Assembly: GCA_902634795.1 (NCBI GenBank)
Contig: CACPLK010000004.1
Location: forward strand, 1-60,004
Origin: an uncultured Prochlorococcus sp.
Lineage (GTDB): Bacteria; Cyanobacteriota; Cyanobacteriia; PCC-6307; Cyanobiaceae
DNA: 60,004 nucleotides
Direction: 5' to 3'
In this document: positions 1 through 60,004 of the stretch, one piece after another
How positions within the stretch are numbered: position 1 is the stretch's first letter
Layout: each line of letters opens with the position of its first letter
Notes under the pieces: generated by a model
What the model saw: the letters and a program-made list of their open reading frames with translations, nothing else
What the model was told of the DNA's origin: nothing
The model's database searches: none
Translations under genes and position numbers: made by a program

Positions 1-1678
1 GTGATTCAGCTGGTTCACAAGTTAGAAGATCTCCATTTGCAAAAACTTCATATGTTTGAGGGTCAACTTCTATTTTTGGTCTTGCATCATTGAGTTTCAT
101 AGATTGTTTAGATACTGTTCTTGTATCTTTAACGGCTGCAAAAGAACGTTCTAATTTTAATCGTTTTGGTACACCAGCATCTATTGCGGTTTCACTTAAA
201 AAAGTAAGGCACGTAGGATTCATCGCCTTTCCAAAGGCGGAAAACATTGGACGACCATGTACAGGTTGTGGAGTTGGAATTGAGGCGTTTGCATCTCCCA
301 TTTGAGCCCATGCGATTGAACCTCCTTTGATTACTAAGTCAGGTTTGATTCCAAAGAAGCCTGGTTTCCAAAGTACCAGGTCTGCTAGTTTGCCAACTTC
401 TATTGACCCAACATGACCACTGATTCCATGAGCTATCGCTGGATTAATAGTTACCTTTGAGATATATCTTTTGAGGCGATGATTATCATTCCTTTGATTA
501 TCCTCTGGTAAGGCTCCTCTTTGAACTTTCATTTTATGAGCAGTTTGGAAAGTTCTACTAATAACTTCTCCAACTCTTCCCATAGCCTGAGAGTCGCTAG
601 CAATAATAGAAAAGGCTCCCAAGTCGTGGAGTATGTCTTCAGCAGCAATAGTTTCACGACGTATTCTAGACTCTGCAAATGCAATATCCTCAGGGATTTT
701 TGGATCCAAATGATGGCAAACCATCAACATGTCTAAATGCTCTTCAAGAGTATTTAGAGTGAAAGGCCTAGTAGGATTTGTGCTGCTGGGAATCACATTA
801 GACTCTCCACAAATTTTGATAATGTCGGGAGCATGACCACCTCCTGCTCCTTCTGTATGAAAGGTATGAATTGTTCTCCCTTTTATTGCCCGAATCGTAT
901 CCTCAACAAAACCAGCTTCGTTTAGCGTATCTGTATGAATACAAACTTGTACGTCTAATTGATCTGCAACACTTAAGCATGAATCAATACAAGCTGGTGT
1001 TGTTCCCCAGTCTTCATGAAGTTTTAATCCACAAGCTCCAGCTCTTACTTGCTCTTCTAATGCTGCTTTATTAGTTGCATTGCCTTTCGCAAAGAATCCT
1101 AAATTAATAGGGAACCCCTCGGCTGATTGCAGCATCCTTGAGATGTGAAATGCTCCTGGCGTACATGTTGTTGCATTAGTACCTGTTGCTGGACCTGTCC
1201 CTCCTCCTAGCATTGTTGTAACACCACTAGCTAAAGCTGTTTCTATTTGTTGTGGACAGATAAAATGAATATGACTATCAATAGCTCCTGCAGTAATAAT
1301 GTTTCCTTCTCCTGCGATTGCTTCTGTACTGGCTCCTACAATAATGTTGACTCCTTCTTGAGTATCAGGATTGCCAGCTTTTCCAATTCCTGAGATTTTC
1401 CCGTCTTTAATGCCAATATCAGCTTTAACAATTCCCCACCAATCCAAAATTAGTGCATTTGTGATAACTGTATCTACTACTCCACTGTCTCTACTTTGTT
1501 GTGATTGTCCCATCCCATCACGAATAACTTTACCTCCACCAAATTTAATTTCGTCTCCATAGTGAGTATGATCCTGTTCAACTTCGAGTATTAAGTCTGT
1601 ATCTGCAAGTCTAATTCGATCCCCTTTAGTCGGACCATAAGTCTCTGCATAGGCTTGGCGAGAAATTTTGAAAGGCAT
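1..1678 (-). CDS. ureC: Urease alpha subunit (3' end outside window)
   Basis: Catalytic subunit of nickel urease, which hydrolyses urea to ammonia and carbamate. About 559 codons are visible and only the last few residues lie beyond base 1. The ATG at 1678 gives [17 protein letters not shown], a typical UreC start. Active-site elements are present: the HIH nickel ligands near residues 136-138, the lysine that is carbamylated in the family (GLKLHEDWG, about 219), the IHTDTLNE and [13 protein letters not shown] histidines, the flap histidine pair in MVCHHLD, and the ASDSQAMGR aspartate. It starts one base after the ureB stop, so the two are surely co-transcribed. Nothing suggests decay. Confidence 0.97.
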
Positions 1679-1679
1679 T

Positions 1680-2000
1680 TTATTTTTGAAGTGAATCGTT
1701 TATAAGTCCGTTGAACCCAAAAATTTTACGGTCTCCTCCGTAAGGAACGAGATTTACTTCTCTTTGGTCACCTGGCTCAAATCTGATAGCAGTTCCAGCT
1801 GGTATGTCTAACCTTTTACCAAGAGATTTTTGACGGTCAAATTCTAAACCTCTATTAGACTCAAAGAAATGATAATGAGAGCCAATTTGAATTGGTCGAT
1901 CAGAAGTGTTAGCGACTTTTAGACTTGTGATTTCTCTTTCTTTATTGAGTTCAATAAAACCATCTTCGGTAATAAGTTCTCCAGGAATTAAATAAGACAT
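1680..2000 (-). CDS. ureB: Urease beta subunit
   Basis: Small structural subunit of urease, 106 residues, the normal length for a separate beta chain. The family pattern is clear: PGE near the start, the HYHFFE block around residues 43-48, and the C-terminal VPYGG and GFNGL. It lies between ureA (8-base gap) and ureC (1-base gap) in a leftward operon, ureD-ureA-ureB-ureC. Bacteria of this kind keep alpha, beta and gamma chains separate. Confidence 0.97.
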
Positions 2001-2008
2001 AATTGTAG

Positions 2009-2311
2009 TTAGCTAATTGGATTGTGAAGTGTTACCAGCTTTGTTCCATCTGGAAAAACAGCTTCTATTTGAACTTCATGGATTAGTTCGGGCACACCTT
2101 CCATGACTTGTTCTTTTGTTAACCATGTGGTTCCTTCGTTCATTAAGGTTGAGACACTCTTTCCATCTCTAGCACCTTCAAGAACTTGAAAGCTAAGCCA
2201 AGCAACGGCTTCGGGATGATTTAATTTTAAACCCCTATTTAATCTTCGCTCTGCCAAAAGAGCAGCGGTCACTACAAGTAATTTGTCTTTTTCTTGAGGG
2301 CTTAAGTACAT
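2009..2311 (-). CDS. ureA: Urease gamma subunit
   Basis: Gamma subunit of urease, 100 residues, matching the usual length. It begins [13 protein letters not shown] and contains the family stretches [18 protein letters not shown] and the C-terminal [14 protein letters not shown]. It assembles with UreB and UreC into the apo-enzyme. It follows ureD by 49 bases and precedes ureB by 8 bases. Confidence 0.97.
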
Positions 2312-2360
2312 TTTTTAATAGTTAGAAATTCACTTTACTAGCAAAGAAATGCTTAAAAGT

Positions 2361-3284
2361 TCATGATGGACATTTTGTATCTGTTAATGGATCCTCTTGC
2401 ATTGGCCAAATCCTCATGTATTCAGGCATGCTTAAGTTCCTGAAAACTCTCGTAAGACTCCAAACTCTATAAAACCAAAACCGAGCTGATTGAGTTGATG
2501 AGCCTGTATACCTCGCTGATATTCCATTTTCAAGAAGACTGCAAGTCATGAATCCTTCAAGTCCATATCTTTGTTGTTGGCATTTTATTAGTAAATCGGA
2601 TAAATCTTTTTGGTTTTTGCCTTTAGGTGTTATCCAAGTTAAAGATCCAAATACTGGTTGGTTTTCTAAACCATGAATTGATTTTAGAGCTTCTCCAGAT
2701 AGCTCTAATCGATCACTAAATTCATAATGTTTACCTTGAGGATTTTCCCTGAAAATTTCCAAAGATGATCTCCATACTCCACTTCCAAGTTCTTCTCCTG
2801 CCGCAGTTCGTCCTAGGCGGACCAAATCAACACATAAAAAGCTTGATGAGGGATCAAGATTAACTGTAATATTTTGTTCGAAAAGACCTCCCTGATAAAT
2901 AATTAATTCTTGAGGTATCCACTCAAAGTCAGCATTTTTTTTAATCTGAAAATAACATTTTTGATTAGCCCATCTCCCTTGCGGATTTAATTTTGACCTA
3001 CCTCTGCTTCCATAAACTTTTTGGGCTGCTACAGAAGAACATATAGCACTGCTATCTTCTTCAGCGTCTACATTTATTGTTAGTTGATCACCGCCAACAA
3101 TGCCTCCAGCACTATGGAGAATTGGTATTTCACATCTTCCATCTTTTTTATCATTGAACACTCTCATTAATTTTAATGGAGCAGTGCATTTTGCTTGATG
3201 AATTGTTTTGAGACTATCTATCCTTTTAAGACTTGACTTTTTGAAAAGCCTTAGATCACAAGTCCCATGCCATTGAGATGTCAT
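2361..3284 (-). CDS. ureD: Urease accessory protein UreD
   Basis: Scaffold protein that binds apo-urease and, with UreF and UreG, allows nickel insertion. It has 307 residues. Family features include HSAGGIVGGDQL near residues 57-68, VAAQKVYGS, and the WIPQELIIYQGG stretch. It is the first gene of the leftward ureDABC group and starts about 100 bases from the divergent ureE, so the two halves of the urease locus share one control region. Confidence 0.93.
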   Translation of the reverse strand: MTSQWHGTCDLRLFKKSSLKRIDSLKTIHQAKCTAPLKLMRVFNDKKDGRCEIPILHSAGGIVGGDQLTINVDAEEDSSAICSSVAAQKVYGSRGRSKLNPQGRWANQKCYFQIKKNADFEWIPQELIIYQGGLFEQNITVNLDPSSSFLCVDLVRLGRTAAGEELGSGVWRSSLEIFRENPQGKHYEFSDRLELSGEALKSIHGLENQPVFGSLTWITPKGKNQKDLSDLLIKCQQQRYGLEGFMTCSLLENGISARYTGSSTQSARFWFYRVWSLTRVFRNLSMPEYMRIWPMQEDPLTDTKCPS

Positions 3285-3386
3285 TGTATGGTTGTATCGA
3301 TTGTGCTCATTTAGTATTGAGAAAATAATAAATGTCTTATGAGGCAGGTATAACCTATAAAATTTAGATCTAAAAAAAATTGAAGC
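3285..3386. promoter_or_regulatory. Divergent ureD / ureE control region
   Basis: A 102-base AT-rich spacer between the two diverging urease operons must hold both promoters. A TATAAC and a TATAAA stretch at about 3352-3362 could serve as -10 elements for ureE. No exact NtcA site (GTA-N8-TAC) was found by eye here, unlike upstream of urtA. Confidence 0.4.
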
Positions 3387-3827
3387 TTGTCACACGAATT
3401 AATCTATCTCACAGAGAGAATTAGTGCTCAAGTTATAGAACATAGTCTTCGACTTCCCTTGTCAGCAAAAGAGAGGACTCAACTTCGGGGCATGAGATCA
3501 ACATTAGATGGAATTGATGTTATTTTAAATTTGCCTAGAGGAGGCGGTAGATTAATGCCTGGAGAGGTATTGAAAAGTGATAATTCACAAGTTTTTGTCA
3601 CCATAGAGGCGGCTCAAGAAGATCTAATAAGAATTAGTTCAGAAAATAGATTGAAATTATTAAAAGCTGCATATCATTTAGGTAATAGACATGTTGAGAT
3701 TGAATTGCATGATAAAGAGTTATATTTACTCAATGATTTAGTTATGAAAAAGATGTTAGAAAGACAAGGATTTTTAATAGAAAATTTTAAAAGACCTTTC
3801 GCTCCAGAGACTGGTGCTTATGAGTAG
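3387..3827 (+). CDS. ureE: Urease accessory protein UreE
   Basis: Nickel-carrying metallochaperone for urease assembly, 146 residues. The sequence has the UreE N-terminal beta domain (SAKERTQLRGMRSTLDG, then LPRGGGRLMPGEVL) and the C-terminal binding fold with AAYHLGNRHVEIEL, which contains the conserved metal-site histidine of the family. It lacks the long His-rich tail seen in some UreE proteins. The frame opens with TTG at 3387 and no nearby ATG fits the family length. It begins the ureEFG operon. Confidence 0.92.
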   Translation: MSHELIYLTERISAQVIEHSLRLPLSAKERTQLRGMRSTLDGIDVILNLPRGGGRLMPGEVLKSDNSQVFVTIEAAQEDLIRISSENRLKLLKAAYHLGNRHVEIELHDKELYLLNDLVMKKMLERQGFLIENFKRPFAPETGAYE

Positions 3828-3848
3828 AAAGTTTGATTAACTTCGTTC

Positions 3849-4520
3849 ATGAAACTTGAGTTTTTACAATTAATCAGTCCATCACTACCAGTTGGCGCTT
3901 TCAGTTACTCAGAAGGATTGGAGTGGCTGGTTCAAAATAAAAAAGTATCTGATGAGAAAAGCCTTTTCAATTGGATTGAAAGTGAACTATCTAGAGGCCA
4001 GATAACAATTGAGGCAAGCTCAATTTCTCACATAATGAGAGATTTAATCAATTGGAATGATTATAAAGATGTTGAATATAAGTTAATTATTGATGAGTGG
4101 AATTCTTGGCTTAGTTCACTAAGAGATTCTCCAGATGTTAGATCTCAACAAATACAAATGGGTGAATCTCTATTACAGCTTCTCATTGATCTTGATCATC
4201 CGCTTCCTGGTAATGAAAAGAAATTGATATGGCCGATAGCCTGGGCTTGGGCTGGAGTTAGCTGGGATATATCTGAAATTGATTTAGTGGAAGGATTTTT
4301 ATATAGTTGGGTCGCTAATCAATTGAGTGCAGCGTTAAGACTATTGTCATTAGGACCCACAAAAGCTCAACAGCTTCAAAAAAAATCACTATTGCTTATT
4401 AAGTCTCAAGCAAGTTTCTTATTGAAACAGAATCCTAAAGAAATTTGGGTTAGTGATGTTGGTGCGATCATGGCCCAACAATCGCATGTAGAACTTTATT
4501 CAAGATTATTTAGAAGCTAA
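3849..4520 (+). CDS. ureF: Urease accessory protein UreF
   Basis: All-helical partner of UreD and UreG in urease activation, 223 residues. Family marks are [17 protein letters not shown] near residues 10-26, and a C-terminal section with [14 protein letters not shown]. Its TAA stop shares one base with the ureG start (4518-4522), indicating translational coupling. In other bacteria UreF acts as a fidelity checkpoint for nickel loading. Confidence 0.95.
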
Positions 4521-5119
4521 TGGAAAGTAAATTGAGAGTTGGCATAGCTGGTCCAGTAGGATCTGGTAAAACGGCTATTATTCAGAGACTATGTGAAAAC
4601 CTTAAAGACCACTTTGAGATTGCAGTAGTAACAAATGATATCTACACTCAAGAAGATGCAAAGTTTTTAACTAATTCAAAGGCTTTAGCACCTGAACGTA
4701 TCAAAGGAGTTGAAACTGGAGGATGTCCGCATACAGCTATAAGAGAAGATTGTTCTATTAATAGAATTGCTGTTGAAGAATTAGAACATAAATTTACAGC
4801 TTTAGATTTAGTATTTGTTGAAAGTGGTGGCGATAATCTTTCTGCTAGTTTTAGCCCTGAGTTGGTCGACATATGTATATACATAATCGATGTCGCAGCT
4901 GGAGATAAGATCCCCAGGAAAGGCGGCCCAGGAATCACACGTTCAGATTTATTGGTGATCAATAAGATTGACCTTGCTGAAATGGTTGGAGCAAACTTGA
5001 AAATAATGGAGAGGGATACTCTATTAATGAGAAAAAATCTTCCCTGGTGCTTTACCAATACCAAAACAGGGGAGGGAATAAAAACAATCGAGGATTTTTT
5101 GTGTAATCAGATACTTTAA
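4520..5119 (+). CDS. ureG: Urease accessory GTPase UreG
   Basis: SIMIBI-class GTPase that powers nickel delivery to urease, 199 residues. P-loop GPVGSGKT lies at residues 11-18, followed by the nickel-binding CPH motif in [13 protein letters not shown], the VESGGDNL switch, and NKIDLA as the guanine-specificity motif. It overlaps ureF by one base and ends the ureEFG operon; urtA follows after about 150 bases that contain an NtcA-type site. Confidence 0.97.
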
Positions 5120-5131
5120 TCTCGAAAGAAG

Positions 5132-5145
5132 GTATCTATTCATAC
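5132..5145 (+). promoter_or_regulatory. NtcA-type binding site upstream of urtA
   Basis: GTATCTATTCATAC matches the NtcA consensus GTA-N8-TAC exactly. It lies 126 bases before the urtA ATG. A TAGCTAAAT stretch begins at 5171, 25 bases downstream, near the spacing expected for the -10 element of NtcA-activated promoters. Urea transporter genes are known NtcA targets in cyanobacteria, so activation under nitrogen limitation is likely. Use in this strain is inferred. Confidence 0.75.
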
Positions 5146-5270
5146 AAAAACTTATCTTCGTTTACTGAAATAGCTAAATTAGTCTCATTCGCTACAAAAA
5201 GAGGTGTGTTCAGTTGGATACTTTCCCTAAACCCCAAGGTGGGCTCAAAACTAAATTTAGTTAGTAATTC

Positions 5271-6548
5271 ATGAAGCTTTCAAAGCGCATTTTTGCAGGC
5301 CTAGCTACTGCCTCATTGGCCGTAACTGTTACTGCTTGTGGTGGATCAGATTCCTCAGGTAACTTTGATGACACCGTAACTGTTGGAATTCTCCATTCTC
5401 TATCTGGGACAATGGCAATCTCCGAATCAACTCTTGTTGATACAGAGAAAATGGCTATTGAGGAGATCAATGCAGCTGGTGGTGTAACAGTCGATGGTAA
5501 AAGCTATAAAATCGAGTACATCGTTGAAGATGGTGCTTCAGATTGGCCTACCTTTGCTGAAAAATCTAAAAAGTTAATTGACCAGGATGGAGTACCAGTT
5601 GTCTTTGGTGGCTGGACATCTGCAAGTCGTAAGGCAATGCTTCCGGTCTATGAATCTAAAGATGCATTCCTTTATTACCCCATTCAATATGAGGCACAAG
5701 AGTGCTCGAATAATATTTTCTATACCGGGGCGACTCCTAATCAGCAATCTGAGCCTGCTACAGATTTCATGTACAAACGCTCACCAGCTGCTGGAGGAGA
5801 TTTCTTCTTAGTTGGTTCTGATTATGTTTTCCCAAGAACTTCCAATACAATTACTAAAGCTCAGGTTAAACAACTTGGCGGTAAAGTTGTAGGCGAAGAT
5901 TACCTTCCTTTGGGTAATACAGAAGTAGCTCCTATTATCTCCAAGATTAAAGTTGCTCTTCCTGATGGTGGAATCATCGTTAACACTTTGAACGGTGACC
6001 AAAACGTTGCTTTCTTCAAACAAATCCAGGACGCAGGAATTACTCCTTCCAATGGTTATTACGTAATGAACTACTCCATTGCGGAAGAAGAGATTAGTAC
6101 AATTGGACCTGAGTTCCTTGAGGGCCACTATGGTGCTTGGAACTACATGATGTCTATTGATACTCCAGCCTCTAAGAAATTTGCTAAGAGCTTTAAGAAG
6201 AGATGGGGTAGTGATCGTGTTGTGGCTGATCCTCAAGAATCTGCTTATAACATGGTTTATCTTTGGAAGCAGGCAGTTGAAGATGCAGGAACATTTGATG
6301 ACAATGCGGTTAGAGAAGCATTGGTGGGGCAGACATTTGATGCTCCTCAAGGGCCAGTAGAAGTTATGGCAAATCATCACCTATCTCAAACAGTGAGAAT
6401 CGGTGAAATCAACTCAGAGGGTGGATTTACGATCCTTGAAGAAACAGGAGTAGTTGAACCACAAGCATGGAACCAAAAACATCCAAGTTCAAAAGGTTTC
6501 GCTTGTGATTGGACTGATCCTAAGAAAGGTGAAAAATATAGGATGTGA
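5271..6548 (+). CDS. urtA: Urea ABC transporter, substrate-binding protein
   Basis: Periplasmic urea-binding component, 425 residues. It has a lipoprotein-like signal sequence (positive MKLSKR, hydrophobic stretch, VTACGG with the cysteine near residue 23), followed by a type I periplasmic-binding fold with VTVGILHSLSGTMAISE and AAGGVTVDGKSY. It is in the branched-chain amino-acid/urea family, and placement next to urease and before UrtBCDE makes urea the clear substrate. A strong hairpin follows the gene, as often seen when binding protein is made in excess over the permease. Confidence 0.96.
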   Translation: MKLSKRIFAGLATASLAVTVTACGGSDSSGNFDDTVTVGILHSLSGTMAISESTLVDTEKMAIEEINAAGGVTVDGKSYKIEYIVEDGASDWPTFAEKSKKLIDQDGVPVVFGGWTSASRKAMLPVYESKDAFLYYPIQYEAQECSNNIFYTGATPNQQSEPATDFMYKRSPAAGGDFFLVGSDYVFPRTSNTITKAQVKQLGGKVVGEDYLPLGNTEVAPIISKIKVALPDGGIIVNTLNGDQNVAFFKQIQDAGITPSNGYYVMNYSIAEEEISTIGPEFLEGHYGAWNYMMSIDTPASKKFAKSFKKRWGSDRVVADPQESAYNMVYLWKQAVEDAGTFDDNAVREALVGQTFDAPQGPVEVMANHHLSQTVRIGEINSEGGFTILEETGVVEPQAWNQKHPSSKGFACDWTDPKKGEKYRM

Positions 6549-6576
6549 TTATATTTTTGACTTATAAATAGATTCT

Positions 6577-6602
6577 AATAAGGAGCCTTTAGGCTCCTTA
6601 TT
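6577..6602 (+). terminator. Hairpin between urtA and urtB
   Basis: Perfect 11-bp inverted repeat (arms 6577-6587 and 6592-6602, loop TTTA), GC-rich near the loop and followed by TCTTT. It looks like an intrinsic terminator or 3' stabilising stem of the urtA message, letting a fraction of transcripts continue into urtBCDE. Partial read-through is inference. Confidence 0.7.
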
Positions 6603-6625
6603 TCTTTAAAAAAACAACCAAGCTA

Positions 6626-7783
6626 GTGCAACTTTTTCTTGAAAGCCTCTTTAATGGCGTTGCTATTGGCTCAGTTTTGCTTGTCGCAGCACTGGGACTA
6701 GCAATTGTCTTCGGTTTAATGGGTGTCATCAATCTTGCTCATGGGGAATTGATGATGCTTGGTGCTTATTCAACATACATAACCCAATTAATTTTCAAAC
6801 AAGTTTCTTTTTTAAAACCTTTTTATGATTCATATGTCATAGTTGCAATTGGGATTGCTTTTTTAGTTAGCGGAACAGTTGGGATTCTTTTAGAACGAAC
6901 GGTTATTAGACGTCTCTATGGAAGTCCTCTTGAAACACTTCTAGCTACATGGGGAGTGAGCCTAATCCTACAACAATTTGTTAGAAGCGTTCCGCTGGCC
7001 TATGCAAGTGGTTTGGTGATAGCACTTTTCTTTGGATTATTTTCACCATTATTTATTTCGGATGACTTACTTCATGGTGCAAAAGGTAAATTAATAAGAG
7101 CATCTACTTGGGGATTCTCAGCGTTATTGGGTGTCGCAACAGGAGGTATTTTATCTTCTTTAGTAAGTAAACTTAGTCGTGCTAGTGCAAGGAATGTTGA
7201 CGTTACAGCTCCTTCTTGGATGAGAGGTGGAATTGATTTTGTTGGAATTACTTTTCCTAAAACTCGTCTTTTAATAATCCTTATTACCTTGATATCTGTT
7301 TTAATAGTCATTTTCTTTCTTGATAAAACAGCTTGGGGAATAAGAATTAGAGCAGTAACTCAAAATAGACCTATGAGTGATTGTTTAGGTATATCAACAG
7401 AAACAGTAGATATTATTACTTTTGGAATTGGATCTGGTTTGGCTGGTGTCGCAGGAGTTGCGGTTTCACTTCTTGGCTCTGTGGGACCAAATGTTGGTGG
7501 AAATTACATAGTGGGATGTTTTATGGTTGTCGTTCTTGGTGGAGTGGGCAATTTGTTAGGCACAATCCTTGCTTCTTTCTCGATTGGAATAATGACCGAT
7601 TTGATAGGAGCAGGACGACTCCTGACCATTTGGCCAGAGATGCCATCTCCTCTTTATTCAACAATAGATTTTTTTGCGACAACAAGCATGGCTAGAGTAA
7701 TGATATTTGCTCTAATAGTTATATTCCTTCAATTCAGACCAACTGGGATGTTCCCCCAAAAAGGAAGAATGGTGGAGTCCTGA
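6626..7783 (+). CDS. urtB: Urea ABC transporter permease UrtB
   Basis: Inner-membrane permease of the LivH type, 385 residues with many hydrophobic helices. The N-terminus (LFNGVAIGSVLLVAALGLAI, then GLMGVINLAHGELMMLGAYS) is diagnostic for the family. The extra central segment (about residues 140-205) is consistent with UrtB being longer than amino-acid LivH. It starts with GTG at 6626, directly after the urtA hairpin, and ends 3 bases before urtC. Confidence 0.95.
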   Translation: MQLFLESLFNGVAIGSVLLVAALGLAIVFGLMGVINLAHGELMMLGAYSTYITQLIFKQVSFLKPFYDSYVIVAIGIAFLVSGTVGILLERTVIRRLYGSPLETLLATWGVSLILQQFVRSVPLAYASGLVIALFFGLFSPLFISDDLLHGAKGKLIRASTWGFSALLGVATGGILSSLVSKLSRASARNVDVTAPSWMRGGIDFVGITFPKTRLLIILITLISVLIVIFFLDKTAWGIRIRAVTQNRPMSDCLGISTETVDIITFGIGSGLAGVAGVAVSLLGSVGPNVGGNYIVGCFMVVVLGGVGNLLGTILASFSIGIMTDLIGAGRLLTIWPEMPSPLYSTIDFFATTSMARVMIFALIVIFLQFRPTGMFPQKGRMVES

Positions 7784-7786
7784 TTT

Positions 7787-8914
7787 ATGAGTATTTTTTC
7801 TACAAAAAAAAGTTGGATTAACCTAACTATTTGGGTGTTAATCATTGCTTTAATTATTGCTGCACCATCAGTACTTCCTGTTTTTAGATTAAATCTCTTA
7901 GGAAGATATTTGTCTCTTGCAATAGTAGCTCTTGGGGTTGATTTGATTTGGGGATTCACAGGGATGTTGAGTTTAGGTCAAGGAATTTTCTTTGCTCTTG
8001 GTGGATATTGCGCTGCAATGTTCCTCCAATTGAATAGTGCAGGAGAATTCCCAAATGGTATTCCCGAGTTTTTTGGTTTGTATGGAGTTGAAAAACTTCC
8101 TTTCTTCTGGGAACCATTTAAAAGTTCAATTTTTACTCTTATTTCCATTTGGTTGTTACCGGCAATAATTGCTGGTCTTCTTGGGTATCTAGTTTTTAGA
8201 AATAGAATTAAAGGTGTTTATTTTTCAATTCTTACACAAGCAGCTCTTTTAGTTTTCTTCAATTTCTTTAATGGTCAACAGAAATTGATTAATGGAACAA
8301 ATGGTCTAAAAACAGACGTGACTCAACTTTTTGGACAAATGGTAGGTTCAGAAATAATGCAAAGATGGTTTTTTTGGATAACAGCGATTTTAGTAATATT
8401 TGCATGGTTTTTTGCGCGGTGGATTGTTCGAGATAGATTTGGAAATATTCTTATAGGAATTAGAGACGATGAAGCTCGAGTACGTTTTACTGGATATAAT
8501 CCAGTAATTTTTAAAACAATAATTTTTTCAATAGCAGGAGGATTAGCTGGTGTTTCAGGGGCTTTGTATACAGTTCAATCTGGAATAGTGTCTCCTCAAT
8601 TTATGACCGTTCCTTTCTCTATAGAAATGGTTATTTGGGTTGCCGTGGGAGGTAGAGGAACTTTATTAGGGGCAATTCTTGGAGCTGTTTTAATTAATTA
8701 TGCAAAAAGTTTGGTGAGTGAAGCATTACCAGCAAGCTGGATGTTTATTCAAGGTGGATTATTTATTCTTGTTGTAACAGCTCTTCCAGAAGGGGTACTA
8801 GGATGGATAAGAACAGGTGGTCCAAAGAAATTACTTTTTTTAATAGGGATTAATAAAAAACTAGAGACATATCCAAGTCTTGAAGTTAATGAACAAGGTG
8901 AGGTGAAATCATGA
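7787..8914 (+). CDS. urtC: Urea ABC transporter permease UrtC
   Basis: Second permease subunit, LivM type, 375 residues. Visible family features are DLIWGFTGMLSLGQGIFFALGGY near residues 52-74 and the cytoplasmic coupling segment LIGIRDDEARVRFTGYNP near residues 222-239. It pairs with UrtB to form the membrane channel. The stop overlaps the urtD start in an ATGA junction at 8911. Confidence 0.95.
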   Translation: MSIFSTKKSWINLTIWVLIIALIIAAPSVLPVFRLNLLGRYLSLAIVALGVDLIWGFTGMLSLGQGIFFALGGYCAAMFLQLNSAGEFPNGIPEFFGLYGVEKLPFFWEPFKSSIFTLISIWLLPAIIAGLLGYLVFRNRIKGVYFSILTQAALLVFFNFFNGQQKLINGTNGLKTDVTQLFGQMVGSEIMQRWFFWITAILVIFAWFFARWIVRDRFGNILIGIRDDEARVRFTGYNPVIFKTIIFSIAGGLAGVSGALYTVQSGIVSPQFMTVPFSIEMVIWVAVGGRGTLLGAILGAVLINYAKSLVSEALPASWMFIQGGLFILVVTALPEGVLGWIRTGGPKKLLFLIGINKKLETYPSLEVNEQGEVKS

Positions 8915-9666
8915 ATTCTCCATTGCTAGAGCTAAAGCAAATTTCAGTTAGTTTTGAAGGATTTCTTGCCCTCAGAGATCTTGATCTGGCTTTGAATCAA
9001 GGCGAGCTTAGAGCAGTTATTGGACCCAATGGTGCAGGTAAAACTACATTTTTAGATGTAATTACTGGAAAAGTAGCACCTACAAAGGGGGATGTGATTT
9101 TTAAAGAAAAATCGTTGCTTGGTCAAAAAGAGTTTCGTATAGCAAGGAAAGGGATTGGAAGAAAATTTCAAAGTCCTAGGATATTTGAGAATTTATCTGT
9201 ACAAGAAAATTTAGCACTATCAGTTAGTAGACCTAAAACTCCTTTTTCATTATTAATTAATAGTTTAAAGGTTAAGCATTTAGATCAAATTCAACATTTG
9301 ATGAGTATTGTCAACCTTCAATCAAAAGCCAATATCCGGGCTGGATCGCTTTCTCATGGTCAAAAACAATGGCTTGAGATAGCGATGCTGGTTGGACAAG
9401 ACCCTGATCTTTTACTTGTTGATGAACCTGTAGCTGGTTTGACTGATGAAGAAACAGATTTAACTGCTGATCTTCTTAAATCTTTAGCTGGCGATCATAC
9501 TGTATTAGTCATTGATCATGATATGGAATTTATTCGTAGACTTGATTGTCCTGTTAGTGTTTTGCATCAAGGGCATGTATTGAAAGAGGGATCAATGAGC
9601 GACATACAAAAAGATCCTTTAGTGATAGAGGTTTATCTAGGAAAATCTGAGGAGGAAGAAGAATGA
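8911..9666 (+). CDS. urtD: Urea ABC transporter ATPase UrtD
   Basis: One of two ATPase subunits, LivG type, 251 residues. Walker A is GPNGAGKTT around residues 38-46. The signature motif reads LSHGQKQWLE rather than LSGGQ, a variation usual for UrtD. Walker B is LLLVDEPVAGL, and the switch histidine lies in VIDHDMEFI. It overlaps urtC and urtE by four bases each, so the three are translationally coupled. Confidence 0.95.
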   Translation: MNSPLLELKQISVSFEGFLALRDLDLALNQGELRAVIGPNGAGKTTFLDVITGKVAPTKGDVIFKEKSLLGQKEFRIARKGIGRKFQSPRIFENLSVQENLALSVSRPKTPFSLLINSLKVKHLDQIQHLMSIVNLQSKANIRAGSLSHGQKQWLEIAMLVGQDPDLLLVDEPVAGLTDEETDLTADLLKSLAGDHTVLVIDHDMEFIRRLDCPVSVLHQGHVLKEGSMSDIQKDPLVIEVYLGKSEEEEE

Positions 9667-10370
9667 CTATGCTTCAGATAAAAGGCTTGAATACCTACTA
9701 TGGAGAGAGTCATATTCTTCGGGATGTTGATATGAATATCAATCAAGGTGAGATGATTTGTCTTATTGGTCGTAATGGAGTAGGTAAAACAACTTTGCTT
9801 AAATCTTTAATAGGGTTATTAACTCCACGGCGTGGAGAGATTATTTTTAATGGAGATTTGGTAAATAGAAAGCCACCTCATCAAAGGGCTCGTTCCGGAA
9901 TTGCATATGTTCCTCAAGGACGTGAGATAATCCCTTATCTAACCGTAGAGGAAAATCTTCAACTTGGATTGGAAGCTTTGCCTGGAGGGCTAGCGAAGCA
10001 TAAAAAGATTGATGAACTTGTATATGAACTTTTTCCTGTTTTAAAACAATTTCTAGTTCGTAAAGGAGGTGACTTAAGCGGAGGGCAACAGCAACAACTT
10101 GCAATTGCGCGAGCATTACTTGGAAAACCAAAGTTACTTTTACTTGATGAACCAACCGAAGGAATACAACCGAATATCGTTCAAGATATTGAGTCAGCAG
10201 TTAAAAGGATCATTAGTGAGACTGGTGTTGGAGTTTTATTGGTAGAGCAACATTTGCATTTCGTGAGGCAAGCAGATCGTTATTATGCAATGCAACGCGG
10301 TGGAATAGTAGCTAATGGCCCAACGAGTGAATTAAGTAAATCTGTCGTTGAGAAATTTCTTAGTGTTTAA
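9663..10370 (+). CDS. urtE: Urea ABC transporter ATPase UrtE
   Basis: Second ATPase subunit, LivF type, 235 residues. Walker A GRNGVGKTT, signature LSGGQQQQLAIARAL, Walker B LLLLDEPTEGIQPN and switch VEQHLHF are all intact. It is the last gene of urtABCDE. Its 3' end overlaps by four bases a small convergent frame encoding a zinc-ribbon miniprotein. Confidence 0.95.
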   Translation: MTMLQIKGLNTYYGESHILRDVDMNINQGEMICLIGRNGVGKTTLLKSLIGLLTPRRGEIIFNGDLVNRKPPHQRARSGIAYVPQGREIIPYLTVEENLQLGLEALPGGLAKHKKIDELVYELFPVLKQFLVRKGGDLSGGQQQQLAIARALLGKPKLLLLDEPTEGIQPNIVQDIESAVKRIISETGVGVLLVEQHLHFVRQADRYYAMQRGGIVANGPTSELSKSVVEKFLSV

Positions 10371-10516
10371 GTCTTTCTTGTTTGAGTAAAAGCAGTTTCT
10401 CTCTCAATTTTGTCCTGGCAAGTAGAGCAAAGAATATGACCTTTCTTTTTCCAAAAAGTCTTTGTTGACCTTTCGATATTTTGTCCACAGCCAAGGCATT
10501 TAAAGAGTGGACTCAT
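10367..10516 (-). CDS. Zinc-ribbon miniprotein, 49 aa
   Basis: A short frame starting ATG at 10516 and ending in TAA at 10367-10369, overlapping the urtE stop in a tail-to-tail arrangement. The product begins MSPLFKCLGCGQNIE and contains a second pair in ILCSTCQDKI. The CxxC-(about 20)-CxxC spacing is that of a small zinc ribbon. It is lysine-rich and has no signal sequence. Function is unknown; possibilities include an RNA- or protein-binding accessory. The coordinated cysteine pairs are the main reason to call it coding. Confidence 0.7.
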   Translation of the reverse strand: MSPLFKCLGCGQNIERSTKTFWKKKGHILCSTCQDKIERETAFTQTRKT

Positions 10517-10711
10517 TTAATACTGAATATTTTTTATATAATTATTTATAATACTATTTTTGGTCTGTCGTAATATATACCATATCCTTTGGGAAGAAGT
10601 CTTTTCTTTTTGTAAATAAGATTAAATAATTTAATTAATATTAAAAAGCATTTTTTGATACTTGTAGTCTTTATTTAGTTTGTTATTAAATAAATAACTT
10701 CTTTTTAGTAA

Positions 10712-10822
10712 ATGTCTTTCGAAAGACTAAGCAAAACTGAAATAGTTCATGGAAGGGCTGCAATGTCAGGTGTATTATTTATTTTAATTCTAGAAATAGC
10801 AACTAAAATAAATTTTTCTTAG
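10712..10822 (+). CDS. Very short Hli-like protein, 36 aa
   Basis: Starts ATG at 10712. The product begins MSFERLSKTEIVHGRAAMSG, then a short hydrophobic segment (VLFILILEIA) and a brief tail. The E-x-x-x-G-R-x-A-M core is the chlorophyll-binding helix motif of high-light-inducible (Hli/SCP) proteins. It is shorter than most Hli proteins, with only the motif helix and little else. Marine cyanobacteria carry many such genes, usually in accessory regions, and they protect the photosynthetic apparatus under stress. Assignment rests on the motif. Confidence 0.65.
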   Translation: MSFERLSKTEIVHGRAAMSGVLFILILEIATKINFS

Positions 10823-10869
10823 ATACTATATATATGAAATTAAATTGGTTTTATTACAACCTAATTCAG

Positions 10870-11382
10870 TTAAGCTACTTTTAAAAATAGAGAATCTTTT
10901 ATTCTCTTAATTTCTCCATCTTTCCATAACCATATAATAGGCTCTATGGATTTTGCTTGTTGTAGATCAATTCTGTTTTCAATACTTATAGGATTAAATT
11001 CTGCATTTGCTTCAAATTGTTTATCTCTAATTGCCTGATTGATAACAATACTTCCATTCTTTCCAGATATTGATCTATGAAATGTACCTATAGGTATTTG
11101 AAGTGCACCCATGAATCTATGGAGATGAATTATGTGATGGGGTTCATCCCAAAGAGGATTTAGTAGTGTGAAAGTTCTATCTCCCTCAAGTACAAGATTA
11201 TTATCTGTTTGATGATGATGTACATAATATTGCTCAAAGCCATTTAAATCAGGAGGTGAAGTGGCTCCTCCTTTATGAATCACAATATCACTACCATTTG
11301 AACCTTCAACACTGGCATCTAAAAAAGTTACTTCAGGAGTCTCTCGAAAAATATTAACAGGTACAAAAATGAGTTTCATCAA
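10870..11382 (-). CDS. Cupin-fold protein, function unknown
   Basis: 170 residues. The cupin pattern is visible: VHHHQTDNNLVLEGDRTF (His cluster 55-57, Glu 66) as motif 1, and IPIGTFHRSISGKNGSIVIN (His 102) as motif 2, so a mononuclear metal site is likely. No signal peptide. It stands alone, convergent with the Hli-like gene. A GATAATCATT element lies 67-76 bases upstream and matches the core of the putative Zur site before znuA, so metal-responsive control is possible. The substrate cannot be told from sequence. Confidence 0.7.
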   Translation of the reverse strand: MMKLIFVPVNIFRETPEVTFLDASVEGSNGSDIVIHKGGATSPPDLNGFEQYYVHHHQTDNNLVLEGDRTFTLLNPLWDEPHHIIHLHRFMGALQIPIGTFHRSISGKNGSIVINQAIRDKQFEANAEFNPISIENRIDLQQAKSIEPIIWLWKDGEIKRIKDSLFLKVA

Positions 11383-11448
11383 AAATTTTATTTGTTTCAG
11401 ACATTACTTGAATATATATTCCTAACTGTAGTAATTAATTCATTTTTA

Positions 11449-11458
11449 GATAATCATT
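11449..11458. promoter_or_regulatory. GATAATCATT element, possible Zur/Fur half-site
   Basis: The ten bases are identical to the core of the palindromic site between znuA and znuC (from 18620). It lies 67 bases upstream of the cupin start in an otherwise empty, very AT-rich spacer. In AT-rich DNA a 10-mer match can be chance, and the right half is degenerate (CATTCG). Confidence 0.3.
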
Positions 11459-11601
11459 CGCTTTTAGTAAAAAGAATAAAGTATTTAAATATACTGAAAA
11501 GTAGTAATATTGTTTGTTTTATTTAGCTAACAAAGCAATTAATGATACATAAGATTATGAAAAATATTAATAAGTTAATTAATATAATATCTTGCTAAAT
11601 C

Positions 11602-11712
11602 ATGTCTAAATCAAGCATTAAAAATAAAAAACTTTTGGTTGATAAAATGGTTAAAGCTTTTCAATCTATCCCTGCATCAGCGATTAGTTTTTCAAACATA
11701 AAAAAAAATTAA
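11602..11712 (+). CDS. Hypothetical peptide, 36 aa
   Basis: A possible short frame, ATG at 11602, beginning MSKSSIKNKKLLVDKM and ending in a lysine/asparagine tail. It is strongly basic with one amphipathic segment. There is no recognisable domain. It lies 22 bases upstream of another small frame in the same direction. It could be chance in AT-rich DNA. Confidence 0.35.
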   Translation: MSKSSIKNKKLLVDKMVKAFQSIPASAISFSNIKKN

Positions 11713-11734
11713 ACACATCACCTACGATACACTT

Positions 11735-11941
11735 TTGAGATACTTTGCTAGCGGATTATTTTTATTATCCCATGGCCTTTTGGTTTTAGATCATCTAGGG
11801 TTCGGAGCAGCTCTCCATGGAATTGGTGAGGTCTTTTTTGCTCCCTGGGCTATTAAGCAGAAAGCATGGGACTTGGTTTTTATAGCTTTTTTATTTGGTG
11901 CATTTGATCTTTGGGGCACTTTAAAATTAGGATTTAATTAG
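11735..11941 (+). CDS. Small membrane protein, 68 aa
   Basis: The frame opens with TTG at 11735 because no ATG or GTG precedes the hydrophobic start. Two likely membrane helices are seen: residues 2-18 (LFLLSHGLLVL) and about 46-62 (LVFIAFLFGAFDLWG). They flank a loop rich in Gly, Ala and aromatic residues (HGIGEVFFAPWAIKQ). Function is unknown. The composition and periodicity favour a real protein over chance. A pair of hairpins lies just downstream. Confidence 0.55.
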   Translation: MRYFASGLFLLSHGLLVLDHLGFGAALHGIGEVFFAPWAIKQKAWDLVFIAFLFGAFDLWGTLKLGFN

Positions 11942-11982
11942 AAAATTCAATAGTTTAAATATTCTTTTGTTTAAGATTAGGG

Positions 11983-12048
11983 AGGGAGGTCAATACCCTT
12001 CCCAGTAGCGGTGACCTCCCTACAGAAAACTTTGGAACGGGTTTTCTG
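11983..12048 (+). ncRNA. Tandem hairpins, candidate small RNA or 3' element
   Basis: Two perfect stems sit side by side. The first has 10-bp GC-rich arms at 11983-11992 (AGGGAGGTCA) and 12012-12021. The second has 8-bp arms at 12023-12030 and 12041-12048 (CAGAAAAC / GTTTTCTG). Neither is followed by a T-run, so a simple terminator is not convincing. The loop of the first contains CCCTTCCC, which could pair with the GGGAGGG of the left arm and form an alternative fold. Strand is uncertain. Confidence 0.4.
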
Positions 12049-12139
12049 ATAAAACAGTTATAAGTAATCTAGTTGAATAAGTTCAGACTTAATTGATACA
12101 AAATTAAAAATCTATCAAGAATTTTTATATCTTATGAAT

Positions 12140-12349
12140 TTATTTAATCAGTTCTTGATTAGATAGAATTTTTTTTCGTTTCACTTTTTTTAATTCGTGC
12201 ATACCTTCTATTTGTTGATAGATGGATTGAAGCTGGTCGCAAATATGTTCAGTATTGTCTACTTTGTATAATCTAAGTAGCATTTTTTCTATTTGCTCTT
12301 TGCATTCTAAAAAGACATGACAATCTATTGTGCCTGGCTCATATTGCAT
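12140..12349 (-). CDS. Hypothetical protein, about 69 aa
   Basis: The open frame extends back to 12373 (77 aa), but the internal ATG at 12349 gives MQYEPGTIDCHVFLECKEQI, a more natural start. The product is charged, with predicted helices, two cysteines and a lysine-rich tail, and no signal peptide. No family is recognised. It is flanked by non-coding DNA on both sides. Moderately likely to be a genuine lineage-specific gene. Confidence 0.5.
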   Translation of the reverse strand: MQYEPGTIDCHVFLECKEQIEKMLLRLYKVDNTEHICDQLQSIYQQIEGMHELKKVKRKKILSNQELIK

Positions 12350-12514
12350 GTTTAAGATGAAAGGAATATACAAATAAAGGAATCAATAAATTAAATCTGT
12401 ATTTATTGATTCCAAATAATAAAATTGATCTGATTTATTATTTATAAAAATAATAAATTTATAAAGTATAATTTAGAATGATACTTCTATCAAGAATAAG
12501 TTTTTTATTGCTTG

Positions 12515-12655
12515 TTAACCCATTTCGGCTTTCATAGCTTCATGGATTCTCTTACTCATGATTTCATGACCACAATATTGCAAGTGCACTTCTTGTGACC
12601 CTTTAGCGGATTTAGTTTGAGTGTACTTAAGTCCTCTGTAAGTTAGCTCAGCCAT
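12515..12655 (-). CDS. Small DUF4278-like protein, 46 aa
   Basis: ATG at 12655, stop TAA at 12515-12517. The product starts MAELTYRGLKYTQ and contains LQYCGHEI. The TYRG-x-KY opening resembles the small cyanobacterial DUF4278 family (L-T-Y-R-G-x-x-Y), in which a second related strand repeats later. Function of that family is not known. Marine cyanobacteria have multiple such short soluble proteins. The family call is tentative; the coding call is stronger. Confidence 0.55.
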   Translation of the reverse strand: MAELTYRGLKYTQTKSAKGSQEVHLQYCGHEIMSKRIHEAMKAEMG

Positions 12656-12887
12656 TGGAATGATTTTCAATGTTCAAGTCCCCGTTCCATGGCTTGAATC
12701 TAACTGCGACTCATATTGAGCTGAACGTCTATAGATAATACACAATACATTCTCAATCTGTTGATGTGTCTTCAAAAATTATTATCAATCTATATCTGAA
12801 CTCCCAATTCATTAAACAATCTAGAGAGAATCAGAATGAATATTCATAATGAGAGGTCTTATTTAAATGAATGAAATAAGTAATTAA

Positions 12888-13517
12888 CTATCGAGCCAGT
12901 CTAGAAATGTATGAATCTCTTGAACCGGCATTTATCCATCCGGTCGCAATTGTTTTTGGATGAGTCTTATTAACTCGACCTCTATGAATATGTGAAAGAC
13001 CAGCGGGAAAAATAACTAATTTTCCTCTTTCCGCTGTCTCATGATATTCCTGCCAGTGAAATTCTGTTCCTCCTGAATTGACATCATTGCAATAGAGAAT
13101 CCAAGCTAAGACTCTGTGGACTGGTTCGGTCGCTTCTTCACTAACAGTCCAGTCACAGTGCCATTTCTTAAATCCCTCCCCAGGAGCATAACGTTGTAGG
13201 TTGAAAATGGGATTAACAAAGAGTGATTGTTCAGGAGCGCATTCTCTAAAAAGTGGGCGTTCTTGAAGGTATTTTTGAAGGCCAGCATTAACTCCTCTTA
13301 CTATTACGTCAGATAACGCAAATGATTCTGGATCAGTTCGATCTATTGCTATAAGGCTGATATCAGTAGAAATTTTTGCAGGGTCTGAATCATTATTTCC
13401 CCCATTACTGAAGGCGATTCCATTGCGATACAAGTCTGTGCGACGATCGAAAAATGACATCACACCATCCGCAACAGATTCAAAACCTTTATTTCTATAA
13501 CTAGCTATTAAATTCAT
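12888..13517 (-). CDS. 2-oxoglutarate/Fe(II)-dependent oxygenase
   Basis: 209 residues. The facial triad is visible: His 120 and Asp 122 (KWHCDW) and a distal histidine in LSHIHRG (176 or 178), followed by a basic residue in HPKTIATGWIN suited to binding 2-oxoglutarate. This is the prolyl-4-hydroxylase-like subgroup, which may hydroxylate a protein or small molecule. Similar enzymes are frequent in marine cyanobacteria and their phages, so acquisition by transfer is conceivable, though no mobile gene is nearby. Substrate unknown. Confidence 0.82.
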   Translation of the reverse strand: MNLIASYRNKGFESVADGVMSFFDRRTDLYRNGIAFSNGGNNDSDPAKISTDISLIAIDRTDPESFALSDVIVRGVNAGLQKYLQERPLFRECAPEQSLFVNPIFNLQRYAPGEGFKKWHCDWTVSEEATEPVHRVLAWILYCNDVNSGGTEFHWQEYHETAERGKLVIFPAGLSHIHRGRVNKTHPKTIATGWINAGSRDSYISRLAR

Positions 13518-13666
13518 AGAATTTTTTTAAGGTTTTTTATCTCTGGATACTTTAAATCGCTTGAAAGTACCAATTTAATAAAAATTTGAGATAGACTTCC
13601 ACTCTCATGCTTGGCTAGCAGTTGTGTTTAATTTAGTTGAAGTTGTTTTAGTAAAAAGTCTATAAA

Positions 13667-13822
13667 TTAGGCGGCAGTCTTGTCTTTTAGAGATCTTAAA
13701 TATCTCTTTCTTTGACCGCTACCTTCAACTTCAAAATGCCAAGTAGGTTGTTTCTTGTCGGTTTTTTTTAAGTTAACGCCAGAATTGCTTGTGCTTAACT
13801 TCTTCTTAATCTGTGTTTTCAT
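13667..13822 (-). CDS. Small basic protein, 51 aa
   Basis: ATG at 13822, TAA at 13667-13669. It is strongly basic, beginning MKTQIKKKLSTSNSG, with a central QPTWHFEVEGSGQRKRYLRS and ending in TAA(A)-type residues. The Trp-His-Phe-Glu-Val strand followed by an Arg/Lys patch suggests a tiny beta domain that could bind nucleic acid or a membrane surface. No family recognised. Leftward like its neighbours. Confidence 0.5.
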   Translation of the reverse strand: MKTQIKKKLSTSNSGVNLKKTDKKQPTWHFEVEGSGQRKRYLRSLKDKTAA

Positions 13823-13891
13823 GGGCTTATTAAAGCACATTCTCTAATTCTTTATGGTTCGGTCGTTACTTTCTCTTCTAGTAAATAGATA

Positions 13892-13923
13892 ATAAAAAAG
13901 AGGCCCAGTTGAACCTCTCTTTG
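13892..13923 (-). terminator. Intrinsic terminator after the 47-aa gene
   Basis: Read leftward: AGAGAGG, a short loop, CCTCTTTTTTATT. The stem of about 6-7 bp followed by a T-run fits a Rho-independent terminator. It lies about 30 bases past the stop of the 47-aa gene. Confidence 0.6.
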
Positions 13924-13949
13924 AAATTGAAAACAATTGTGACCTTGAC

Positions 13950-14093
13950 CTATGCAATTCCTCGGTTCTTGTAAGGGTCATCTCTGAAAGGCTGTGCCTC
14001 AAAACTTGGAGGTGAGTTATCTTTATAAGGATGAAATAGAGCATTTCCCATTGAAATGAGTACTTCTTGAAGCCAAAGAATTGTTTTTTTCAT
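13950..14093 (-). CDS. Conserved-looking small protein, 47 aa
   Basis: ATG at 14093, TAG at 13950-13952. The product begins MKKTILWLQEVLISMGNALF and continues with HPYKDNSPPSFEAQPF and DPYKN. A helical N-terminus followed by a Pro/Asp/Tyr-rich tail resembles a small protein seen across marine picocyanobacteria. It is preferred over the overlapping longer frame in another phase at 13844-14044, because it has a sensible composition and an intrinsic terminator follows its stop. Function unknown. Confidence 0.6.
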   Translation of the reverse strand: MKKTILWLQEVLISMGNALFHPYKDNSPPSFEAQPFRDDPYKNRGIA

Positions 14094-14185
14094 TGAGTCC
14101 TCTGGTGGAATATAACCATATATAAGTTATGTGGAATATTTATACATCAGTAAAAACTCCTCTTGTTGAATTTTTAATTTTCTAG

Positions 14186-14221
14186 GCAATAGCAATCGAG
14201 CAGCCCTCGAGTATCTATTGC
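14186..14221 (-). terminator. Hairpin at the end of the zinc operon
   Basis: Composite stem: GCAATAG (14186-14192) with CTATTGC (14215-14221), and TCGAG (14196-14200) with CTCGA (14206-14210), separated by a small internal loop. It starts 19 bases beyond the WD40 stop. There is no clear T-run, so it may be a 3' stabiliser rather than a classical terminator. Confidence 0.45.
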
Positions 14222-14239
14222 AAATAAGAAAGTTTGACC

Positions 14240-15313
14240 TTATTCGAATTCTTGAAGTGACGTTTTCGTCCGAACCTTAAAATTCCAAACCGTAATTCCT
14301 CCGTTTGCATTTATTGCAGCCAAGGCAGTGTCATCAGGGTGCCAAGCGATTTGGCTTACAAGGTCACCTGAAAATGCACCACCAACTGGATCACCCTGAC
14401 CATTTGCTTGGAGGAACCAAGAAAAAACTGAACCATCTCTCGCGCCAGAAGCTAAAAGCATCCCGCTATGTGAGAAAGCAAGGCATGAAATGGGTTCGGT
14501 ATGAAGCATTAACTCTCCAGGTACAGTGCCCTCAGGACCATCGTCTTGAAAACTCCAAACCGTTACTCGATCACTACCCCCAGTAGCAAGAACTGTGCCA
14601 GTTTGATCAAAAGCTAGGTGGCTTGGTTTGCCTGGATATCCTGTCATCTCTGAATCTTCATCTGTTGAACGACGCCAGAAATGAACAGAATTATCCTGAC
14701 TGCCGCATGCCACTATGTCTCCATCTGGACTAAGCACCATTGATACCAGTGAGCCTCGCCACTCCAACTTTTGATTGATCTTGTCGTTTACTACATCAAA
14801 AAAAGTGACTTGGCCATAGCATGCTGTTGCTAATTCATTTGAATTAGACCAAGCAATCGCGCTAACAGTGCTGGGATGCTCCTCTGATCGCCAATGTTCT
14901 TGACCTTTATCATCAAAAACATAGACGTATTTAGTAAAAACTACTGCTAAAAATTTTCCGTCTGGGGACCACTTGATGTGCTCAACCCATCCTTTCCCAA
15001 GTTCCAAAGCATTAGTTGCCGTACCCTCTTGGCTTTCCCATATATTCACATGTCCATCTTGGCCAGCAGTTGCAAAAGTCTTTCCATTTGGATGTATAGA
15101 CATTGCGAGTAAGCCACCTTTATGTATGTCTTTTATTTGCCAAATGAGCTTTCCAGATTTTCCCTCAAATGCGTAAAGCCCACCAGCGACATCACCTACT
15201 AAAAAAGTTTTCCCTTCTAGTGCCCAGCCGCAGACAATCGCATAGTCGTCAACTTGCGTAGACCAACCTTCATGAAGCATTCCCTTGGGACTAAATGCTT
15301 CTATACCAGACAT
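14240..15313 (-). CDS. WD40-repeat beta-propeller, linked to the COG0523 gene
   Basis: 357 residues, all beta-propeller. Repeated blades carry the usual signals: MSIHPNGKTFATAGQDGHVNI, IKWSPDGKFLAVVF, VLSPDGDIVACGSQDNSVHFW, LAFDQTGTVLATGGSDRVTVW, LAFSHSGMLLASGARDGSVFS and IAWHPDDTALAAI, consistent with about seven blades. There is no signal peptide, so it is probably cytoplasmic. Its start overlaps the end of the COG0523 GTPase gene by 13 bases, implying coupled synthesis and perhaps a complex. WD40 proteins are typically protein-interaction platforms. A role in zinc allocation is inferred from context only. Confidence 0.85.
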   Translation of the reverse strand: MSGIEAFSPKGMLHEGWSTQVDDYAIVCGWALEGKTFLVGDVAGGLYAFEGKSGKLIWQIKDIHKGGLLAMSIHPNGKTFATAGQDGHVNIWESQEGTATNALELGKGWVEHIKWSPDGKFLAVVFTKYVYVFDDKGQEHWRSEEHPSTVSAIAWSNSNELATACYGQVTFFDVVNDKINQKLEWRGSLVSMVLSPDGDIVACGSQDNSVHFWRRSTDEDSEMTGYPGKPSHLAFDQTGTVLATGGSDRVTVWSFQDDGPEGTVPGELMLHTEPISCLAFSHSGMLLASGARDGSVFSWFLQANGQGDPVGGAFSGDLVSQIAWHPDDTALAAINANGGITVWNFKVRTKTSLQEFE

Positions 15314-16683
15314 TTGTCAAACTCCCTGCTCATTTCTGCTGCATCAAGATTTCTACCGATAAAGACGAGTTGGTTACGGCGAGGTTCATTGCCCCATTCT
15401 TTATCAGGTTGTGCTGTGAAGAGCATGTGTACTCCTTGAAAAACTATTCGCTTAGATTCACCCGCATAACTAATGAAACCTTTGGTGCGAAATATATCCA
15501 CACCTTTCTCAGACAAAAGTCGACTTAGCCATCTATTGAGTTTCTCCGGATCTACATCACCCTCTCGCTCGATAGCGATTGAACCTACTTCGTCATCGTG
15601 TTCGTGTTCAGCTACCCAAACCCTCTCAGCTATTGGAGAAATTGTAGAGATGTTCTGATTATTATCTATCTCGTCTGTAGAAGGAGTATTTACTTTCGTT
15701 AATTTCATATTAAATTCTTCGGCTGTATGTTGAGTGAATAGACCTATATCCCTTGCCTTATCAACATCTATGAAGAAGGACTTAGTCCCTTCGGATTGCA
15801 GTTGAAGGCTCACATGTTTGCCGACTGGAACCATATCCCCTGGATTCATAAGTTGTTCTTGTTCGGCATATAGTCTTACGCATGATTCAGCCCCTGAGTT
15901 GAGTGATGTCTCATCCTTGCCTTGGTTTAATAACAGTACGAGAGACATTGTGGGGTCTGGACCTTCTTCGAGCGTAAGTTCATAGCGACCTTTTTCAAGT
16001 GAAAAAACACCTGTCCACTCAAATGGGTATTCTGGTTCAAGAAAAGTTGGACGACGCTGAAGTACTTGATCTAGATCAAAAGCACTTAGATTTAGCACAG
16101 TATCAATTGAGACGTCTGCTTGTTTACTGCGTATGACACGAGCCATACGATTCATATCGCGTAGCCGTGATTCTAAGTTGTCGAGTGATTCATCTGAAAC
16201 TAGATCGGTTTTATTTAGGACAAGGACGTCAGCAAAGGCAACTTGCTCCGAACTCTCATCACTTCGACCAAGTTGTTGATCTATATGGGCTGCATCAACA
16301 AGTGTGACTATTCCATCAAGTGAAAACTCCTCACGGATTTCATCGTCCATAAAGAATGTCTGAGCGACAGGACCAGGATCAGCGAGGCCAGTAGTTTCAA
16401 CTAATACATAGTCAAATTTGTCTCGCCTCTTCATGAGGTTTCCTAGTACACGAATTAAATCTCCACGTACGGTGCAGCAGATGCAACCATTGGACATCTC
16501 GAAGACCTCTTCGTCAGCATTGATTACTAATCCTTGATCAATACCAACTTCACCATATTCATTTTCAATAACAGCTATTTTTTTACCATGTTCTTCGCTC
16601 AGGATTCGATTAAGTAGAGTAGTTTTGCCAGATCCTAGGAAACCAGTCAATATGGTAACCGGTACTTTTTCCTTAATGCTCAT
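15301..16683 (-). CDS. COG0523 (CobW-type) metallochaperone GTPase with inserted domain
   Basis: 460 residues, longer than the usual 320-400. The G3E GTPase domain has Walker A GFLGSGKT (14-21), the metal motif GCICC (66-70), ETTGLADP and NKTD (157-160). The C-terminal CobW domain is about residues 375-455. Between them, residues about 221-328, is an extra beta-rich domain beginning FEWTGVFSLEKGRYEL, which closely resembles a segment inserted in the neighbouring ZnuA. A short acidic/His stretch (AEHEHDDE) follows. Placement in a zinc operon suggests a zinc chaperone induced under starvation, as known for other COG0523 members. Confidence 0.92.
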   Translation of the reverse strand: MSIKEKVPVTILTGFLGSGKTTLLNRILSEEHGKKIAVIENEYGEVGIDQGLVINADEEVFEMSNGCICCTVRGDLIRVLGNLMKRRDKFDYVLVETTGLADPGPVAQTFFMDDEIREEFSLDGIVTLVDAAHIDQQLGRSDESSEQVAFADVLVLNKTDLVSDESLDNLESRLRDMNRMARVIRSKQADVSIDTVLNLSAFDLDQVLQRRPTFLEPEYPFEWTGVFSLEKGRYELTLEEGPDPTMSLVLLLNQGKDETSLNSGAESCVRLYAEQEQLMNPGDMVPVGKHVSLQLQSEGTKSFFIDVDKARDIGLFTQHTAEEFNMKLTKVNTPSTDEIDNNQNISTISPIAERVWVAEHEHDDEVGSIAIEREGDVDPEKLNRWLSRLLSEKGVDIFRTKGFISYAGESKRIVFQGVHMLFTAQPDKEWGNEPRRNQLVFIGRNLDAAEMSREFDKCLV

Positions 16684-16692
16684 TTCCTTTAG

Positions 16693-17010
16693 CTAATAAT
16701 GTGAACAATGAGAGTTGTCAAGAGAAATATCAGTTAGCCAATTCTCTTGTATTCCCAATAAATCTAGCGACTTTGATTCAAAATCATCTAGCTCGAAATA
16801 ATTGTAAGGAACTTTTAATCTTACTGTACTTTTTCCATTTTCTCTCTTAAGCGAATGATTTGAAAATTGAAGTTCTTTTAAATTGTCATCGAAGTCAGTT
16901 GAGATAGTAAGTTTTAAGATTTTATCTCTATCCCATGGGGCTTTATCCATAAAACTTGCCTGATCTTCCCAGTGTTGTCTGTAGGCGTTAAACCCTTTAG
17001 TTGGAAACAT
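16693..17010 (-). CDS. Unknown protein in the zinc operon, 105 aa
   Basis: 105 residues, soluble, rich in aromatic and acidic residues: MFPTKGFNAYRQHWEDQAS at the start, a central beta-like section (STVRLKVPYNYFELDDF) and a C-terminal HCSHY. No family recognised. It sits 9 bases before the COG0523 gene and 57 bases after znuA, all leftward, so it belongs to the same transcript. The terminal Cys/His pair might bind metal but this is speculative. A 16-bp hairpin ends 8 bases before its start codon. Confidence 0.7.
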   Translation of the reverse strand: MFPTKGFNAYRQHWEDQASFMDKAPWDRDKILKLTISTDFDDNLKELQFSNHSLKRENGKSTVRLKVPYNYFELDDFESKSLDLLGIQENWLTDISLDNSHCSHY

Positions 17011-17018
17011 TTTTGTTG

Positions 17019-17055
17019 CAAACCTGTCTGCATTTTATCAATGTAGACAGGTTTG
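17019..17055 (-). promoter_or_regulatory. Long hairpin between znuA and the 105-aa gene
   Basis: A 16-bp stem with a single G-T wobble (arms 17019-17034 and 17040-17055) and a 5-base loop. In the leftward message it starts 12 bases after the znuA stop and ends just before the next start codon. It is not followed by a T-run, so it more likely limits translation of the next gene, protects the znuA message or marks a processing site. The role is inferred. Confidence 0.6.
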
Positions 17056-17067
17056 TATTTGTAAAAG

Positions 17068-18597
17068 TTAAGGGTTACTTAAATCATTCCATTTACTCTC
17101 AAGTTCATCACCCTCTTTCTCGTCACATTCTCCACCAAGCGAATCAACAATTGTACATGTGTTGTGTACTGCTACTGAAACAGTATTCCCTTCTAGCATT
17201 AGACCATCAACAAAGATCTGATTTCTTGCAATAGGGGTGGAAGTTTGTCTGCTAAGGTTTTTCAATAGCTTGGAAGGAGGCTTTTGCTCAGCGAATAATA
17301 CTTTCACGTTTTCTTCTTTCAGCTCGGCTATTACCGTTGAAATAGTCTCTGGTCGAAGGCTGGAAGAATCACCAACGTAATCTAATAAACTCAAAGTCTT
17401 CAAGCCAAATGCATCTCCGTAATATTCCATCGCTTTGTGCTTAGAAACGATTGTCCTTCGATCAGTAGGAATTGTGGCAACTTGTTTTTGAGTCCATAAA
17501 TCGAGATCTTCCAAAATAGAATTAACGGCTTGAGTCCTCTCTTTTAAAACTTTTTTTGTTTCTCTGTCAAAGAAGGAAATTTTCTTATTGATATTTTTAG
17601 AAATGACATTTCCCATCTTGATGATGTTATGAGGGTCATGCCAGATATGAGGATCTAGCCCACCATGGTCATGGTGATGATGGTGATCGCCTTCATCTGG
17701 GACTTGAGCAATCGGTTCAACATCGTCGCCTGAAATATCCTTAAAGAAATGTTCGTCGGCTTCAAATTCAAAAGGCATATGCTCAGTAAAGAATGCATAT
17801 TTACCAGCTTTTTTGATTTCTACAGTAAATGTTGTGATGTCTTTCTTCTCATTAAATGAGAGAAAATATGCTTTTTCCTGCGCAACAAGTTTGTCATTAT
17901 TGCGTTTAGTTTCTGAATCCTGAGACCCTAATAATTCTTTAGCAAGCTCTTCTGATGCTTCAATATCACCAGAGTTGAGAATAACCATTTTCATTGCAGG
18001 ATCAGCATAGTCTCCATCGACTTTGGCAAAAGACCATTTGTATGTTCCTGCTGAAAGATCAAAAACACCAGCCCATTCAAAAGCTCCCTCTCCATGGGCA
18101 TCGCCATGATCATCGTGGTCGTCATGATCGTCATGCTTAGCAGCTGAATGATCGTCATGATCATCGTGGTCATCATCCTTAGCAGCTGAATGATCATCGT
18201 GATCGTCATGATGATCGTCTATTTCTATTGCACTTACGCCTACAACAACAGTTAAAGGATTATCTAACCATTTTTTCATTGCAGGGGTCATCTCTGAACC
18301 AAGAGTAAATACTTGGTTTGCACTTTTTAGTGTTTGAGCTTGCCTTGGAGTGATTTTGACATCATGAACATCTTGTTTTCTATCAATTAAGCAGGTTACA
18401 GGTGTTGAAGGTGGTGCAATAGCAGAAACGACATCGCAGACTAATGGCTCTACGGCAACAATTGGTTTTGAATTTGCCTGTGCACTCTGATTAATTCCAG
18501 AAAACAAAAATGCTCCAGCAACAAGAGAACTTTTTAGAGCTGTTTTATTGATTATGGATTTAGCCTTTTTGGACTGATTAGAAAAATTCGACATCAA
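17068..18597 (-). CDS. znuA: Zinc ABC transporter binding protein (ZnuA) with large insert
   Basis: Periplasmic zinc-binding component, 509 residues against about 300-340 for typical ZnuA. A signal peptide ends near AQA-NS (about residue 42). The N-lobe has QDVHDVKITPRQ with a metal-ligand histidine (78); the C-lobe has DPHIWHDPHN (315-324), SKHKAMEYY (His 387) and LFAEQ. Between the lobes are an Asp/His-rich low-complexity stretch (127-170), a beta domain (about 172-280) resembling one in the neighbouring COG0523 protein, and a second His-rich tract (304-311). The first His-rich stretch contains repeated DHSAAK units. It is the first gene of the leftward zinc operon. Confidence 0.92.
   Translation of the reverse strand: MMSNFSNQSKKAKSIINKTALKSSLVAGAFLFSGINQSAQANSKPIVAVEPLVCDVVSAIAPPSTPVTCLIDRKQDVHDVKITPRQAQTLKSANQVFTLGSEMTPAMKKWLDNPLTVVVGVSAIEIDDHHDDHDDHSAAKDDDHDDHDDHSAAKHDDHDDHDDHGDAHGEGAFEWAGVFDLSAGTYKWSFAKVDGDYADPAMKMVILNSGDIEASEELAKELLGSQDSETKRNNDKLVAQEKAYFLSFNEKKDITTFTVEIKKAGKYAFFTEHMPFEFEADEHFFKDISGDDVEPIAQVPDEGDHHHHHDHGGLDPHIWHDPHNIIKMGNVISKNINKKISFFDRETKKVLKERTQAVNSILEDLDLWTQKQVATIPTDRRTIVSKHKAMEYYGDAFGLKTLSLLDYVGDSSSLRPETISTVIAELKEENVKVLFAEQKPPSKLLKNLSRQTSTPIARNQIFVDGLMLEGNTVSVAVHNTCTIVDSLGGECDEKEGDELESKWNDLSNP
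18105..18230. repeat. In-gene repeat encoding the His/Asp tract of ZnuA
   Basis: Imperfect tandem copies of GATCATCGTGGTC-like units with two copies of TTAGCAGCTGAATGATC (around 18137 and 18179). They translate to repeated DHDDHSAAK. Slippage could change the number of metal-binding histidines between strains. Confidence 0.7.
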
Positions 18598-18618
18598 AAA
18601 TATTAAGTGTATCTAAAA

Positions 18619-18634
18619 CGATAATCATTTTCAT
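18619..18634. promoter_or_regulatory. Putative Zur site in the znuA / znuC spacer
   Basis: CGATAATCATTTTCAT contains GATAAT-C-ATTTTC, a near-perfect palindrome with one mismatch, resembling Zur boxes of cyanobacteria and other bacteria. It lies 22 bases from the znuA start and about 50 from znuC in the only divergent spacer, so it could repress both units. A zur gene lies within the cluster. Binding has not been tested. Confidence 0.65.
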
Positions 18635-18683
18635 TTGGTCTTGGCAAGTATATTATGTTGCTTGTCAGCAAATCCTCTAATTG

Positions 18684-19379
18684 ATGTCTAGTCTGATTGC
18701 TGAAAATGTGACATATTCCTATTCGAGTAATATCAAACCTGCTTTAAGCAAGGTTTCTCTAAAGCTTGAGCAAGGTACTTTGACTGCTCTTGTTGGTCCG
18801 AATGGCGCTGGTAAGTCTACATTATTAAGCTTGCTGCAAGGTAGTAGCAAGCCGGATCAAGGAGAAATTACTGTTGACGGAAAGCCTTTGATTAATAATC
18901 GATCTCAAGTGGCTTTAATGCCTCAGAGGGGAAAGCTGAATTGGAATTTTCCAATTACTGTTGAAGGATTAGTTGCTTTAGGTCGAGTAAATCATTCTAA
19001 ATCGACTTGTTGTGAATTAGAAGCAGCTCTTCAACGTGTTGGAATATCTCATTTAGCAAAAAGGAGACTTGATGCTTTGTCTGGTGGACAGCAACAAAGA
19101 GCATTACTTGCAAAAACATTAATGAATCCAGCCAAAATTTTTCTTCTTGATGAACCTTGCTCCGCCTTTGATCCTCCCGCTAAAGAAGATTTCCTTTTAA
19201 TCATCCGTCAGCTGGCCGATTCGGGATTCACGGTTTTTGTTAGTAGTCATGACTGGGGAACATCTTTGAATGCCTATGACAAGGTTGTTGCTTTAGACAA
19301 AATTATTTTGGCTTCAGGCAGTCCTCAGGAAGTTCAGGAAAAACTTAGTTCAATTAATTATTTAAGGTGGAAGTTATAG
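18684..19379 (+). CDS. znuC: Zinc ABC transporter ATPase (ZnuC)
   Basis: ATPase of the zinc importer, about 231 residues. Walker A is GPNGAGKST, the signature LSGGQQQRALLAKTL, Walker B FLLDEPCSAFDP and the switch SSHDW. The ATG at 18684 (MSSLIAENVTYSY) is preferred over the adjacent TTG at 18681. It is divergent from znuA and separated from znuB by the oppositely oriented zur gene, an unusual split of the transporter into three transcripts. Confidence 0.93.
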   Translation: MSSLIAENVTYSYSSNIKPALSKVSLKLEQGTLTALVGPNGAGKSTLLSLLQGSSKPDQGEITVDGKPLINNRSQVALMPQRGKLNWNFPITVEGLVALGRVNHSKSTCCELEAALQRVGISHLAKRRLDALSGGQQQRALLAKTLMNPAKIFLLDEPCSAFDPPAKEDFLLIIRQLADSGFTVFVSSHDWGTSLNAYDKVVALDKIILASGSPQEVQEKLSSINYLRWKL

Positions 19380-19402
19380 GTTTGATTCATGTTCATGTAA
19401 TC

Positions 19403-19807
19403 TTATCCAGCATTAAGTTGCTGAGAACAATTTTGGCAGAGACCAAAGTACTCAAGAGTATGAAACAAAAGCTCAAATTTTTTAGAAGTGTTTTTCGATA
19501 GATCCATCATTTTGACCGGACATCCCTTCAAGCGTGTTGTTTCTCCACAGCTTACGCAAGTTAAATGATGAATATCTCTTTCAACTGGCGCATAAAGAAC
19601 CTCACCATTGGGAAGATGTCTGGAACGAATCAAACCTTGCTTTACGAGTGCTTGTAGGTTTCGATAGACCGTGGTCAGTCCCATTGCCTTTTCACCATTG
19701 TGAAGTTGTCTGTGCAGTTCTTGCCCACTCAATTCATCAGTACATTTCTTGAGTTCATTGAGCAGTTGTTGCTGACGTCTAGTGATTTCAGGCTTGCTTG
19801 TACTCAT
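19403..19807 (-). CDS. zur: Fur-family regulator, probable zinc sensor Zur
   Basis: About 134 residues from the ATG at 19807 (MSTSKPEITRRQQQLL); an open extension to 19843 exists but would invade the spacer. The winged-helix domain carries GLTTVYRNLQALVKQGLI, the family DNA-recognition helix. The dimerisation part has HHLTCVSCG and LCQNC, two CxxC pairs that hold structural zinc. It nests between znuC and znuB, and this location favours Zur over Fur or PerR. It probably represses zinc uptake when zinc is ample. Confidence 0.88.
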   Translation of the reverse strand: MSTSKPEITRRQQQLLNELKKCTDELSGQELHRQLHNGEKAMGLTTVYRNLQALVKQGLIRSRHLPNGEVLYAPVERDIHHLTCVSCGETTRLKGCPVKMMDLSKNTSKKFELLFHTLEYFGLCQNCSQQLNAG

Positions 19808-19860
19808 AAGCAAGATCTTAATTTGATCTCTAATACTGACCATACTGAATCATTGGCTTA
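19808..19860. promoter_or_regulatory. Short divergent zur / znuB spacer
   Basis: Fifty-three bases if zur starts at 19807. It contains AGATC-N7-GATCT, a small inverted repeat, and TGAATCATT, a partial match to the putative Zur core upstream of znuA. Both promoters must lie here or overlap the zur 5' end. Confidence 0.35.
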
Positions 19861-20646
19861 ATGTCTTTTTTAAATACAAATTGGTGGATAATTCCTCTTT
19901 TGATAACTTCCTTTTCTGGAATACTTTGCCCTGCGATGGGAACTGTATTGATCACTCATAAAAGGCTTCTTCAAGTTAATTTAATTTCGCATTGTGTGTT
20001 GCCAGGTCTTGCTTTGGCTATGGCGCTTGGTTTGGATCCTTCTATTGGTGGAGTCATCAGCGGTTTGGTAGGAGCTATTGCAGCAGAAAGCTTGACAAAT
20101 AAAAAAAATCAAAATTATGAAGCGGTTATGAATACAATTCTTTCTGGTTCGATAGGACTCGGTGTTTTGCTTATACCTCTACTGGGCATCAGGATTGATT
20201 TGGAGGCTGTTTTATTTGGAGATTTATTAACTGCAAATCTGAGTGATCTGCTAAGAACTTTGATCGCTTTCTCGGTATTTATTTGCTTGATGCTTTTTGG
20301 TTACGACAAGCTTGTTCATATTGGTCTTGATCCAGAAGGAGCTGCTTCAAGTGGAGTTAATGTATCTTTTTTAAATTTGGCTCTTGGTTTTACTACTGCA
20401 CTTGTCATTGTGAGTTCAATGTCTGCAGTGGGAGTGGTTCTTGTGATTGCATTACTTTCAACCCCAACTTTGTTGGGATTACAGAAAGCAAGATCTTTAT
20501 GGATTGCGATGGTTAGATCCTCCATATTTGGATTAATTTTATCGCTTATAGGTTTTTCTCTTGCTATGGTTTTGAATTTGCCTCCTGGACCTTTGATTAG
20601 TGTGGTTTGTGTGATTTCATTAATTTTGCTACCAAACAATAGATAG
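19861..20646 (+). CDS. znuB: Zinc ABC transporter permease (ZnuB)
   Basis: Membrane subunit of the ABC-3 family, 261 residues with about eight hydrophobic helices. Family features are SGILCPAMGTVLITHKRLL and ISHCVLPGLALAMALG, and the conserved central and C-terminal SAVGVVLVIALLSTPT. The GLDPEGAASSGVN loop is the usual cytoplasmic coupling region. It starts 53 bases from zur in the opposite direction. Confidence 0.93.
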   Translation: MSFLNTNWWIIPLLITSFSGILCPAMGTVLITHKRLLQVNLISHCVLPGLALAMALGLDPSIGGVISGLVGAIAAESLTNKKNQNYEAVMNTILSGSIGLGVLLIPLLGIRIDLEAVLFGDLLTANLSDLLRTLIAFSVFICLMLFGYDKLVHIGLDPEGAASSGVNVSFLNLALGFTTALVIVSSMSAVGVVLVIALLSTPTLLGLQKARSLWIAMVRSSIFGLILSLIGFSLAMVLNLPPGPLISVVCVISLILLPNNR

Positions 20647-20763
20647 ATTTGTTTTTACTCTTATTTATTGCTCCTAAGAGGTACTTTTTGGATGGTTGAA
20701 AAGAGATAGCTTCTTAAAGATCAAGAAATCTGAAAATGGTAACGATATGGTTTTGAATCCAAT

Positions 20764-20788
20764 AAAATATCCATTAATTGGATATTTT
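20764..20788. promoter_or_regulatory. Perfect palindrome upstream of the RHH gene
   Basis: AAAATATCCA, five bases, then TGGATATTTT: 10-bp perfect arms. It ends 22 bases before the start of a ribbon-helix-helix protein, where an operator for self-regulation would be expected. An AT-rich bidirectional terminator is the main alternative, since znuB ends about 120 bases upstream. Confidence 0.55.
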
Positions 20789-20810
20789 CCACCCTTTCAT
20801 TGATTAACTC

Positions 20811-21428
20811 ATGAAGAGAACTCAACTCAATGTAAGTATTGACCCAAAACTCTTAGAAAAGATTAAAGAGAGTGCGAGGATTTCGGGCAAATCATTGGTT
20901 GGTTATGTCTCTGATTGTTTTGTTAATCAAATAGAGAACCTGCCTGTTGAATCGATAGATTCTCGATTTCGAATGATTGAACAAAGATTGCAATCAATAG
21001 AGAAGAAAATTGACTTTCCTGATTATGTGAGCCATGTTAAACCATCTTTTACACCTCATGAATTGCAGAATTTTAATGAATTCATTAAAGCTGTTTTCAG
21101 CAAAGAGTTAAAAAGAAAGGGATATAGATCAATGAAAGAAGCATGGAATGATTTTATAAACCATATAAATTGTTTTGAACAATGGAATGAGACATGTTCT
21201 TTTAGGCTTAAAGAGTCGCTTTTTATTGAACATGCTGATCCTTTAACAAGTGAAGAAATCAATCATCTTAAAGAAGGACAAGTATGTCCTCAACCAATCA
21301 GAACAGGGATCATTAATTGGATCAACAATTCAGATAGAGGAGAATGTTGTTGCTCCGATAAACAGTTCCCTTCACAGCAGCAAATTTGCGAAAAGGGTTC
21401 AAAATTAGTTGAAGATATATATTCTTAG
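20811..21428 (+). CDS. Ribbon-helix-helix DNA-binding protein
   Basis: 205 residues. Residues 1-42 (MKRTQLNVSIDPKLLEKIKE, then SGKSLVGYVSDC) match a ribbon-helix-helix fold with the beta-strand that reads DNA. The remainder is helical and unassigned, with many cysteines near the end (GECCCSDKQ and others), which might sense metal or redox state. It sits between znuB and the DUF3721 genes. Probably a regulator; whether of the zinc genes is unknown. A perfect palindrome precedes it. Confidence 0.65.
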   Translation: MKRTQLNVSIDPKLLEKIKESARISGKSLVGYVSDCFVNQIENLPVESIDSRFRMIEQRLQSIEKKIDFPDYVSHVKPSFTPHELQNFNEFIKAVFSKELKRKGYRSMKEAWNDFINHINCFEQWNETCSFRLKESLFIEHADPLTSEEINHLKEGQVCPQPIRTGIINWINNSDRGECCCSDKQFPSQQQICEKGSKLVEDIYS

Positions 21429-21562
21429 ATCAATCAAGATCACTGTTCGAAAGTTAATTCAATCATAAGTTGTTATAAAAACAGGGAGGATGAATTGAAG
21501 CGTTTGTAGATATATTGCCAAGAATTTTATACGACTACCTTAGATTCTTCATTACTTCAAGA

Positions 21563-22006
21563 TTAGTGAGGGTTGATATGGACTGCACAAGGCATCCATA
21601 ATTTACCCATCTTATGGACACCATTGCATCCGAGCTTTTTGGCTTCGATCTCTGCCTGAGCTTTGGTTGGATATGCATATATATTTTTTGAAGATGAAGA
21701 ATTAGAACGATTGATTGACTCCTGAATAGCATTGTTTTCTGGACTCCATACCTTTAGACCCATGGTTGTTATGCCAGCAGAGAAGATTCCCATACCTACA
21801 ATTGAAGCATTGATAACCCCCATAGCCACTACACCAATAGAGACAACACCCATTGGGACGATTCCAATGGTGACAATCCCCATAGGAACAATACCAATCG
21901 AGATATAACCAAGTGGTGCTATTCCAATCGCAATTTTTTTGGGTTTACTTCCACAATGAGAAGGACTTTCTGATGCTTCCTGCTTAGAAGTATTTGAAGT
22001 TGTCAT
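21563..22006 (-). CDS. Decapeptide-repeat protein with C-terminal DUF3721
   Basis: 147 residues. Residues 25-83 are six tandem 10-residue repeats of the type IGIVPMGVVS, a pattern that suggests a small membrane-associated or beta-solenoid structure. Residues about 109-143 form a DUF3721 domain (YPTKAQAEIEAKKLGCNGVH, then KMGKLWMPC). The short acidic N-terminus has no signal peptide. It follows the DUF3721 lipoprotein gene by 12 bases in the same direction. Function is unknown; the shared domain and the zinc neighbourhood suggest metal handling. Confidence 0.75.
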   Translation of the reverse strand: MTTSNTSKQEASESPSHCGSKPKKIAIGIAPLGYISIGIVPMGIVTIGIVPMGVVSIGVVAMGVINASIVGMGIFSAGITTMGLKVWSPENNAIQESINRSNSSSSKNIYAYPTKAQAEIEAKKLGCNGVHKMGKLWMPCAVHINPH

Positions 22007-22018
22007 TGCTTAAACTTT

Positions 22019-22267
22019 TTAGTGATGATGGTGATGTCCATCATGTTTTGCTCCTTTTTCATGAGCATCATGACTCTTGCAAGGCATCCATTTATCACCC
22101 ATTTTATGCGCACCCTTACAATTGAAATCCTTTGCAGCGTTTTCAGCTTCTTGTCTAGTATCAAAGAGGGCACGAGTACTGCTTGTTTCTGAGTTACTTG
22201 AACAGCCCATTAGTGAGAATGACAGTGACATAACCAAAACAGAAACAATAGGCTTAAGGTTTTTCAT
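22019..22267 (-). CDS. DUF3721 lipoprotein with His-rich tail
   Basis: 82 residues. A lipoprotein signal ends at LMGC (Cys 22). Residues about 33-67 form a DUF3721 domain (FDTRQEAENAAKDFNCKGAH, then KMGDKWMPCKSH). The C-terminus (HDGHHHHH) is a natural poly-His tail well suited to zinc or nickel. The invariant Cys and HKMG-x-x-WMPC resemble the same domain in the next gene. Probably anchored in a membrane facing the periplasm. A role as a metal scavenger is inferred. Confidence 0.8.
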   Translation of the reverse strand: MKNLKPIVSVLVMSLSFSLMGCSSNSETSSTRALFDTRQEAENAAKDFNCKGAHKMGDKWMPCKSHDAHEKGAKHDGHHHHH

Positions 22268-22565
22268 CCTTTTTGGTCTTACTAGCTTTCCTAGTATTTA
22301 GATTAATTAGATTCTTATTGTTGTCATTGAGTTCCTTAGGATTATTCTCAAAATTGAAAGAATGAAAGAAGCCTCTCTTTTCCTAAACTTTTGCAATCAC
22401 TAAGAAGTAGGAGAGTATTAGCTCTTCTTCCACTTGCCAAAACAAAAAGTTCTTCTGAATTGTATCGATAGTCACATATAGAAGAGTCACATAGTCAAGA
22501 GCGCGATAGAAGGTTAAACGTAGATTTCTATGTAATAGGTAAACTAGTATTACTAGTTAAAATAT
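22268..22565. promoter_or_regulatory. Control region between DUF3721 genes and porin
   Basis: About 300 bases without a gene, divergent on both sides. It holds a direct repeat AGTCACATA at 22470-22478 and 22485-22493 (15-base period), a perfect palindrome at 22542-22558, and TGAGAATAATCC read leftward at 22350-22339, a weak match to the proposed Zur core. No small coding frame was convincing. Confidence 0.45.
22542..22558. promoter_or_regulatory. Perfect palindrome just before the porin start
   Basis: AACTAGTA-T-TACTAGTT, 8-bp arms around one base. It ends 7 bases before the TTG start of the porin, overlapping where a ribosome would load, so it might act as an operator or as a small hairpin in the 5' leader. 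Confidence 0.55.
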
Positions 22566-23756
22566 TTGAATCTTCTCCGTAAAGTCCTTCTCTTCCCTGT
22601 TGCTGTTGGTCTTCTTGCTCCATTAGTTGCCAATGCTGGTGGCGATGATCATAAAGGGCATCATGATCACCATAGTGGTCATATGAATATGGGAGACTCA
22701 TATCCATCAACAATGTTTATGGGAAAAACGACTTTTGTTTTGGGTGGAGTGGATGGAGTTAGCGATTCTGGAATGGGTGGAATGGGTGGAATGGGTGGAA
22801 TGTCTACTTCTGAGGAAAAGGATGGGAGCGTTTTTCATTACGATACAAAGTTAATGTTTATGACCAGTTTTAATGGTCAAGACATGCTTAAAACTGCTGT
22901 TCGCGCAGGTAACTTTGGCATGATGGAACCCTTCGGAATGATGGGTGAGGCAAGATTAGATACTGCTTTTAGTAGTAGTGATTCGTTAGAACTTCATAAG
23001 GCTTATTATCAGTTCCCTGTTGGAGATGATATTCAAGTAACTTTTGGCCCCAAACTCCGCCAAGATGATTTGCTTGGAGTGTGGCCCAGTGCTTATCCAG
23101 GAGATGGAGTTTTGTTTATTTTGAATCAGGCAGGTGCGAACGATACTTATTCCAAGAAGATGGGGGCAGGCGCAGGAATTACTTGGTCTCACGAGAAATT
23201 AGTTGCTTCTGCACTGTTTGTTTCAGAAGACGCATCAAATTCTTCGATTGGCTTTTTAACTGATGAAGGCAAAGACCATATAACAACTCAGTTGGCGTGG
23301 GTTGATGAGAAATATACTCTTGCAGCGGCCTATACACAAGCGGATAACGGTAATACTGATGATTCTCCTGATGCGAATGATTACTCTTCTTATGGAATTA
23401 GTGGTAGTTATCAATTCGGAGACGACTACAGCTTGAGTGCTGGTATTGGTTGGAAGAATCCTGAGAACGAGGATAGCCCTGATACTGCAATGAATAAGGT
23501 TGAGGATGGAAATACATGGTCTGTTGGCTTCCTATGGAATGATGCGTTTATTGAAGGAAATAAATTTGGATTTGGTATTGGAACAGCTGAAACTCATAGA
23601 GATGATGCTGGCTATGATGATCCTTTGGCTTGGGAAGCTTTTTATGATTTCACAGTTAACGATAGCGTCACAGTTACCCCAGCTATCTTTGTTATCGAGA
23701 AAGATGGTAAAGAGGATGTTAATGGAGCTTTGGTGAAAACTACTTTTAAGTTCTAG
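22566..23756 (+). CDS. Outer-membrane porin with His-rich N-terminus
   Basis: 396 residues, TTG start at 22566 (the only possible one after an in-frame stop). A signal peptide ends near ANA (residue 24). The mature N-terminus GGDDHKGHHDHHSGHMNMG has five or more histidines, then a Met/Gly repeat (GMGGMGGMGGM). The rest shows alternating beta-strands and ends in Phe (VKTTFKF), as in cyanobacterial OprB/SomA-type porins, though it lacks an obvious N-terminal SLH domain. Location next to zinc genes suggests a zinc-capturing porin; this is inference. Confidence 0.75.
   Translation: MNLLRKVLLFPVAVGLLAPLVANAGGDDHKGHHDHHSGHMNMGDSYPSTMFMGKTTFVLGGVDGVSDSGMGGMGGMGGMSTSEEKDGSVFHYDTKLMFMTSFNGQDMLKTAVRAGNFGMMEPFGMMGEARLDTAFSSSDSLELHKAYYQFPVGDDIQVTFGPKLRQDDLLGVWPSAYPGDGVLFILNQAGANDTYSKKMGAGAGITWSHEKLVASALFVSEDASNSSIGFLTDEGKDHITTQLAWVDEKYTLAAAYTQADNGNTDDSPDANDYSSYGISGSYQFGDDYSLSAGIGWKNPENEDSPDTAMNKVEDGNTWSVGFLWNDAFIEGNKFGFGIGTAETHRDDAGYDDPLAWEAFYDFTVNDSVTVTPAIFVIEKDGKEDVNGALVKTTFKF
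22770..22802 (+). repeat. 9-base tandem repeat in the porin gene
   Basis: Three exact copies of GGAATGGGT plus a partial fourth, translating to repeated GMG. Methionine-rich tracts often bind copper or silver in other proteins. Repeat number may vary between strains. Confidence 0.8.
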
Positions 23757-23818
23757 TTTTAAAGACTCGTGAGTATTGCGGGTTCGCTTTTAGATAAGTT
23801 GATGGTTTTTATAATTTT

Positions 23819-24565
23819 CTAATAATTTTTACCGAAATTGGACTGTTGCTTAACAAGTTCGAAGAACTCCTGCTTCAAGCTTGCATCATGACGAAAGTCA
23901 CCCCTAACAATTGAGTTGATCATGCTGGTTTCGGGTTCTTTCACTCCTCGCCATTTCATACAATAATGTTGAGCTTTGACAAGAATTGCTAGACCTTTGG
24001 GTTCGCATAATCGTTCTATTTCATCAGCAAGAATCATTACGGCTTCTTCTTGAATATGTGGCCTAGAGAAGACCCAATCAGCTACTCTTGCAAACTTCGA
24101 GATTCCAATAACTTTTTCCCCAGGTTTTATTCCTATCCAGCAATCTCCAAGAATTGGAACAAAGTGATGCGAACATGCAGATCGAACAGTTATTGGTCCA
24201 AGTGTATAGATTTCATCTAAATTTCTATCGTTAGGGAAATTGGTAACCTTAGGTTGAGGGTGATATCTGCCTTTAAATACTTCATTTATATACATTCTAG
24301 AGACGCGTTCTGCAGTTTCTTGAGTGTTGTGGTCATTATCAACATCAATCAACAAAGTTTTCAGCAAATCTCTAACTCTGGTAGCAACTTCTCTCTCAAG
24401 AGTTTCGAGCTCTCCTGGCTGAATAAAATCAGAAATATTATCATTTGCATGGAATCTAGCTCCATTGGCTTGAATACGTTCACGAATTATTTCTGAGACT
24501 AATTTGCAAGAAATTTGATCTTTTAAATTATCTTTAACATTCTCATTAGGAGCAGTAGAAGTCAT
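23819..24565 (-). CDS. folE: GTP cyclohydrolase I family protein
   Basis: 248 residues, in the T-fold family that opens GTP to start folate and related pathways. Zinc ligands are kept: SACSHHF (Cys and the second His) and HYCMKWRGV (Cys). The substrate Glu lies in IQEE. The motif reads CSHHF and KWRGV rather than the usual CEHHL and MRGV, so this is a divergent subtype. It is convergent with the porin and adjacent to the zinc cluster; being zinc-dependent it may be a client of zinc supply, but that is conjecture. Confidence 0.82.
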   Translation of the reverse strand: MTSTAPNENVKDNLKDQISCKLVSEIIRERIQANGARFHANDNISDFIQPGELETLEREVATRVRDLLKTLLIDVDNDHNTQETAERVSRMYINEVFKGRYHPQPKVTNFPNDRNLDEIYTLGPITVRSACSHHFVPILGDCWIGIKPGEKVIGISKFARVADWVFSRPHIQEEAVMILADEIERLCEPKGLAILVKAQHYCMKWRGVKEPETSMINSIVRGDFRHDASLKQEFFELVKQQSNFGKNY

Positions 24566-24826
24566 AACCTTTATTTGTAAGGGTAAAAACCGATGACATA
24601 CATTTAGAGCGCTAAGACCCTAACATATCGAGATCACTTTCGTTATGAGCAGAATGCCTAGAGGTTTTTCTATGAATCATTAGTCACAGTTTTTTCTTTT
24701 GCGAGAAAGATCTCTGTTATTTCACTATTTTTAAGGTTTTCATAAAAGAAGAAATATCCAAAAAAGTCCTTTATTCAGATCACCATCTGTAAGTAAAATC
24801 CTCTCTAAATCCATTAAACAAATTTA

Positions 24827-24898
24827 TGCCGATGAGTGGAATTGAACCACCGACCTACTGGTTACGAATCAGTTGCTCTACCCCTGAGCTACACCGGC
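24827..24898 (-). tRNA. tRNA-Thr (CGU anticodon)
   Basis: A 72-base cloverleaf read leftward: acceptor arms GCCGGTG and CATCGGC with discriminator A, D-arm TAGCTCAGGGGTAGAGC, anticodon loop TTCGTAA giving CGU, and T-arm GGTGGTTCAATTCCACT. CGU reads ACG, so threonine. The CCA end is not encoded. Confidence 0.92.
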
Positions 24899-24931
24899 AC
24901 TAGAATAAAGCTACCATTTTAAATTTTGTTT

Positions 24932-25198
24932 TTGAGTAATTCTAATAAGCCTGGATCCAATCTAGATCCTAATTTAAGAGCTCGTTTGTTGGAGGAAACA
25001 AAAAATCCTTATCGTGGCTTGAGAAGAGCTGTTTGGATAGCGCTTTTCGGCTCAGCTGCTTTAGGCTTTTTTATTATGCTTACCAATATCATCGCGGGAG
25101 ATACGGTCTCAATAAATGATCTTGCTATTCAAAGCTCAGCATTGTTAATTCTTGCTTTTATATTATATAAAGACAGAAATAAAAAAGTTGAAGACTAG
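24932..25198 (+). CDS. DUF3493 membrane protein
   Basis: 88-90 residues. LDPNLRARLLEE and NPYRGLRRAVWIALFGSAAL match the DUF3493 family of cyanobacteria and plastids, which includes the N-terminal part of a photosystem II assembly factor (LPA1-related). Two membrane helices follow (about 32-54 and 64-82). The start is uncertain: TTG at 24926 or 24932, the latter giving MSNSNKPGSN. It lies next to tRNA-Thr, convergent with infB. Confidence 0.7.
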   Translation: MSNSNKPGSNLDPNLRARLLEETKNPYRGLRRAVWIALFGSAALGFFIMLTNIIAGDTVSINDLAIQSSALLILAFILYKDRNKKVED

Positions 25199-25257
25199 CT
25201 TTTGCGTTTTAATTGATTTTACGTATTTAGATTTGGAGAAGAGATAATAAACCTAAT

Positions 25258-28200
25258 TTAATTGGTCAATTTTCTTCGTTGGGTTACAAGCTTGAAGGCT
25301 TCTATTTGATCTCCTTCTTCCCAGTTCGCAAAGCGATCACAACCTATTCCGCATTCGAAACCTGTTGATACGTCTTTCACATCATCTTTATTTCTTTTGA
25401 GGGAATCTAGATCGCCTTCAAAAACGATTTGCTTCCCACGTTTAACTCTGGCCCTGCAATTACGTTGTATTTTCCCATTTGTTACGTAGCAACCAGCAAC
25501 GGCACTTTTGCCAATTGAGAATATTGCTCTAACCTCTGCAACTCCTAGGGCTTCTTCTATCATCTCTGGTTCTAGAAGACCCTCCATGGCTAATTGGATA
25601 TCTTCTAAAAGCTTATAAATAACCTCGTAATCTCTCACGTCAACACCATTCGCATCCGCAGCGCGTTTAGCACCCGATGCCATTGAAGTATTGAATCCAA
25701 CGATGACTGCACCAGAGGCCGCTGCTAAGTCAACATCAGTTTCAGTGATTTCGCCTGGGGCTGATAACAATACTCTTACTTGGACTTCATCTTTGGGGAG
25801 CTGTTCTAAAGATCCAAGTATTGCTTCTAAGCTTCCTTGAACATCAGCTTTGAGGATGATATTTAATTCTTTAAGTTCACCCTCACTTGCTTGGCCAGAC
25901 ATCGAAGAAAGTGATACTCGTCTGGAAGCCATTTGCTGAGCAAGTCTTGCTGCCCGAGCATCTGTGGCACGTTCCCCAACAACTGCTCTTGCAGCTTTTT
26001 CATCTGGGTAAACCTCGAACTCATCACCAGCTGTTGGCACTTCACTGAATCCAAGAGCCTCTACGGGACAAGATGGACCTGCCTTTTTAATTCTGGATCC
26101 ATTTTCATCTACCATCGCCCTTACTTTTCCTAGGACTGGCCCGGCTGCGACTACATCTCCTGACTTGAGGGTACCGTTTTGAACCAGTAATGTTGCAACG
26201 GGTCCTTTGGCTTTATCTAAATGTGCCTCTATAACTGTTCCTTTGGCCAATCTATCTGGGTTCGCTTGCAAATCTTCTACTTCAGTTACGAGCAGAACCA
26301 TTTCTAAAAGTTTATCTATGTTTTCGCCTTTAATGGCACTGACGGGAACCATAACTACATCGCCACCCCACTCTTCGGACAATAAATCCTGCTCTGATAA
26401 TTCTTGTTTTACGCGGTCGGGAGAAGATCCTTCTTTATCTATTTTATTAATTGCTACGACAATGGGAACTTTTGCTGCTCTTGCATGGCTGATAGCTTCA
26501 AGGGTTTGTGGCCTAACGCCGTCATCTGCAGCTACAACTAAGATCGCTACATCTGTAACCCTGGTTCCTCTAGCTCTCATCGCTGTAAAGGCTTCATGCC
26601 CAGGAGTGTCAAGAAAAGTTAGCTTCTTAGTTGATCCATCATGCTCAGTCTCGATTTGATAAGCACCAATGTGCTGTGTAATGCCTCCAGCTTCCCCTGC
26701 AGCAACCCTTGCTTTCCTAATAGCGTCAAGTAAAGATGTTTTTCCATGGTCCACGTGCCCCATCACAGTAACGACGGGGGGTCTTCTCATTAAGTGTTTT
26801 AAATCCTCCTCTTCAATCATTTGAACTGTCTTCTTTGCAGCCTCTTCAACATCATCTTGAAGAACAGGGACGCCGAATTCCTCTGCAACTGTTTCGATTG
26901 TTGCTAGATCTAATGATTGAGTAACAGTCGCAGTAATTCCTTTGAAAAATAATGATTTAATAATTTCGGAACTTTCGACACTAAGCATGTCAGCAAGCTC
27001 TTGAACTGTGAGATTGTCTTCTGGAACAACAATCATTTCAGGTCTTACAAGTTTTGCTTCTCTAGCGGCTCTTAATTCCATCGCACGTCTTCGTTGCCTT
27101 TGGCGAGTTGTTTCTTTTTTACGCTTTTTCAGTGCAGTTAAAGGCTTGCCATTGTTTTTCTTGCCAGATTTAGGCTTTGATGGACGAGCTAAGCTTGCTG
27201 AGAGAACAACGGCTTGTTGTTCCCCTGCGAATCCGCCTCTTTCTGCCGTTAGTGCATCATCATTTTCTCCAATGATGTGGACTTTTTGTCGCTGTTTTTG
27301 AGGAGATTTATTTCTTAAAGCATCAAGCTTCGCGCTATCATCCCAATCAGGTCTTCCTGTTCTTCTTGGGGCTGTAGCGGAACCACCTGGCCTATGAGTT
27401 GGCTTTTTAGGGGCTGCTGGAGTTGGTCTGTTTACTGGTGGCCTTGCTCCAGCTGAGTTTTCTCTTTTTGGTCTAGGGCTAGTTGGGGAATCAGTTTTTC
27501 TTTGTGGAGCATTTGGTCTGGCTTGTGGTTTTTGCAGTTGCATTAATTCACTAGGTGCAACTGGTTTTCTCATACCAGACGGAACCCCTGGACGATTATT
27601 AGATCGGTTTGGTGCACCGAGAGACCTAGTAGGAACTCCAGGTCTATTTTGGATCCCTCCTCGATTCGCAGATCCAGAACGAACTTGTGCTCCAGCTCGA
27701 TTGTTACCTCCTAGACGATTCTGACCTTGAGGAGGTCGATTAGGTGCTCCACGATTGGGCCCTTGCCGATTTGAAGAACCAGGACGACTTGCACCTCCCA
27801 TTCGATTGTTCGGTCCAGGTCGATTTGATACTCCTTGACGATTTGGAGATGCTGTCGGTTTAGGAGCACCAGGCCTGGATGGCATTAATGGTTTGTTTCT
27901 TGCTTCGATCGTCTGAGGTTTATTAGTAGGTTTTTCTCTTCGTATTGGAGCACCTACAAGTTCAAGAGTATTTCCTTTCGTTGGAGGCTGTGGGATCTTC
28001 GAAGGTGAATTCTGTTTATTTTGACTTTTGATTTTTTGGATATTTCCTGGACCAACTTTCTGAGGAGAAATGTCACCTTGATTAATTCTTGTTTTTGGTT
28101 TTTGATTATTAGGCTGTAGTTGTTTTTTGTCGTGAATATTTATTTTTGGTCTGCTAGGTGGCGCTAAAGGTCTCTTTGGCTCCTTACGATTAGTTTGTTG

Positions 28201-28806
28201 CGGTTGACCAATTGGCTTATTTGCTGATTCAGAACTTTTTAGTTGATTGACGAATTTGTTATCTTTTGTTTGTTCGGGCAGTGAAATCGTTTTCTCTGTT
28301 TTAGTTAAGGGCCGAGAAATATTTGGTTTTACTTCTTCTCTTGGCTTTGGAGGTGAGGGTTTGTTTGGTTTAGAAGGTGCGGTTATTTGTTGTTGAGCAG
28401 GAAATTTATTTTTTAAAGTTTTTTGGTTATTAGCTTGTGATGATACTTGGTTCTTAACTAATGTTTGACTTGGTTTTAAAGGTACATTTAATTTTGGTTG
28501 TGAAAGCTTAGATTTATCGGAGGGATATTGCTTAAGTTCAGTCTCTTGATCTTTATGGGTTTTGACAGTACTTTTTTTAACGGAAAGAATTTGTTTATCT
28601 AATTTCTTGCTGGGTTTACTGGTCGTTTTTTCGGTATTGCTCGTTTTTAGAAAATCCTTAATTTGATTTGCCTCAAGACTGCTTATTGAGCTGCTATGGC
28701 TCTTTGCTGCAATAGCAAGTTTACGAGCTGCGTCTAGCACATCTTTATTGTCAAGGCTTAAATCCTTGGACAACTCATAAATTCTGATTTTGCCGCTGCT
28801 GGTCAT
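25258..28806 (-). CDS. infB: Translation initiation factor IF-2
   Basis: 1182 residues, long for IF-2 (about 890 in E. coli). It brings initiator tRNA to the ribosome. The GTPase core has [14 protein letters not shown] near residue 685, then DTPGHEAF and NKIDK, followed by the beta-barrel and the C-terminal fMet-tRNA domain ending in [11 protein letters not shown]. The extra length is in the N-terminus: Lys/Pro/Ser-rich, then a Gly-Arg-Pro-Asn tract of repeated NRPG/NRQG units (about 300-420), then an IF2-N fold. Last gene of the rimP-nusA-ylxR-infB operon. Confidence 0.97.
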
Positions 28807-28866
28807 TAATGTTGTACTTGAACTTTAGATTTGGTTTTTGAGTTGACTGAGTTCTCTTAATGAACA

Positions 28867-29142
28867 TCATGCCTCAGTATCTGAATCAATGCAGGTATTA
28901 AGTTGCTTTTGGAGCATATTGAAAACGCTTGAGTGAATATCACATCTCAAAGCTTTTTGTAATCTTTTACGCTTCAAAGCTTCTTCAAAACACGACTCAG
29001 TTGGACAGAGATAGGCTGATCTTCCCATCCCGCCTGAGATAACTACTCCATTCTGAAAATCTTTAGTAACTTTTAAAAAACACTTGCGATCAAGAATTTT
29101 TTTACAGGCTACACACCTACGCAGAATGGGGTTTTGACTCAC
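28867..29142 (-). CDS. ylxR: YlxR-family RNA-binding protein
   Basis: 91 residues, DUF448 fold. LRRCVACKKILDRKCFLKVT and the GRSAYLCPTESCFEEA segment (a family signature, G-R-x-A-Y-x-C) are visible. It overlaps the nusA stop by four bases (ATGA) and lies between nusA and infB, the classic position of this gene. It is thought to modulate RNase P or transcription in some bacteria. Confidence 0.92.
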   Translation of the reverse strand: MSQNPILRRCVACKKILDRKCFLKVTKDFQNGVVISGGMGRSAYLCPTESCFEEALKRKRLQKALRCDIHSSVFNMLQKQLNTCIDSDTEA

Positions 29143-30629
29143 CGGGTTCCTTCCTCTTGTGTGATTATTTTATCTTCACTAGTAACCGCCTCTTCGATTG
29201 TTTCTTCACTATCACTTTCTGTGTCATCAGTATCTATATTTGAAGCAGTTTCAGATGAATCAAGTTCCATATCTGTTACAGCCTCTGTTTCTTCACTACC
29301 GACATCTGACAATTGCTCGTTTTGATAGTCTTCTTCGTCTTCTGGTAGAGGATAAAGCTCTCTTAAACGTGCATCTTCTTCAGCCCTAGCTGCCTGTTCT
29401 GCCTCTAATCTCTGCTCAGCATCTCTTTGTAAAGATTCTTCTTGTTCCCTTTGAGAGATTAATTCTGCAACCTCAGAGTCTTCAGTGGCTTGATCATATT
29501 CTTGTGAATTTTTTATATCTATTTTCCATCCCGTAAGCCTTGCGGCAAGTCTTACATTTTGCCCTTCTCTACCAATAGCGAGACTCAGTTGATCAGGTGG
29601 AACTAGAACATGCGCATGTTGACCTTCAGGGTCAACAAGTCTGACAACTTCAACTCTTGCAGGACTTAGTGAATTACATATGTATTGAACAGGGTCGGAA
29701 GACCAACGAATTACATCTATTTTTTCTCCACGAAGTTCATTAACCACTTGTTGAATTCGAGACCCTCTAGCACCTATACATGCTCCAACTGGGTCAACCT
29801 CTCTTTCAATACTGTCAACAGCTACTTTTGTTCTGGGACCTACTGCTCTTGAAGGTGGATTCGCTTCGCGAGCAACAGCAACAATTCGTACTGAACCTTC
29901 TTGAATTTCAGGAACTTCATTCTCAAATAGATAGACGACAAGTCCAGCGTTGGACCTGCTCACAAAAAGTTGAGGCCCTCTTCTTGGTATTTCACTAACT
30001 TCTTTAAGGAATACTTTAAATGTTGCGTTTGCTCGATAATTGTCATTTGGCAATTGATCTCGTCTTGGAAGTTCTGCTTCAACTTCAGGTCGACCTAAAC
30101 CTGAACTTACCGCCATAATTACTGACTGCCTTTCAAATCTTATGACTCTGGCAGTTAGCACTGGATCTTCTAAGTCAGCAAATTCCTCTTGAATCATTCT
30201 TCTTTGCTGATCTCTCAATTTTTGGGCTAAAACTTGCTTGGTTGTAGCTGCAGCCATTCTTCCAAAATCTTCTTTCTCTGGAGTCACATCGAGGACAACG
30301 GTATCTCCAACCTGAGCATCATCAGCAACTTGCATAACCTCAACTATTGCTATTTGATGATCATCACTCTCAACCTCTTCAACTATTATTTTACTGGCCA
30401 AAACTCTATAACCTTCCTCCTCTAGATCCAAACCAACATCAAAGTTACTAAAGTAATCTTCTTCAAATGGATCTTCGCTGATACCCAAATAAAGAGTTCT
30501 TCTATATCGTTCATAACCTTTTAGAAGTGCTTCTCTCAAAGCCGCTTCGACAACTTGTGAAGGAAGTTTTTTCTCCTCACTAATGTCTTCAATTAAGTTA
30601 TTTAAGCCTGGGAGTAGAACAAGAGCCAT
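29139..30629 (-). CDS. nusA: Transcription factor NusA
   Basis: 496 residues. Modulates pausing, termination and antitermination by RNA polymerase. Order: N-terminal domain (1-125), S1 domain (about 130-200), KH domains (IGARGSRIQQVV and AIGREGQNVRLAARL). The C-terminus is acidic, with Glu/Asp-rich repeats (about 390-496), and lacks the AR2 domains of E. coli NusA. It follows rimP by 55 bases and overlaps ylxR. Confidence 0.96.
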   Translation of the reverse strand: MALVLLPGLNNLIEDISEEKKLPSQVVEAALREALLKGYERYRRTLYLGISEDPFEEDYFSNFDVGLDLEEEGYRVLASKIIVEEVESDDHQIAIVEVMQVADDAQVGDTVVLDVTPEKEDFGRMAAATTKQVLAQKLRDQQRRMIQEEFADLEDPVLTARVIRFERQSVIMAVSSGLGRPEVEAELPRRDQLPNDNYRANATFKVFLKEVSEIPRRGPQLFVSRSNAGLVVYLFENEVPEIQEGSVRIVAVAREANPPSRAVGPRTKVAVDSIEREVDPVGACIGARGSRIQQVVNELRGEKIDVIRWSSDPVQYICNSLSPARVEVVRLVDPEGQHAHVLVPPDQLSLAIGREGQNVRLAARLTGWKIDIKNSQEYDQATEDSEVAELISQREQEESLQRDAEQRLEAEQAARAEEDARLRELYPLPEDEEDYQNEQLSDVGSEETEAVTDMELDSSETASNIDTDDTESDSEETIEEAVTSEDKIITQEEGTR

Positions 30630-30684
30630 CGATGATGGGATATAAAGATGAGAAGGATTGGGTTAGATAATTGATATCTAGGTT

Positions 30685-31155
30685 TTAACCAGAAGGCGTT
30701 GTTAGTCGGACTTTAATAACGTCTTCGACTGGGATTCGCTGAGTTTTCCCTTTTTGATTTATTTGTAGACTATTATCAGTCCTTTTTAGAAGCAAACCAT
30801 TTGTTTGTTGTTCAATTTTTTTTAAATCCTGATAAGTAACTTCAATTGGAAAGCCTTTGAAAATTTTAAAATCTTTTTCTTCAGTTAAGAAATCACTAAC
30901 TCCCTCGCTGCTAATTTCTAGAGTAAAAGGCTGATCAAGGATTGAGGAACCTTCAATAGCTTTGTCAATATATTGACTAAAAATAGAACAGTCATCAATA
31001 GTGACTTTCGTGCCAGGATTTTTGTGTCGGATATTTATTTGAATTGATAAAGGATTGTGATGAGTGAACATCTTAAAATCAACTACATCAAAGCCAAAAT
31101 TATCTGCTGACTTTGCTGCAAGAATCTTCAATTCTGTAACGGTTTGATTAGACAA
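30685..31155 (-). CDS. rimP: Ribosome maturation factor RimP
   Basis: Helps assemble the 30S ribosomal subunit. Family features: SADNFGFDVVDFKMF, GTKVTIDDCSIFSQYIDKAI and FTLEISSEGV (usually S-S-P-G). The frame is open to an ATG at 31236 (183 aa), but the extra 27 residues are unlike RimP, and the TTG at 31155 gives MSNQTVTELKILAA and about 156 residues, the normal size. First gene of the operon with nusA, ylxR and infB. Confidence 0.85.
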   Translation of the reverse strand: MSNQTVTELKILAAKSADNFGFDVVDFKMFTHHNPLSIQINIRHKNPGTKVTIDDCSIFSQYIDKAIEGSSILDQPFTLEISSEGVSDFLTEEKDFKIFKGFPIEVTYQDLKKIEQQTNGLLLKRTDNSLQINQKGKTQRIPVEDVIKVRLTTPSG

Positions 31156-31319
31156 AAGGCAGTGTCGAAGTCGGGCAGGAAGCCCGAGCGGTTTAAGTTT
31201 AGACCCGCCCCTATTTAAAGAGGTACCGTCAGGCAACTAAATATTACTAGATAAAGGTTTCGGTTACCTCTAAAATCAAATTCTTCTTATTTTGCGTTGA
31301 TCTACTTTATTGTTTTTAG

Positions 31320-32480
<1,161 letters not shown>

Positions 32481-32516
32481 AAATCTTGCTACTGTCTTTC
32501 GAAAAGGTACGACTAA

Positions 32517-33227
32517 ATGGATCTCCAAAATCAGATGAAAGAAGCAGTTGCTCAAGCTGCTGTAGATCAAATTGAAAACGGGATGATTCTTGGCCTTGGT
32601 TCTGGATCTACCGCAGCTTTAATGATTGAAGCTCTTTCTATAAAAATAAAATCTGGAGAAATTAAAGATGTTGTTGGTGTGACTACGTCTTTTCAGGGTG
32701 AAGTTCTTGCTTCTGAATTAGGCATTCCATTGAAATCTCTTTCTTCAGTTACAGAAATTGATCTTGCAATTGATGGCGCAGATGAAGTTGATCCCAAATT
32801 TCAACTTATTAAAGGTGGAGGAGCTTGTCATGTACAGGAAAAACTTGTTGCTGCTTTAGCTAAAAAATTTATAGTTGTTGTTGACTCAACAAAACTCGTT
32901 GAAAAATTGAACCTTGATTTCAAATTACCCGTAGAGGTTCTTCCTTCAGCTTGGAAACAAGTACAAAAAACATTAAAAGATCTTGAAGGAGAAGGAAATT
33001 TAAGAATGGCCCAGAAAAAGGCTGGACCTATAGTGACTGATCAGGGAAACTTGATACTTGATTTAACTTTTAGGAATGGTATTGACCAACCTGAGCTATT
33101 GGAGAGTCAGATTAATAATATTCCTGGTGTTCTTGAAAATGGGCTTTTTGTAAACCTGACAGATCAAGTTTTAGTGGGAAAAGTAGAAAATGACTTGGTA
33201 GGTGTTGAATCACTTAACAAGATTTAG
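32517..33227 (+). CDS. rpiA: Ribose-5-phosphate isomerase A
   Basis: 236 residues. Interconverts ribose-5-phosphate and ribulose-5-phosphate in the Calvin cycle and pentose phosphate pathway. Signature segments [20 protein letters not shown] and [12 protein letters not shown] are present. Its 3' end overlaps hisD by 14 bases in a tail-to-tail arrangement. Confidence 0.97.
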
Positions 33228-34563
33228 AATCTCTGATTCGTATAGATTCTGCGTGACTATGCAACCCTTCGCTGTTAGCTAAATGCACAACTGCATTTTT
33301 ATTTTCATTAAATGCTTCTTTCGAAAAATCTATAAGTGAAGTATTTTTCATAAAAGTTTCAACCCCAAGAGCACCAGCAAATCTTGCAGTCCCTGAAGTG
33401 GGAAGAGTGTGATTAGGCCCCCCAAGATAATCTCCAATTGCCTCTGGGCTCCATGGCCCCATAAATATTGCCCCAGCATTCTTGATTCTTTTTGATAATT
33501 TTGTTGGGTCCTCTACAAGTAATTCAAGATGTTCTGGCGCAAAAGTATCACTTAATCTTGCACAAGTTTCTAAGTTATCACAAAGGACTATTAAACCCCA
33601 TTTAGAAATTGATTCTTGGCATATTTTCAATCTTGGATGATTAATTAATTGATGTTCAATTTCTGCTGGTAATTTTTCCGCTAATTTTTTATTAGTAGTG
33701 ATTAGTATTGCCGAAGCTAAAGGATCATGTTCGGATTGAGCTAACATATCTGATGCAACATGTTCCAATTTTGCTGAATGGTCAGCAATTATTAGGATCT
33801 CACTAGGACCAGCCAAAGAATCAATTCCTACCTTTCCATAAACTTTTTTCTTTGCCAAAGTTACATAAATATTTCCTGGCCCAGTAATTACATCTACTTT
33901 TGGAATTGATTCAGTTCCAAAAGCGAGTGCGCCAATTGCTTGAGCACCTCCAATACGAAATACTTTGTTAATCCCTGTAATATGAGCTGCAGCTAATACG
34001 GTTTGATTTAACTCTCCTAGCGAGTTGGCCGGAGAAACCATGATGGTTTCATTGACTCCGGCAACATAAGCAGGAATAGCATTCATTAATACAGTGCTTG
34101 GATAGGCTGCTCTTCCGCCAGGAACATATATCCCAGCTTTTTCTACAGCACTCCATCTTCGTCCAAGTGATTCACCATGGGGTCCGGTGAAAGTGATATT
34201 TTTTGGTACCTGAAGACTATGAAATCTTTCAATTCTTTTTTTTGCAAGTAATAGTGAATCTTGGAGTTCCTTAGGAGTCTCTTCCCAAGCTTTCCGTATT
34301 AAATCTTGTGAAACTTGAAATTTTTCCGCTAGAAATCCATCAAAGCGAGAAGTGTATTCTTTAAGTGCTTCATCTCCCCTGTCACTTACGTTTTTAAGAA
34401 TATCGTCAACTACCTTTATAGCTTTATCTTGAACGGCCCCGGACGTTCTATCAGTAATTTTCTTTAGCTCAAGCCGAGCCTGATCAATATTATTAGCTGT
34501 TTTTATGGTCAATTTTTTTGAAGGGGTTTCTTGAACATCATCTTTATTAATTATTTGCGTCAT
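33214..34563 (-). CDS. hisD: Histidinol dehydrogenase
   Basis: 449 residues. Catalyses the last two oxidations of histidine synthesis, and is zinc-dependent. Visible: [63 protein letters not shown] and the catalytic FAPEHLEL and GGPNHTLPT segments. Convergent with rpiA. The gene is alone, as his genes usually are in cyanobacteria. Confidence 0.97.
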
Positions 34564-34674
34564 GAACTTTTGGCTATTGGTTCAATTTGATTATCTTATG
34601 CCTTAATTTTGATTTATGTAGATCTTCTTCATGGTCTTGAGGTAGTGTGTATTAACACAAGACTAAAACACTGA

Positions 34675-34977
<303 letters not shown>

Positions 34978-35026
34978 GAATAAATAAACTAAGATTTAAT
35001 ATTGAAAAAGCATTTAATTTTGCATC

Positions 35027-35818
35027 TTGAGTGATTCCAAAATTTCAATAATTGATAGTCATTGTCATATCGTATTCTCTAACTTTAATGAAGATAGAGA
35101 ACAAGTTGCAGAAAGGTGGAGATCCCAGGGGGTTAAAGCTTTATTACATGCTTGCGTAGAACCTTCTGAAATCCCTGCTATTAAATCAATGGCTGATCAA
35201 TTTCAGGAGATGAGATATGCAGTAGGAGTTCATCCATTGGATTCGCATCATTGGGGACCGGACACTGTAAGTGTTTTAAAAACGGCAGCTCTTGATGACA
35301 GTCGTGTTGTTGCGATAGGAGAATTAGGACTAGATCTTTTTAAAGCAGAGAATTTGAGTGAACAGCTTTCAATCTTAATACCGCAATTAAATTTGGCTTT
35401 TGAATTGAATTTACCAGTAATTGTTCATTGCAGAGATGCCGCAAAAGAAATGTTAGAAGTTTTTTCAAAGCTTTCTGAAGATGGCTGCTGTCCAAAAGGT
35501 GTGATGCATTGCTGGAGCGGAAATGTTAAAGAGATGAAAGAGTTCCTTGATCTTGGTTTTTTTATAAGCTTCAGTGGAAATGTAACTTTCAAAAACGCTA
35601 TTGATATTCATGAATGTGCAAAAGCAGTTCCACAAAGTAGATTTTTAGTAGAGACCGATAGTCCTTTCTTGTCACCCGTTCCTCATAGGGGGAAAAGGAA
35701 TGAACCTTCTTTCGTAAAGCACGTGGTAGATAAAATTTCAGAGCTTAGAGGTGAAAGCTTCTCAGAAATTGCTCAAAAAACAACTCAAAACGCAAGGGAA
35801 TTGTTTGCGTTGCCTTAA
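35027..35818 (+). CDS. tatD: TatD-family metal-dependent hydrolase
   Basis: 263 residues. Probably a metal-dependent 3'-5' exonuclease. The TIM-barrel metal site is present: DSHCHI (14-19 region), GELGLD, HCRDA, HCWSG and ETDSPFLSP. TTG at 35027 gives MSDSKISIIDSHCH, a natural start. It lies between rpsT and rpoB, with 254 bases before rpoB. Confidence 0.93.
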   Translation: MSDSKISIIDSHCHIVFSNFNEDREQVAERWRSQGVKALLHACVEPSEIPAIKSMADQFQEMRYAVGVHPLDSHHWGPDTVSVLKTAALDDSRVVAIGELGLDLFKAENLSEQLSILIPQLNLAFELNLPVIVHCRDAAKEMLEVFSKLSEDGCCPKGVMHCWSGNVKEMKEFLDLGFFISFSGNVTFKNAIDIHECAKAVPQSRFLVETDSPFLSPVPHRGKRNEPSFVKHVVDKISELRGESFSEIAQKTTQNARELFALP

Positions 35819-36072
35819 ATATCATCATTTTCTCTAGTTAATTCTCTGATTTAAGTGTAGAGTTATTTATTGTCTTGCATAGGCGTAGTATCTACGTTTA
35901 ACCCTTTAAGGTTCTCCCTTTTGAGTCGGTTTGTTCGTTGATTAAGTAAATTCAATTTCAAATATCAGTCTTTAAGAAGATTGTTTTTTGTTTTTTTCTT
36001 AGTAAAGATCATTTTTCGACCTAAAGGACAAGACATAAACCCCGTCCTCTACATATAAACGCAGGTTCTCGA
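35819..36072 (+). promoter_or_regulatory. rpoB upstream region
   Basis: The 254 bases between tatD and rpoB contain no coding frame. This is where the promoter and leader of the rpoB-rpoC1-rpoC2 operon should lie; CATATAAAC near 36053 could be a -10-like element. A T-rich stretch (35978-36001) has no matching stem. Confidence 0.4.
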
Positions 36073-39000
36073 ATGAGCAGAAGCGCGATTCAGGTAGCCA
36101 AAGCAGCTACATATCTGCCTGATTTGGTTGAGGTGCAAAGATCAAGTTTTAAGTGGTTTTTGGATAAAGGCTTAATAGAAGAATTAGACAATTTTTCTCC
36201 CATTACTGACTATACGGGTAAGCTTGAATTACATTTTATAGGTGCAGAATATAAGCTTAAGCGTCCTAGACATGATGTAGAGGAAGCAAAAAGAAGAGAC
36301 GCAACGTTTGCTTCTCAAATGTATGTAACTTGTCGTTTGGTTAATAAAGAAACAGGAGAGATTAAAGAGCAAGAAGTTTTTATCGGTGAATTACCTTTAA
36401 TGACTGAACGCGGAACTTTTATAATTAATGGGGCTGAGAGAGTAATAGTCAATCAAATCGTTCGAAGTCCTGGAGTTTATTTCAAAGATGAGCAAGATAA
36501 AAATGGTAGGAGAACTTACAATGCAAGTGTTATTCCTAATCGCGGAGCTTGGTTAAAGTTTGAAACTGATAAAAATGATTTACTGCACGTTCGTGTAGAT
36601 AAAACACGAAAAATCAATGCTCATGTCTTGATGAGGGCAATGGGTTTATCAGATAATGATGTAATAGATAAATTACGACATCCTGAGTTTTATAAAAAGT
36701 CAATTGATGCGGCAAATGAAGAAGGTATAAGTTCTGAAGACCAAGCTTTGTTAGAGCTTTATAAAAAGTTAAGGCCAGGTGAACCTCCTTCCGTAAGTGG
36801 TGGCCAACAGCTACTACAAACAAGATTTTTTGATCCAAAACGATATGACTTAGGAAGAGTAGGTAGATATAAGATAAATAAGAAATTACGCTTAACTATT
36901 CCTGACACCGTAAGGACACTTACCAACGAAGATGTCCTCTCGACTTTAGATTATTTAATCAATTTAGAATTAGATGTTGGTGGGGCAACTTTGGATGATA
37001 TTGATCATTTAGGAAATAGAAGAGTTAGGTCAGTCGGTGAACTTTTACAAAATCAAGTTCGAGTTGGTCTAAATAGACTTGAAAGGATAATTAAAGAGAG
37101 GATGACTGTTGGAGAAACAGATTCTCTTACTCCAGCGCAATTGGTAAATCCAAAACCTTTAGTTGCAGCAATAAAAGAATTTTTTGGTTCAAGTCAATTA
37201 AGTCAATTTATGGATCAAACGAATCCATTAGCAGAATTAACTCACAAAAGACGTATCTCCGCTTTGGGACCAGGAGGTTTAACTCGTGAAAGAGCGGGTT
37301 TTGCAGTTAGGGATATTCATCCATCTCATTATGGAAGACTTTGCCCAATAGAAACTCCTGAAGGACCAAATGCAGGTTTGATTAATTCTTTAGCAACCCA
37401 TGCACGAGTAAATGAATACGGTTTTATTGAGACACCATTTTGGAAGGTGGAACATGGGCGATTAATTAAAGAAGGTGATCCTATCTATCTTTCTGCAGAT
37501 TTAGAAGATGAATGTAGGGTTGCTCCAGGTGATGTAGCTACAGATGAAGAAGGAAAAATATTGGCAGAACTTGTTCCAGTGAGGTACCGACAAGATTTTG
37601 AAACGGTTTCTCCTGAGCAAGTTGATTATGTGCAACTATCACCTGTTCAAGTTATTTCTGTAGCTGCATCCTTAATTCCATTTTTGGAACACGATGATGC
37701 GAATAGGGCTTTGATGGGTTCCAATATGCAAAGACAAGCAGTTCCACTTTTGCGTCCAGAAAGACCCTTGGTTGGAACTGGTTTAGAGACACAAGTTGCC
37801 AGAGACTCCGGAATGGTTCCAATTTCAAAAGTAAATGGAACAGTGACTTATGTTGATGCGAATGTAATTGTCGTTACTGATGAGGAAGGTAATGATCACA
37901 CTCATTATTTGCAAAAATATCAGAGATCTAATCAAGATACTTGTTTAAACCATAGGCCCATAGTTTTTAATGGTGACCCAGTAATTATTGGTCAAGTCTT
38001 AGCTGATGGTTCGGCATGTGAGGGAGGGGAAATAGCTCTTGGTCAAAATGTATTAATTGCATACATGCCATGGGAAGGTTACAACTACGAAGATGCAATT
38101 CTTGTTAGCGAGAGGTTAGTAAAAGATGATCTATATACTTCTGTACATATAGAAAAATATGAGATAGAGGCTCGTCAAACCAAGCTAGGCCCTGAAGAAA
38201 TAACAAGAGAAATCCCAAATGTATCAGAAGAAAGTCTTGGGAATTTGGATGAAATGGGAATTATTCGAATAGGAGCTTTTGTAGAGAGTGGAGACATTCT
38301 TGTTGGAAAAGTAACTCCTAAAGGAGAGTCAGATCAACCGCCTGAGGAAAAACTTTTAAGAGCAATTTTCGGAGAAAAAGCTAGAGATGTAAGAGATAAT
38401 TCTCTTCGAGTTCCCTCAACTGAGAGAGGACGAGTGGTTGATGTCAGGATTTATACAAGAGAACAAGGTGATGAGCTACCACCTGGAGCAAACATGGTCG
38501 TAAGAGTTTATGTAGCGCAACGCAGGAAAATTCAAGTTGGAGATAAAATGGCTGGTAGGCATGGTAATAAAGGGATTATAAGTAGAATTTTGCCAAGAGA
38601 AGATATGCCTTATCTTCCTGATGGCACACCAGTAGATATATGCCTTAACCCACTTGGTGTACCAAGTAGAATGAATGTAGGCCAAGTTTTTGAGCTCCTT
38701 ATGGGTTGGGCTGCCTCAAACTTGGATTGTCGAGTTAAAATTGTCCCATTTGATGAGATGTATGGACCGGAAATGTCTAATCAGACTGTACAAGCCTACT
38801 TAAAAGAGGCAGCAAACCAGCCAGGTAAATCATGGGTATACAATCCGGAGGACCCTGGAAAGTTACTTCTTAAGGATGGTCGAACAGGAGAACCTTTTGA
38901 TCAACCAGTTGCTGTTGGATACGCTCATTTCCTAAAACTTGTGCATTTAGTAGATGATAAAATTCATGCTCGATCTACAGGTCCATATTCCTTAGTTACT

Positions 39001-39360
39001 CAACAACCACTAGGTGGAAAGGCGCAACAAGGTGGACAGAGATTGGGAGAAATGGAGGTATGGGCACTTGAGGCTTATGGAGCTGCATACACTTTGCAAG
39101 AACTGTTAACTGTAAAATCTGATGATATGCAAGGACGTAATGAAGCACTTAATTCGATTGTAAAAGGTAAACCAATTCCAAGGCCTGGGACTCCAGAATC
39201 TTTCAAAGTTTTAATGAGAGAACTTCAGTCACTGGGTTTAGATATAGGAGTCTATACAGATGATGGAAAAGAAGTTGATCTAATGCAAGATGTCAATCCT
39301 CGCAGAAGCACGCCAAGTAGACCTACCTATGAATCATTAGGTAAAGAATACGAAGAGTAA
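36073..39360 (+). CDS. rpoB: RNA polymerase beta subunit
   Basis: 1095 residues, the size seen in marine picocyanobacteria. Core motifs include the rifampicin-pocket region ([20 protein letters not shown], then [11 protein letters not shown]), [25 protein letters not shown] and the C-terminal [12 protein letters not shown]. It starts the operon with rpoC1 (42-base gap) and rpoC2. Nothing unusual. Confidence 0.98.
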
Positions 39361-39402
39361 TCGAGTCAACTGAAACAAACTATCTAAACACACCAATCTC
39401 TC

Positions 39403-41310
39403 ATGACCAATAGCAATCTACGTACGGAAAATCATTTTGATTATGTCAAAATAAAATTAGCCTCCCCTGAAAGAGTAATGGAATGGGGGCAAAGAACTTT
39501 GCCTAATGGTCAGGTCGTAGGGGAAGTAACCAAGCCAGAAACAATAAATTATCGAACACTTAAGCCTGAAATGGACGGTTTATTTTGTGAAAAGATTTTT
39601 GGTCCATCAAAGGATTGGGAATGTCATTGTGGGAAATATAAGAGAGTTAGACATCGTGGAATTGTTTGTGAAAGGTGCGGTGTTGAAGTAACAGAGAGTC
39701 GGGTAAGGAGACATAGAATGGGATTTATCAAATTAGCAGCTCCTGTATCACATGTTTGGTATCTAAAAGGTATTCCTAGTTATGTTGCTATTTTGCTAGA
39801 CATGCCTCTTAGAGATGTTGAGCAAATTGTTTACTTTAATTGTTATGTGGTTTTAGATATCGGAGATAGTAAAGATCTAAAATATAAGCAGCTATTAACA
39901 GAAGATGAATGGCTTGAGATTGAAGACGAGATTTATGCCGAGGATTCAACTATCGAGAATGAACCCATTGTTGGTATAGGTGCAGAGGCTTTAAAACAAT
40001 TACTTGAAGATTTAAATTTAAAAGAAGTTGCTGAGCAATTGCGCGAAGAAATTGCAACAAGCAAAGGTCAGAAAAGGGCTAAGCTTATCAAGAGACTTAG
40101 GGTGATCGATAACTTTATTGCTACGAGTGCAAGTCCAGAGTGGATGGTTTTAGATGCGATACCTGTGATACCTCCTGATTTGAGGCCTATGGTTCAATTA
40201 GATGGGGGTAGATTTGCTACCTCAGATTTAAATGACTTATATAGAAGAGTAATTAATAGAAACAACCGTCTTGCTCGTCTTCAGGAAATATTAGCCCCAG
40301 AAATAATAGTTAGAAATGAAAAAAGGATGCTACAAGAGGCTGTAGATGCACTTATTGATAATGGTAGAAGGGGAAGAACTGTTGTTGGCGCTAATAATCG
40401 CCCCTTGAAATCATTAAGCGATATTATCGAGGGTAAGCAAGGTAGATTTAGGCAGAACTTGCTTGGTAAACGAGTTGATTATTCAGGTCGCTCAGTAATA
40501 GTTGTTGGACCCAAGTTAAAAATGCATCAATGTGGATTGCCAAAGGAAATGGCAATAGAGCTTTTCCAGCCTTTTGTAATTCATAGATTGATTCGTCAGA
40601 ACATTGTCAATAACATCAAAGCAGCAAAGAAATTGATACAGAAAGCTGACGATGAAGTTATGCAGGTTTTACAGGAAGTAATAGATGGTCATCCTATCCT
40701 TCTAAACCGAGCTCCAACTTTGCACCGACTAGGCATTCAAGCTTTTGAGCCTAAATTAGTTGCCGGACGTGCTATACAGCTACATCCATTGGTATGTCCA
40801 GCTTTTAATGCTGATTTTGATGGAGATCAAATGGCTGTTCATGTTCCTCTAGCGATTGAGGCGCAGACAGAAGCAAGGATGTTAATGCTAGCTAGTAACA
40901 ATATCCTTTCCCCTGCAACTGGGGATCCAATTGTTACCCCGTCTCAAGATATGGTTTTAGGGTCTTACTACCTAACCGCAATTCAACCTCAAGCAATTCA
41001 GCCTAAGTTTGGGGATCATGCATATACATATGCGTCACTAGATGACGTCTTACAAGCGCTTGAAGATAAGAGAATAGATTTACATGATTGGGTTTGGGTC
41101 CGATTTTCTGGTGAAATTGAGGATGATGATGAGCTTCAGGAACCTCGCAAGTCGGAGACTTTGGAAGATGGTACTCGTATTGAGGAATGGACATATAGAC
41201 GTGACCGATTAGATGAAGATGGAAGTTTAATTAGTCGTTATATTTTGACTACAGTTGGCCGGGTCGTAATGAACCATACAATTATTGATGCTGTAGCAGC
41301 AACCTCATAA
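39403..41310 (+). CDS. rpoC1: RNA polymerase gamma subunit (RpoC1)
   Basis: 635 residues, the N-terminal half of bacterial beta-prime. The zinc-ribbon cysteines lie in [20 protein letters not shown] (about residues 69-88), and the catalytic magnesium site [14 protein letters not shown] is intact. Splitting of beta-prime into RpoC1 and RpoC2 is diagnostic for cyanobacteria and plastids. Confidence 0.98.
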
Positions 41311-41343
41311 CTCTTAGAACAAATTCCCTTTTTTCTTGAATAG

Positions 41344-45462
<4,119 letters not shown>

Positions 45463-45498
45463 ATTAATTTTTCTACAATAATCTTTTAAATTTTCTAA

Positions 45499-46757
<1,259 letters not shown>

Positions 46758-46786
46758 GTAAGAAAAAATATGATTCTTGAAATCTT

Positions 46787-48553
46787 ATGACTGTTATTGA
46801 TTGGTTTATTTTATGTCTTTATTTAATATTTTCTTTGGTATTAGGAATATATATCTCTCTAAAAAATCAAAATGAGGCAGACTATTTTGTTGCGGGCCGT
46901 CGTCTGAATGGTTTGCTTGCAGGCATGTCAATGGCTGCAACAACGTTTTCGATTGATACACCTCTGTATGTGGCCGGTATTATTGGGACTAGGGGATTGG
47001 CAGGAAACTGGGAGTGGTGGAGTTTTGGACTTGCACATGTTGCTATGACAGTTATATTCGCTCCTCTTTGGAGGCGTAGTAGAGTATTAACTGATGCCAC
47101 CTTTACTGAATTACGTTATGGGGGTAAACCAGCAGCTTATTTAAGAGGTATAAAAGCTTTCTTACTCTCTGTTCCAATTAATTGTATTGGGATTGGTTAT
47201 GCATTCTTGGCAATGCGTAAAGTGGCTGAATCATTAGGTGTAGTGGATGGACATATTGTTTTTGGACCCTTTACTGACACGATACTTTTAATGGTTTTAG
47301 TTGCTTTGTTTTTGCTTTTTTACACTGTACTAGGTGGTCTTTGGGCAGTAGTAATTAATGATTTTGTACAACTTGTATTAGCTCTTTTAGGCGCGTTCGC
47401 TGTTTGCTTTGTAGCACTTGATGCTACAGGTGGTATGACGGATTTGTTAGTAAAGTTAGAGGCATTAGATCGACCTGAGCTCCTTTCTTTATTCCCATGG
47501 ACATTAAATAAAGATGGTTTTAATTGGTTGGATAGTTCAGGAATAAGCATTACTACTTTTTTCGCTTTTATTTCTTTGCAGTGGTGGAGTTTTAGACGTA
47601 GTGATGGAGGTGGGGAATTTATTCAGCGTTTATTGGCTACTAAAGATGAAAAACAAGCAACTCTGGCAGGAATAGTTTTTTTAATTGTGAATTATCTTAT
47701 TCGCAGTTGGCTTTGGATTTTAGTTGGCTTGGCTGGTTTAGTCCTCTTGCCTCAACAAACTGACTGGGAATTAAGTTATCCAAGTCTCGCTGTTACATAT
47801 TTACCACCTGTTGGTCTTGGTTTAGTTGTGGTTTCATTAGTTGCTGCATTTATGAGTACCGTAAGTACTTCAATTAATTGGGGCGCAAGTTATCTTGCTC
47901 ATGATCTTTATAAAAGATTTGTGAGGCCATCGGCTGGCCCTAGAGAAATGATTCTCATGGGCCAGGTTGCAAGTGTTTTGTTGTTGTTAATTGGAGTCGT
48001 CACTGCTCTATTTAGTAACAGTATTGGTTCAATGTTTAGACTTGTTATTGCAATAGGAACAGGACCAGGAGCTGTTCTTGTACTTCGGTGGTTTTGGTGG
48101 CGAGTTAATGCTCTAGCGGAACTTTCCGCAATGCTTAGTGGTTTTTTTATAGGCTTATTCACCTCAGTCTCTCCCTATTTTACAATTGAAGATTTCGGGA
48201 AAAGACTCTTATTTACTACTACATTTACAGCTGTGATTTGGTTGCTTACTTTATTTTTTACTGAGCCAGAGTCTGAGGAGACACTCAATAAATTTGTGAT
48301 GCAGGTAAAACCCCCAGGTCCTGGTTGGAAAAAAATTAGAAAAAGTCTGAATATCGAGCCTGTTGATAATTTGTCAGTACTTGGATCTCGCTTTGTTTTA
48401 GGCTCAGGGATTCTCTATGGTGGATTAGTCAGTATAGGGGCTTTCTTATTACATCAAGAAAGGAGCGCTTGGATTGCTCTTTTAATTGCTGTGAGTTGTA
48501 TGTTTTTAATGAAGAAAACAAAACTAATAACTCAAAAAGTTGACCCTCGATAG
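46787..48553 (+). CDS. Sodium:solute symporter family transporter
   Basis: 588 residues with about 13-14 membrane helices. SSS-family marks: DYFVAGRRLNGLLAGMSMAA (about 32-51) and AAFMSTVSTSINWGASYLAHD (about 355-375), with the Ser/Thr-rich sodium site. No substrate can be assigned; the long family covers sugars, amino acids and anions. It stands alone after rlmN. In marine cyanobacteria a sodium gradient is the likely driver. Confidence 0.85.
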   Translation: MTVIDWFILCLYLIFSLVLGIYISLKNQNEADYFVAGRRLNGLLAGMSMAATTFSIDTPLYVAGIIGTRGLAGNWEWWSFGLAHVAMTVIFAPLWRRSRVLTDATFTELRYGGKPAAYLRGIKAFLLSVPINCIGIGYAFLAMRKVAESLGVVDGHIVFGPFTDTILLMVLVALFLLFYTVLGGLWAVVINDFVQLVLALLGAFAVCFVALDATGGMTDLLVKLEALDRPELLSLFPWTLNKDGFNWLDSSGISITTFFAFISLQWWSFRRSDGGGEFIQRLLATKDEKQATLAGIVFLIVNYLIRSWLWILVGLAGLVLLPQQTDWELSYPSLAVTYLPPVGLGLVVVSLVAAFMSTVSTSINWGASYLAHDLYKRFVRPSAGPREMILMGQVASVLLLLIGVVTALFSNSIGSMFRLVIAIGTGPGAVLVLRWFWWRVNALAELSAMLSGFFIGLFTSVSPYFTIEDFGKRLLFTTTFTAVIWLLTLFFTEPESEETLNKFVMQVKPPGPGWKKIRKSLNIEPVDNLSVLGSRFVLGSGILYGGLVSIGAFLLHQERSAWIALLIAVSCMFLMKKTKLITQKVDPR

Positions 48554-48603
48554 CTAAATGGTCAAAATTTAGAGCAGAATAGAATTCTAATTAGTTTGTA
48601 ACT

Positions 48604-48729
48604 TTGGGTTTTTTACGAACAACTCTTTTCCCTATTTTAATTGTTGCTCTTTTTGCTGTTGCTTTGTTTGCTGTAAGCGCTCGGATTTGGCTCCCTGGGG
48701 ATATGCTTGCACCAGCACCAATTAATTAA
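48604..48729 (+). CDS. Small membrane protein, 41 aa
   Basis: TTG at 48604 after an in-frame stop; TAA at 48727-48729. A single membrane helix (TLFPILIVALFAVALFAVSA) is followed by RIWLPGDMLAPAPIN. The Pro-rich end and overall plan look like a small membrane protein conserved in marine picocyanobacteria. Function unknown. It lies between the symporter and the HEAT-repeat gene. Confidence 0.6.
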   Translation: MGFLRTTLFPILIVALFAVALFAVSARIWLPGDMLAPAPIN

Positions 48730-48752
48730 TTTGCTCGTCTTCTTTCAGAGCT

Positions 48753-49562
48753 ATGAATGATGAAAATCAGAAATTAAGTGAAAAAGGGTTGGCTAATTTG
48801 GCCATAGACCCTGATCTTTTAGCGAGAGAATTAGCTGCTCAACTGGCAGGAGATCCTTTAGATGAAATTGAATTAGATAAAATTGATGGAGATCAAAGGA
48901 ATACATCAAATGAATGTGATCTTGCGTTGAAATGGCTTCAATCCGGGAATAATGAGAGACTTCAGGGCTTAAGAGTCTTTTGCGAACATCGAGACCCTAG
49001 AGCTCTTCCATTCTTATTGCCTTTACTTGACGAGCCTTCTCCAGTAGTCAGGATGAGCGCTGTTTATGCTTTAGGTAGAAATCCTTGCCCAAAAGCTGTA
49101 GATCTTCTATTGCATTTGTTGAGGTTTGATAGTAACGCTTATGTTCGAAAAGCTACTGCATGGAGTCTCGGAAATTACCCTGACGCCCCAGTTCTAGAAC
49201 CTCTGATTAATGCATTAAAACAAGATGTAGCTGCCGTGAGGTTGTGGGCATCCAGCTCCCTAGCAGAGGTTGGGCTAAATTCAGCAAAGAGCTCTCACCC
49301 AGCCGCGAATCAATTACTTGAAAGTTTGCAAGTCGATGGTGAACCCATTGTTCGAAGTAACTGTATTTGGTCCCTAGGCCGCCTTTATTTATTTTTGAGC
49401 GTGGAAATCCAAATTCAAATAGTAGAGACTTTTATTTCTGTTTTATTAAACGATAGAGAGCCTTCTGTCAGGTATGAAGCAAGGACAGCTCTGGAGCAAT
49501 TGGATAATCCAGAGGTACAAAAAAAATTAAAATCATTAATTGATGATGGTCAATTGGTTTAA
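48753..49562 (+). CDS. HEAT-repeat protein
   Basis: 269 residues. From about residue 75 on there are helical HEAT/PBS-lyase-type repeats (RALPFLLPLLDEPSPVVRMS, YVRKATAWSLGNYPDAPVLE, VRSNCIWSLGRL, VRYEARTALEQL). The repeats resemble those of the CpcE/NblB group, which handle bilins in organisms with phycobilisomes. In Prochlorococcus the role is unknown. Acidic N-terminus. Possible partner of the downstream DUF2997/Ycf35 genes. Confidence 0.8.
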   Translation: MNDENQKLSEKGLANLAIDPDLLARELAAQLAGDPLDEIELDKIDGDQRNTSNECDLALKWLQSGNNERLQGLRVFCEHRDPRALPFLLPLLDEPSPVVRMSAVYALGRNPCPKAVDLLLHLLRFDSNAYVRKATAWSLGNYPDAPVLEPLINALKQDVAAVRLWASSSLAEVGLNSAKSSHPAANQLLESLQVDGEPIVRSNCIWSLGRLYLFLSVEIQIQIVETFISVLLNDREPSVRYEARTALEQLDNPEVQKKLKSLIDDGQLV

Positions 49563-49650
49563 TTTTTGTACAAAAACAATTCGTTGTAATTAATAATTCG
49601 CGTTTCTATAGTTTTTTTCTATATCATGCGAGACTTAGGGCCTCAATTTC

Positions 49651-49854
49651 ATGCCACAACGCACATTGCGCTTTAAAATCCGACAAGATGGACGGGTTGA
49701 AGAAACCGTTGAAGGTCTTGTTGGTGAGGCATGTATTGATTTGACTGAGAAGCTTGAGGAAGCCTTAGGCACCGTTGAAAGGAGAGAGCCAACCTCTGAT
49801 ACCTTTCTTCGCGAAAATGTTCAAAAACAGACTATTCCTGCAGAAATCCACTGA
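49651..49854 (+). CDS. DUF2997 protein
   Basis: 67 residues. RTLRFKIRQDGRVEETVEGL and GEACIDLTEKLEEALG match the DUF2997 family of cyanobacteria. It overlaps ycf35 by one base (stop TGA, start ATG at 49854) and is followed by a ferredoxin-like gene, a linkage typical of cyanobacteria. Function unknown. Confidence 0.88.
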   Translation: MPQRTLRFKIRQDGRVEETVEGLVGEACIDLTEKLEEALGTVERREPTSDTFLRENVQKQTIPAEIH

Positions 49855-50246
49855 TGTCACATTTCAGCACAGTTAAAACCCAACTTCGTAAGAAAGAGTT
49901 CCTTAAACAGGCTCTCATAGACTTAGGGTATGTCCCCAATGAAGGTGAAAATCTCGTCAGAGGTTATAGAGGTCAAACTGTAAAAGCTCAAATGACTGTT
50001 GAGATGAGTAAGGGAGCAGACATTGGATTTCGTTGGAATGAAGGCTCAAAATCATATGAACTTGTAACTGACCTTGATCTCTGGAAACAATCAATTCCAA
50101 TTGAAAGATTTTTAGCCCAGGTCACTCAACGTTATGCTCTAAACACTGTTCTTGATTCAACTGCTCATGAAGGATTTCAAGTGTCTGAGCAAAAACAAAA
50201 TTTAGATGGATCAATAGAATTAGTTGTTACTCGTTGGGATTCCTAA
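49854..50246 (+). CDS. ycf35: Ycf35 (DUF1257) protein
   Basis: 130 residues. MSHFSTVKTQLRKKEFLKQA, NLVRGYRGQT and a C-terminal RYALNTVLDSTAHEGF are typical of Ycf35, a protein also encoded in red-algal plastids. Function unknown. Coupled to the DUF2997 gene and 15 bases before the ferredoxin-like gene. Confidence 0.93.
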   Translation: MSHFSTVKTQLRKKEFLKQALIDLGYVPNEGENLVRGYRGQTVKAQMTVEMSKGADIGFRWNEGSKSYELVTDLDLWKQSIPIERFLAQVTQRYALNTVLDSTAHEGFQVSEQKQNLDGSIELVVTRWDS

Positions 50247-50261
50247 GACTGTTTTTGAAAA

Positions 50262-50681
50262 TTGACTTTTGATCCTAGAGTTGCTTTTGAAACTAGGTCT
50301 AGTGAATATTATTCCTCGAATAATATTTATGATCCAAATATTGCATACGAAGCAGCTAATAATGAAGATTTTGAACTCAGTGGCAGAGATCCAGTTCTTG
50401 GAGGCAAGTTAAGGGAAAAGGCCGTTTGGGTTGATGAGAGAAAATGCATTGGCTGTACATACTGTAGTTCAGTTGCTACTAACACTTTTGCAATGGAGCC
50501 TGAACAAGGCAGAGCAAGAGCGTTTAGACAAGATGGAGATAGTGATGAATTAATACAAGAAGCCATAGATACCTGCCCTGTTGATTGCATAGATTGGGTT
50601 TCTTTCGAAGACTTAATTAAATTGAAAGAAGTCTTAAAAAATCATCATTTTAGGAATTTAGGTTTACCACCGGTTACTTGA
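50262..50681 (+). CDS. Ferredoxin-like protein with one [4Fe-4S] motif
   Basis: 139 residues. RKCIGCTYCSSVATNTF holds Cys at the C-x-x-C-x-x-C positions and a distant CPVDCIDW provides the fourth, so one [4Fe-4S] cluster (3+1). The N-terminal 50 residues are acidic and low in structure. TTG start at 50262. It follows ycf35 and precedes an aldo/keto reductase by 16 bases, which might be its redox partner (inference). Confidence 0.88.
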   Translation: MTFDPRVAFETRSSEYYSSNNIYDPNIAYEAANNEDFELSGRDPVLGGKLREKAVWVDERKCIGCTYCSSVATNTFAMEPEQGRARAFRQDGDSDELIQEAIDTCPVDCIDWVSFEDLIKLKEVLKNHHFRNLGLPPVT

Positions 50682-50697
50682 TTTTTAAAATATAAAA

Positions 50698-51924
50698 GTG
50701 TCAAGAATTAAAAATAGTCATAACAATTCAATACCCAGAAGAAGATTTGGTCGGACAGAGATTCAGATGCCAGTTTTATCGCTTGGAGGGATGCGCTTTC
50801 AACAAAGCTGGAATGATTTAGATCCCAAAGAGATTGATAAGCAACAACAAGACATCTTGCGAAAAACTATTAAACATGCTTCTCAAAAAGGGATGCATCA
50901 TATAGAAACTGCTCGTCATTATGGAACATCAGAGCGCCAGATAGGCTGGGCCTTTGCTCAAATCGATGACCCAAAAAGAATATTGCAAACGAAAATCCCA
51001 CCAAATAATGACCCTTCGATATTTGAGCAAGAACTTGAGTTAAGTATGAGTAGATTAAATTCTCAAAAAATTGATTTATTAGCTATTCATGGTATTAATA
51101 TTCCTGAGCATTTGGATATGACTATTCGTCCTAATGGATGTCTACAGATTGTGCGTCAATGGCAAAAAGATGGTCTTGTTGGTCATATTGGCTTCTCAAC
51201 TCATGCAAACGTTGACCTGATCATTAAAACAATTGAAACAGGATTTTTTGACTATGTTAATTTGCATTGGTATTTTATACGTCAGGAAAATGAAAGAGCT
51301 TTACAAGCTGCGAATGCTCATGATATGGGTGTTTTTATTATAAGTCCTACAGATAAGGGAGGTCATTTACATACACCGTCATTGAAACTTTTAGATTTAT
51401 GTAGTCCTTTGCATCCAATAGAATTTAATGATCTGTTTTGTTTGAGGGATGAAAGAATTCATACATTAAGTGTTGGAGCGTCAAAGCCTGAAGATCTAGA
51501 TATTCATTTAGGTGCGATCTCTAAAATGGATATAATGCATGGTTTAATTAACACTATAGATAAAAGATTAGTAAATGCCTCATATAAGTCGCTTGGAGAG
51601 TCATGGTTGACTACTTGGAAGATAGGCTTACCTAGTTGGGACCAAACCCCAGGAGAGATTAATATACCTACTTTGCTATGGCTGAATAATTTATTAGAGG
51701 CTTGGGATATGGAAAGCTTTGCGAAAGATCGTTATGGTCTGTTAGGCAGAGGAGGACATTGGTTCCCAGGTTCAAACGCAGATTGTTTGGATTGTGAAGT
51801 GAGCGAGGATGACTTGAAAAAAGTTTTGATTAATAGCCCGTGGAGCTCTGAAATTCCTTCTATACTTAGAAGATTGAAAGATAGATTGGGTGGAGAAAGA
51901 AGAGATAGATTATGGGGAATTTAG
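50698..51924 (+). CDS. Aldo/keto reductase
   Basis: 408 residues, GTG start. RRRFGRTEIQMPVLSLGGMR, IETARHYGTSERQIGWA (catalytic Tyr) and LLAIHGIN fit the AKR barrel. The C-terminal extension with RGGHWFPGSNADCLDCEVSE resembles the tail of COG1453 reductases but only two cysteines remain, too few for a canonical 4Fe-4S cluster. Substrate unknown. It is convergent with rsmG by four bases. Confidence 0.85.
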   Translation: MSRIKNSHNNSIPRRRFGRTEIQMPVLSLGGMRFQQSWNDLDPKEIDKQQQDILRKTIKHASQKGMHHIETARHYGTSERQIGWAFAQIDDPKRILQTKIPPNNDPSIFEQELELSMSRLNSQKIDLLAIHGINIPEHLDMTIRPNGCLQIVRQWQKDGLVGHIGFSTHANVDLIIKTIETGFFDYVNLHWYFIRQENERALQAANAHDMGVFIISPTDKGGHLHTPSLKLLDLCSPLHPIEFNDLFCLRDERIHTLSVGASKPEDLDIHLGAISKMDIMHGLINTIDKRLVNASYKSLGESWLTTWKIGLPSWDQTPGEINIPTLLWLNNLLEAWDMESFAKDRYGLLGRGGHWFPGSNADCLDCEVSEDDLKKVLINSPWSSEIPSILRRLKDRLGGERRDRLWGI

Positions 51925-52667
51925 TAACCTAAAGGCTGTTTTTTGGGTTTGCCAATTGACCTTGGATATTGATTAGGACATTTATTAATCGAACTAATCC
52001 TAAAAATATTCCTAATACCGCGATTATTAGGGAGAACGAATTTATGTGTTCGCTGGATTTCTGCATTTAGTTCAATTAAAGCTTTTTCCAGTATTTGTTG
52101 CTCTGTTTCATTCCAGCTTCCTTTAAATATAAGCGCTTGACCTGTCGAATTTAAAAAAGGCACGAGATATTCTGCTACTACATTTGCAGAAGCAACTGCT
52201 CTTGCAATGGCATAGTCAAAATTACTTCGAAGGGTTGGATCCCTTCCTGCTGTCTCAGCTCGTTCAGTTAAGACTGTGATACGAGAATCCAATCCAATTT
52301 CTTTAGAAACTTCTTTTAGAAAAGTCGTTTTTTTACTTGAAGAATCTAAAAGGGTAATATTTGAATTTGGTATTGCTATAGCTATGGCAATACCAGGAAA
52401 ACCACAGCCAGAACCAATATCTATGTATTTATGAGAATGTTCAGGGTATTGAAGTTCTTCATGCAGTGGTAACAAGCTGTCACATACTTGTGAAGTCCAG
52501 AAATCATCTCCATCAACTAAACGAGTAAGGTTGGTCTTTTTATTCCATTCTCTAAGTAAATCTTGTAAATGGATAAATTGAGCTAATTGTTTGTCACATG
52601 GCACCCATTTAAGCTCATTCCATATCATGAGATGATTTGCTTTTTTGCTGTTTTTATCAGTAGACAT
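51921..52667 (-). CDS. rsmG: 16S rRNA guanine-N7 methyltransferase RsmG
   Basis: 248 residues. Methylates a guanine in the 530 loop of 16S rRNA. SAM motif YIDIGSGCGFPGIAIAIA, then NITLLDSSSKKTTFLKEV, TERAE and the AIARAVAS region mark the family. The C-terminus (NRGIRNIFRISSI) is short, ending in a basic stretch. Tail-to-tail overlap with the reductase. Confidence 0.95.
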   Translation of the reverse strand: MSTDKNSKKANHLMIWNELKWVPCDKQLAQFIHLQDLLREWNKKTNLTRLVDGDDFWTSQVCDSLLPLHEELQYPEHSHKYIDIGSGCGFPGIAIAIAIPNSNITLLDSSSKKTTFLKEVSKEIGLDSRITVLTERAETAGRDPTLRSNFDYAIARAVASANVVAEYLVPFLNSTGQALIFKGSWNETEQQILEKALIELNAEIQRTHKFVLPNNRGIRNIFRISSINKCPNQYPRSIGKPKKQPLGY

Positions 52668-52745
52668 TTTGAATTGTTTTTTGAAATAGTCAGTCCTGAG
52701 ATATTCAGATAAAATCCATACATTATTAGATCATATTTTCTTTAG

Positions 52746-53186
52746 TTGACCCCTTCCTCTAATTGTTACGAATTGCTCGGTGTTTCTAACTCTGCCAATA
52801 ACGCAGAGCTTAGAAAAGCTTTTCGTCGATTAAGTAAGCAACTTCATCCGGATACGACATCTTTGCCAAGTGATGAAGCGACAAGGCAATTTCAAAATGT
52901 ATGTGAGGCTTATGATTTACTAAGTGATCCTGTCTTAAGGGCAAACTACGACTTATTTATAGAAAAAGAAAATAATCTTATAAGTCAGAAACAAGAACCT
53001 TATTTAAAGAATATACAACCTGTACAATTTTCTAAATCGATAGGAATAAGGCGACCTTTATCAGGAGGAGAACTGTTTTCACTTTTTCTTTTAATCACCT
53101 CTATTTTCTTGAGCCTGGCTTTAGGAGTGTTTATTGCTTTTTTTAGAGGTGGAAACTTGAATTTTACTCCAAGTTGGTTGATGTAA
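52746..53186 (+). CDS. J-domain membrane protein
   Basis: 146 residues, TTG start. The J-domain occupies residues 1-70 (YELLGVSNSANNAELRKAFR, QLHPDTT with HPD intact, NVCEAYDLLSDPVLRANYD). A C-terminal membrane helix follows (LFSLFLLITSIFLSLALGVF, about 111-132). It should recruit DnaK to a membrane. Cyanobacteria have several such proteins. Confidence 0.88.
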   Translation: MTPSSNCYELLGVSNSANNAELRKAFRRLSKQLHPDTTSLPSDEATRQFQNVCEAYDLLSDPVLRANYDLFIEKENNLISQKQEPYLKNIQPVQFSKSIGIRRPLSGGELFSLFLLITSIFLSLALGVFIAFFRGGNLNFTPSWLM

Positions 53187-53245
53187 GTTTAATTGCAGAA
53201 ATAATTTTATAGATAAGTGCTCAGAATATTTGGTAAAAAAAATTT

Positions 53246-54547
53246 TTAGGATAGAGAATTTAAGCCTTCTTGGATTCCAAAATAGCATTTTTCTAGTTCT
53301 TCATCTGTGATACACAGTGGTGGCATTAGATAAACTACGTCTCCTAATGGCCTAATGAAAACACCAACTCTCAATGCACTTGCTTTCATAACTTTCCCAA
53401 CGGAACTTAAATACCCTTTTTTACCTTTTACTTTGATATTAAAAGCAGCAATGGTTCCAGTAATTCTTGGATATTCAATTTTTGGATCTTTAACTATTTT
53501 TTCTAGATGAGGTAGATGACGTGACTCGAAATCCAAATATTTTTGAGGGGCGTTTTCTAAAAGATCTAAGCTGGCATTGGCAGCTGCGCAACCTAAGGGG
53601 TTAGCAGTGAAACTATGACCGTGCCAGAAAGTTTGCTTGGGATCGTCCCCAAGGAAACCTTCAGAAATCGTTTTGCTGGACATAGTAACTCCCATCGGAA
53701 GGAATCCACCGGTTAATCCTTTTGAGAGTGATATAAGATCTGGCTTTAATCCTGCTCTTTGAAAAGCGAATAGTTCTCCACACCTTCCAAAGCCAGTTAA
53801 GACTTCATCTGTGATCAGTAAAGAATTAGCCTGGCGAATTCTTTTTTCGACTTCTACTAAAAATTCTGAACGAACCATTCGCATCCCTCCAGCCCCTTGC
53901 ACTAATGGCTCAAGAATTACTGCAATAGTTGGCTTCTTTAGGAGGTGATCAAGAGTTTCTAAAACCTCCTTTTCGCGTCCTTCAAAATCTTCATCGCCCC
54001 ACCATGTTTCAGGCCAAGGGACTCTGCTAACAGGAAATAGCATTTGATCAAAAGGCTCACTAAATATATTTCGTTCGCCTACTGCCATTGCTCCAAATGT
54101 ATCTCCATGGTAGGCACCTTCGAATGCAATGATTTGAGATCTATTATCACCTTTATTTTTCCACCATTGACGAGCCATTTTTAAAGCTACTTCTACTGCT
54201 GTAGAGCCATTGTCTGAAAAGAATAACTTTTCTAGACCTGTTAATTTACTTAGTCGATTGGCTAATAGCTCAGCTTGAGGATGAGTAAAATCTGCAAAGA
54301 TAATTTGTTCTAATTGCTCTGCTTGAGTTGCGATAGCTTTAGCAATATATTCATTTGCATGACCATGAAGAGTGACCCACCAGCTACTTATACCATCGAT
54401 TATTGGATCTCTGTCTTTAGGGAGTAAAAGGGCCCCTTTGGCTTTTTCAACCAATAATTGAGGCTTAGAGGATAAAAGTTGTGTGAATGGTGGCCATATA
54501 TGAGGATTCTGAATAGTTTGATTAGAATTTTCTTTCTCATTCATCAA
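53246..54547 (-). CDS. bioA: Adenosylmethionine-8-amino-7-oxononanoate aminotransferase
   Basis: 433 residues, PLP enzyme of biotin synthesis (converts KAPA to DAPA). Family features: HIWPPFTQL, DGISSWWVTLHGHAN, FSDNGSTAVEVALKMARQWW, GDTFGAMAVG and the PLP lysine in LSKGLTGGFLPMGV. Last gene of the biotin operon, 75 bases after bioD. Some cyanobacteria use BioU at this step instead of BioA. Confidence 0.96.
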   Translation of the reverse strand: MMNEKENSNQTIQNPHIWPPFTQLLSSKPQLLVEKAKGALLLPKDRDPIIDGISSWWVTLHGHANEYIAKAIATQAEQLEQIIFADFTHPQAELLANRLSKLTGLEKLFFSDNGSTAVEVALKMARQWWKNKGDNRSQIIAFEGAYHGDTFGAMAVGERNIFSEPFDQMLFPVSRVPWPETWWGDEDFEGREKEVLETLDHLLKKPTIAVILEPLVQGAGGMRMVRSEFLVEVEKRIRQANSLLITDEVLTGFGRCGELFAFQRAGLKPDLISLSKGLTGGFLPMGVTMSSKTISEGFLGDDPKQTFWHGHSFTANPLGCAAANASLDLLENAPQKYLDFESRHLPHLEKIVKDPKIEYPRITGTIAAFNIKVKGKKGYLSSVGKVMKASALRVGVFIRPLGDVVYLMPPLCITDEELEKCYFGIQEGLNSLS

Positions 54548-54622
54548 ATTTAGTTTTCCCTCTTATTTCATTAAACTTGATTGAAGTCAAAATAATCTTT
54601 TGATTAAGAAAAAAATAAAATT

Positions 54623-55273
54623 TTAATTTCGCAGGTATTTTTTTAGCTTTTGATCTAATTGCTGTTTATTCCACTCTTGTGAAAGAACTTTTGCGTTGAC
54701 TTCGTCAAAGATAGGAAGGTTTGCAAGAATTTGAGTATCTCCAAATTGTTCTAGGGTCCTCGGATTGTCTTTGTGTGGAGGGCCGTTTAATACTATCCCT
54801 AAAACATCTAAATTTCTATGTTGCAAGGCTTCTAGACTTAATAAAGTGTGATTGAGAGTGCCAAGACCGGTTCTGGCTACAAGAATTATTGGTGCTCCCC
54901 AAACCTTTAATTGGTCTATTTGTAGCCAATCCCGATTTAAAGGAACCATTAATCCACCTGCAGTCTCGATGACTATTAATTCATCTAAGTCAGGTAATTT
55001 TAAATTGCTTGGTTCAATAAAACTAGACTCTTGTTCAGCAGCCCAATGTGGAGAGACAGGAGCCTTGAATTTATATCGTTCAGAAAGATAGCGGTTGGGT
55101 TCAAGATTTAAGAGATTACAAACAGTTTTGGTATCTGTACCTTCCTCAGTTCCACTTTGAATGGGTTTCCAGTAGATACCTTTAAGACCTTGGACGAAAA
55201 AACTACTAACTATCGTTTTACCTACATCTGTATCTGTACCACAAATAATAATTTTTTTTTTGAAAGCACTCAT
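54623..55273 (-). CDS. bioD: Dethiobiotin synthetase
   Basis: 216 residues. Forms the ureido ring of dethiobiotin using ATP and CO2. P-loop GTDTDVGKT (residues 12-20), YWKPIQSGTEEGTD and VIETAGGLMVPLN are typical. It overlaps bioC by four bases (ATGA). Confidence 0.95.
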   Translation of the reverse strand: MSAFKKKIIICGTDTDVGKTIVSSFFVQGLKGIYWKPIQSGTEEGTDTKTVCNLLNLEPNRYLSERYKFKAPVSPHWAAEQESSFIEPSNLKLPDLDELIVIETAGGLMVPLNRDWLQIDQLKVWGAPIILVARTGLGTLNHTLLSLEALQHRNLDVLGIVLNGPPHKDNPRTLEQFGDTQILANLPIFDEVNAKVLSQEWNKQQLDQKLKKYLRN

Positions 55274-56031
55274 CGCTTAATTAATAAAAAATGAATTGAC
55301 CAACTAAGACTTACTTGTTTATCCTTGTTGGAAAATGGCCAAAAAGACAATAGATGTCGCCAATCTGAAACACTTAATTGTTCCTTCTGACTACTTTGTG
55401 CTCCGACCTTGACCATCGGTTTTAATAAAGAAGTCGCCTTCTTCGCTGTTTGTTTAATAACTTCAATTTTATTATATAAAATACTTTGTTTCGGAACGAC
55501 TCTAATTAGTGAGTCATATGATGGTAAATCAAGAGCCGTACATGTTAAATTTGCCTTTTCTGCAGCTTCATACCATTCGGGAAAACTCCCCTTGATTGGG
55601 ATTGCTAAAGCAATCCATCCATCTAAACTTAAAGAATTTAACCATTCCTTAAGTTTTTTTTGTGGATTATCGAGCCAATGTAAAACAAAACTTGAAGCTA
55701 ATAAATTTGGTTTTTCAGACCACTTAGGTAACCCATTATTTAAATCCCAAAGTTGTTTAACACTTTTGTCTGAATGTTGATCAATCATCTTTTTAGAATT
55801 ATCCAATCTCACTACATATTGGTTTGGATGTAGATCTTCTAATGATTTAGCGAGTAGTCCAGTGCCAGTGCCAAGATCAACCCATAGTCCATGTTTAATT
55901 GAATGATGAGAACATATTTTTGCAAGTTTTAAAGCAGTACTTTTTTGAATTGAGGCTGATTCGTTATAACTTAATGCAGCCTCGTTAAAGTTTCTATTAA
56001 CTTGGCTAGACCATATTTTGTCCATGATCAA
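55270..56031 (-). CDS. bioC: Malonyl-ACP methyltransferase BioC
   Basis: 253 residues (or 251 from the ATG at 56025). Methylates malonyl-ACP so that fatty-acid synthesis can build pimelate. SAM motif WVDLGTGTGLLAKSLEDL, then LLASSFVLHWLDNPQKKLKE, fit BioC. It overlaps the esterase gene upstream by 26 bases and bioD by four. Confidence 0.9.
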   Translation of the reverse strand: MIMDKIWSSQVNRNFNEAALSYNESASIQKSTALKLAKICSHHSIKHGLWVDLGTGTGLLAKSLEDLHPNQYVVRLDNSKKMIDQHSDKSVKQLWDLNNGLPKWSEKPNLLASSFVLHWLDNPQKKLKEWLNSLSLDGWIALAIPIKGSFPEWYEAAEKANLTCTALDLPSYDSLIRVVPKQSILYNKIEVIKQTAKKATSLLKPMVKVGAQSSQKEQLSVSDWRHLLSFWPFSNKDKQVSLSWSIHFLLIKR

Positions 56032-56734
56032 ATTCTAGCCAGTGTTTGACTTTTTTGATATTTTTAATTTTTGTGATGGAATGCCCATCGTCTTGAAGGT
56101 TGATTGTTGTGGGTACGGTCTCTAAGTGGTTTATTAAATCTTCAGCTAGTTTTTCCTTCGTTTGCTTAGCTAAAATATAGTCTTGTTCACTGTTAACAAT
56201 GAGCACTTTAGTGGAACTCTTTAAGCCAATAGGAAGAGAATCAGAGTTCATAAGAAGTTCTAAATCATTCTTTAGTTTCAATCTTCCTGAATCTGATATA
56301 TGAAGGAGATTTGATTCGGATGACTTAACATCTATGTGATTTGGTTTATAAGCTTTTATATGAAATTTTCTTAACATAGCTGCTTCATTAGGTGTATTAA
56401 TTGCATTCATCATCGTGTTGAGGGCCAGTTTTATAGGGCGATTCTCTTTGCTAATTGGAATAAAACGACTAAAACTATTGATTAATACAACATGAGTAGC
56501 TGAGTGTAAAACTTCATTATCTATCAAATGTGAACCAAGAGAGTGACATATAGCAACTCTTTTAAGTTCGAATTGATTTGAGTTCTGATTCCATGTGGGT
56601 GTATGAGGACTTATCTCTTTATATCCGCGTTCAGAAGTTTGCCATTCCCAATCACAACTTTTAAATATCTTTTTCCAATTTAACCATTGCTGACTATCAC
56701 CAGCCCAGCCATGCATGGCAATTATTTCTTTCAT
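56006..56734 (-). CDS. bioK: Alpha/beta-hydrolase, probable pimeloyl-ACP methyl ester esterase (BioK-type)
   Basis: 242 residues. Removes the methyl group of pimeloyl-ACP methyl ester, ending the BioC-started pathway. N-terminus EIIAMHGWAGDSQQW has the oxyanion HGW; the nucleophile elbow is ICHSLGSH (Cys rather than Gly in the first position of G-x-S-x-G); NSEQDYIL offers the Asp and DGHSIT the His. It overlaps bioF by four bases and bioC by 26. Picocyanobacteria use an esterase termed BioK in place of E. coli BioH; the symbol rests on operon position and triad. Confidence 0.78.
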   Translation of the reverse strand: MKEIIAMHGWAGDSQQWLNWKKIFKSCDWEWQTSERGYKEISPHTPTWNQNSNQFELKRVAICHSLGSHLIDNEVLHSATHVVLINSFSRFIPISKENRPIKLALNTMMNAINTPNEAAMLRKFHIKAYKPNHIDVKSSESNLLHISDSGRLKLKNDLELLMNSDSLPIGLKSSTKVLIVNSEQDYILAKQTKEKLAEDLINHLETVPTTINLQDDGHSITKIKNIKKVKHWLEFDHGQNMV

Positions 56735-57873
56735 TTGTTTTTAAGAACTTCGATAAGTCTTTCGAAGGCCTGAACGGGAGTATTTCGCCTGATCACTAAC
56801 CTGAGTCTAGATTTACCTTCAGGAACAGTTGGTGGACGGATCGCAACAGTTAGAAGGCGTTGTGCCTCCAGTCTCTTCTGATAATCCATGGCTAATTCGT
56901 CTGAACCAAGAATTATGGAGATTATTGGACCTCCCCCAACAGGCCGTTGCCACCCAATTTGAGTCAATCTGTCTCTTAAAGCTATTGATTTCTCTTTTAG
57001 TTCGCTACCCCAGTTAGGGTTACTTGCAATTAGATTTAACGCGGCTAATGCACTTGCACAAAGTGGAGGAGCTAAAGCCGTTGTATAGCGAAATGCTCCA
57101 CAGTTTTGTATTAAATTTTCTCCTGTTTTCTTGTCTGTTGCTAGAAATGCCCCCCCACTTCCAAATGCTTTTCCGAAGGTCCCACTGATAATTGATATTG
57201 GTTCTTTGATTCCAAAAGATTCTCCTCTTCCTTCTGGACCCATAACGCCAAAAGCATGAGCTTCGTCAATCAATAACTTTGAATCATACTTAATGCATAG
57301 CTTTGAAATTTCTTTTATGGGTGCTGTTGTACCCTCCATACTAAAAAGGCTTTCAGTAATTACTAAAGGTTGTTTTTGATGATTGCTTTGTCTGGATTTT
57401 TTTAAAAGTCTTTCTAGTTCAGACAAATTATTGTGCTTAAATCTAATGAGCTTTGCTCCACTCGCTTTGACCCCAACTAGCAGAGAATGATGTATTAGAC
57501 GATCACAAATGACAGGAGTGTGACGATCAGTGAGTGCTAAAACTGCAGCCAGATTAGCCTGAAAACCACTCGGGTAAATTAGGACAATCTCACGATTAAG
57601 CCATTGGGCAAGCTTCGTTTCAAGTCTTCGATGAATATTTCTACTACCAGTAATAAATCTTGATCCACCAGAACCAACCCCATCAGTTTCTAAGGTTTGT
57701 CTGGCTGCCTCAATTAATAATGGATGTCTTGCCAGATCTAGATAGTCATTACTCGCTAGGTCAATTAATGTGATTTGATTTTGATTTTCATCTACACCAA
57801 TCAACTCTGATGATCTTTTTCCTGGAACCCAAGTCCTCAATTGACGAATTCTAGAGTTAGGGATTGCAGTCAT
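56731..57873 (-). CDS. bioF: 8-amino-7-oxononanoate synthase
   Basis: 380 residues, PLP enzyme joining pimeloyl-ACP and alanine. LASNDYLDLARHPLL, GSGGSRFITGSRNIHRRLE, LLIDEAHAFGVMGPEGRG and the lysine in SGTFGKAFGSGGAF are diagnostic. First gene of the leftward operon bioF-bioK-bioC-bioD-bioA, a full route from malonyl-ACP to dethiobiotin. Confidence 0.96.
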   Translation of the reverse strand: MTAIPNSRIRQLRTWVPGKRSSELIGVDENQNQITLIDLASNDYLDLARHPLLIEAARQTLETDGVGSGGSRFITGSRNIHRRLETKLAQWLNREIVLIYPSGFQANLAAVLALTDRHTPVICDRLIHHSLLVGVKASGAKLIRFKHNNLSELERLLKKSRQSNHQKQPLVITESLFSMEGTTAPIKEISKLCIKYDSKLLIDEAHAFGVMGPEGRGESFGIKEPISIISGTFGKAFGSGGAFLATDKKTGENLIQNCGAFRYTTALAPPLCASALAALNLIASNPNWGSELKEKSIALRDRLTQIGWQRPVGGGPIISIILGSDELAMDYQKRLEAQRLLTVAIRPPTVPEGKSRLRLVIRRNTPVQAFERLIEVLKNK

Positions 57874-57999
57874 GTTGTTATTTTGCTTTCTATATTTAAA
57901 GATTTGGGTGTTGGCTTAACATTTTTTTGGGTTCTTGATTTTATTATGTATCCACATCAAAAATTACGTGGTCATAGAATATTCACCTAGGATTTAGTA

Positions 58000-60004
58000 A
58001 TGACTTCATCAGAAAGAGATACGTCTGAGAACGAAATCCTCCAAAACAATTTAAATCCAAAGGAAATCTTTCCTTTTGCATTGGATGAGTTTCAACTTAA
58101 AGCAATTGACTCACTCAATCAAGGGCATTCTGTAGTTGTGAGTGCTCCTACGGGATCAGGAAAAACCTTAATAGGGGAGTATGCAATTTATAGAGCCATT
58201 TCTCACGGGAATAAGGTGTTTTATACAACCCCCTTAAAAGCTTTATCTAACCAAAAGCTCCGGGACTTTAGGAATCAATTTGGTTCAAGCAATGTAGGTC
58301 TTTTAACAGGTGATTTAAGCCTGAATAGAGAGGCTTCGATTCTTGTTATGACTACTGAAATTTTTAGAAATATGCTTTATGCAGCAGCAGATAGAAATGA
58401 TGATCCTTTACTTGATATAGAAACTGTTGTTCTTGATGAATGTCATTATATGAATGATGCTCATAGAGGGACAGTGTGGGAGGAATCAATTATTCATTGT
58501 CCTAAATCCGTTCAGTTCGTTGCTCTATCGGCAACCGTTGCCAATGCAGGTCAATTAACTGACTGGATTGAGCAAGTTCACGGACCTACTGATTTGATAT
58601 CTAGTGATTTAAGGCCAGTCCCCCTGGAATTCAATTTTTGTAGTGCTAAAGGACTTCATCCCTTACTCAATGAAAAAGGAACTGGATTACATCCAAACTG
58701 TAAGATTTGGCGCCCAACTAAATCACATAAGAAGAGAGGCCGTTTATCCAAGCCTACTCAACCTGATTCTCCATCACTGGGCTTTGTGATATCGAAGTTG
58801 GCAGAAAGAAACATGTTACCCGCTATTTATTTTATATTTAGTCGTCGTGGTTGTGATAAGGCTGTGAAAACAATAGCTAGTACTTCTTTAGTGAACCAAG
58901 AAGAAAAAGAATCAATTCAAGATCGATTTGAAAAATATACAATTTTAAATTCAGAAGGTTTGAGAGATGATTTACATATAAAAGCTTTATTTAATGGGAT
59001 CGCATCTCATCATGCAGGAGTTCTTCCTGCATGGAAGGAGTTAATTGAGGAATTGTTTCAAGAGGGATTGATAAAGGTTGTTTTCGCAACTGAAACCTTA
59101 GCCGCAGGAATCAATATGCCTGCGAGAAGCACAATTATATCTACTTTGTCAAAGAGATCAGATAATGGACATCGTCAATTAATGGGTAGTGAATTCTTAC
59201 AAATGGCTGGTAGAGCTGGGAGAAGAGGTCTTGACTCTAGAGGCTATGTGGTCACTGTACAAACTCGATTCGAAGGGGTTCGAGAATCTGGTCAATTAGC
59301 TACCAGCCCAGCCGATCCATTGATAAGTCAATTCACACCCAGCTATGGCATGGTATTGAATCTATTGCAGCGTTATGACTTAGACAAATCAAAAGAATTG
59401 ATAGAGAGAAGCTTTAGTAGATACTTGGCGAGCTTGGATTTGGTTGAAGAAGAAGAGGAGTTATCTAGATTAAAAGAGGAGTTTAAAGATTATAAAACAT
59501 TTTCAGAAGACATACCATGGTCAGATTTTGAAAGATATGAAAAAATTAGAAGTCATCTAAAGGAAGAAAGAAGACTATTAAAAATCCTCCAAAAACAATC
59601 AGCAGAAACCTTGTCTAATGAATTGATCTTAGCCTTAGAATTTGCAAATACCGGAACCCTCATAAGTCTGAAGACATCTCAGTTACGAGGAAAAGTTACA
59701 CCTGCAGTCATTGTTCAAAAAATACAAAAAGGAGATAGACAATCTCAATTGTTATGCTTAACAGATGAAAATATTTGGATACTTATTGCTTGTAAGGAAG
59801 TTGTTAGTCTTTATGCTGAATTAACTTGCTTAGATGTATCACATCTTACAACTCCTGAAATTAGTAGATTAGGTGAAATACATCATGGGGATTTACTAAG
59901 TAATGAAATAGCTTTAATAATTTCAAAATTGGCTAAGAAAAATGATATGAGAACGGCACAATATGATCTTGCTAGTGAAGTTTTATCTCAAGCTAAATTA
60001 GTTA
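58000..60004 (+). CDS. Ski2-like DEAD/H-box RNA helicase (3' end outside window)
   Basis: About 668 codons seen, ATG at 58000, open at the right edge. Motif I APTGSGKTLIGEYA, motif Ia TTPLKALSNQK, motif II DECH in VVLDECHYMNDAHRG, motif III LSATVAN, the IFSRRGCDKAV helicase-C start, ASHHAGVLPAWKELIEELF, and motif VI QMAGRAGRRGLDSRGYV. These match the Ski2/Mtr4 family, whose cyanobacterial and plastid members handle rRNA and mRNA processing. Head-to-head with bioF across a 126-base spacer. Confidence 0.93.
   Translation, partial: MTSSERDTSENEILQNNLNPKEIFPFALDEFQLKAIDSLNQGHSVVVSAPTGSGKTLIGEYAIYRAISHGNKVFYTTPLKALSNQKLRDFRNQFGSSNVGLLTGDLSLNREASILVMTTEIFRNMLYAAADRNDDPLLDIETVVLDECHYMNDAHRGTVWEESIIHCPKSVQFVALSATVANAGQLTDWIEQVHGPTDLISSDLRPVPLEFNFCSAKGLHPLLNEKGTGLHPNCKIWRPTKSHKKRGRLSKPTQPDSPSLGFVISKLAERNMLPAIYFIFSRRGCDKAVKTIASTSLVNQEEKESIQDRFEKYTILNSEGLRDDLHIKALFNGIASHHAGVLPAWKELIEELFQEGLIKVVFATETLAAGINMPARSTIISTLSKRSDNGHRQLMGSEFLQMAGRAGRRGLDSRGYVVTVQTRFEGVRESGQLATSPADPLISQFTPSYGMVLNLLQRYDLDKSKELIERSFSRYLASLDLVEEEEELSRLKEEFKDYKTFSEDIPWSDFERYEKIRSHLKEERRLLKILQKQSAETLSNELILALEFANTGTLISLKTSQLRGKVTPAVIVQKIQKGDRQSQLLCLTDENIWILIACKEVVSLYAELTCLDVSHLTTPEISRLGEIHHGDLLSNEIALIISKLAKKNDMRTAQYDLASEVLSQAKLV

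Follow-up and report, generated by a model that had tools for sequence, protein, structure and literature searches.

An uncatalogued domain family inserted in a ZnuA-type zinc-binding protein and a COG0523 GTPase of Prochlorococcus

A ZnuA-type zinc substrate-binding protein and a COG0523 GTPase, encoded in one tight run of genes in an uncultured Prochlorococcus, each carry an inserted domain, and the two inserts are members of a single uncatalogued family. What is new here is the extension of this family beyond the operon, into haloarchaeal and Alicyclobacillus hosts in which it lies beside His-rich stretches. Sequence comparison suggests that the ZnuA form has apparently moved as a cassette between unrelated ZnuA backbones. 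The best explanation we can offer for the domain, to which we would give an even chance, is that of a putative metal relay fitted into metal-trafficking proteins. The abstract of PMC9337993 describes as unknown how open-ocean strains prosper at ultra-low zinc. A shared mobile domain, present on either side of the membrane, would represent a concrete, testable part for zinc capture and hand-over. It is also an unannotated marker by which metal-trafficking genes could be found in bacteria and archaea.

One domain in two proteins of a zinc gene run

The features discussed below lie on the reverse strand of the window, by which we mean the whole stretch of 60,004 nucleotides that was analysed.

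14240..15313, reverse strand: WD40 protein, whose gene overlaps the COG0523 gene at the latter's 3' end
15301..16683, reverse strand: COG0523/G3E GTPase, 460 aa (cobW and CobW_C, GCICC motif)
15694..16023, reverse strand: inserted domain of the GTPase, residues 221-330, lying after the GTPase domain and before CobW_C (Pfam gaps, homology, model)
15715..16020, reverse strand: span with the four invariant polar residues of the GTPase, E222, D243, H319 and E323 (alignment)
16693..17010, reverse strand: small ORF (105 aa) that separates znuA from the COG0523 gene and is conserved at related loci
17068..18597, reverse strand: ZnuA-type zinc substrate-binding protein, 509 aa (two-stretch match to Pfam ZnuA, E 5.4e-45; translation)
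17659..17688, reverse strand: His-rich tract behind the ZnuA insert, DHHHHHDHGG, residues 304-313 (sequence)
17689..18081, reverse strand: inserted domain of ZnuA, residues 173-303, FEWAGVF...AQVPDEG (homology searches; cassette 65-76% identical to proteobacterial ZnuA inserts)
17767..18078, reverse strand: span with the four invariant polar residues of ZnuA, E174, D199, H273 and E277 (alignment)
18085..18222, reverse strand: His/Asp-rich tract ahead of the ZnuA insert, residues 126-171 (sequence)

The run znuA - small ORF - COG0523 - WD40, with intergenic gaps of 57, 9 and -13 bases, is likely to be an operon, judging from this spacing; znuC-, fur- and znuB-like genes were read by eye at 18681-20646. 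The small ORF found no match in Pfam or NCBIfam at E <=1. The GTPase is a COG0523/G3E protein, with cobW at residues 8-184 (208 bits), CobW_C at 367-459 (90.4 bits) and the CxCC motif present as GCICC. By its match to Pfam ZnuA (PF01297; 154.3 bits against a cut-off of 29) the other host is a ZnuA-type zinc substrate-binding protein, predicted to bind and transport zinc. Its start resembles a signal peptide ending in AQA, as read by eye, and NCBIfam AdcA gave a weak match to its ZnuA part, far under the cut-off.

The first-pass annotation had described, by eye, an extra domain shared by these two proteins, and both its placement and the kinship were borne out. Pfam shows each host interrupted, the GTPase between cobW and CobW_C, and ZnuA by a match that breaks into two stretches; the domain spans about residues 221-330 of the GTPase and about 173-303 of ZnuA. 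The inserts match each other by BLASTP with an E of 8e-10 at 31% identity, and the two whole proteins with an E of 8e-8. When the ZnuA insert was searched at E <=10 against the source genome (69 contigs, 61% complete), two places were found, itself and the GTPase insert (E 2e-6). Separate profiles, built from 26 ZnuA copies and 39 GTPase copies, matched with a probability of 97 and an E of 8.5e-11. That the resemblance arose by chance has a negligible probability, for although the pair in the window is just 31% identical, the E-values, the profile match, the models and the residue invariance tell against it. Recent duplication within the operon was considered and rejected, since a branch with support 100/99 places the GTPase and marine ZnuA copies on opposite sides, in separate sub-groups; several GTPase rows of that tree are long, and their inner order is unsure.

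As the annotation had proposed, the domain is absent from the libraries searched (Pfam, NCBIfam and PDB sequences). Neither Pfam nor NCBIfam holds a family whose best stretch falls inside either window insert, the overlaps being with the ZnuA part, from residue 292 in Pfam and from 290 in NCBIfam. For the 19 members of a more diverse alignment (A2), the best Pfam E was 0.014, with no family hit by more than a single member and cut-offs given for the first member alone; the best NCBIfam E was 0.00033, to a 'hypothetical protein' model hit by two members. PDB sequences gave at best E 0.42 with the A2 profile and 0.6 with a single sequence. The parts of the open-licence literature covered yielded no description of the inserted domain.

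Models of the two inserts, predicted from separate alignments, are of similar quality (pLDDT 83.5 and pTM 0.77 for ZnuA; 84.9 and 0.78 for the GTPase) and suggest a beta-sandwich of about 110-130 residues. Their elements follow nearly the same order, a short strand being peculiar to the ZnuA model and a short helix to the GTPase model; a differing fold or an insignificant profile match would have spoken against kinship, and neither was found. H319 and E323, four apart, fall in a short predicted helix, and residues 111-115 of the ZnuA model, just after the His, have pLDDT <50 and form no helix. The best Foldseek E was 0.088 for the ZnuA model and 0.026 for the GTPase model, none reaching 0.001, and every VIA-align row had Z <8 (top Z 4.4 and 6.1, respectively); we put no name to the fold on these scores. 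Among the VIA-align rows common to both models are SEC14-like proteins (Z 4.3 and 6.1), whose matching stretch we take to be their GOLD part, p24 GOLD (Z 3.3 and 5.3) and CBM35 2w1w (Z 3.7 and 5.3), all likenesses to GOLD/CBM35 beta-sandwiches at Z values too low to trust.

Hosts, neighbours and movement of the domain

Further copies were found in haloarchaeal ZnuA-type proteins, in small haloarchaeal lipoprotein-like proteins and in an Alicyclobacillus membrane protein. The last had, as a whole, no Pfam match at E 0.01; its halves gave no NicO match, and Mntp and DsbD_2 below threshold only, although from its HxxxxDH motif it is presumably NicO-like. Judged by host type, the domain lies on both sides of the membrane, as had been thought. 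In every host type encountered apart from the GTPase, it sits within or next to a long His-rich stretch; the GTPase insert has no such long tract and is followed just by AEHEHDD. Hosts and adjoining genes are tied to metals: ZnuA and COG0523, znu loci of haloarchaea, a urease cluster, NicO and ZIP genes and metal-responsive regulators. Outside the window, too, the domain is met with zinc, nickel or urease genes. The earlier reading stands in part: the pair is homologous, but the domain also exists outside the operon and outside cyanobacteria.

In the family sample, all 30 genomes with the ZnuA form have the GTPase form as well, and the two lie within 4.1 kb of each other in 27 of the 28 genomes that carry both on one contig. 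Two domain copies were present in 19 of 81 ZnuA frames. The samples taken beyond picocyanobacteria seldom contained the domain (2 of 398 Pseudomonadota). Phage records contained no copy by search with the ZnuA insert, and none of 49 pattern stretches in viral contigs proved a relative by tblastn.

The ZnuA insert of the window shares 65-76% identity with the inserts that ZnuAs from Gammaproteobacteria, Rhizobiaceae and SAR11 carry, whereas the backbones, compared by pairwise identities, are only 20-30% identical. This high identity stops at the His-rich tracts, from which it appears that the domain passed between ZnuA backbones as a cassette. Should this be true, the ZnuA cassette would stand as a clear example of transfer between phyla below the level of the gene. 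A 42-base tandem repeat lies at 18106-18216, within the tract ahead of the window insert. Extreme constraint in place of transfer is an improbable account of the identity: most within-family pairs do show a domain somewhat more conserved than the backbone (67-99% to the window, against 54-98% for the N part and 63-99% for the C part), but domain and backbone fall together, down to 67% against 54-68%, and haloarchaeal ZnuAs, at the same backbone distance, have a domain just 36-38% identical. Contamination of single-cell genomes or MAGs, a suspicion that arises with loci L106, L116, L119 and L145, which are SAG or MAG contigs, seems more improbable still. The matches are complete ZnuA frames whose backbones differ from those of cyanobacteria, with their own znuB- and znuC-like genes adjoining (by eye), three of them (L106, L116 and L119) also beside fur-type genes (by eye), and 8 of 147 genomes in the SAR11-seeded order, seed included, carry the domain.

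A second transfer is hinted at by the tree, which joins a cyanobacterial ZnuA copy on a cyanobacterial backbone (L117) to a gammaproteobacterial one with support 96/82. Constraint to a single cyanobacterial clade was not rejected (p-AU 0.144), nor was a single SAR11 clade (0.388). We propose transfer as such, and leave the number and direction of transfers unasserted.

A candidate metal relay and its alternatives

All 221 distinct copies, a set that is mostly picocyanobacterial and that drew on 80 loci found by patterns themselves containing D, H and E, retain Glu, Gly, Asp, His and Glu, as do all 19 rows of A2. Together with the His-rich surroundings, the invariant Glu, Asp, His and Glu would fit metal binding. 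Three carboxylates and one His are not the commonest zinc set, and the invariant residues could be structural. In the metal-relay reading, E174, D199, H273 and E277 of ZnuA, and E222, D243, H319 and E323 of the GTPase, would together hold a divalent metal, Zn(II) being the likeliest. The domain would pick up metal from the flexible His-rich tract and pass it to the site of its host, the ZnuA cleft or the CxCC of the GTPase, and would so raise capture and hand-over under zinc scarcity, the common ligand on either side of the membrane being the metal ion itself. Recombination in the repetitive His/Asp tracts flanking the cassette may drive its exchange between backbones. A broader proposal, tentative and somewhat short of even, is that of a free-moving hand-over domain, a single fold binding zinc by its invariant Glu-Asp-His-Glu set, that has been inserted into carriers of the periplasm, GTPases of the cytoplasm, membrane transporters and surface lipoproteins. 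The ocean spread of its ZnuA form among Prochlorococcus, SAR11 and Gammaproteobacteria would have proceeded by cassette swaps through His-rich repeats, which would tune zinc capture with no exchange of the carrier.

The domain could instead be a docking module, its invariant residues holding the fold or an interface, with ZnuA meeting a surface or permease partner and the GTPase meeting the WD40 protein or a client. We regard this as possible yet unlikely. The predicted beta-sandwich is weakly like GOLD and carbohydrate-binding folds, which are often binding folds (Z at most 6.1), and the GTPase-WD40 gene pair recurs in other lineages, travelling as a unit. Since the hosts occupy different compartments, in bacteria and archaea and among different neighbours, one common partner is hard to name, and ZnuA-type hosts exist for which no GTPase copy was found (genomes G414-G417, one match each, all MAGs or SAGs that may be incomplete). 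Less probable again, and doubtful, is a spacer or lid, a rigid body in the His-rich ZnuA loop that controls access to the cleft and binds no metal of its own. The ZnuA domain does lie within a His-rich stretch, and PMC8786288 and PMC10957091 both cite a paper whose title names a regulatory role of the His-rich loop in ZnuA from Synechocystis. A lid fails to explain the GTPase, free-standing and Alicyclobacillus copies, or why His and Glu are invariant in every one of the 221 copies.

Several known systems come close in part. AdcA is a ZnuA-like substrate-binding protein with a C-terminal ZinT domain thought to aid zinc capture. The window protein likewise bears an extra, separate domain on a zinc substrate-binding protein; it differs in that its domain lies inside a His-rich stretch, and ZinT is not among the Pfam hits of the window proteins or of the A2 members. 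The His-rich loop of ZnuA occupies the same place in the host, with the same kind of flanking sequence, but here holds a folded domain of about 130 residues. Passages of Haas et al. 2009 (PMC2770081) place prokaryotic members of COG0523 subfamily 5 near WD40, znuABC and creatinase genes, several of them predicted behind Zur sites; the window likewise holds COG0523, WD40 and znu genes together, a likeness in gene neighbours, and those passages mention no inserted domain. ZepA, a secreted Anabaena protein, is described in excerpts from PMC10957091 as linked to zinc and near COG0523, ZnuA and fur-type genes. It shares with the window the zinc link and these adjoining genes, and is set apart, by its motif description there, in having H-X2-9-H-F/Y-H, in contrast to one invariant His in HxxxEF.

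A Zur-box palindrome occurred at 12 sites in comparison with 9.0 expected, a count reached in 17 of 100 shuffles; we draw no claim of regulation from it. One such site, at 18619-18633, falls between znuA and znuC.

Two interrupted zinc proteins and the domain they share

The zinc locus of the window comprises the following genes, the last three of which were read by eye:

14240-15313, minus strand: WD40 gene
15301-16683, minus strand: COG0523 GTPase gene, holding the GTPase-form insert
16693-17010, minus strand: small ORF of 105 amino acids, between znuA and the COG0523 gene
17068-18597, minus strand: znuA, holding the ZnuA-form insert
18681-19379, plus strand: znuC, on the other side of znuA from the small ORF
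19403-19843, minus strand: fur-type regulator
19861-20646, plus strand: znuB

In the run of znuA, small ORF, COG0523 and WD40 genes, the gaps are 57, 9 and -13 bases. Pfam matches the GTPase at residues 8-184 (cobW) and 367-459 (CobW_C), while its match to ZnuA is split into two stretches; both hosts are therefore interrupted. The first-pass annotation had proposed, from similarity seen by eye, that the same extra domain resides in both proteins. BLASTP of the two segments (31% identity, E 8e-10) bears this out, as does a comparison of profiles built separately from 26 ZnuA copies and 39 GTPase copies, which match over 105 columns (probability 97, E 8.5e-11). Searched against the window genome (61% complete), the ZnuA insert recovered itself and the GTPase insert (E 2e-6), with no third copy at E values up to 10.

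AlphaFold models of the inserts, made from two separate alignments, reached a mean pLDDT of 83.5 (ZnuA) and 84.9 (GTPase) and likewise agree with the proposal, the order of elements differing solely in a short strand (70-72) of the ZnuA model and a short helix (108-113) of the GTPase model. The ZnuA model has strands 8-15, 18-25 and 35-41, helix 46-58 and strands 62-65, 70-72, 77-81, 88-95, 99-105 and 119-121; the GTPase model has strands 12-18, 21-27 and 34-41, helix 47-61, strands 66-68, 79-83, 90-96 and 100-106, helix 108-113 and strand 116-120. The predicted fold is read as a beta-sandwich. Weak fold neighbours common to both models are SEC14-like proteins, p24 GOLD, CBM35 and the GPR180 N-terminal domain (best Z over all rows 4.4 for the ZnuA model, 6.1 for the GTPase model), and Foldseek returned no match at E 0.001 or better with either.

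Among 19 diverse copies of the domain, the best Pfam match had an E of 0.014, every family being matched by a single member, and NCBIfam gave a stray E of 0.00033 in two of the 19 and nothing for the ZnuA insert of the window; no PDB sequence matched significantly. In prokaryotes, COG0523 genes of subfamily 5 are found in clusters with WD40 and znuABC genes, and putative Zur-controlled COG0523 genes are listed for Prochlorococcus marinus among others (PMC2770081). The znuA gene is present in 50% of the SAR11 genomes studied in PMC4771312, whose account of it, in the parts available, makes no mention of the domain. No description of the domain was found in the available parts of PMC2770081, PMC4771312, PMC9337993, PMC10957091 and PMC8155600.

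The 105-amino-acid ORF has no Pfam or NCBIfam match. It has 94 tblastn matches in the collected loci, many of these loci overlapping as copies of a single region, and is apparently a genuine gene conserved at the zinc locus. A palindrome-like site at 18619-18633, between the divergent znuA and znuC, is close to a Zur-box pattern; comparison with shuffled sequence showed no enrichment of such sites in the window. Near the zinc genes, a porin-like protein recognized by eye (22566-23756, plus strand) has a His-rich N-terminal part (DDHKGHHDHHSGHMN) and is possibly a metal-linked outer-membrane protein. An unusual 147-residue protein (21563-22006, minus strand) consists mostly of low-complexity repeats like IGIVPMGVVSIGVV, and the upstream region at 2361-10370 has, by eye, urease accessory genes and a set of genes for a urea-type ABC transporter.

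Distribution of the domain and its hosts

Among 151 Cyanobiaceae genomes, 30 have the ZnuA form, all of them together with the GTPase form, which occurs in 38. Both forms share a contig in 28 genomes and lie at most 4.1 kb apart in 27 of these; the exception, genome G065, has them 874 kb apart. A 46-residue GTPase-form remnant (59% identity, two internal stops) occurs at G050:C2:120861-120998, in a genome with an intact copy elsewhere. In the cyanobacterial phylum sample the domain is found in 23 of 292 genomes; the four outside the family have the GTPase form, two of their frames being cut by a contig end. Genomes G112 and G120 encode a GTPase with the insert next to a ZnuA-like frame (303 and 328 amino acids) that lacks it.

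Elsewhere the domain was found in two of 398 Pseudomonadota genomes (one being the seed), eight of 147 in the SAR11-seeded order (seed counted), one of 150 in the order of a Rhizobiaceae MAG (the seed itself) and both genomes in the order of a gammaproteobacterial MAG, already known from the contig scan. That scan confirmed 366 relatives, the best 80 of which were analysed; among these 80, the closest copies (95-99% identity) are on Prochlorococcus contigs.

Plasmid records add haloarchaeal ZnuA-type hosts (L175, L176, L182, L186 and a fifth, L177, split into two frames), small haloarchaeal proteins whose start resembles a lipobox by eye (L178, L179, L181), GTPases with an adjoining WD40 gene in Pantoea (L184) and Paraburkholderia (L183), and an Alicyclobacillus membrane-type host (L180) that has cation transporters and a metal-sensitive regulator next to it. 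A second Pantoea GTPase (L185) looks broken, with no gene annotated under the domain match and a 97-residue GTPase piece after it. The haloarchaeal znu locus L177 has two COG0523-type GTPases upstream, neither with a copy of the domain. Outside the picocyanobacteria, NicO-type transporter genes lie near the GTPase copies of L199, L200 and L185, and a ZIP gene near that of L199.

Apparent movement and ancestry of the ZnuA form

Identities suggest that the ZnuA form is a cassette that moved between ZnuA backbones. In ZnuAs from a Halothiobacillaceae MAG, the gammaproteobacterial MAG, the Rhizobiaceae MAG and a Pelagibacteraceae SAG, the insert is 74-76% identical to that of the window, against 23-29% for the N-terminal and 20-27% for the C-terminal parts. 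Six more SAR11-order frames matched at full length give 65-67% for the domain and 24-30% for the backbone, and a seventh, cut short, gives 60% and 26% (N-terminal part). The yardstick for divergence without recent transfer is the domain identity of four haloarchaeal ZnuAs, 36-38%, their backbones being at 22-26%. Within Cyanobiaceae (20 loci), domain (67-99%), N-terminal (54-98%) and C-terminal (63-99%) identities fall together.

In the aligned ZnuAs, identity is high between FEW and roughly PDEG, and the sequence on either side of this stretch is His-rich. Because the window's His-rich tract contains a 42-base tandem repeat, recombination is suggested as the route of movement. By a simple motif rule for form, the window and the best 80 of the 366 scan relatives hold 100 ZnuA-form matches in 81 frames, 19 of which have two copies. 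One 873-residue ZnuA frame (L065, G078:C1, about 1357365-1358717) carries the domain twice, the copies being identical and spaced 969 bases apart; the arrangement resembles a tandem duplication within the gene but could also be an assembly error.

The domain tree places the marine ZnuA forms in one group (100/99), separate from the GTPase copies, the haloarchaeal copies and the rest. The operon pair is thus made up of two old branches of the domain family and not of a fresh duplicate. The cyanobacterial ZnuA copies may have arrived on one or on several occasions: one of them pairs with a gammaproteobacterial copy (96/82), yet a topology test does not reject a single cyanobacterial ZnuA clade (p-AU 0.144).

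Invariant residues and a possible role in metal transfer

Glu6, Gly16, Asp27, His104 and Glu108 (model positions) are kept in all 221 distinct copies, a figure that is partly selected, since the copies are mostly picocyanobacterial and 80 contig-scan loci were found by patterns containing D, H and E; Trp7, Gly9, Pro28 and Phe109 are kept in 220. These copies derive from 332 matches over all collected loci, exact repeats and rows with at least 25 gaps having been set aside. The 19-row alignment, with two rows from contig-scan loci, keeps the same invariant residues. The polar four correspond to E174, D199, H273 and E277 in ZnuA of the window and to E222, D243, H319 and E323 in its GTPase. A His-Glu spacing of four within a helix is common in metal sites, and H319 and E323 are so placed in the GTPase model; the matching stretch of the ZnuA model is poorly predicted.

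The copies in ZnuA, in haloarchaeal ZnuA, in the free-standing proteins and in the Alicyclobacillus protein lie within a His-rich stretch or next to one, and the GTPase form has only a short AEHEHDD after it. Since the hosts have metal in common, but no compartment and no obvious partner, the most economical reading of these sequences would be a hand-over, in which the domain takes metal from the His-rich stretch through the invariant residues and then passes it to the host's own site. That the domain instead serves for docking seems less likely, and that it acts as a lid less likely still. One free-standing copy (L181:4872-5423) comes immediately downstream of clustered urease genes in a haloarchaeal record, a position that hints at nickel as a further ligand.
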